The translations under genes and the position numbers were made by a program. Shown here one piece after another: positions 1-26,967 of a stretch of 26,967 nucleotides of DNA. The DNA lies in the IMG/VR virus record IMGVR_UViG_3300044643_000379, positions 1 through 26,967 of that record; one strand, written 5' to 3'. The notes beneath the pieces were generated by a model. The model made no database searches and was not told where the DNA came from. It worked only from the letters and a program-made list of their open reading frames with translations. This DNA comes from a virus. The number at the start of each line of letters is the position of its first letter. Positions within the stretch are counted from its first letter, which is position 1.

Positions 1-9
1 AAGTTACGA

Positions 10-96
10 GGTAGAAGCCGTAATATAATTAATCAAAAGAAACGCCTGAGAGGGCGGTTTAGGAGAAAAAACTAACGCGGTTTTTTCGCTTCTACC
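10..96 (+). other. Possible RNA pseudoknot between upstream bases and the bulge of the 45-113 hairpin
   Basis: Bases 10-18 (GGTAGAAGC) are the exact reverse complement of 88-96 (GCTTCTACC). Bases 88-95 are exactly the strand left unpaired as a bulge in the 45-113 hairpin. Pairing 10-18 with 88-96 while 45-53 pairs with 105-113 gives an H-type pseudoknot topology; only C96 would be shared. A rough estimate makes a chance 9-bp match within about 120 bases uncommon but not negligible. Bases 2-28 may be the end of an upstream gene, so the 5' arm could lie in coding sequence. I recognise no known RNA family. Confidence 0.4.
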
Positions 97-121
97 CTAG
101 ACCACTTCTCAGGTTTTTTTT
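45..121 (+). terminator. Large structured hairpin plus U8, directly abutting the helicase start codon
   Basis: Bases 45-53 pair with 105-113 (9 bp, one G-U). After a 2x1 internal loop, 56-63 pair with 96-103 (8 bp, one G-U). After A64 and an 8-nt bulge at 88-95, 65-72 pair perfectly with 80-87, closing the loop UAACGCG. That is about 25 bp in all, followed by eight T at 114-121 and then ATG at 122. The U-tract makes it look like an intrinsic terminator for the upstream transcript. It is much longer than a normal terminator, and the downstream gene has no other leader, so an attenuator or regulatory leader is also possible. The pairing is seen directly; the function is inferred. Confidence 0.65.
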
Positions 122-1717
122 ATGGCATTAAATACAGAACAAATAGAATTACAAAAACAATTGCGCTTATTTATAAGCAGCAATAAAAGTGGTTTTTTTG
201 GGGTTCTTGGTGCGGGGGGAACTGGAAAGACTTACACAATTTGCAATACAATAAACGCAAATAATGCTATTTTTTTAGGGGCTACAAATAAAGTATGTAA
301 TGTACTAAAAGTTGGTTTAATGAAAGAGGGTGTTATAAACCCAAAGATAAAAACTATTGATAGTTTCCTTTCATTTAAGATAAAAAAAGACCACAACAAT
401 CGTTCGGTAATTACCCACAGATTACCAAAATTAGAGAGCGTACCGCCTATTATTGTTATTGATGAAATTTCATTGATAAACACTAGAAGCCTTGATATGT
501 TATTAAAACTAAAGCATAAAAGAAAATTTATACTACTTGGAGATAATATGCAGATTCCGCCAATAGAAGATGAATTTGTTAGAGATGCACAAGGCTTTAA
601 GGTTAGTAAAATATTTACTCATTTAGATTACTCATACACATTAACTACTCAACAAAGACAAAAAGACGGAACGCCGCTTTTTAATTTTATAGCTAACTTT
701 CGCCAACACATGACTAATCGAATGCCATTAGAAAAATTAGCTATTCATCATCAAAACGGCAATGATATACAGTATTTTGATATGAACGATAAAGAACTTA
801 AATCGTACATAAGAAATAGCGATGCAATAGCGGTTTGCTTTAAAAACCTTACTGTACTTAGTTTTTCATGGTTAATCGGATCGACTAAATTAAATCAAAA
901 GCATTATAGAGTAAATGATATAAACATAGGAGATAAGGTTTTTTTTGATAGCTATTACAATGATGAAGAAAATGTATTTTATACTAGCGATACGGTTACC
1001 ATTAAAGACATTGAATTAAATTGTCAAATGGAAGTTGAAATAAAAGAAAATTTATTTGTAACCGTACCTATTAAAAAAATAATGGTTCAAAATATCGATG
1101 AGCAAAGTTTTGTAATAAATTCAGGTATTGGATATAAAGAAACTCTTTACCCAGTATATTACCAAGTAGATAAATGGAGAAATAAATATAAAAAAGAAAT
1201 GCAAGAATCTTTTAATCTTGGTCATTTAAAAAAACCGCATATCATAAAAAAGAAAATTGCAGACTTAAATACAAAATACAGTAACTTTCAAATTGGATTA
1301 GCAAAACTAAAAAAGCCCTTTTCAATAACAAGTCATAAGGCGCAAGGTTCTACTTATAACGATGTAATTATACCTATTTACGATTACTGGGCAAAAGAAC
1401 CGCAAGACGCAAATCAGCTTCTTTATGTTGCATTAAGTAGGGCAAAAGAAAGAATTATATTTGTTAATAGAAAAGAAAATTTTAAGGATAATAATAATAG
1501 ATATAGTTTCACAGAATACGAAAAGTTTTCTATCGCATCTTCTCATGAGTATATTTGTGCAAATTGTAAAATAGAACTTCAAGATAGAGAATTTGATATA
1601 GACCATATTATACCAATTGCCAACGGTGGGAAAAATACAATAGATAACTTGCAACCGCTTTGTAAAAATTGTCATAAAGAAAAATGTAAAACAGAAAAAT
1701 ATGAAAGTTCCATTTAA
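122..1717 (+). CDS. SF1B (Dda/RecD2/Pif1-like) DNA helicase fused to a C-terminal HNH nuclease domain
   Basis: This is a predicted ATP-driven 5'-3' DNA helicase for phage replication or recombination. The N-terminus LNTEQ is the Q-like motif of this family. Walker A is GAGGTGKT (30-37), Walker B IVIDE (111-115), motif III GDNMQIPP (140-147), motif IV TTQQRQ (175-180), motif V TSHKAQGS (403-410) and motif VI YVALSRAKER (435-444). An in-frame HNH module fills residues 476-525: CANC (479-482), DIDH (492-495), NGG (501-503) and CKNCH (514-518). This is the zinc-binding CxxC...DH...N...CxxCH arrangement. The helicase motifs are complete, so the HNH module is an addition and not a replacement. ATG 122 fits the family N-terminus and sits directly after the U8 tract. 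The 3' end overlaps the primase gene by 17 bp. The helicase call is firm; the purpose of the nuclease is unknown. Confidence 0.9.
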   Translation: MALNTEQIELQKQLRLFISSNKSGFFGVLGAGGTGKTYTICNTINANNAIFLGATNKVCNVLKVGLMKEGVINPKIKTIDSFLSFKIKKDHNNRSVITHRLPKLESVPPIIVIDEISLINTRSLDMLLKLKHKRKFILLGDNMQIPPIEDEFVRDAQGFKVSKIFTHLDYSYTLTTQQRQKDGTPLFNFIANFRQHMTNRMPLEKLAIHHQNGNDIQYFDMNDKELKSYIRNSDAIAVCFKNLTVLSFSWLIGSTKLNQKHYRVNDINIGDKVFFDSYYNDEENVFYTSDTVTIKDIELNCQMEVEIKENLFVTVPIKKIMVQNIDEQSFVINSGIGYKETLYPVYYQVDKWRNKYKKEMQESFNLGHLKKPHIIKKKIADLNTKYSNFQIGLAKLKKPFSITSHKAQGSTYNDVIIPIYDYWAKEPQDANQLLYVALSRAKERIIFVNRKENFKDNNNRYSFTEYEKFSIASSHEYICANCKIELQDREFDIDHIIPIANGGKNTIDNLQPLCKNCHKEKCKTEKYESSI

Positions 1718-4073
1718 TTCAAAGATTTCAGTATTTAAAAACATATTCGAGGTAAAAGATACTCCTTATGAAATGACCGTTACTGATATACACGCTAGAA
1801 TAAAAAACGGTTATCCTGAATTGATAGACAAGATAAATAAAATACGAACAAGCGACAACGAGGAATTTGCTGCAAAATTAAAAGCTAGTCTTTTAGGTAT
1901 AATGTTTAACGGAACATTTTCTGAACGTAACGATAATGGACTAATTAACCATAGCGGAATGTGTATATTGGATTTTGATGATTATGAAACACCTGAAGCT
2001 ATGCAAGAAGAAAGAGAAAGAATTTGTGCAGACCGTTACACATTACTTTGCTTTACTTCTCCTTCTGGTAATGGCTTAAAAGTTGTTATTCGTATTCCTA
2101 AATCAGATAAGGATGAACATAAACGCCGATTTTCTGCATACGGTAAGTACATAAATTCAGAAAACTTTGATATAAAGAACTCAAATATTAGTAGGGTATG
2201 TTTTGAAAGCTACGATCCTAATATTTACCTTAATCAATTTTGTGAAGAATTTACCGATATTGATGAAGATAGGGGGTATACTTACACCGAAAGAACTCCC
2301 ATTTGCATATTAGAAAACGAGCAAAAAAAGATTGATATAATAATGGGCTTTTCCTTTAAAAAGGATTTTGCACCTGGAGAAAGAAACGCATACATATTTG
2401 ATTTGGCGGGGTTGTTTTGCGAGTACGGAATAGATAAAATTACCGCAGAAAATTACATACTTAATAATGTAGTTATTGGCGATTTTTCAGAGCGTGAGGC
2501 AAAGACCGCAATAGGTAGCGCATACAAGAAAAGGGTATTTGATAGCAGATTTTTTGAAGATTACGAAAGCGTTAAGAATGTAAAAAATAAGATAAGAAGC
2601 GGAGTAGATAAGGAAATAATTAAAAAGCAATTAAACGTAACTGAAGAAGTAATAAATGAAGTAAAGAACCAGTTAGCTGAATCAGACCAAGTATTTTGGC
2701 AAATAATAAAAGATAAGAAAGGAAATGAAACAATAAGCATTGAACCTAGAAAATACGCTGAATATCTTATAAAGAATGGATTCAATAAATATTATCCTGA
2801 AAATAGTCAATCTCCACAATTTATAGAAATTAAAGAAAATAAGATTAAACTTAGTAGTATAAACCGAATAAAGGACTTTGTGCTTACTATGTTACTTGAA
2901 AGGTCTGAAATATCTGTTTGGAATCATTGCAGTAAAAGCGTTCAGCTATTTAACGAAAACTTTTTAAATATGATTGAAGCGGTAAACCTTACTATGCTTA
3001 AAGATGATAAAGATACAAGCTACTTTCCTTTTAAAAATGGCATTGCTAAGGTTACTAAAAATGACATAAAACTTATACCTTACATTGATTGCGGTGGATA
3101 TGTTTGGGAAGAACATATTATACAACATGACTTCAGAGTAGAAACAGACCATTTCACAGACTTTACAGATTTTATAACAAAGATATCTGGAAGCGAAGAA
3201 ATTAGGACAGAAGCGTTTAAAAGTGCATTAGGATACATACTTCATAATTTTAAAAGTAAGACAGACCAAAAGGCGATAATATTTAACGACCAAGAGGTTG
3301 ATGATAACCCGAATGGCGGTTCAGGCAAATCGCTTATGTTGGATGCTATAAACCGAATAAGAAAAATAGTAAAGATTGACGGTAAACTATACGATCCGAA
3401 AAAATCGGACTTTGTTTATCAGCGTGTTTCACTAGATACGCAAGTTCTTGCATTCGATGATGTAAAAAAGAACTTTAATTTTGAGCAATTGTTTCCGCTT
3501 ATTACTGAAGGCATTACAATTAATAGAAAGAATAAAGAAGAAATATTTGTACCATTTGAGCGCAGCCCCAAAATTATAATAACTACTAACTATGTTATAA
3601 GTGGGAGTGGGGATAGCCATGAAAGACGCAGACACGAAGTTGAGGTATTTCAGTACTTTAATGCAAAACGTAACCCAAGAAAAGAATATGGAAGGCTTCT
3701 TTTTGATGATTGGACTGAACAAGAATTTAACAAGTTCTATAACTTTATGCTATCCAATGTTCAACTTCATTTAAACAAAGGACTTATAAAATACCAGTTA
3801 ATTAACGGAGATATTAAAAGATTTATACAAAATACGCATAAAGACTTTTACGATTGGTGCATTGAGGAAAATATCCCAACAGATAAAAGAATTTATAATT
3901 CAGAGGTTATTCGTAATTTCTGCGATGAACATAAAAACTGGAAAGACCTAAGCAGCAAGGTTTTCTTAAAGTGGGTAGAAAAATGGGCTGAATTTAAAGG
4001 ATATGTTTTTGAAAAAGACAGAGATATTAATGGAAGATATTTTGTAATTCATTCGGAAACATCTCCTTTTTAA
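1701..4073 (+). CDS. Primase-helicase: VirE-N/BT4734-like (AEP-type) domain plus D5-like SF3 helicase
   Basis: A 790-residue replication protein expected to prime and unwind phage DNA. The N-terminal part resembles the VirE N-terminal/BT4734-like domain: an acidic pair in ILDFDD (89-94), SPSGNGLKVVI (120-130) and a later SRVCFESYDP segment (164-173), as in archaeo-eukaryotic primases. A middle linker (about 210-480) is poorly recognisable. The C-terminal part is a D5/poxvirus-type SF3 helicase: Walker A NGGSGKS (538-544), Walker B LAFDD (583-587), sensor TTNY (628-631) and an arginine-rich ERRRHEVEVF segment (641-650). Its start lies inside the end of the helicase-HNH gene, so the two are probably co-translated. 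A strong terminator follows 21 bp after the stop, and the ATGACG repeat region lies beyond it, consistent with action at that site. Confidence 0.88.
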   Translation: MKVPFNSKISVFKNIFEVKDTPYEMTVTDIHARIKNGYPELIDKINKIRTSDNEEFAAKLKASLLGIMFNGTFSERNDNGLINHSGMCILDFDDYETPEAMQEERERICADRYTLLCFTSPSGNGLKVVIRIPKSDKDEHKRRFSAYGKYINSENFDIKNSNISRVCFESYDPNIYLNQFCEEFTDIDEDRGYTYTERTPICILENEQKKIDIIMGFSFKKDFAPGERNAYIFDLAGLFCEYGIDKITAENYILNNVVIGDFSEREAKTAIGSAYKKRVFDSRFFEDYESVKNVKNKIRSGVDKEIIKKQLNVTEEVINEVKNQLAESDQVFWQIIKDKKGNETISIEPRKYAEYLIKNGFNKYYPENSQSPQFIEIKENKIKLSSINRIKDFVLTMLLERSEISVWNHCSKSVQLFNENFLNMIEAVNLTMLKDDKDTSYFPFKNGIAKVTKNDIKLIPYIDCGGYVWEEHIIQHDFRVETDHFTDFTDFITKISGSEEIRTEAFKSALGYILHNFKSKTDQKAIIFNDQEVDDNPNGGSGKSLMLDAINRIRKIVKIDGKLYDPKKSDFVYQRVSLDTQVLAFDDVKKNFNFEQLFPLITEGITINRKNKEEIFVPFERSPKIIITTNYVISGSGDSHERRRHEVEVFQYFNAKRNPRKEYGRLLFDDWTEQEFNKFYNFMLSNVQLHLNKGLIKYQLINGDIKRFIQNTHKDFYDWCIEENIPTDKRIYNSEVIRNFCDEHKNWKDLSSKVFLKWVEKWAEFKGYVFEKDRDINGRYFVIHSETSPF

Positions 4074-4094
4074 TTAAAAATACCATCAAAATAG

Positions 4095-4124
4095 AGAGCA
4101 GACCTAAAAATCTGCTCTTTTTTT
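4095..4124 (+). terminator. Intrinsic terminator of the replication operon
   Basis: AGAGCAGA (4095-4102) pairs perfectly with TCTGCTCT (4111-4118) around an 8-nt loop, and the T run extends to 4124. It lies 21 bp after the primase-helicase stop codon and closes the helicase/primase transcript. The T run is immediately followed by ATGACGG, the first copy of the repeat family in the non-coding region. Confidence 0.9.
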
Positions 4125-4386
4125 ATGACGGAAACCTTAAAAAAACATTAAAAAATGACGCAAAACTGCTTTTTTATGACGGAGAACGGCTTTTTATGAC
4201 GGAGAACATATTATAACGTCATGTAATATGTAATATATAACTCGTTGATTATCAATAGACTATATACTTTTTATATACTATTTTCTTCTTCCATGACGGA
4301 GAGAATAAGAAAAAAAAAGAGAGGAAAAAAAAAGTCAGCTATTGTAAAAACGTGAGTGATTTTATATTTTCTGCGTCATGCGTCAT
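4125..4386. repeat. ATGACG(GA) repeat cluster; candidate replication origin or operator
   Basis: This is the main gene-free stretch of the window. ATGACG occurs on the + strand at 4125, 4155, 4176, 4196 and 4293, and in the inverse orientation (CGTCAT) at 4217-4222, 4374-4379 and 4381-4386. Three of the forward copies extend to ATGACGGAGA. Starts at 4155, 4176 and 4196 are 21 and 20 bp apart, about two helical turns, as in iterons. The last two inverse copies are 7 bp apart. Between 4208 and 4290 the sequence is very AT-rich, with a TTGATTATCAA palindrome at 4245-4255. Position next to the primase-helicase favours an origin. A promoter operator bound by a phage regulator is the main alternative. 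Confidence 0.6.
4342..4370 (+). promoter_or_regulatory. Possible Bacteroidota-type promoter for the sigma-like operon
   Basis: TTG at 4342-4344 and TATATTTT at 4363-4370 are 18 bp apart and resemble the Bacteroidota -33 TTG / -7 TAnnTTTG promoter (7 of 8 at the -7 box). Transcription would begin near 4377, among the last two inverse ATGACG repeats, so a repeat-binding protein could control it. Such AT-rich motifs arise easily by chance. Confidence 0.35.
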
Positions 4387-4414
4387 TTTTTGCTTTTGGC
4401 TTACGCCGCAAAAA
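4387..4414 (+). other. Small imperfect hairpin in the probable leader of the sigma-like gene
   Basis: TTTTTGC (4387-4393) pairs with GCAAAAA (4408-4414), and GGC (4398-4400) pairs with GCC (4405-4407) around TTAC, with a TTTT bulge on the 5' side. It is compatible with an untranslated leader and argues weakly against translation from the GTG at 4356. Confidence 0.3.
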
Positions 4415-4466
4415 TTTACCATCCGTTTTAAAAATATGTACTAATTTAGCAGAAACGCAGCAGATA

Positions 4467-4976
4467 TTGTTACCATCTTTTCATGCAATAGTCGAAAAAG
4501 TTTACACGAGCCAATGGTTTAACGAAGTTATCGACAAGATGCAGCCAGAACAATTGCAGCAGGATTTAAAGCAAGAGGTTATAATGGTGTTACTAGAACT
4601 TCCACAAGAAAGGGTTGAACAAATGGAAGCCGATGGGATGCTAAAGTTTTATACAATTAGGACAATACTTAACATGATTAAGTCCGATAGGTCAAAGTTC
4701 TTTACTATGTTTAGGAATTATGAGGAAATACCCGACATCAAAGAACAAGCCCATGAAGATTATTTTGAAATGCCCGACATTGATTTAAATACTATCTTTG
4801 ACAATACAAGAGAGCAGCTATACGAAAAAGATATGCTTTTTCATTATTGCTATTCTTTTGACCGCAACGCTTTAGCAATGAGTAGAGGTACACAAATACC
4901 CTACAAAACAATTATAAGAACATTAACAAACGCAAAAAACAAAGTTAAATGCTACTTACAATCGCAGCAGCAATAA
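4467..4976 (+). CDS. Sigma-70-like / HTH transcription regulator (putative late-gene switch)
   Basis: I suspect a divergent sigma-factor-like protein. The segment QQDLKQEVIMVLLEL resembles the start of sigma region 2 in short phage and ECF-like sigma proteins. The C-terminal part (MSRGTQIPYKTIIRTLTNAKNKVKCYL, split here for reference as MSRGTQIPYKTII and RTLTNAKNKVKCYL) fits a region-4-like helix-turn-helix followed by a basic helix. The middle is acidic (DIKEQAHEDYFEMPDIDLN). The frame is open from a GTG at 4356, but that start would put repeats, a promoter-like element and a hairpin inside the gene. I therefore prefer the TTG at 4467 (169 residues); ATG 4539 is too far in. It is first in a row of overlapping genes leading to the packaging genes, as expected for a regulator. 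Function is inferred from weak resemblance. Confidence 0.6.
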   Translation: MLPSFHAIVEKVYTSQWFNEVIDKMQPEQLQQDLKQEVIMVLLELPQERVEQMEADGMLKFYTIRTILNMIKSDRSKFFTMFRNYEEIPDIKEQAHEDYFEMPDIDLNTIFDNTREQLYEKDMLFHYCYSFDRNALAMSRGTQIPYKTIIRTLTNAKNKVKCYLQSQQQ

Positions 4977-5185
4977 CGTTTACAATTTGGTTTATTGACA
5001 TTGTACAACTACATAGGGTGCTTAAAATCAATTTTAAGCCCTTTAATTGCCATCCATGCCTTTCGGTATGGGTTTATATTGTTTTTTATTTATCGCCTAA
5101 CCTTGTGGCTCTAATTGCGTTTGGCGCATGTTTTACATCGGTAGCTACTTGCATAATTTCTAAAATGTTAGACAAATGGAATTAA
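4949..5185 (+). CDS. Small two-helix membrane protein with a KPFNCHPCLSVW motif
   Basis: A 78-residue predicted inner-membrane protein. A hydrophobic helix spans about residues 2-20 and a second about 40-72. Between them is KPFNCHPCLSVW, with two cysteines three apart. This conserved-looking motif resembles small membrane proteins found in other Bacteroidota phages, but their role is unknown to me. The gene starts inside the end of the sigma-like gene (28 bp overlap) and its end overlaps the next gene by 10 bp, so the three are probably translationally coupled. Holin or antiholin activity is possible from topology alone, but it lies far from the lysis block. Confidence 0.7.
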   Translation: MLLTIAAAITFTIWFIDIVQLHRVLKINFKPFNCHPCLSVWVYIVFYLSPNLVALIAFGACFTSVATCIISKMLDKWN

Positions 5186-5436
5186 AGCCCGAACATTTAG
5201 CCTTTTTAAAAGCAAATGAACATCATTTTGCTACCGCCAAAGATGGTTGGGTGCAAAACGTAGAGGGGTTAGATATGCTTGAACACATATACCATCAATA
5301 CTTAGATAGCCGATTTATATTAACTAAATGGTGTAAAGATTGCGTATTTAATATGATTTTAAGACTTGCACATTTATACGAACTAAATAAACCCAATGAG
5401 AATACTAGCACTAGGAAGCCTAAACTCAGGCGTTAG
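5176..5436 (+). CDS. Hypothetical protein with a WCKDC motif
   Basis: An 86-residue, probably soluble protein that I cannot assign. Visible features are an N-terminal LxxNEHHFATAKDGWVQN segment, a TKWCKDC motif that could bind metal or form a disulphide, and a basic Asn-rich tail (last about 18 residues). It overlaps the membrane-protein gene by 10 bp upstream and the glycosyltransferase gene by 41 bp downstream. The long downstream overlap makes the basic tail look like an extension read into a newly joined gene. No function is proposed. Confidence 0.65.
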   Translation: MELKPEHLAFLKANEHHFATAKDGWVQNVEGLDMLEHIYHQYLDSRFILTKWCKDCVFNMILRLAHLYELNKPNENTSTRKPKLRR

Positions 5437-6421
5437 CTTTCATCGTATTATAATGCCTTTAATCTATATGGTTCAAGGTACTAATGACTTTGTAAAGATA
5501 ACCAACCAAATAGACAATGAACAACTTGAACAAGGTTGGGATATTGTAGTAATGAATAGGTCGGTTAGTTTCCCTGCTCATAAAATGGCAGAGTTTAAAC
5601 AAAGGTATGGCTTTACCTTAGTTGTGGACAATGACGATTATTGGGAACTTGATCCGCATCATAACCTTGCCGACCATTACCTTACTAATAACATTGCCCA
5701 ACAAATTATAGACTACATACAAATAGCCGATATTTGTACCGTAACCCATGAAAGGTTGGCGGCTGAAGTTTATAAGTACAATAAAAACGTACATGTAATT
5801 CCAAACGCTTTGCCCTTTGGTGATGGTCAATTTAGTGCAGCCAAACAACCATCGGATAAAGTACGTTTGTTTTGGTCTGGTAGCGATACCCATGCACAAG
5901 ATGTTTCTATACTAAGAAATCCAATGCAAAGAGTATACGGTGATTATGATTTAAGAAGTAAGATTAAAACCAACATGGCTGGTTATACCGAAAAAGCTAA
6001 ACCCATTTGGGATATTATGATTTCGGCATTTACAACAGGGTTGAGGTTTGATTCAACTATTTATCAAATAGCATTGCCCGAAAAGTACATGAATGCTTAT
6101 TGTGATTCTGATATATCGGTTATCCCTTTGCTTAACACAAAGTTTAACGGTTATAAATCTAACTTAAAAGTATTGGAAGCCGCCACAAAGCGTAACCCTG
6201 CTATTGTTAGCATGGTTGACCCTTACCTTGATATGCCTTTGTGTTATGTACGCTCTCAACAATATTGGTACAAATGGATAAAGGAATTAGTAAACGATAA
6301 AGCCATGAGAGAAGAAAAAGGGAATGAGTTGTTTAATTATTGCAATAAGCATTTTAATTTATTAACCGTAAATAAGAAAAGGCATGAATTATATTCATCC
6401 AACTGCCATAATTTATCCTGA
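5396..6421 (+). CDS. Glycosyltransferase, GT-B fold (GT4/GT1-like)
   Basis: A 341-residue protein resembling phage-encoded GT-B glycosyltransferases. The N-terminus RILALGSLNSGVSFHR is the first Rossmann strand and loop typical of this group. VVDNDDYWELDPHH (about 76-89) and the segment NVHVIPNALPF mark the domain junction. RLFWSGSDTHAQDV starts the second Rossmann domain, and DISVIPLLNTKFNGYKSNLKVLEAA carries the nucleotide-sugar-binding Lys/Glu region. It would transfer a sugar from an activated nucleotide donor; donor and acceptor are not readable. It is the first of three glycan genes and shares 38 bp with the acyltransferase gene. A role in altering host surface glycans or glycosylating the virion is inferred. 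Confidence 0.8.
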   Translation: MRILALGSLNSGVSFHRIIMPLIYMVQGTNDFVKITNQIDNEQLEQGWDIVVMNRSVSFPAHKMAEFKQRYGFTLVVDNDDYWELDPHHNLADHYLTNNIAQQIIDYIQIADICTVTHERLAAEVYKYNKNVHVIPNALPFGDGQFSAAKQPSDKVRLFWSGSDTHAQDVSILRNPMQRVYGDYDLRSKIKTNMAGYTEKAKPIWDIMISAFTTGLRFDSTIYQIALPEKYMNAYCDSDISVIPLLNTKFNGYKSNLKVLEAATKRNPAIVSMVDPYLDMPLCYVRSQQYWYKWIKELVNDKAMREEKGNELFNYCNKHFNLLTVNKKRHELYSSNCHNLS

Positions 6422-6860
6422 TGTAATTTTAGGCAATAATTGCTACATCGGTGCTTATTGTATTATAGGCGCACCGCCAGAATGGAAAGGTAAAGAGCAA
6501 CAAGGTAAAGGCGTTTTTATAGGAAACGATGTAAGGATAACTGGGCATGTTACAATAGATTCGGGTGTAGAAAATAAAACCTTTATTGGTAGCGGTTGCT
6601 ACATAATGAAAGGGGTGCATATTGGGCATGATGTTTATGTATTTCAAGATTGCACATTATCCTGCCATTGTTTAATAGGTGGTCATAGCATTATTCAAAA
6701 AAATACTAATATAGGTTTGGGTGCTATTGTTCATCAAAAGTTAATAGTACCGCCAGGATGTATGATAGGCATGGGAACTGTTGTAACAAAGCGCACACAA
6801 ATGCAACCTAATTCAAAATACGTTGGAAACCCTGCAAGATATTTAAGCCCAAACAAATGA
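6384..6860 (+). CDS. LpxA-like left-handed beta-helix acyltransferase
   Basis: The 158 residues are almost entirely hexapeptide repeats ([LIV]-G-x-x repeats from residue 3 to about 135), the left-handed beta-helix of acyl/acetyltransferases. The resemblance is closest to LpxA: HPTAII at the start, then the VHIGHD segment with His79 and His82, which lines up with the catalytic-His region of LpxA, and AIVHQ (His117). It lacks the C-terminal helical domain of cellular LpxA (about 260 residues), so substrate choice may differ. It sits between two glycosyltransferase genes and overlaps both (38 bp and 4 bp). A role in acylating an LPS or O-antigen sugar is plausible; a simpler sugar O- or N-acetyltransferase is the alternative. 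Confidence 0.82.
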   Translation: MNYIHPTAIIYPDVILGNNCYIGAYCIIGAPPEWKGKEQQGKGVFIGNDVRITGHVTIDSGVENKTFIGSGCYIMKGVHIGHDVYVFQDCTLSCHCLIGGHSIIQKNTNIGLGAIVHQKLIVPPGCMIGMGTVVTKRTQMQPNSKYVGNPARYLSPNK

Positions 6861-7477
6861 CAACCATAATACTACTCGACTACTTAAGACATGAATTTAC
6901 ACATAGGGTTAAAGATGTAAATTTAAACAATGCTGGTGCGGAGTTTGAACTTGTGCAAATAGACATGAAAGGCGTTTCGGCTGCAATAAATGAAGGTATA
7001 GCACAAGCAAGCGGCAATGTAGTTACAATGGCAAACGATATATTGATGCCCAATAATTGGTTGGCGGATATGCTACATTATGCTAACCAAATACCAAATA
7101 GCGCAATGGTAGGAATGCACACCGTAGAGGGTTTACCCGCCCCAACGGAAATAAATGGATTGAAGATTTGGGAAACTATCCCATTTGGTAATGTGCTAAT
7201 AACAAAACAAGCTATTGATAAAGTAGGGTATTTCAATCTTGACCTTGATCCGTATTCGGTAAACGATAGGGATTATTGGATGAGGTGCGAGTTAGCGGGT
7301 TTAATAAGCTATTACATTCCTGGAAGTGCAGAACATTTAGGAAACGATGTAGGGCAAACAACCGACTACCGTAAGATGAAAGATGAAAGCCTTAACTTAT
7401 TATGGCGAAAAGGCGAACAATGGTTAGAGTATTATAAAAACACAGGAAATTACTATTTAGGTTATGAGCAAGTATAA
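6857..7477 (+). CDS. Glycosyltransferase, GT2-like (GT-A fold)
   Basis: A 206-residue short GT-A-like protein. MTTIILLDYLR is the first strand. KGVSAAINEGIAQASGNVVTMANDILMPNNWLADML contains the nucleotide-binding region (quoted here in two parts: KGVSAAINEGIAQASG and NVVTMANDILMPNNWL), where AND replaces the usual DxD. GYFNLDLDPYSVNDRDYWMRC resembles the acceptor-site ED/DRD motif of GT2 enzymes. The missing canonical DxD raises the chance of altered metal use or low activity. The start overlaps the acyltransferase stop (ATGA). The gene end overlaps the terminase small subunit gene by 14 bp and carries the putative terS promoter element. Confidence 0.75.
   Translation: MTTIILLDYLRHEFTHRVKDVNLNNAGAEFELVQIDMKGVSAAINEGIAQASGNVVTMANDILMPNNWLADMLHYANQIPNSAMVGMHTVEGLPAPTEINGLKIWETIPFGNVLITKQAIDKVGYFNLDLDPYSVNDRDYWMRCELAGLISYYIPGSAEHLGNDVGQTTDYRKMKDESLNLLWRKGEQWLEYYKNTGNYYLGYEQV
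7453..7463 (+). promoter_or_regulatory. Putative late-promoter -7 element for terS
   Basis: CTATTTAGGTT (7453-7463) runs directly into the ATG at 7464 and matches, over 16 bases including the ATGA, the element before the scaffold gene at 16678. The TA lies 10 nt before the ATG, as in the other four late starts. The TTTGACC element is absent here and the sequence also codes for the end of the GT2-like protein, so confidence is limited. Confidence 0.35.
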
Positions 7478-7898
7478 AAAACATTATATCGGAGTAGATG
7501 AAATGTGGGAACTATTCCTACAATATCAAGAATGGGCAAAAGCCACGCCAGTTGAAGTGCAAGACTATGTAGGTAAAGATGGCAAAGAGGTACATAGAAA
7601 AAGAGAAAGACCACTAACATTGGTAGGGTTTGAGTTGTTTGTTTACAACATTAAAAACTGTGTTATCGCTCAATATTTTTATGGCGGCTCGGGTGATTAT
7701 ACCGATTATAAGAATGTAGCCGAAAGAATTAGAAAGACTATTCAAAACGACCAAATAGTTGGCGGCATGACCAACATTTATAATCCTAGTATAACCGCAA
7801 GGCTTAACGGATTGAAAGAAAGCGTTGAAGAAAGTGGAAGCAAAGAATTAACCATAAAAGTAAAATATGAGCGAAAAGGAAGTTCCGATAACACTTAA
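7464..7898 (+). CDS. Terminase small subunit (P22 gp3-like)
   Basis: A 144-residue protein immediately upstream of, and overlapping by 32 bp, the large terminase gene. Its layout fits gp3-like small terminases: an N-terminal helical part (MWELFLQYQEWAKATPVEVQDY, of which MWELFLQYQEWA is typical), the segment GFELFVYN, a YKNVAERIRKTIQ helix and the characteristic IYNPSITARLNGLKE near residue 112-126, followed by a charged tail. It would recognise the packaging site on phage DNA and load the motor subunit. The specific pac sequence is not visible to me. Confidence 0.85.
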   Translation: MSKYKKHYIGVDEMWELFLQYQEWAKATPVEVQDYVGKDGKEVHRKRERPLTLVGFELFVYNIKNCVIAQYFYGGSGDYTDYKNVAERIRKTIQNDQIVGGMTNIYNPSITARLNGLKESVEESGSKELTIKVKYERKGSSDNT

Positions 7899-9048
7899 TG
7901 AACCGCATGAAGCGCAAGAACAAATACTAAATGAAGCCCAAAGATTTAATGTGCTTTGTTGTGGTCGTAGGTTTGGTAAATCTGCCTTAGCGGTCAATTT
8001 ACTTTGTGAACCCGCAATTGATGGAATGCCCGTTGGGTATTTCACCCCTACATATAAACTTTTAGATGGTACGTATAACGAATGCTTAAAAGTACTTGAA
8101 CCTATTATATCAAGAAAGAACGACCATCAATTCATTGAACTTTTAACTGGCGGTAGGATTGAATTTTGGTCTTTAGAAAATGAATTGGCGGGTAGGTCAA
8201 GAAAGTACAAACGTGTTATATTAGATGAAGTTGCCTTTGCTCGTAACCTTTGGAAACTATGGACTGAAAGTATACGCGCAACCTTGTCCGATTTAAAAGG
8301 TGATGCTTGGTTCTTAAGTACTCCAAAGGGTAAGAATGATTTTTATAAATTATACATAAGAGGTAAACAAGACGAACCTAATTGGAAGTCGTGGCAAATG
8401 AGTACTTACATGAATCCTTACATCGATCCTTTAGAAATTGACGATGCAAAAAAGGATTTGCCAGAACTTGCTTTCTCTCAAGAGTACCTTGCCGAATTTA
8501 ACGACAACGTAGCCAACCCATTTGGTACGGCTTATATTGCTCAATGTACTTACCCATTGTCTACATTACCCGCCGTTTGTTATGGCATTGATTTAGCAAA
8601 ATCTTATGACTTTAGTGTTATTATTGGCTTAGATAAAAACGGAAGCGTTTGTTATTACGATAGGTGGCAAAGTGATTGGCATAATACAAAACGCAAAATA
8701 TTAGATTTACCAAAAGTTGATGTTTGTATGGATGCTACGGGCAATGGCGATCCTATTGCCGAAGATATACAACGCGTAAGGGGTGGCGTTGAAGCATTTA
8801 AGTTTACATCAACAAGTAAGCAGCAATTGATGGAAGGATTGGCGGTTGCTATACAAAGTAGAGTAATAACATTCCCAGAGGGAGTAATTACAGAGGAGTT
8901 AAATAATTTTGAGTATATTTACTCAACAAGCGGGGTAAAATATTCTGCACCCAGCGGCTTACATGACGATACCGTTTGCGCTTTGGCTTTGGCATGGCGC
9001 AAATATCAAAGTGTTGGCAAAGGTGCGGGTAACTATTCATTCAGTTAA
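7867..9048 (+). CDS. Terminase large subunit (ATPase-nuclease packaging motor)
   Basis: All core motifs are present. Walker A CGRRFGKS is at 32-39, Walker B VILDE at 117-121 and the coupling motif STPKGKNDFY at 151-160. The RNase H-like nuclease acidic residues lie in YGIDLAKS (Asp242), VCMDATG (Asp289) and GLHDDT (Asp367/368). The length of 393 residues is on the short side for the family but no motif is missing. It powers DNA translocation into proheads and cuts genome ends. It overlaps the small subunit gene and is followed after 2 bp by the frameshift gene, in one transcript ending at the 9834-9863 terminator. Confidence 0.95.
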   Translation: MSEKEVPITLNEPHEAQEQILNEAQRFNVLCCGRRFGKSALAVNLLCEPAIDGMPVGYFTPTYKLLDGTYNECLKVLEPIISRKNDHQFIELLTGGRIEFWSLENELAGRSRKYKRVILDEVAFARNLWKLWTESIRATLSDLKGDAWFLSTPKGKNDFYKLYIRGKQDEPNWKSWQMSTYMNPYIDPLEIDDAKKDLPELAFSQEYLAEFNDNVANPFGTAYIAQCTYPLSTLPAVCYGIDLAKSYDFSVIIGLDKNGSVCYYDRWQSDWHNTKRKILDLPKVDVCMDATGNGDPIAEDIQRVRGGVEAFKFTSTSKQQLMEGLAVAIQSRVITFPEGVITEELNNFEYIYSTSGVKYSAPSGLHDDTVCALALAWRKYQSVGKGAGNYSFS

Positions 9049-9050
9049 TT

Positions 9051-9677
9051 ATGTGGAATAAACTAACCGTAAAACAAGCGCAAGAAATTGACAAACTAAG
9101 GCGCAAAATAAGCAAAGAATACACCGAAGCCGATGTAGATACCGAACTATTGGCTATCATTAAAAACGTGCCTGTATCCGTAATAGATAGCATGAAGTGG
9201 GTGGACTTTGTAGAAGCTAGAAAAGAACTTGTATTTTTAGAAAACGAACCCAAAGGAAAGCCCGTTAAATATATTAAAATAGGCAAACGTGCTTATAGAA
9301 TGGTTTACGATATTAGACAGATGCCTTTTGCTCGTTACATTGAGGGCAAAACCTTTGCACAAGATTTTGTTGCTAATTTACATAAGATAGCCGCAACAAT
9401 GGTAATGCCCCAACGCAAAACATGGTTTAGATGGGTAGATGACAAGTACGATGCAGCAAAGCATGAAATATATGCAAATGATATGCAACAAGCACCATAC
9501 GAGGCTATTTACGCAAGTACGGTTTTTTTTTGCAATCTATTCAAGAATTGGATAATAGCTTCAAAGGGTTATATGATAAACGAGTTAGCGAACAAGGGGA
9601 TGACAAAAGAGGAAGCCGAAAAGCAGGTGAACGATTTATGCAAGTATTTGGATGGCATTACACCGCAGAGCAAATAG
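9051..9677 (+). CDS. Unframeshifted product of a probable frameshift gene (tail-assembly-chaperone-like candidate)
   Basis: A 208-residue protein I do not recognise by family. It is charged and mostly helical, with a central basic stretch (GKRAYRMVYDIRQMPFARYI) and GKTFAQDF. At codons 158-160 it passes through the T9 tract. The zero frame then continues for 48 residues with good protein-like composition (for example GMTKEEAEKQVNDL) before TAG. A second open frame begins at the T tract in the -1 frame and runs to 9793. A gpG/gpGT-like arrangement is suggested, but such genes normally sit beside the tape measure gene, which lies about 4 kb downstream, so the chaperone role is tentative. It starts 2 bp after the terminase gene. 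Confidence 0.65.
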   Translation: MWNKLTVKQAQEIDKLRRKISKEYTEADVDTELLAIIKNVPVSVIDSMKWVDFVEARKELVFLENEPKGKPVKYIKIGKRAYRMVYDIRQMPFARYIEGKTFAQDFVANLHKIAATMVMPQRKTWFRWVDDKYDAAKHEIYANDMQQAPYEAIYASTVFFCNLFKNWIIASKGYMINELANKGMTKEEAEKQVNDLCKYLDGITPQSK

Positions 9678-9793
9678 CCGAATATCAGCGCATTGAATTA
9701 AATAGCGTTTACGAAATGCCTACCATTGAAGCTATAAATGCCATGAGTTACCTAAAGGGTAAGGCTAAATATATTGAGGAGTTAAATAGATAG
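9051..9793 (+). CDS. Probable -1 frameshift fusion product (247 aa)
   Basis: Zero-frame reading up to 9530 (160 codons), then a -1 slip to continue from TTG 9530, gives a 247-residue fusion ending at TAG 9791-9793. The added C-terminus contains VFGWHYTAEQIAEYQ and MPTIEAINAMSYLKGKAKY, which look like real coding sequence. The -1 frame has no good start of its own; its first possible start, TTG, is part of the T tract. One extra T in the tract would also join the two parts into a single 248-codon reading frame, so a homopolymer error or a real one-base deletion is the main alternative. Alternatively the true switch lies later, since zero-frame sequence up to about 9650 also looks coding. Confidence 0.5.
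9523..9531 (+). promoter_or_regulatory. T9 slippery tract (-1 ribosomal frameshift site)
   Basis: Nine consecutive T. In the zero frame they are read T TTT TTT TGC, a perfect X-XXY-YYZ heptamer (9524-9530) allowing both tRNAs to re-pair after a -1 slip. Only a weak downstream hairpin (CTATT 9537-9541 with AATAG further on) is visible. Transcriptional slippage on T9 is also possible. Confidence 0.55.
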
Positions 9794-9833
9794 GTTGTAT
9801 ATTTGTTTTTTAGATCATGGTTTGTTTTTTGTT

Positions 9834-9863
9834 AGCCCTTTGTTTCTACAAGGGGCTTTTTTT
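9834..9863 (+). terminator. Intrinsic terminator after the packaging operon
   Basis: AGCCCTTTG (9834-9842) pairs with CAAGGGGCT (9849-9857), 9 bp with one G-U, around TTTCTA. Seven T run to 9863. It separates the terminase/frameshift transcript from the tail module. The 108-bp gap 9794-9901 also holds two copies of TTTGTTTTTT (9802-9811 and 9821-9830) and a TATATTTG match. Confidence 0.88.
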
Positions 9864-9867
9864 ATGC

Positions 9868-9901
9868 TATGCCTATAACCATCGCTTTTACTATTTAGAG
9901 T
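9868..9901 (+). promoter_or_regulatory. Putative late promoter of the tail module
   Basis: TATTTAGAGT begins at 9892, exactly 10 nt before the ATG at 9902, as in the other late starts. A TATG at 9868-9871 lies 20 bp upstream at the -33 position, a one-base variant of TTTG; the following ACC is not matched well. It directly follows the terminator, the same arrangement as at 18757-18824. Confidence 0.45.
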
Positions 9902-10564
9902 ATGGCATTGAGTTTAGCAGGTATAGGCGAAAGTAGAAGCGGGTTTAATCAGCGAGGCGGAGCTGTTGATGAAAAAGAATTGCCTATTGTTCAAGGCTTA
10001 CTTGAAAAAAGTGCTTTGGATTTTATAACACAAGTTCAAGCCAATATCAATAAAAAAGGCTTAACAAGCAAGGGCAATATGTCGGATTTGGTTTATAACG
10101 TAACCGACAACAACGGATCGTATTTAATAGAGGTTGGATATTCACCAGACAATCCCGCATCTAAATACTACGATTACCAAAATAAAGGCGTGGCGGGGGT
10201 TGGCAAATCTATTGCTTCGCCTTATGCTTTTAAAACATTGTATCCAAGTAGGGCAATGATGACAAGTATATTGCTTTGGCTAAGAACTGCAAAAAATCTA
10301 AGTAGAAATGAAAGTCAAAAGTCGGGCTTATCTAAACTACAAAAGAAAAGAAAATCATTAAGTAAGTCAGTAGATAAAAGCAAAGATTTAAAGTCTTTAG
10401 CCTATGCCATTTCGGTTTCTATAAAAAGAGATGGTATAGACCAAACAAGGTTCTTTGACGATGCAATAGTAAAAGTATTTGGCAAAGGATTTATTAAAAA
10501 AGCATCAGAGGCATTAAAAGCCGATATAAGTATAAAGATTATCAATTATGGCGATAACAATTAA
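9902..10564 (+). CDS. Putative structural protein (neck/tail completion, gp10-like)
   Basis: A 220-residue protein resembling unannotated structural proteins encoded beside tail genes in Bacteroidota phages. Visible features are ASKYYDYQNKGVAGVGKS (about 87-104), a tyrosine/glycine-rich segment resembling the HK97 gp10-type fold, IASPYAFKTLYPS, a basic stretch rich in Lys/Ser (132-163) and a final SVSIKRDGIDQTRFFDDA. It opens the tail operon directly behind a putative late promoter, and its end overlaps the next gene by 17 bp. The assignment to head-tail joining rests on resemblance and position only. Confidence 0.6.
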   Translation: MALSLAGIGESRSGFNQRGGAVDEKELPIVQGLLEKSALDFITQVQANINKKGLTSKGNMSDLVYNVTDNNGSYLIEVGYSPDNPASKYYDYQNKGVAGVGKSIASPYAFKTLYPSRAMMTSILLWLRTAKNLSRNESQKSGLSKLQKKRKSLSKSVDKSKDLKSLAYAISVSIKRDGIDQTRFFDDAIVKVFGKGFIKKASEALKADISIKIINYGDNN

Positions 10565-11771
10565 TTCAGTACCAGCCGACTTTGCTTCATTAAACGATGA
10601 CGCATGGTTTGTAGTTAGTAGTACAAATGTAGCAACCGAAAACTTTAAATATGTATTTGATACCTATGTATCGGGTGGCATTGTTAGTAGGGTAAAAATA
10701 AACCCTGCCCCATCTGCCGAAAGTAGTTATGGCGTTTTTAATTCCGCGCCTATTGTACGCAATTACATGAATAACTATTTTAAACCAGTGGAAGGTAGCG
10801 TATTGCAACATTCATCGGATGAAATAAAGGTACAATACGATATTCGCTTTGGCGAAGAAGTTTCGGGCATTGTTACTACAAACTTAGCAAGTGGAAGCTA
10901 TGCGGGTTACAACTATTACAATCCTTTGTTTTTCGATGGGATACTTTTGTTAGGCGGTGGCGAAGGTGATTTATTGCTTTCCAACCAATACGACAATTTA
11001 CTTATATCAAACTATTCCGACGATTGGCTCACTGAACGTAAAATTGATTACATTGATATAATATTTGGCAAACGTAGTTTTATTTCGTTCTTATCTAGGG
11101 AACTTACAAGCTGCAACGTAGAAATAAGCAAAGTAAACGAATCGGGAAATATAGTAGCAACGGCATCGGGTGCAACGGTAAACCTTACGGGTGAATTTAA
11201 TTTATTTGAATTTAGTGCCGCATCAATAAACGACTATTTAGGTAGTGAGTTTATTTTAGAAACCGATTACGGGTATAAGGTAAGGTTAATAAATGGCGAA
11301 TTTATAACCAACTATGTAAACTATGTTCACGCTTGTTATACAAGAAGCAACCCTATTAACATTCATTTCCTTAACCGTTTAGGTGGTTGGGATACATTTG
11401 GGTTTAACCTTATAAATAAAAGGTTTACCGCATTTGAAAGGCGAAGTTTTAAAAAGGCTGCTTATCAACTTGAAGGCGATCAGATGCTTAATAGCGACCA
11501 ATACAATAGATTCAATGAAAGTACTACTAACTTTTCAATAGAGCATAGAGATACTTATAGATTGGTAAGTGATTATGTAAGAGAGCAAGATTACACATGG
11601 CTCGGTCAATTGGTTGCTTCGCCTATTGTTTACATGGAAGTTAGAGGGGCTTATTTCCCTATAACGGTAACCGATACCAATTTTGAATACAAGACCGAAA
11701 AGGCAGACCAATTATACAACCTTGAAATAAATATTGAGGTAGCTAAATACAATAATAGTCAATATAGATAA
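10548..11771 (+). CDS. Putative tail/baseplate structural protein
   Basis: A 407-residue, beta-rich protein with many aromatic and Asn residues and no enzyme motif. Repeated hydrophobic/polar alternation and segments such as INIHFLNRLGGWDTFGF (about 277-293) resemble large unannotated tail proteins of Bacteroidota phages. It overlaps the preceding gene by 17 bp, and its stop codon shares a base with the start of the next gene (TAATG). Together with the following gene it is probably part of the tail tip or baseplate hub. A distal-tail role is possible; I cannot separate these by eye. Confidence 0.6.
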   Translation: MAITINSVPADFASLNDDAWFVVSSTNVATENFKYVFDTYVSGGIVSRVKINPAPSAESSYGVFNSAPIVRNYMNNYFKPVEGSVLQHSSDEIKVQYDIRFGEEVSGIVTTNLASGSYAGYNYYNPLFFDGILLLGGGEGDLLLSNQYDNLLISNYSDDWLTERKIDYIDIIFGKRSFISFLSRELTSCNVEISKVNESGNIVATASGATVNLTGEFNLFEFSAASINDYLGSEFILETDYGYKVRLINGEFITNYVNYVHACYTRSNPINIHFLNRLGGWDTFGFNLINKRFTAFERRSFKKAAYQLEGDQMLNSDQYNRFNESTTNFSIEHRDTYRLVSDYVREQDYTWLGQLVASPIVYMEVRGAYFPITVTDTNFEYKTEKADQLYNLEINIEVAKYNNSQYR

Positions 11772-13840
11772 TGAGAACAAGATTAGTACTAGAAGGAATC
11801 AATTTAGATTTATACGAGGACATAGATACTACGTTTACCTATGCAATTGACGATGTAAACGATTTTGGAAGCAAAAACACATCGTATTCAAAGACTATTT
11901 CCATTCCTGGCAATGCCGTAAATAACAAAGCATTTGGTAATGTATTTAATTTATCAAGTTCTAACGATTACGACAACGGCGCACCTAACATTGGTTATAA
12001 TTTTAACCCATCAAAATCGGCAAGGTGTATAGTACTAATTGACCAAATACAAGTTTTTAAAGGTTCATTAAGATTGACCGAAATAATAAACACCAATGGA
12101 ACTTTAGAATACCAATGTTTTATTTATGGCGAATTAGGCGGCTTTATATTTGAATTAGGCAATAGGCGTTTAGAAGATTTGGATTTTAGCGAATACAACC
12201 AAAACTATACTTTGGCTAATATTACTAATTCATGGAATGCGGTAAATGGTCAAGGCGTTGCTTACCCTTTAATTGATTACGGCAATGTATCAACTAATAA
12301 AGTGGACTTTCAATACAAGGCATTTAGACCTGCGTTGTATGTTAGAGAATATTTAGAAAAGATAATTTCAGGCACAGATTACACCGTAGAAAGCAATTTC
12401 TTATTAACGCCTTTGTTTGACCGTTTGGCAATACCTTACAATAGAAAAAATTTAGATAGGGTTTCAACTCAATACATGTCGGCTACAATTAATGAGCAAG
12501 AATTTGCATCGGTAGCGGATCAATATGTTTTATCTTACACAGGTGTTTCTTTAGGTAGCTTTAGTTTAACCGCTAGTGGAACTAATATACAATATAATGG
12601 TACTACACCAATAACGGTTGATATTGAATTTCGTTTAACTGGTCAAATAGGTATCATTTACGCAGGTGGCGATGCACAACCTGTTAATCTTATACTACAA
12701 AAAAACAATGTAGGTATTGATTCAATAACGTTGCTACCTTATACAGAGGTAAGCACAACCGAGCCAATGGATATACTTGTTAGATTCAATGGCGTTAATT
12801 TAGTAACGGGCGATAGGCTTAGAATGGTTATACCTGTTGAAGATGCTAGTAGAGGACTTAATACAATAGTATTAGAAATTGATGCGGGTATTGCATTAAC
12901 ATTTGGCGGCGGTACGGGTTTGGCAGTACCTATAAACATCGGCGAAACCATACCCATTAACAAGATAATTCCAAAGGGTATATTTCAAAAAGACTTCTTT
13001 ATTTGGATTTTAAAAATGTTTAATCTTTACGTTTACGAAAGTCCATTTGATGACAAAAAGATTATCATTGCGCCTTACGTTGGTTTTTATCCAACAACGG
13101 CTGCAAATGCTATTGATATTTCACAAAAGGTTGATCGTAAAGAACCAATTAGGAGCATCCCAATGAGTGAACTCAATGCAAGGTATTTTAGATTTAAGTA
13201 CAAAGAGGACAACGATTTTTATAACGAGGAATACCGCAAAGGCTATAATGAAGGCTATGGCGATTTTATTTACGATACCGAATTTGATTTTAGCAAAGAC
13301 ACAGACGATTTAGAGGTAGGTTTTAGTAATTCGGTTTTGTATCAAAACACAGGAACGGATAAAGTTTATCCTGCCATTTATAAACTTTCAGGGACTACCG
13401 AAACAAGCATGGACTTTAATATAAGAATAGTGCAAATGAAGAAAATGAGTTGCAGTTCTTATAACATTTTAAACGGTGTTACCAATTTGGGAACACAAGC
13501 AAATTACTTGTATTGTGGACATGTAAACGATCCCGTAACACCAACAAGCGATTTATGCTTTGGCGCACCACAAGCATTGCAGTTTACACCAACGGGTGTT
13601 TATCCATCGGCTAATTTATTCAACTCTTTTTATTCGGATTACATGGCAGAGATAACGGATAAGGATAGTAAATTAGTAGCATGTAAAGCGTACCTAAATA
13701 CGGTTGATATAATGACTTTGGATTTTAGTAAGTTGATTTATTTAGATGGCGTTTTGTTTAGATTAAATAAAATAAAAGATTATAACCCAGTTGATTTAGG
13801 TACAACCGAAATTCAACTACTTAAAGTAATAGATTTATGA
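11771..13840 (+). CDS. Putative tail-tip/baseplate protein
   Basis: A 689-residue beta-rich protein. The N-terminus (MRTRLVLEGINLDLYEDIDT) and SYSKTISIPGNAVNNKAFGN are of a type I associate with Bacteroidota phage tail proteins. No peptidase or glycosidase motif is evident. The gene lies immediately before the tape measure gene (4-bp ATGA overlap) and after another beta-rich tail protein, so a baseplate or tail-tip role is inferred. In classical siphovirus order such genes follow the tape measure; here they precede it. Confidence 0.62.
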   Translation: MRTRLVLEGINLDLYEDIDTTFTYAIDDVNDFGSKNTSYSKTISIPGNAVNNKAFGNVFNLSSSNDYDNGAPNIGYNFNPSKSARCIVLIDQIQVFKGSLRLTEIINTNGTLEYQCFIYGELGGFIFELGNRRLEDLDFSEYNQNYTLANITNSWNAVNGQGVAYPLIDYGNVSTNKVDFQYKAFRPALYVREYLEKIISGTDYTVESNFLLTPLFDRLAIPYNRKNLDRVSTQYMSATINEQEFASVADQYVLSYTGVSLGSFSLTASGTNIQYNGTTPITVDIEFRLTGQIGIIYAGGDAQPVNLILQKNNVGIDSITLLPYTEVSTTEPMDILVRFNGVNLVTGDRLRMVIPVEDASRGLNTIVLEIDAGIALTFGGGTGLAVPINIGETIPINKIIPKGIFQKDFFIWILKMFNLYVYESPFDDKKIIIAPYVGFYPTTAANAIDISQKVDRKEPIRSIPMSELNARYFRFKYKEDNDFYNEEYRKGYNEGYGDFIYDTEFDFSKDTDDLEVGFSNSVLYQNTGTDKVYPAIYKLSGTTETSMDFNIRIVQMKKMSCSSYNILNGVTNLGTQANYLYCGHVNDPVTPTSDLCFGAPQALQFTPTGVYPSANLFNSFYSDYMAEITDKDSKLVACKAYLNTVDIMTLDFSKLIYLDGVLFRLNKIKDYNPVDLGTTEIQLLKVIDL

Positions 13841-15573
13841 GCGAAATAATAGGTTTATCGGTACAGTTACAAGCAGACAAAGCAATTGAATCGGTTGGTA
13901 GTATTAAAAAGGCAATGCGCGAAGCACAGAAAGAGGTGCAAGTATTATCCGACAAGTTTGGTGCAACTAGCAAAGAAGCTATTAACGCCGCAAAGGTAGC
14001 GGGGGAATTAAAAGATAGGATAGGCGATGCAAAAGCATTGACCGATGCCTTTAACCCCGATGCAAAGTTTAGAGCATTAACTTCATCTTTAGCGGGTGTA
14101 GCGGGTGGATTTTCAGCCTTACAAGGTAGTATGGCTTTATTTGGTAGCGAAAGCGAAGATGTACAAAAGACTTTATTAAAAGTACAGTCGGCAATGGCTG
14201 CATCGCAAGGGCTACAGGCAATAGGAGAAAGTATAGATAGTTTTAAGCAATTAGGGGCGGTAATAAAAACGCAAGTAGTAACCGCATTTTCAACTTTACG
14301 AGGTGCAATAATTGCCACAGGCGTTGGTGCTTTAGCGGTTGGATTAGGTTTGATAATTGCAAACTTTGAAGCGGTTAAAAAAGCGGTATTAAGCGCAATT
14401 CCTGGTCTTGAAGCATTTGGCAAATGGATAGGAAAGACAATTGATTCAATAACCGATTTTGTAGGTGTTACAAGTGATGCTACTAGGGCATTGGATAAGT
14501 TAAAAAAAGATGCAGATGCTACCTTGAAAGTCAATGAAAAGTTCATGAAAGAACATGGCGATCAAGTAGACAAGTACACAAAGCAAAAAATTGATGCAAA
14601 AAATAAATATTTAGAAGCTATAAAAGAAGATGGCGCAAATGTAGCGGCATTGGGTAAAAGGTTAAATAGAGAATTGGCTGCTGCTGATAAAGAAAGGGCA
14701 GACGATGCACAAAAAGCAAGAGATGAAGAAGCAAAGAAAAGAGCAGAGGAAGCAAAGAAAGCAAAAGAGGCAAGGGATAAAGTTGCAAAAGACATAGAAG
14801 AAGAAAACGAAAGGCGTAAAAATGCAGAGCTTAAATTCTTTTTTGATAGGCTAAAAGCTATTGATTCTTTAAATGCACAAAGAGCAAAAGAAAAAGCCGA
14901 ACAAGATGCTTTGGATAAAGAACTTTTAGACCAAAGCGCAAAAGATGCTGACGATTATTCTGCACGAGAATTTGAAAGAACCCAAAAAGATATTGCAAAT
15001 AGAAGATTAAAAGCCGCTGAATTAAAAGCAATAGGATTAGCTGAATTACAAGCAGATAGAGAATTAGAAGATGCAAAGTTTGGAGTAGCTAGTCAAGCAT
15101 TGGCATTAGGTCAGCAGCTAGTTGCAGGACATGAAGGCGTTGCAAATGCATTGTTTTTGGTTGATAAAGCATTAGCCATTGGCAAGATAATTGTTGATAC
15201 GCAAAGAGAAATAGCAGGATATTTTGCATCTACTGCGCCATTAGGTCCAGCAGGAGCGGCTATTGCAGCTAAATTATCATTAGGTGCAAAAATAAGAGCA
15301 GGGATAGGGATAGCAACAATAGCAGCTACATCGATAGCTAAATTTAAAAACGGTGGCGCGGTTGCGCCTTCTATTGGCGGTGATGGTGCGGTAAATGTAA
15401 ACGGTGGTTCACCGCTTCAGCCGACTACAATTGCCGCAAATCAAGTAACACTTGACCAACGTAGTATAAACGCAATGGGTAATAGAGCGATAAAGGCTTA
15501 TGTAGTAGAAACAGAAATAAGTAGCGCACAACAAAAGATTAGAAGGATACAAAAACAAACAACCTTTGGATAA
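13837..15573 (+). CDS. Tail tape measure protein
   Basis: A 578-residue protein with the typical composition: Ala/Lys/Glu-rich, an N-terminal helical part (SVGSIKKAMREAQKEVQVL), a hydrophobic segment at about 148-175 (FSTLRGAIIATGVGALAVGLG region), a long charged coiled-coil at about 225-410 and a Gly/Ala-rich hydrophobic C-terminal part (about 440-505) followed by FKNGGAV. It would set tail length; using about 1.5 angstroms per residue the tail would be roughly 85-90 nm. It overlaps the baseplate-like gene by 4 bp and is the last gene before the protease promoter. The large antisense ORFs over it are artefacts of its low-complexity codons. Confidence 0.88.
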   Translation: MSEIIGLSVQLQADKAIESVGSIKKAMREAQKEVQVLSDKFGATSKEAINAAKVAGELKDRIGDAKALTDAFNPDAKFRALTSSLAGVAGGFSALQGSMALFGSESEDVQKTLLKVQSAMAASQGLQAIGESIDSFKQLGAVIKTQVVTAFSTLRGAIIATGVGALAVGLGLIIANFEAVKKAVLSAIPGLEAFGKWIGKTIDSITDFVGVTSDATRALDKLKKDADATLKVNEKFMKEHGDQVDKYTKQKIDAKNKYLEAIKEDGANVAALGKRLNRELAAADKERADDAQKARDEEAKKRAEEAKKAKEARDKVAKDIEEENERRKNAELKFFFDRLKAIDSLNAQRAKEKAEQDALDKELLDQSAKDADDYSAREFERTQKDIANRRLKAAELKAIGLAELQADRELEDAKFGVASQALALGQQLVAGHEGVANALFLVDKALAIGKIIVDTQREIAGYFASTAPLGPAGAAIAAKLSLGAKIRAGIGIATIAATSIAKFKNGGAVAPSIGGDGAVNVNGGSPLQPTTIAANQVTLDQRSINAMGNRAIKAYVVETEISSAQQKIRRIQKQTTFG

Positions 15574-15577
15574 GCTA

Positions 15578-15611
15578 TTTGACCAAAAACCCAAAATAAA
15601 CTATATATATT
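15578..15611 (+). promoter_or_regulatory. Putative late promoter of the protease gene
   Basis: TTTGACC (15578-15584), a 17-bp spacer, then TATATATATT (15602-15611) running into the ATG at 15612. The TTTG-N20-TA spacing fits the Bacteroidota -33/-7 layout. Transcription would start at or within a few bases of the ATG. Confidence 0.6.
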
Positions 15612-16658
15612 ATGGACTTACCTGTTTTTTTATTGAATATATCGGATGACGAAAACAACGATACCGAAGTAAATTACATTGCTTTGGTTGAATATCCTGC
15701 AATACAAAAAAACTTTTTAGCATTTAAAGATCAATTTGTTGAGCCAAAACAAGGCGAAAGCAAAGAAGATTTTATCCCTAGATGTATTAGCTACATGATT
15801 AACGAGGGTAAAGAAAATGAACAAGCGGTCGCTATTTGCTACAATATGTGGGAAGGCGGCTTTACCGAATCGTTTAAAAGCTATGCCGATTATCCCGATG
15901 GAGTAAAAGGTAATGCCAAAAGGGTGTTAGAATATGTAGAGAAAAACGGTTGGGGTTCATGCGGAACTCCCGTTGGTAAGCAAAGAGCAAATCAATTAGC
16001 AAAAGGCGAAGCTATATCCTTAGAAACCATAAAAAGAATGTACTCTTATTTAAGTAGGCATGAAGTGGATTTGGATTCATCTACGGGTTATAGCGATGGA
16101 TGCGGTAAACTTATGTATGATGCATGGGGTGGAAAGGCGGCTTTAGGATGGAGTAGAAATAAATTAAGGGAGTTGGGAGAATTAAAAGACGATTTTATTG
16201 GGCAAACTAAATTTGCTATACAAGACGAGGAACAAAAAATTGTTTCTGGTCCTTTAATGGTAGCCGATTTACCAATTTACCGTAGAGATGAAGATGCCGA
16301 GTATTATGTAGTATTTACCGCCGATGAAATTAAAAAGATAGTACAAAGGTTTTTCAAAAAAGGCTATCAAAGCAAAGTAAATATTGAACATGGAAAGCCC
16401 GTTGATGGCGTGTATATGTACGAAAGTTATATAATCGATAGGGAAAAAGGCATTATGCCGCCAAAAGGATTTGAAGATATTAGCAACGGGAGTTGGTTTG
16501 GTACTTTTAAAGTAGAGAATGAAAGCATTTGGGAAATGGTAAAAGAAGGCACTTTTAAAGGCTTTAGCGTTGAAGGTTTATTTCAATACAAGCCAAAAAA
16601 AGAGGCTATGAGTGATGAAGAAGTGCTTGAAAAAATTAAGGCAATACTTTCTATTTGA
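15612..16658 (+). CDS. Prohead maturation protease, XkdF-like, with an extra N-terminal domain
   Basis: A 348-residue protein. Residues 1-85 contain the ALVEYPAIQ and EDFIPRCISYMINEGKENE segments common in XkdF-like phage proteins. Residues 93-190 form a separate Gly/Trp-rich domain with NGWGSCGTPVGKQRANQLA and GYSDGCGKLMYDAWGG. Residues 200-325 are the serine-protease part, with His260 (VNIEHG) and Ser319 (GFSVEG) as likely catalytic residues. It would cleave scaffold and capsid during head maturation. The last residues (EEVLEKIKAIL) resemble the N-terminus of the following scaffold-like protein. It has its own putative promoter and sits two genes before the major capsid gene. Confidence 0.82.
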   Translation: MDLPVFLLNISDDENNDTEVNYIALVEYPAIQKNFLAFKDQFVEPKQGESKEDFIPRCISYMINEGKENEQAVAICYNMWEGGFTESFKSYADYPDGVKGNAKRVLEYVEKNGWGSCGTPVGKQRANQLAKGEAISLETIKRMYSYLSRHEVDLDSSTGYSDGCGKLMYDAWGGKAALGWSRNKLRELGELKDDFIGQTKFAIQDEEQKIVSGPLMVADLPIYRRDEDAEYYVVFTADEIKKIVQRFFKKGYQSKVNIEHGKPVDGVYMYESYIIDREKGIMPPKGFEDISNGSWFGTFKVENESIWEMVKEGTFKGFSVEGLFQYKPKKEAMSDEEVLEKIKAILSI

Positions 16659-16688
16659 CCATATTATTAATTAAAAACTATTTAGGTT
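16654..16688 (+). promoter_or_regulatory. Putative late promoter of the scaffold-capsid genes
   Basis: TTTGACC (16654-16660) overlaps the protease stop codon. After an 18-bp spacer, TATTTAGGTT (16679-16688) abuts the ATG at 16689. It is identical over CTATTTAGGTT to the element before terS. It would drive the scaffold-like and major capsid genes, which need the highest expression. Confidence 0.6.
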
Positions 16689-17216
16689 ATGAACGCAAAA
16701 GAATTACTAGAAAAAATCAAAGCGGTATTTAACGAAGTACCTGTTGAACAAGCTGCTGCACCAGTTGCAGAAGAAGCACCAGTAGAGTTTAAAGATTATA
16801 CTTTAATGGATGGTTCAAGCGTATCTATTGACAAATTAGAAATAGGCGGCGCGGTTACAAAAGATGGCGTACCTGTTCCAGAGGGTGAATACCTTATGGC
16901 AGATGGTTCTGCAATTGAAGTTGATGCAAGTGGGTTGATTTATGAAATTAAAGCAGCCGAGCCTGTAATGCCAGAAGCACCCGTTGAAGCAGCAAAACCA
17001 CCGATGGAAGATGCAAGAGTACCACAATTAATGGCAGAGCAAGTTAGATTGAAACAAGCATTCAATGATTTAGTTTCATTGGTTGAAGGTTTAATTGAAA
17101 CTCCTGCGGTTGAACCAATAGAGGTACAAAAAACTAAATTCGGTCAGGTTATCGACAATAAAAAAGAAAGACTTTCTAAAATATCAAATTTATTAACTCA
17201 AATCAAAAATAAATAA
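16689..17216 (+). CDS. Scaffolding-like protein
   Basis: A 175-residue acidic, Ala/Pro/Val-rich protein between protease and major capsid protein, the classical scaffold position. It has an N-terminal helix (KELLEKIKAVFNEV), a Pro/Ala-rich linker, a central beta-like part with DGSSV, PEGEYLMADGSAIEVD and a C-terminal helix (about 118-175) with a basic end, KKERLSKISNLLTQIKNK. The C-terminal basic helix would fit capsid binding. A head decoration or capsid-stabilising protein is the alternative. The stop codon is 2 bp before the capsid start. Confidence 0.65.
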   Translation: MNAKELLEKIKAVFNEVPVEQAAAPVAEEAPVEFKDYTLMDGSSVSIDKLEIGGAVTKDGVPVPEGEYLMADGSAIEVDASGLIYEIKAAEPVMPEAPVEAAKPPMEDARVPQLMAEQVRLKQAFNDLVSLVEGLIETPAVEPIEVQKTKFGQVIDNKKERLSKISNLLTQIKNK

Positions 17217-17218
17217 AA

Positions 17219-18166
17219 ATGGCATTCTCAGTAGGAACACTTACAGACTACGTTAAGCAGAAGGCAGACGAGATTGTCGCTTCTTCGCTTTTCGATGCAA
17301 AAACTCAACAATTAATTCAGGCTTCAGGTAATGTAATGGTTGAAGTTAAGTCGGCTCAAACTGTAAACATCATGGACACCGATGCGGCTTTCCAAGATGA
17401 TAGCGGTTGCGCTTTCAATGCTTCTGGTACAACTACATTTACTCAAAGAACTTTGACTGTTGGTAAAATCAAGATTCAAGAAGCACTTTGCCCTAAAGAT
17501 TTAGAAGCTAAGTATTTACAAGAATCATTAAGACCAGGCACTAACCAAGATAGCGTTCCTTTCGAGGCTGCTTACATGGATAGAAAAGCTGGAAAAGTTG
17601 CAGAGCAATTAGAAACTGCAATCTGGAAAGGTGATAAGTTAAGCACCAACATGAACTTAAACAAGTTTGACGGATTTATAAAAATCATTAACGCTGCTGC
17701 TGGTGTTGTAGATGCAAACACTACTCCTTATGTAAGTGCAACCGTTACAAGTTTAACAGTAACTAACATTTTAAGTGTTATCAAAGGAATCAAAAACGCT
17801 ATCCCTGCACAAGTAATGGGTAAAGAAGATTTTGTTATATTCTGCGGATGGGATACATTTAACTTAGTAGTTGATGCTCATGTTAATGCTAACTTGTTTA
17901 ACTACGGTTCTCAAAATATCGGAAACGGTGAGTTCACTATTCCAGGAACAAATTACAAAGTAATTGCAGTTCATGGTTTAGATGGAACAAACGATTTGTT
18001 TGGTCTTAGACTTTCAAACATGTACTTTGGTACTGATTTGTTAAGCGATGAAACAAATGCTGAAATGTGGTATAGCCAAGATGACAGAAATGTTAAGTTT
18101 CACTTAGCTTTCAAAGCTGGTGTTCAGGTGGCTTTCCCTGCAGAGATTGTTAAATTTATAGTATAA
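17219..18166 (+). CDS. Major capsid protein
   Basis: A 315-residue protein placed directly after protease and scaffold-like genes. It has a helical N-terminus (TLTDYVKQKADEIVASSLFDAKT), then a core with LTVGKIKIQEALCPKDLE, an acidic-helix segment (AYMDRKAGKVAEQLETAIWKGD), and a C-terminal half with IPGTNYKVIAVHGLDGT and HLAFKAGVQVAFPAEIVKF, consistent with an HK97-fold A-domain. Position and length support the call, although no short catalytic motif exists to prove it. Codons here are relatively rich in C-ending forms (AAC, TTC), as expected for a highly expressed gene, unlike neighbours. It ends in a hairpin 7 bp downstream. Confidence 0.85.
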   Translation: MAFSVGTLTDYVKQKADEIVASSLFDAKTQQLIQASGNVMVEVKSAQTVNIMDTDAAFQDDSGCAFNASGTTTFTQRTLTVGKIKIQEALCPKDLEAKYLQESLRPGTNQDSVPFEAAYMDRKAGKVAEQLETAIWKGDKLSTNMNLNKFDGFIKIINAAAGVVDANTTPYVSATVTSLTVTNILSVIKGIKNAIPAQVMGKEDFVIFCGWDTFNLVVDAHVNANLFNYGSQNIGNGEFTIPGTNYKVIAVHGLDGTNDLFGLRLSNMYFGTDLLSDETNAEMWYSQDDRNVKFHLAFKAGVQVAFPAEIVKFIV

Positions 18167-18173
18167 AAAATCG

Positions 18174-18201
18174 GGGTAGGTGCTAAATGTACCTACCCTT
18201 T
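18174..18201 (+). terminator. Hairpin after the major capsid gene (weak terminator or mRNA stabiliser)
   Basis: GGGTAGGT (18174-18181) pairs perfectly with ACCTACCC (18191-18198) around a 9-nt loop. Only three T follow before AAAAA, so termination would be partial. It may let capsid mRNA accumulate over that of the next gene, or protect the 3' end. Confidence 0.7.
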
Positions 18202-18215
18202 AAAAATTATTAATC

Positions 18216-18737
18216 ATGCCATGTGCTTTAACAAGTTCATATAGTTTAGATTGCCGCGATAGTGTTGGCGGTTTGGTAGAAATTTACTTCATTGAGGAAG
18301 GTAATGTTACAAGCGTTACCGAAGCTAGTGGATCTGTTTCTGCAATAACCAAAGCAACGGGAAAGGTATTTAGAAAATATGAGCAAGACCAAGATACGGC
18401 GTTCTTTGTTGAAAACTTAAATAGTAACGTACAAAACGGAACTATCTTCTATCAACAAGAATTGACCATTGTTTGCAATAGAATGCAAACCGCTACAAGA
18501 AATGAATTGTTGTTGTTGGCAAAAAATAGATTAATTGCAGTAGCTAAAGATGCAAACGGTGCATATTGGTTGTTAGGTAAAACTAGACACCTTCATGCAA
18601 CTGCTGGAAATAGTGGTTCTGGTACTGCTTCTGGAGATCGTAACGGTTACACCTTTACTTTCACCGCTATGGAACCAAACCTTGCGCCAAGCGTAACCGA
18701 TGCTTGTGCTGCTACTTTATTAACTGTTGGAAGCTAA
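18216..18737 (+). CDS. Putative major tail (tube) protein
   Basis: A 173-residue protein with features of Bacteroidota phage tail-tube candidates: MPCALTSSYSLDCRDSVGG at the start, an EIYFIEEGNV strand, and alternating beta segments ending in TFTFTAMEPNLAPSV. Its length fits tail-tube proteins (about 150-200 residues). It lies between two hairpins, separated from the capsid gene by a weak terminator and followed by a strong one, so its mRNA level can be set separately, as expected for an abundant protein. A head-decoration protein is an alternative. Confidence 0.62.
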   Translation: MPCALTSSYSLDCRDSVGGLVEIYFIEEGNVTSVTEASGSVSAITKATGKVFRKYEQDQDTAFFVENLNSNVQNGTIFYQQELTIVCNRMQTATRNELLLLAKNRLIAVAKDANGAYWLLGKTRHLHATAGNSGSGTASGDRNGYTFTFTAMEPNLAPSVTDACAATLLTVGS

Positions 18738-18756
18738 TAAAACATAAATAAAATTA

Positions 18757-18793
18757 AACGATGCCCCAATAATATCGGGGCATTGTTGTTTTT
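18757..18793 (+). terminator. Intrinsic terminator after the tail-tube-like gene
   Basis: ATGCCCC (18761-18767) pairs with GGGGCAT (18777-18783), extendable outward to 18757/18787 with one G-U, giving about 11 bp with a 9-nt loop. A T-rich tail (TTGTTTTT) follows. The tail runs straight into the TTTGACC of the next putative promoter. Confidence 0.85.
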
Positions 18794-18824
18794 GACCAAA
18801 ACCAATGATTTTGCTATTTAAGTT
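18791..18824 (+). promoter_or_regulatory. Putative late promoter of the portal/connector genes
   Basis: TTTGACC (18791-18797), a 17-bp spacer and TATTTAAGTT (18815-18824) running into the ATG at 18825. It lies directly behind a strong terminator, so a promoter is needed here for the downstream genes. This is the best-supported member of the motif family. Confidence 0.65.
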
Positions 18825-19199
18825 ATGCTAGTACTTACAAAAGGCATTACTTCAAATATAGTTGTTACATTGACCGAAAAGCAATTGCTAACTTCGCCTA
18901 ATTATTTATTTATATTTACAGGTAGGACTACAAATACAGAGGTTAAATTTGTTTTGCTTAATGCAGCCGATGTAAGCCAATACAAGCAACGATATAATAA
19001 ATTTAGCATATCAAACACCTTATTTAGTACCGCTAAAGTAGAGCAATACATTTACAACATATACGAGCAAACAAGCACAAGCAATACAAATCCAATAGGG
19101 CTTAATTTATTAGAAACTGGCATAATGGATTTAAAACAAAGTGCAACAATATTTACAAGCCCTATCGGGGTTGAAACTGAATTTATTATACCATCATGA
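18825..19199 (+). CDS. Small putative structural protein
   Basis: A 124-residue beta-rich protein with no motif I can assign. It begins with LVLTKGITSNIVVTLTEKQLL and contains NYLFIFTGRTTNTEV and a C-terminal GVETEFIIP. Small proteins of this general look are encoded near structural genes in other Bacteroidota phages. It is the first gene of the portal transcript and overlaps the portal start by 4 bp (ATGA). A minor virion or connector role is inferred from location only. Confidence 0.6.
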   Translation: MLVLTKGITSNIVVTLTEKQLLTSPNYLFIFTGRTTNTEVKFVLLNAADVSQYKQRYNKFSISNTLFSTAKVEQYIYNIYEQTSTSNTNPIGLNLLETGIMDLKQSATIFTSPIGVETEFIIPS

Positions 19200-21193
19200 G
19201 TGAAAGCATATTCATACTAAAATTTGCAGAAGCAAAACAACCTGCATACAAGGAAAAAAGAGCCGAAGGATATATTGAATTTGGAGAAAAAAACGACTAT
19301 CCTACTTACTTGTTAGACTTATTTAACAAGTCTGCAAAGCATGGTGCTATAATAAACAACAAGGCAAAGTATATTTCTGGCAATGGTTGGGTAACCGAAT
19401 CGGGTGAAGATTCAATCTTTGCAAACAAAATGATGTTAGATGTACTAACTAGAAAAGTAGCTTTAGACATTGAAACCTTTGGCGGTTGTTATTTAGAAGT
19501 TATTTGGGGGCAATTAGGCAGACAGATTGCAAGTGTAAACCATGTAGATTATACAAGGGTAAGAACCAACAAAGACAATACGCAATTTTGGTATAAAGAA
19601 GATTGGTTGGCTATTGGTAGAGATAAGAAAGAAGCAAAGGTTATTCCTGCTTTTAATCCAAATACCAATGAAAAAGTACAAATATTATTTATAAAAGAAT
19701 ATAGACCTGGCGGAATGGCTTATCCGCTTCCTGGTTATTTCCCTGCATTAAACTTTATAGAAAGTGATGTAGAAGTGAGTAAGCATGTTTTAGGTAATGC
19801 TTCAACTGGCTTTACACCATCTAAGTTAATTACATTGCCAAATGGTGAGCCATCGGATGACGAAAAGAAAGAAATTACAAAAACATTTGAAAAAAGATTC
19901 ACTGGTTCGGATGGCAAAAAGTTTATCCTTTCATTTGTTACCGATGCGGCTCGTAAACCTATCATTGATGACTTAGGCGCATCAGACATGACTAAGGAAG
20001 ATTTTACCGCCGTTGATACGTTAATACAAAATAACATATTTGCGGGGCATGAAATTACTTCACCTTCATTGTTTGGTATTGCTCAACCTGGAAAGTTAGG
20101 AACAAGCACCGAGTTGAAAGATGCTTACGAAATATTTAAAAACACCTATGCCAACGATAAGCAAATGCTATTGGAAGGCGTGTTTAATATGTTGGCACGT
20201 TATGCGGGTTATAATGAAGTTTTAAAAATTATGCCTGTTAATCCTATTGGATTGCAAGTAACCTTTGCCGATTTAATAGCTATGGGTGCGCCTAAAGAAT
20301 ACTTGTTTGAAGTGGCGGGTATTGATGCTAGTAAGTACCAACCAACAAACGAGCAAGGCGTTCAAGTTCCATTGGGTGCAACAAACGAGGCTTTGCGTTC
20401 ATTAACGGGCAAACAACATCAACAATTGCTTCGCATCATTAGACAAGTAGGGCAAGGTAAATTGACAAAAGAAGCCGCAACCGTAATGCTTAAAAGCGCA
20501 CTTGGTTTAAGTGATGACGATATAAATACAATGTTAGGAGTTGATGAATTACCAACTCAAATGTCGGCGCAAGACGAGGTAAGCATATTTGCCAAGTTTG
20601 GCGATAGTAAGCAAAACTATAATGTACTTGTATCGCGTGTAAGGTTTAATGACCAAACGGAACTACAAGCCTTTGCCGATGTTACACAAATAGAAAGCAA
20701 TGTTTTGGATTTAATTGCAAAGGATAAGCGTATTACCCCAGAGGTAATTGCCGATACTTTAAACGTAACCGTTAGAAGGGTTACCGATATTATAAGCGCG
20801 GCAATTGAAAAAGGTTTAATAAGTACACAACAAACTACAATAGGCAAAGGCGATCAAACAAACATTGTAATAGAGCGTAAATTAACACAACCTTTAGCAA
20901 AGATTGTTGAGCAAATAAAGCCACAAACTACACAGTTTTTGGTTCGCTATTCTTATGAATGGCTTCCAGAAATACCTGCCAATGAACGCAATTCGGCGGC
21001 GCATCCTTCAAGGGATTTTTGCAAACAATTAATGACTTTAGATAGGCTTTATTCAAGAGCCGAGATTGAACAAATATCAGCGCAAGTTGGATATAGCGTG
21101 TTTGATCGTAGAGGCGGTTGGTGGAACGATGACGGTACAAATAAGCCACATTGTAGGCATAGGTGGTTTTCTCAAATAGTAACAAGAAAATAA
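19196..21193 (+). CDS. Portal protein with internal winged-helix and C-terminal head-morphogenesis-like domains
   Basis: A 665-residue protein. Residues about 20-400 fit a phage portal: YIEFGEKNDYPTYLLDLFNKS, then AKYISGNGW, a central QILFIKEYRPGG part and GTSTELKDAYEIFKN in the crown/stem region. Residues about 497-560 (IESNVLDLIAKDKRITPEVI and the following NVTVRRVTDIISAAIEKGLI) look like a winged helix-turn-helix. Residues about 585-665 contain HPSRDFCKQL, RRGGWW and HCRHRW, resembling the end of SPP1 gp7/Mu gpF-type head-morphogenesis proteins. It forms the DNA entry ring of the capsid. Its place downstream of the capsid gene is unusual. The portal call is good, the added domains less certain. 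Confidence 0.82.
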   Translation: MSESIFILKFAEAKQPAYKEKRAEGYIEFGEKNDYPTYLLDLFNKSAKHGAIINNKAKYISGNGWVTESGEDSIFANKMMLDVLTRKVALDIETFGGCYLEVIWGQLGRQIASVNHVDYTRVRTNKDNTQFWYKEDWLAIGRDKKEAKVIPAFNPNTNEKVQILFIKEYRPGGMAYPLPGYFPALNFIESDVEVSKHVLGNASTGFTPSKLITLPNGEPSDDEKKEITKTFEKRFTGSDGKKFILSFVTDAARKPIIDDLGASDMTKEDFTAVDTLIQNNIFAGHEITSPSLFGIAQPGKLGTSTELKDAYEIFKNTYANDKQMLLEGVFNMLARYAGYNEVLKIMPVNPIGLQVTFADLIAMGAPKEYLFEVAGIDASKYQPTNEQGVQVPLGATNEALRSLTGKQHQQLLRIIRQVGQGKLTKEAATVMLKSALGLSDDDINTMLGVDELPTQMSAQDEVSIFAKFGDSKQNYNVLVSRVRFNDQTELQAFADVTQIESNVLDLIAKDKRITPEVIADTLNVTVRRVTDIISAAIEKGLISTQQTTIGKGDQTNIVIERKLTQPLAKIVEQIKPQTTQFLVRYSYEWLPEIPANERNSAAHPSRDFCKQLMTLDRLYSRAEIEQISAQVGYSVFDRRGGWWNDDGTNKPHCRHRWFSQIVTRK

Positions 21194-21194
21194 A

Positions 21195-21773
21195 ATGAGC
21201 AGCAATACACTACTAATTACAGTACAACAGATTAAAGATAGAACAGGCTTACATTCCAACGTGGATGAAAAGCAAGTAAAGCCCGATATTAAGTATTGTC
21301 AAGATGCTTATATCTTACCATTGTTAGGCACTGCATTAATGAACAAACTTCAAGACGATATTGAAGCAGGTTTACCAATAGGAAACTATTTAATATTATG
21401 GCGTGATTATTTATTAGACGCCTTGACTTATTATGTATTAAGCGAAAGCCCAAACACATTAACATACCAACTTTATAACAAAGGATTGGTTCGCAAAAGT
21501 TCGGACAATACAATCAATCCCGATGTACAAGAAATTATAAGCGAAGCTAATAGGTTTAAGAAAAAGGCAGAGTTTTATGGTCAAAAGATGGCTAACTATT
21601 TATTAGAAAACCATACTTTATTTCCTGAATATGATGAACCTGGAACTGGCATCGACATTGAGATTCCAAAAATAAACGCATACACAACTACTTTTTATAT
21701 GGGCAATGATTGCAAATGTGATAATGGTAGTTATCAGGTATCGGATTCTAAATATAAAAAAGGATGCAGATGA
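21195..21773 (+). CDS. Head-tail connector protein (adaptor, gp6-like)
   Basis: A 192-residue, mostly helical protein just after the portal gene. The N-terminal LITVQQIKDRTGLHSNVDEK and DIKYCQDAYILPLLGTALMN segments match the helical-bundle adaptor type seen next to portals in Bacteroidota phages. The C-terminus (YMGNDCKCDNG) has a Cys cluster. It would sit below the portal and accept the tail. Spacing to the portal gene is 1 bp, and the next small ORF starts on its stop codon (ATGA). Confidence 0.7.
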   Translation: MSSNTLLITVQQIKDRTGLHSNVDEKQVKPDIKYCQDAYILPLLGTALMNKLQDDIEAGLPIGNYLILWRDYLLDALTYYVLSESPNTLTYQLYNKGLVRKSSDNTINPDVQEIISEANRFKKKAEFYGQKMANYLLENHTLFPEYDEPGTGIDIEIPKINAYTTTFYMGNDCKCDNGSYQVSDSKYKKGCR

Positions 21774-21904
21774 GCAATAAGACTTATCATTTGAAAAATC
21801 AAGAAAAGTTACAAAAATTTATCGAGCAGCAAAAAAAGAAAGATGACCTTAAACCAAATAGTCAAAAGAATAAAAGCAATAGCCGAAGCGCACGAACAAA
21901 TTAA
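21770..21904 (+). CDS. Small basic ORF (44 aa) between connector and tail-completion genes
   Basis: An ATG at 21770 overlaps the connector stop as ATGA, opening a 44-codon frame that ends at TAA 21902-21904 and overlaps the next gene by 62 bp. The product is very polar and basic (Lys/Gln/Asn-rich, KKKDD in the middle). The ATGA coupling matches the style of neighbouring genes, and without it there would be a 69-bp gap. The last third reads out of frame over the next gene and may have no conserved role. Function unknown. Confidence 0.4.
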   Translation: MSNKTYHLKNQEKLQKFIEQQKKKDDLKPNSQKNKSNSRSARTN

Positions 21905-22307
21905 TACGTTTGTGTTTGGTGATATTGACGATGCTTTGCGTTTAGATGTAGTTTATCCCGCTTGTTTTATGCCTTACCCTAGTGAAACTATTTCAAGCGC
22001 GGATAATATAATGGCGGCTAGTTTATTTTTTATGGATAGAACCGTACAAGGTGGAAGCGAAACCGATAAAACCTATAATGAATTAGAGGTAACAAGCGAC
22101 ATGAGAGAAGTGGCAAAAGATATATTTGCCCAATTGCTTTACCAAAAATACAATCCTATTTGGAATGTATCAAAAGATTGCACAATTACTTTGACCAATG
22201 AAAGCGAATTAGACTATTTAGCAGGGGCGCAATTGTCATTCACCATTAAATTACCGTACATCGCAGACCGTTGCGCAGTACCTACAAATTACAATTATGG
22301 CACTTGA
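21843..22307 (+). CDS. Putative tail completion/terminator protein
   Basis: A 154-residue protein following the connector. It has an N-terminal helix (LNQIVKRIKAIAEAHEQI), then FVFGDIDDAL, YPACFMPYPSE and an alpha/beta pattern with FFMDRTVQGGSETDKTYNEL, TSDMREVAKDIFAQLL and a final beta segment SFTIKLPYIADRCAVP. Size, order and this alpha/beta layout fit gpU-like or gp17-like tail terminator proteins that cap the tail before head joining. I have no diagnostic residues. It overlaps the next gene by 11 bp. Confidence 0.6.
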   Translation: MTLNQIVKRIKAIAEAHEQINTFVFGDIDDALRLDVVYPACFMPYPSETISSADNIMAASLFFMDRTVQGGSETDKTYNELEVTSDMREVAKDIFAQLLYQKYNPIWNVSKDCTITLTNESELDYLAGAQLSFTIKLPYIADRCAVPTNYNYGT

Positions 22308-22662
22308 TAAAAGGATTGACCAATTAGCAGCAACAATACCAGTATTATCGGACTTGTTGGCTATTTACGATGTAAGTAATATTGGCACTAAAAAGATTAC
22401 CATTGCTCAATTAGTTGCTTTAATTAATTCAAGTAGCATTACTACTATTTGGGTAACCGCTACGGATAGCAATGTTATAAGTGATGCAAGATTAGTTGGT
22501 AGGATAGTTTCTTTGGTTTTAGTAGGTGGCATAGGTTCGGGACAAATTATAACAAGCGGAACGCCAACGGGCGAACAATTAAAATTTGATACCGCAGCAG
22601 GAACTTTACAAAGACAATATAGCTTTTCGGCGGGTGAAACAATAACAATTCAATACATATAA
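22297..22662 (+). CDS. Putative tail-fibre adaptor protein
   Basis: A 121-residue protein beginning KRIDQLAATIPVLSDLLAIYD, followed by NIGTKKITIAQLVALI; this start is like the N-terminal anchoring domain of many Bacteroidota phage fibres. The rest is beta-rich and Gly-rich (SLVLVGGIGSGQIITSG) and ends in a short strand. It stops exactly at the start of the large fibre gene (TAATG sharing a base), so it may attach the fibre to the virion, or be the remnant N-terminal anchor of a once longer fibre gene. Confidence 0.6.
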   Translation: MALDKRIDQLAATIPVLSDLLAIYDVSNIGTKKITIAQLVALINSSSITTIWVTATDSNVISDARLVGRIVSLVLVGGIGSGQIITSGTPTGEQLKFDTAAGTLQRQYSFSAGETITIQYI

Positions 22663-25600
22663 TGAAACAACTATTAACATTTTTATTCCTTATTTCAAGT
22701 TTTGTTTCTTTTGGGCAATTTGCACCAACATCAGCCAAGACTAAGTTTGTAAACGGCATTGGCATTGGTAGCAAAGATACAAGCCAATTTACGGCGGCGG
22801 ATACTATTGCCTTAACCATTGCAAGGGATAGCGTAATGTATTATAGATATAGAGGCTTTTGGCGACCTATTGCAACGGGCGGTAATTTAAGCGCATATAA
22901 GCTCATTAGCGACACTTTGTTCAATAATGGATATACTACAAGGGCAAGACTAAAACAAGGCTTAGATAGCCTTGCAGCCACCAAAGGAACGGTTAATAGC
23001 GTTGGGCTTACTATGCCATCGGCTTTTAACGTAGCAAATAGCCCAATTACTACAAGCGGAACTTTAGCGGTTACGGCAGCGGGTAATGCTACTCAATACA
23101 TTCGTGGTGATGGCGTTTTAGCTAACTTACCTACAAGCGGAGATGGTGGCGGTGCATCGGTATCTTACTACTTAAACGGTTCGGTTAATCAAGGTACTAT
23201 TGGCGGTGTTACTTATTACGAAATGAATAAAACCCCTATAATTGGGGCGGGTACGGATTTTACAACAAGTTCTAACGGATATATTGCATCTTTTTTAACC
23301 GATGCTAACGATCCAGCTTTACTTGTAATACCTGCTGGTAATTGGAATTTTGAAACATACTTTCAGGTTTCAAGCGGTGGCGGTAGCCCTACATTTTACA
23401 TTGAGTTGTATAAATACGACGGTACTACTTTTACGCTTATTGCTTCTAATAGCACAAGCCCTAAATTGATTAATGATGGTACAAGTATTGAGGCTTATTT
23501 TAGTGCATTAGCCGTTCCGCAAACAACATTAACATTGACCGATAGATTGGCGGTTCGTATTTATGTAACAACGGCGGGGCGTACAATTACCTTACATACC
23601 GAAAATGGACACCTTTGCCAAGTTATTACAACATTTACAACAGGCTTAACCGCTTTAAATGGTTTAACCGCACAAGTACAATACTTAGCGACAGGAACAA
23701 GTGGAACGGATTTTAACATAGCAAGTGCAACGGCTACACATACTTTTAACTTACCTACTGCATCGGCTACCAATAGAGGTGCTTTAAGTAGTGCCAATTG
23801 GACTACATTCAATAATAAGATTGGGGCGGGTGATACGGCTTCGATGTTATTGCCTTATACAAGGGTGCAAAGGTTTACGGATTCACTTACTAACGTACAA
23901 AGTAGGATTCAAACGAAGTTGAACATATCCGATACAAGTGCTATGCTTTCACCTTATGCAAGGACATCAAACTTACCATCGTTAGCACCTTACAAACTTA
24001 TTAGTGATACATTGTTTGTAAATGGTTACACTACAAGGGGAACTACAAAGAAGGTTATTGATTCTTTGGCGGCTATTGAATTAAATATTAGCGATACAAG
24101 TGCAATGCTTAGTAACTACCGTAGGACTTCAACAAAGATTACCAATAGCGATTTAGTAAATAGCACTATTTCGGGTGTAAGTTTAGGCGGTAATTTATTT
24201 AGCCATTCTAACGGTTATGGAATAAGCGGTTCGGCTTACAATGGTTCGGCTGCTCAAACATGGCTTGTAGATACCGCAAACATAAGCACTAAGGCAAACG
24301 TAACCGCTTTATTGTTAGGTAAGCAAAACAATATTACTCTAACAACAACAGGCACTTCGGGTGCAGCTACATTGGTAGGGGCTACGTTGAATATTCCGCA
24401 ATATCAAGCTGCAGGTACTTATGTTACAAGCGTAACCGCATCAAGTCCTTTGGCTTCAAGCGGTGGCACTACTCCTAACATTACTATCCAACAAGCAAGT
24501 GGTTCGCAGAATGGGTTTCTAAGTTCTACCGATTGGACTACATTTAACAACAAACAAAACGCTCTCACCAACCCCGTAACAGGAACAGGTACTACTAACT
24601 ACCTACCTAAGTTTACAGGTGCAAGTACAATAGGGAATAGTCAGTTGTTTGATAATGGTACTAATGTTGGTATCGGTACTGCATCTCCTTCAATAAAATT
24701 AAGTGTAAATACAAACGCAGCAGGGGCAATAGCAAACTTTACTGATGGAGTAGCACAAACTTTAAGAATTACAACAGGTACAGGATTTGCAGCTATTGAT
24801 AATCCAAGTGCAGGTGCATTAGCGTTTCAAATTGCAAGTTCAGAACGTATGCGTCTTGACGCTTCAGGCAATTTAGGCTTAGGAGTTACACCGAGTGCGT
24901 GGGCGAGTGATTGGACTGTTTTACAAATAGGAAGTATTTCATCTTTAAGTCAATACAATTCTAATAATTCAGTTTTACTTACAAATAATTATTACAATGC
25001 TACAACATCAGGAGCAGCACCAAGATATATTGCTAATGGAGCAGCAGGTGCTTATCAAATAGCTTCAAATATTCATTATTGGTATAACGCCCCAACAGGA
25101 ACGGCAAATTCAGCAATGACTTTAACTGCTGCAATGACGTTAGGGGCTAATGGCAACCTACTCGTAGGCACAACCACAGACAATGGTGCGAGGCTGCAAG
25201 TGGCGGGGAGTGGTACGTTTAGTGGTGATTTACGAGTAAACTCTGGTAATGTAATTATACAAAGTGTAGCAACTAATAATAGTTGGGTTGGCGATAATTT
25301 TTATTATGATGGTGCTTTTAAATATAAAGCCAATGGCTTTGCAACTGCTTTATATTTTGACGGTTCTGAATTTCAAATAAGAACAGTTGGTTCTGGAAGC
25401 ACAAATGCAGCATTTTCTTGGACAACTCCATTTAAAATAAGCAACACCACAGGCGCAGCTACGTTTAGTAGTACATTAGGAATCAACGGAGTTGCAGATA
25501 ATGTAAAGGGTGGTACTTATACGCCTACTTTGAGTAATACATTTAATATAACATCATCTGCTTTAGTAACAGGTTCAGCGATTAAATATATAAGGGTTGG

Positions 25601-25853
25601 AAATATAGTAACTGTAACAGGAAGGGCAACAGTTACGCCAACAACAGCAAACTTTGTTACCTTAACGCTTTCATTGCCTATTTCTTCAACATCATCTGAT
25701 GTAGGTATGGTTATAGGAACAGCATCAAACACGATTGAAGGTGGTATATGGGGTACAGTTTCTCCATCAACTAATTCAGCTTTTATTAATTTTTATAATA
25801 GCCTTGTTACTGCTTACGACATTTATTTTTCTTTTACATATCAAGTACAATAA
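22662..25853 (+). CDS. Large tail-fibre/adhesin-like protein with a predicted signal peptide
   Basis: A 1063-residue protein. Residues 1-18 look like a Sec signal peptide (KQLLTFLFLISSFVSFG, with Gln19 next). Two modules repeat: YKLISDTLFNNGYTTR at 79-94 returns at 444-459, and NISDTSAML at 421 returns at 475. WTTFNNK occurs at 380 and 625. The C-terminal half has fibre-like repeats such as NVGIGTASP, MRLDASGNLGLG and LLVGTTTDNGARLQVAG, found in many Bacteroidota phage fibres and host surface proteins. No S74 autochaperone is visible at the end; a beta-rich tail (last about 110 residues) closes it. It probably binds host surface glycan, but the signal peptide is unexpected for a virion protein. 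Confidence 0.75.
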   Translation: MKQLLTFLFLISSFVSFGQFAPTSAKTKFVNGIGIGSKDTSQFTAADTIALTIARDSVMYYRYRGFWRPIATGGNLSAYKLISDTLFNNGYTTRARLKQGLDSLAATKGTVNSVGLTMPSAFNVANSPITTSGTLAVTAAGNATQYIRGDGVLANLPTSGDGGGASVSYYLNGSVNQGTIGGVTYYEMNKTPIIGAGTDFTTSSNGYIASFLTDANDPALLVIPAGNWNFETYFQVSSGGGSPTFYIELYKYDGTTFTLIASNSTSPKLINDGTSIEAYFSALAVPQTTLTLTDRLAVRIYVTTAGRTITLHTENGHLCQVITTFTTGLTALNGLTAQVQYLATGTSGTDFNIASATATHTFNLPTASATNRGALSSANWTTFNNKIGAGDTASMLLPYTRVQRFTDSLTNVQSRIQTKLNISDTSAMLSPYARTSNLPSLAPYKLISDTLFVNGYTTRGTTKKVIDSLAAIELNISDTSAMLSNYRRTSTKITNSDLVNSTISGVSLGGNLFSHSNGYGISGSAYNGSAAQTWLVDTANISTKANVTALLLGKQNNITLTTTGTSGAATLVGATLNIPQYQAAGTYVTSVTASSPLASSGGTTPNITIQQASGSQNGFLSSTDWTTFNNKQNALTNPVTGTGTTNYLPKFTGASTIGNSQLFDNGTNVGIGTASPSIKLSVNTNAAGAIANFTDGVAQTLRITTGTGFAAIDNPSAGALAFQIASSERMRLDASGNLGLGVTPSAWASDWTVLQIGSISSLSQYNSNNSVLLTNNYYNATTSGAAPRYIANGAAGAYQIASNIHYWYNAPTGTANSAMTLTAAMTLGANGNLLVGTTTDNGARLQVAGSGTFSGDLRVNSGNVIIQSVATNNSWVGDNFYYDGAFKYKANGFATALYFDGSEFQIRTVGSGSTNAAFSWTTPFKISNTTGAATFSSTLGINGVADNVKGGTYTPTLSNTFNITSSALVTGSAIKYIRVGNIVTVTGRATVTPTTANFVTLTLSLPISSTSSDVGMVIGTASNTIEGGIWGTVSPSTNSAFINFYNSLVTAYDIYFSFTYQVQ

Positions 25854-25873
25854 ATTAAACCCCAAACACAAAT

Positions 25874-26203
25874 ATGAAACAAGTACTATTTATTCTCGGT
25901 TTAGCGTTTACCTTAAACGCATCAGCACAACAAGTCGATACCGTTGCAAATGCAATACAAGTAAAGCCAGTGCTTTACAATGCTTTGGTAAAAGATACGG
26001 TATACCAAGTTAGTTGGACTGTATTAGGAATCCCAAGACACGACACAAGCGGTGCAAATTCTTACGTTCAATTGTTTGACCGTAAAGCCAAAAGCATAGG
26101 GCAAATGAACATCCAAATCCCTAACGCCGTAATAGTTGCGTGGTTAAATGATACAATTATTGACGATTACATCTTAAAATACTTAGGTTTGCAAAAAAAA
26201 TAA
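25874..26203 (+). CDS. Small predicted exported protein
   Basis: A 109-residue protein with a clear signal peptide (KQVLFILGLAFTLNASA, cleavage before Gln19, a frequent Bacteroidota pattern). The mature part (about 90 residues) is mixed: it contains VSWTVLGIPRHDTSG and QMNIQIPNAVIVAWLND. I recognise no enzyme motif. It comes right after the fibre gene, with a 20-bp gap, and just before a second exported protein. Possible roles are fibre assembly, superinfection exclusion or lysis (spanin-like); none is proven. Confidence 0.65.
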   Translation: MKQVLFILGLAFTLNASAQQVDTVANAIQVKPVLYNALVKDTVYQVSWTVLGIPRHDTSGANSYVQLFDRKAKSIGQMNIQIPNAVIVAWLNDTIIDDYILKYLGLQKK

Positions 26204-26204
26204 C

Positions 26205-26450
26205 ATGAAAAAACTATTATTCATTGCTGCATTATTTGCCGCCACAACAACCAAAGCACAAAAGCAAGATTCTTTGGTGCTTCAAATTACTATTGATACT
26301 ACTACTTTTAAAAATGTAGTGGCATTAATTCAAGAAAACATCAACGGTAATACAACAACGGGTAAGCTATTGTTGCAAAGCATTTTAGCACCGTTGTACA
26401 ACAATGCAAAACTAGTGGCTGATAAACCAAAGGAAACTATTAAAAAGTAA
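26205..26450 (+). CDS. Second small predicted exported protein
   Basis: An 81-residue protein with a signal peptide (KKLLFIAALFAATTTKA, cleavage before Gln19). The mature part is about 63 residues, acidic-neutral and helical (TTFKNVVALIQENINGN, LLLQSILAPLY), with a Lys-rich end. It begins 1 bp after the stop of the previous exported protein and 4 bp before a holin-like gene. A periplasmic partner in lysis is plausible from context; the absence of a lipobox argues against a classical outer spanin. Confidence 0.6.
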   Translation: MKKLLFIAALFAATTTKAQKQDSLVLQITIDTTTFKNVVALIQENINGNTTTGKLLLQSILAPLYNNAKLVADKPKETIKK

Positions 26451-26454
26451 CACA

Positions 26455-26688
26455 ATGCAACAAAGTGAAAGCCTGGAACAAAAGATTGATAAAATTTACG
26501 TTGCTTTATTAGGCGATGAATTTGGCAGCAAAGGCATAGTTGATAGGCTTTTGGATGTAGAAAAAGAAGCCAAATTAAGCAAAAGTTTTAGGCAAAAAAC
26601 AATGGCTGGGCTTTCATTTCTTGTTGCTTGTGGTGCAATCCTTGCATGGATAGGAGATAAAATTTTTGAACTATTAAAACATAAATAA
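26455..26688 (+). CDS. Holin-like / XhlA-like membrane protein
   Basis: A 77-residue protein with a charged helical N-terminal half (ESLEQKIDKIYVALL, then VDRLLDVEKEAK) and one transmembrane segment at about 49-70 (MAGLSFLVACGAILAWIG), ending with a basic LLKHK tail. This arrangement resembles XhlA-type proteins of phage lysis blocks. It is 1 bp before the second holin-like gene. The pair may form the host membrane lesion; an endolysin should lie beyond the window. Confidence 0.62.
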   Translation: MQQSESLEQKIDKIYVALLGDEFGSKGIVDRLLDVEKEAKLSKSFRQKTMAGLSFLVACGAILAWIGDKIFELLKHK

Positions 26689-26689
26689 A

Positions 26690-26905
26690 ATGAATGAATC
26701 AAAATTATTTAGCGTAAACACGAAAGACATTTTAAAAGGTTTATTGATGGCAATATTAACCCCAGCGGTTTTTATCCTTCAACAATCATTAGAAGCGGGT
26801 AGTTTAAAAATTGAATGGCATACCGTACTACTTGCATCCATTGCGGGTGGGGTAAGTTATTTAGTTAAAAACTTCTTTACACCGCCTACAAAGGAAGTAA
26901 AATGA
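26690..26905 (+). CDS. Holin-like two-helix membrane protein
   Basis: A 71-residue protein with two transmembrane helices, about 14-31 (ILKGLLMAILTPAVFILQ) and 45-62 (TVLLASIAGGVSYLVKN), joined by a short polar stretch and ending in a basic tail (PPTKEVK). It fits small class II-type holins. It follows the XhlA-like gene by 1 bp and its stop overlaps the next start (ATGA). Confidence 0.62.
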   Translation: MNESKLFSVNTKDILKGLLMAILTPAVFILQQSLEAGSLKIEWHTVLLASIAGGVSYLVKNFFTPPTKEVK

Positions 26906-26967
26906 GAATCAATATAAGTGAAATAGCAAAGCTATTGCTAATATACCTTATTGGGATAGTATTACTC
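26902..26967 (+). CDS. Partial membrane-anchored ORF, cut by the window end
   Basis: The ATG at 26902 overlaps the preceding stop as ATGA. The frame stays open for 22 codons to the window end. The visible part (ISEIAKLLLIYLIGIVLL) is a hydrophobic N-terminal anchor. In this location it could be a lysis accessory such as an inner spanin or an anchored endolysin, but too little is visible to decide. Confidence 0.5.
   Translation, partial: MRINISEIAKLLLIYLIGIVLL

Follow-up and report, generated by a model that had tools for sequence, protein, structure and literature searches.

A covarying pseudoknot interleaved with an intrinsic terminator upstream of gene starts in Bacteroidetes phages: a candidate family of 5′ leader RNAs

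Results

Features of the locus

The DNA analysed (hereafter, the window) is an entire IMG/VR record of 26,967 nucleotides that starts at a structured RNA occupying positions 1–121. A Bacteroidetes phage is indicated by the type of promoter (from homology), by a BT4734-like primase and by this primase's relatives in Flavobacterium and Polaribacter phages. In the window, a helicase-HNH gene is followed by the primase gene (122–4073), an order reversed with respect to that of the loci L005–L009 and L011, where the primase comes first. Repeated units around TTTTTATGACGGAGAA, possibly origin iterons or another control region, are present between the primase gene and the ORF at 4356 (4110–4300), and the stretch that separates the replication genes from the terminase genes (5396–6860) contains one glycosyltransferase-like gene (phrog_7162) and one encoding a hexapeptide-repeat transferase. 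The features relevant to this work, all on the plus strand, are as follows:

2, plus strand: predicted transcription start (+1), by homology; promoter just outside the window
3–24, plus strand: P1, 5′ hairpin (3–8/19–24) with a 10-nt loop at 9–18 (RNAfold; covariation)
10–18, plus strand: 5′ strand of the pseudoknot, GGUAGAAGC, in the P1 loop; exact complement of 88–96
43–56, plus strand: alternative local hairpin (43–47/52–56), candidate antiterminator (nascent-chain folding prediction)
45–53, plus strand: 5′ arm of P2, the terminator base, pairing with 105–113 (fold, covariation)
56–63, plus strand: 5′ arm of P3, pairing with 96–103 (fold, covariation)
65–87, plus strand: P4 hairpin (65–72/80–87), with double changes in 7 of 8 pairs in both alignments
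88–96, plus strand: 3′ strand of the pseudoknot, GCUUCUACC, between the 3′ arms of P4 and P3 (complementarity, covariation)
97–113, plus strand: 3′ arms of P3 and P2 (fold, covariation)
114–121, plus strand: U8 tract of the intrinsic terminator, running into ATG (sequence; U-run in homologues)
122–1717, plus strand: Dda-like SF1 helicase with a C-terminal HNH domain (Pfam and PHROG matches)

Architecture of the RNA

The first-pass annotation of the window had described three helices (45–53/105–113, 56–63/96–103 and 65–72/80–87), a bulge at 88–95 complementary to 11–18 with G10–C96 as a ninth pair beyond these segments, and a U8 tract running straight into the ATG at 122. All of these elements were recovered at the same positions, the helices both in the sequence and in the predicted fold. 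An extra helix, P1, had been missed, and its loop displays the 5′ strand of the pseudoknot. With the pseudoknot excluded from the calculation, RNAfold gave −39.9 kcal/mol for the window RNA compared to −24.4 ± 3.0 kcal/mol for dinucleotide shuffles (n = 200; z = −5.2), none of which was as stable. The base just 5′ of the pseudoknot strand, A9, is invariant (19/19; alignment A11), and A64, which forms a conserved bulge before P4, is an A in 18 of 19 sequences (alignment column 65).

The stem 45–53/105–113 followed by U8 has the form of an intrinsic (Rho-independent) terminator, and a U-run is found 3′ of the stem in every homologue listed. Other U-tailed hairpins of the window, such as those at 4093–4120 and 9834–9857, are simple, which is in line with the earlier remark that this is the most elaborate terminator present.

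Homologues of the RNA

At least 36 distinct close relatives were found in IMG/VR, with one copy of the RNA per record within this clade. A pattern scan with the pseudoknot strands retrieved 20 loci, 12 of which carry the whole architecture with varied stems; among these 12, L028, L034, L036 and L037 have an RNA nearly identical to that of the window, with a different gene behind it. Thirteen further loci (E-values from 1e-7 to 1e-10) were obtained with a three-sequence covariance model run on relatives of the downstream genes, and the R2 search added L140–L142. A second pattern, fixing just parts of P2, P3 and P4, returned 44 loci, of which 31 were members, the pseudoknot of each pairing at 8/8 positions while its sequence varied; the others were discarded as GC-rich chance matches. 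The RNA was not found by blastn against phage records because it diverges too fast. As for bacterial genomes, the five matches of the pattern scan were all attributed to chance, and the R2 search over 395 Bacteroidota genomes gave none, a weak negative given that about nine candidates were scored per genome.

Covariation supports P1, P2–P4 and the pseudoknot

In an alignment of 19 sequences, 94.3% of cells were paired and double changes were observed in 26 of 37 pairs, with 157 double-changed cells compared to 43.9 after shuffling; sliding the registers by 1–3 lowered pairing to 33–45%. Similar values were obtained with a set of 33 sequences (32 distinct) whose members were not chosen by the pseudoknot, in which 95.1% of cells were paired and 180 were double-changed, versus 51.7 after shuffling. 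The pseudoknot was Watson–Crick paired in all 256 cells of the 32 distinct sequences, 54 of them changed on both sides, none on one side and none to G–U, and slid registers were paired in 16–47%. In both alignments, P1 was paired in 100% of cells with 4 of 5 pairs doubly changed, and P2 and P3 together were paired in 98.7% (19 sequences) and 99.4% (33 sequences) of cells.

Within the 5′ strand of the pseudoknot, G11, U12, A16 and C18 are invariant and positions 13, 14, 15 and 17 are variable; invariance in the segments fixed by the search patterns is partly by construction, as the exact pseudoknot had served to find 10 of the 19 sequences of the first set, and fixed P2/P3/P4 parts most of those of the second. 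The P2 divergence derived from one alignment was inflated by alignment shifts and was left out of the conclusions.

At the level of sequence comparison, P1, the pseudoknot of its loop and stems P2–P4 are all shown to be kept by compensatory change. These changes in homologues support the original proposal of a pseudoknot-capable structured RNA set against a start codon, and bases 1–28 were not found to be conserved merely as coding sequence. The same data bear on the view that the element is an ordinary terminator for upstream transcription whose complementary bulge is incidental. Phage operons often have terminators between modules, and the stem and U-tract do resemble a strong intrinsic terminator, but the covarying pseudoknot and P1, as well as a promoter directly upstream (see below), exclude this as a full account, and we regard it as almost certainly wrong.

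No match to Rfam 15 was obtained at the gathering threshold in the window or in nine homologous loci; at relaxed E-values, nothing credible appeared in the window and nothing matched the RNA in nine further loci. The first-pass statement that no known family could be recognised is in agreement with this. A HEARO/omega RNA beside an HNH nuclease was also considered and rejected, as no Rfam match was found and the gene encodes a Dda-like helicase with HNH and not an IscB-type protein.

Promoter and transcription start

In L028 and L036, the same RNA is preceded by TATATTTG-TAC, and in L028, whose RNA is identical to that of the window, the promoter TATATTTG ends three bases before the equivalent of window base 1. 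Since the −7 element of F. johnsoniae occupies −12 to −5 (PMC6847099), the position of the box in L028 and L036 places the predicted +1 at window base 2. With such a start, bases 1–28 would not be coding; the reading frame in this segment (SYEVEAVI*) was dismissed as accidental on the basis of the promoter position in L028/L036 and of the compensatory changes in the P1 stem.

A TAHHTTTG-like (Bacteroidetes −7-like) box was present in 36/36 distinct close relatives, P1 beginning 4–7 nt 3′ of it in 34/36. An ORF of at least 40 codons begins beside the U-tract in 35/36, with the ATG usually within 20 nt. A promoter upstream and a gene start directly downstream, across different genes, correspond to the arrangement of a 5′ leader. 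On the antisense strand, a TAHHTTTG-like box was found in just 3/36 members, a count that refers to the box consensus only, non-consensus promoters being possible.

The RNA precedes unrelated genes

Besides the helicase, genes behind the RNA encode ResIII/DEAD helicases, DUF6291 proteins and proteins without a Pfam match, and replication functions are common among the genes further downstream, where readable. The RNA of L028 comprises all 121 bases of that of the window and stands before a gene unrelated to the window helicase: window 1–127 and L028 ~4920–5046 are identical over the RNA and the first codons, the sequences part right after ATGGCA, and unrelated genes follow. In this comparison, the leader acts like a module that can be exchanged between genes, and a break of the contig at the RNA may result from the presence of this RNA in several phages.

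Autoregulation by the helicase-HNH protein, one of the roles raised in the first-pass annotation, is unlikely because the same RNA precedes differing, unrelated genes. In the helicase relatives L005–L009 and L011, the primase gene is followed by the helicase gene with a junction of ~10 nt, and no such RNA was found at this junction. An RNA linked to the helicase was ruled out, as relatives of the helicase carry none before that gene.

Diverged versions

A looser architecture (a −7 box, a 5′ segment pairing into the terminator, a U-tract and an ATG), unrelated in sequence to the window RNA, was recognised by inspection in relatives of the window's primase (L003, L009 with two copies, L011 and L022) and in the cultured phages 11b, elemo, lillamy and Cellulophaga phi13:2 (two copies). 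The copies of L009 (2472–2582 and 3882–4001) have different pseudoknots on one contig, one preceding a NUMOD4/HNH/AP2 homing-type endonuclease gene and the other the primase gene; likewise, those of phi13:2 are each ahead of a different gene. These Flavobacterium/Cellulophaga and L003/L009/L011/L022 versions are, on sequence grounds, probable but not proven relatives of the window RNA. Since the background of an unrestricted cassette scan was sizeable (45 reverse-complement matches versus 13–21 for control match types), diverged members were graded on individual inspection. Among cassettes with a promoter and a terminator, an ATG was located at most 35 nt from the U-tract in 41/45 with a pseudoknot match and in 46/96 without one, a contrast inflated by related sequences.

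Two further observations were made. Upstream of a DUF6291-like gene in L154, L157, L159, L160 and L179, a TAnnATTG-like box is followed by an ATG, and a 5′ segment is complementary to a strand within a GC-rich terminator; this group is perhaps another branch of the same design. In L031, a GC-rich phage contig, the same pattern found a pair of hairpins (2725–2795) with exactly complementary (kissing) loops, GGTAGAAGC/GCTTCTACC, probably unrelated to the window RNA.

Discussion

The RNA is probably an on/off gate for phage genes. With slightly better than even confidence, we interpret it as a cis-acting 5′ leader that would gate the downstream gene or operon by attenuating transcription and, coupled to this, occluding the start codon. 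In the corresponding model, transcription would start at P1, which would form first, followed by the local hairpin 43–56. The emerging 88–96 strand would then capture the P1 loop, nucleate P3 and displace hairpin 43–56, after which P2 would close and lead to termination, the pseudoknot and terminator together representing the OFF state. Hairpin 43–56, which uses the 5′ arm of P2 and the foot of P3, would be the ON intermediate, and a putative factor could preserve it and keep the genes ON by holding on to P1 or to the P1 loop, or by modifying RNA polymerase. The order of folding could in this way decide between read-through and termination, pseudoknot capture favouring the latter. In a read-through transcript, the same fold would put the AUG 0–20 nt from a stable stem and so limit translation, given that mRNA structure close to the start codon tunes the initiation of translation in F. 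johnsoniae and that Bacteroidetes translation is sensitive to such structure (PMC6847099).

The switch is a putative one, as are its trigger and direction. When the nascent chain was folded up to base 87, hairpin 43–47/52–56, which cannot coexist with P2 or the base of P3, was predicted, and of 23 members folded, most gave an equivalent; it was not predicted in L140–L142 and was not obvious in more diverged versions. The terminator fold is thermodynamically dominant. The ON state is put forward conditionally for these reasons. Moreover, the pseudoknot and the terminator can coexist, and therefore the pseudoknot could equally serve RNA stability.

An attenuator leader is favoured over an independent small RNA. 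A stand-alone, stable RNA acting in trans on a host or phage target, with the pseudoknot guarding its 5′ end, the terminator making its 3′ end and the nearby ATG reflecting compact phage genomes, would be consistent with the element having a promoter and a terminator of its own, with a transcript beginning at P1 and with the single copy per record in the close-relative clade. This reading is nevertheless unlikely, as the ORF beside the U-tract in 35/36 relatives leaves no space for a second promoter, paired copies in some phages precede different genes, and the pseudoknot varies so widely in sequence that it would be unable to bind one fixed target. The leader is the most economical reading because the gap separating the U-tract from the ATG cannot accommodate a promoter and because a phage can carry two leaders.

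Antitermination of the HK022 put kind, in which the folded nascent RNA binds RNA polymerase, which then ignores its own and later terminators, was also weighed. As with putL (PMC9378689), the window RNA is a structured phage RNA that comes directly after an early promoter and is followed by early genes. However, put is ~70 nt long, consists of two stem-loops without a pseudoknot-terminator and suppresses distant terminators (PMC9378689), whereas the window RNA is ~120 nt long, pseudoknotted, and both ends in and interleaves with its own terminator, so that we hold this kind of antitermination to be distinctly improbable.

The variability of the pseudoknot suggests a further role, that of a trans-acting immunity or incompatibility determinant in which the pseudoknot is the specificity code and the RNA of one phage shuts the same-code leader of a second, a logic similar to that of the pT181 countertranscript attenuator, the ColIb-P9 pseudoknot/Inc RNA switch or phage P4 CI RNA. 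Its four invariant and four variable positions, strictly Watson–Crick and without G–U, would fit such a code, as would near-identical leaders with different codes: L061 and L264 differ in 2/8 pseudoknot pairs with 1.3% divergence elsewhere. In 17 close pairs, 17.6% of sites differ in the pseudoknot, 20% in P1 and 4.7% in the rest of the RNA, a rate comparison biased by the many pairs found with the pattern fixing part of P2/P3/P4. Upstream flanks, however, differ as much as P1, promoter-like antisense boxes occur in just 3/36, and the cis strand should outcompete an RNA in trans; we consider this determinant very unlikely. Each change in the pseudoknot requires a partner change, yet 17.6% of sites differ, an excess divergence that stems in part from the search pattern but may reflect diversifying selection, as in an incompatibility code. 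The pseudoknot might be an identity code, four positions holding the fold and four strictly Watson–Crick ones diversifying among phages that are almost identical otherwise, by which the leaders of co-infecting phages or of the same phage would be insulated from one another's RNAs or specifically shut off by them, a possibility to which we assign a low likelihood.

With regard to known systems, we place the RNA among the structured 5′ leaders or attenuators, a known kind in which it forms a new family. Phage P4 CI and P1 c4 immunity RNAs, which are leader-derived, contain complementary segments and lie ahead of replication or antirepressor genes, act by antisense pairing in trans; the window RNA resembles them in having complementary segments in a leader ahead of phage genes. 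Pseudoknotted riboswitches and ribosomal-protein leaders that contain intrinsic terminators likewise have a pseudoknot near or overlapping the expression platform in the 5′ UTR, but the window RNA has no conserved ligand pocket that we recognised, no Rfam match and varying downstream genes. Among the systems cited in PMC10724649, the pT181 attenuator, which is countertranscript-driven and controlled by antisense RNA, resembles the window RNA in being a structured leader ahead of a replication gene, able to stop transcription before the coding region is reached, and in ColIb-P9 (IncI-alpha repZ), a 5′ hairpin loop similarly pseudoknots with a strand near the start of the replication gene. In contrast to pT181, no conserved antisense promoter was found for the window RNA, and the overlapping antisense RNA gene of pT181/ColIb-type systems was not apparent (TAHHTTTG-like antisense box in 3/36); unlike in ColIb-P9, the paired strand of the window RNA is inside the terminator stem. 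The ColIb-P9 pseudoknot activates translation, with no terminator involved. In full-text searches of the open (non-subscription, non-preprint) literature, no comparable leader or pseudoknot RNA from a Bacteroidetes phage was found.

Taken together, the data give good support to an uncatalogued RNA family, located at promoters of early or replication genes, in which a covarying pseudoknot is integrated into a terminator. The Bacteroidetes are one of the most abundant bacterial phyla, and the timing of phage gene expression in them is poorly understood. Exact point mutations that break and restore the pseudoknot are defined, cultured phages of Flavobacterium and Cellulophaga carry diverged versions, and the pattern of four fixed and four variable pseudoknot positions is a concrete puzzle amenable to experiment. 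If the identity code were true, Bacteroidetes phages would possess a system for superinfection exclusion or regulon addressing that relies on RNA alone.

Follow-up and report, generated by a model that had tools for sequence, protein, structure and literature searches.

A start-adjacent two-box motif before virion genes of a tailed phage and its relatives, its likely promoter function and a candidate ECF-like sigma factor

Virion genes of the phage described here and of its relatives are preceded by a conserved two-box motif that adjoins the start codon, and the view of this motif as a real bipartite promoter is well supported, with promoter activity itself deduced from sequence. The motif reads as a promoter because the downstream box follows terminators, stands at the head of transcription units and is paired with another box at constant spacing. 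As a whole, the best explanation is probably that these are phage-specific promoters of presumed late timing that would be read by an ECF-like sigma factor of the phage, with RNA starting at or near the AUG.

Phage genome and relatives

The window, i.e., the whole stretch of DNA that was analysed, is an IMG/VR record of 26,967 bases with the gene content of a tailed phage. The gene calls include a helicase, a primase-like gene, the small terminase (start 7464), the large terminase (7867), the tape measure (13837), an XkdF-like protease (Peptidase_S78_2; 15612-16658, plus strand, Pfam E 3e-17) and a capsid-like protein (17219) with a match to a virion structural PHROG. Three further genes on the plus strand open units: gene 9902 (9902-10564), which has no assigned function, opens a virion-gene unit and its start codon adjoins the putative promoter; gene 16689 (16689-17216) precedes the capsid gene and opens that unit; and gene 18825 (18825-19199) opens a unit running on into the portal gene. 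Residues 499-542, in a C-terminal extension of the portal ORF (19196-21193), weakly match a winged-helix DNA-binding domain. A hairpin at 18167-18215, directly 3' of the capsid gene, is kept in relatives, there is no TATTTA before the next gene, and the hairpin may tune the expression of capsid versus the downstream genes.

Relatives were abundant among viral contigs, and 163 related viral loci were compared. The terminase alignment against bacterial genomes returned distant prophages only, the best cellular match being a prophage-like locus of Pollutibacter soli (terminase 51% identical). This locus contained no sigma-like gene and no motif, its single motif match sitting within a longer ORF, and the scan of bacterial genomes by capsid found no prophage. 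The host phylum is likely, though not proven, to be Bacteroidota, because Pollutibacter soli, in which the nearest cellular match lies, belongs to this phylum (Chitinophagaceae).

Motif sites in the window

At five starts the T of the downstream box lies exactly 10 nt from the ATG, as an earlier sequence-only reading of this DNA had stated. The starts 7464 and 16689 are both preceded by TATTTAGGTT, 9902 by TATTTAGAGT, 15612 by TATATATATT and 18825 by TATTTAAGTT, each running up to the ATG. The sites of 9902, 15612, 16689 and 18825 are intergenic and conserved.

The upstream boxes could be read from the sequence as well, where TTTGACC had been claimed 17-18 bp upstream at three starts and TATG at a fourth. 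All boxes are on the plus strand. The -33 box TTTGACC of gene 15612 (15578-15584; CTATTTGACCA in relatives) stands N17 before the -7 box TATATA (15602-15607), which is TATTTA in L009, L010, L011 and L089. In front of gene 18825, TTTGACC (18791-18797) is again N17 before TATTTA (18815-18820), and in front of gene 16689 it overlaps the stop codon of the protease gene (16654-16660) and stands N18 before TATTTA (16679-16684). Gene 9902 has the degenerate -33 box CTATGCC (9867-9873) N18 before TATTTA (9892-9897), and L088 has TAGACC at N17. The fifth site is doubtful: the TATTTA of the small terminase gene 7464 (7454-7459, plus strand) lies within the coding end of gene 6857-7477, in its YLGY codons (YLGYE), has no -33 box and is in an arrangement not kept in L088 or L089, and it is probably a coding coincidence.

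The plus strand of the window has 56 copies of TATWTA, which stands at one offset before 5 of 29 starts (p ~4e-9, or ~3e-7 after 60 offsets). When the upstream regions were shuffled with dinucleotides preserved, 3 of 2000 sets gave a 7-mer that four starts had at one offset. A simple sigma-70 scan gave fewer promoter-like sites than in shuffles.

Conservation and terminators

Among 348 non-redundant regions with an upstream gap of at least 20 nt, TATTTA was the top enriched hexamer and was position-specific. Its T was found 10, 11, 12 and 13 nt before the ATG in 6, 18, 4 and 9 cases (37 in total), versus a background of ~0.5-1 per offset. A de novo two-box EM search of all upstream regions locked on terminator hairpins and yielded no -33 box, and the box statistics therefore rest on direct counts.

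By gene, the motif was present at 18/20 distinct orthologous starts of 9902, 28/39 of 16689, 23/31 of 18825 and 11/45 of 15612 (all relatives). In other clades it also stands at 13 of 42 distinct orthologous starts of gene 9051, and the terminase, capsid, tape measure, portal and four other genes have it at 0 or 1 of 25-52 starts. When five genomes were aligned at different genes, CTATTTGACCA and CTATTTA were in common and the 17-18 nt spacer was divergent. Before gene-9051 orthologues of one clade (L094, L103, L105 and L146), hairpins with a conserved CAGTCTAAACA were observed directly 5' of CTATTTA-N5-ATG.

A terminator-like hairpin was found shortly before 27/45 (60%) motif-led starts versus 38/303 (12.5%) other gap-preceded starts (p 2e-11). 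This and the other p values make the evidence look stronger than it is, since the sites of one clade share ancestry and redundancy was removed with a coarse filter (70% over 50 nt). Two window sites lie behind such hairpins, as had been noticed before. Ahead of the gene 9902 promoter, the hairpin (stem-loop 9834-9857, 9834-9863 with its T-tract, plus strand) has a 10-pair stem with 5 G-C followed by TTTTTT and is kept in close relatives. The hairpin at 18761-18783 has a T-rich tail that runs into the next -33 box; it is listed on the minus strand, TGTTGTTTTT follows directly on the plus strand, and the orthologous hairpin is called on the plus strand in L004. Where terminators abut, the -33 box is not conserved.

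Upstream of the first terminator, a host-type TATATTTG was observed ~104 nt before gene 9902 (window 9797-9865), also in near-identical relatives and not clearly in L088; it could drive an RNA of ~55 nt.

Position of the RNA start

The distance from the T of TATTTA to the ATG is 10 nt in the window's clade; most relatives have 11, and values reach 14-15, so the 10-nt lock described earlier holds in the window's own clade only and gives way to mostly 11-14 elsewhere. The -7 box of F. johnsoniae begins with a T at -12 (PMC6847099). Under this host geometry, RNA would start on the A of the ATG at a distance of 12 and carry leaders of 1-2 nt at 13-14. At 10-11, however, +1 would fall within the AUG (on the G at 10), which calls for a shorter discriminator. 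Because orthologues have conserved N-termini, translation must begin at the motif-adjacent ATGs, and +1 must consequently be 1-2 nt nearer the box than in the host.

At sites with a distance of 10-11, the base before the ATG is a pyrimidine in 28/29 cases, versus 171/303 (p 5e-6) and 254/519 in the comparison groups, and all 39 of 39 non-redundant motif-led starts are ATG; leaderless initiation has a strong preference for AUG (PMC9031893). Leaderless or near-leaderless mRNAs are the best inference, because the pyrimidine at -1 and the exclusive use of ATG agree with a start on the A. Unlikely, if by no means far-fetched, is a real promoter with a short leader of ~1-5 nt, the RNA starting between the box and the ATG. 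Host geometry would leave relatives at distances of 13-15 with 1-3 nt of leader, and these often have A or G before the ATG, as this alternative expects, but the commonest class (10-11) leaves only 4-5 nt between box and ATG, and its -1 pyrimidine and the ATG-only use point to the A. The earlier suggestion of leaderless mRNAs is thus upheld in so far as a start-adjacent promoter implies leaderless or very short leaders, and from the same features we infer the exact form, in which RNA would begin on the A of the AUG. Leaderless mRNAs make up 5.5% of mRNAs in F. psychrophilum (PMC9723704), and ~3.7% of leaders are <10 nt in B. thetaiotaomicron (PMC7366714); leaderless late mRNAs would be unusual in Bacteroidota.

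Candidate sigma factor and comparison with host promoters

The candidate reader is an ECF-sigma-like protein (4464-4976, plus strand; frame open from 4356, true start unsure). A profile search located its gene on the upstream side of the large terminase in all 42 loci that could be tested (42/42), namely those extending 6 kb or more upstream. The window protein alone had no Pfam or PHROG match; single-sequence family and structure searches and a profile search of PDB sequences failed to identify it, but searches over its relatives did, with 19/26 members matching the NCBIfam sigma70-ECF model TIGR02937 (best E 2e-8). Two AlphaFold models (mean pLDDT 80 and 72) gave Foldseek top hits that were mainly ECF sigmas, with best E values of only 0.025 and 0.008. 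Superposed domain by domain, modelled residues 3-94 align with sigma2 of CnrH (73 residues, 2.2 A) and residues 104-170 with sigma4 of SigR (64 residues, 2.6 A), so the predicted layout has sigma2 and sigma4 and neither sigma1.1 nor sigma3. These predictions support a divergent ECF-like sigma factor, and the sequence-only reading's choice of this protein remains a good one in view of its fold and its presence in every testable relative. ECF sigma factors such as sigma-E, SigW and SigR (NCBIfam TIGR02937) have the same layout and give weak to moderate family matches, but the phage protein is very divergent, is phage-borne near terminase genes, has an extra C-terminal part in distant relatives and is not accompanied by a recognisable ECF promoter.

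The motif resembles Bacteroidota sigma-A promoters (PMC6847099, PMC9723704, PMC7366714) in having two boxes with similar spacing, TA at the downstream box and, in the window's clade, an upstream TTTG. It differs in that the sigma-A -7 element is TAnnTTTG and the phage box is TATTTA followed by variable bases, and in that sigma-A genes have mean or median leaders of 24-65 nt versus a phage box 10-14 nt from the ATG. The TTTG at -33 is present as TTTGACC in the window's clade and absent where a terminator abuts. The earlier assignment to an ordinary Bacteroidota -33/-7 promoter was accordingly not supported: the TTTG that ends TAnnTTTG is missing from TATTTA, and at a distance of 10 the +1 of host geometry would fall on the third base of the ATG, its G. 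In 400 kb of the Pollutibacter genome, TAnnTTTG occurred 38 times upstream of genes, versus 7-8 in controls and at varied distances, and TATTTA was not enriched before genes (17 vs 19).

The sigma-like protein probably reads the motif, as judged from its co-occurrence with it and from the mismatch of the motif with the host consensus. It is quite unlikely that the promoter, though real, is used by host polymerase together with a sigma factor of the host, either a variant of sigma-A or an ECF sigma, in which case the phage protein would serve other genes or be an activator. The host consensus (PMC6847099) does share the T and A that open the box as well as the TTTG at -33, but the absence of TTTG from TATTTA, the lack of enrichment before host-like genes and the retention of the sigma-like gene by every testable relative argue against it. 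Host-type boxes stand before some other genes of these phages, which fits a putative early/late division.

The 283-nt gap before the sigma-like gene (window 4116-4391) contains direct repeats TTTTTATGACGGAGAAC at 4120, 4171 and 4191, with a weaker copy near 4290. It also contains an inverted repeat that is perfect over 13 nt, AAAAAATGACGCA / TGCGTCATTTTTT; these repeats look origin-, iteron- or operator-like.

Translation signal or chance

The near-fixed distance of TATTTA from the ATG would also suit an element of translation initiation, but this explanation is very improbable. Among 534 operon-internal genes, A-rich signals were enriched instead and TATTTA was rare, with a small excess only. 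When the ATG was ignored, 14 distinct contexts had TG[AT]CC at 17-18 nt upstream of TATTTA, versus 0 for the reverse complement and 1 for the reversed control, indicating a partner box that keeps its spacing irrespective of the ATG, and TATTTA is placed behind terminators.

Chance or coding constraint is hardly credible as a general explanation. It applies to 7464 (YLGY codons) and to gene 21843 orthologues (KAYLKK), and CTATTTA is common in coding sequence, but the four intergenic sites, seen conserved in diverged relatives, are left unexplained. TATTTA before gene 21843 orthologues was rejected as a promoter, being coding for KAYLKK. In the window, CTATTTA occurs 10 further times on the plus strand.

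Proposed mechanism and known systems

In the proposed mechanism, host core RNA polymerase with the phage ECF-like sigma would bind the -33 box (TTTGACC, or CTATTTGACCA in close relatives) and the -7 box [CG]TATTTA at 17-18 nt from it; in relatives with a terminator stem over the -33 region, only the -7 box is clear. RNA would start at, or a few nt from, the A of the start codon, and the first gene of each late unit would be translated from a leaderless or nearly leaderless mRNA, the genes further down the unit having the A-rich start context usual in Bacteroidota. The packing of terminator, promoter and ATG would insulate neighbouring virion-gene units in little space. We propose only tentatively the broader picture of a Bacteroidota phage family with a dedicated ECF-like late sigma, start selection shifted towards the -7 box, late units starting exactly at the AUG and a virion programme translated by the leaderless (70S) route, which would be rare in the phylum. 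If true, a large group of uncultured Bacteroidota phages would have a promoter signature with a candidate sigma factor, and their transcription units could be predicted from the DNA. It would also yield a compact phage-specific terminator-promoter-start cassette, and leaderless translation could be tested in a natural setting, in bacteria that do not use Shine-Dalgarno sequences.

Phage sigma factors such as T4 gp55 and SPO1 gp33/34 switch host RNA polymerase to late genes with an AT-rich -10-like box, and the late mRNAs of T4 and SPO1 have leaders with ribosome-binding sites. The present system is alike in its AT-rich -10-like box and phage-encoded sigma, but differs from them in these leaders and in protein lineage. 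Transcripts of Thermus phage P23-45 are reportedly leaderless. Its middle and late promoters, of the extended -10 class, are comparable in that host RNA polymerase is redirected to a -10-centred class without a strong -35, but it uses gp39/gp76 and not a sigma factor (PMC7403470). TA-led leaderless bacterial genes (PMC3160421) likewise have a TA-rich -10-like box ~10-12 nt before the start codon and no Shine-Dalgarno sequence, and the phage box, at 10 nt in the window and mostly 10-14 nt in relatives, agrees with this placement. They occur in only 1/37 Bacteroidetes/Chlorobi genomes (PMC3160421), and the motif here differs in its phage-specific consensus and in being confined to phage virion genes.

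The exact long pattern was found in at least 117 stretches of IMG/VR versus 108 for a shifted-spacer control, which is near-equal. Among the retrieved loci, 11 matches versus 1 in the control started an ORF in a frame closed just upstream, and 9 of these 11 were in this phage family. These counts do not establish the exact TTTGACC form as general among phages.

A perfect TTTGACC-N18-TATTTA was also observed at 22190-22220, inside ORF 21843-22307 and with no adjoining ATG. The near-identical L004, L005 and L008 keep it, but the exact matches of L009 and L010 do not include it, and it is possibly an internal promoter or a coincidence. The -33 and -7 boxes have CTATTT in common (CTATTTGACCA and CTATTTA; 16651-16684 and other sites), like related half-sites ~27 nt apart.
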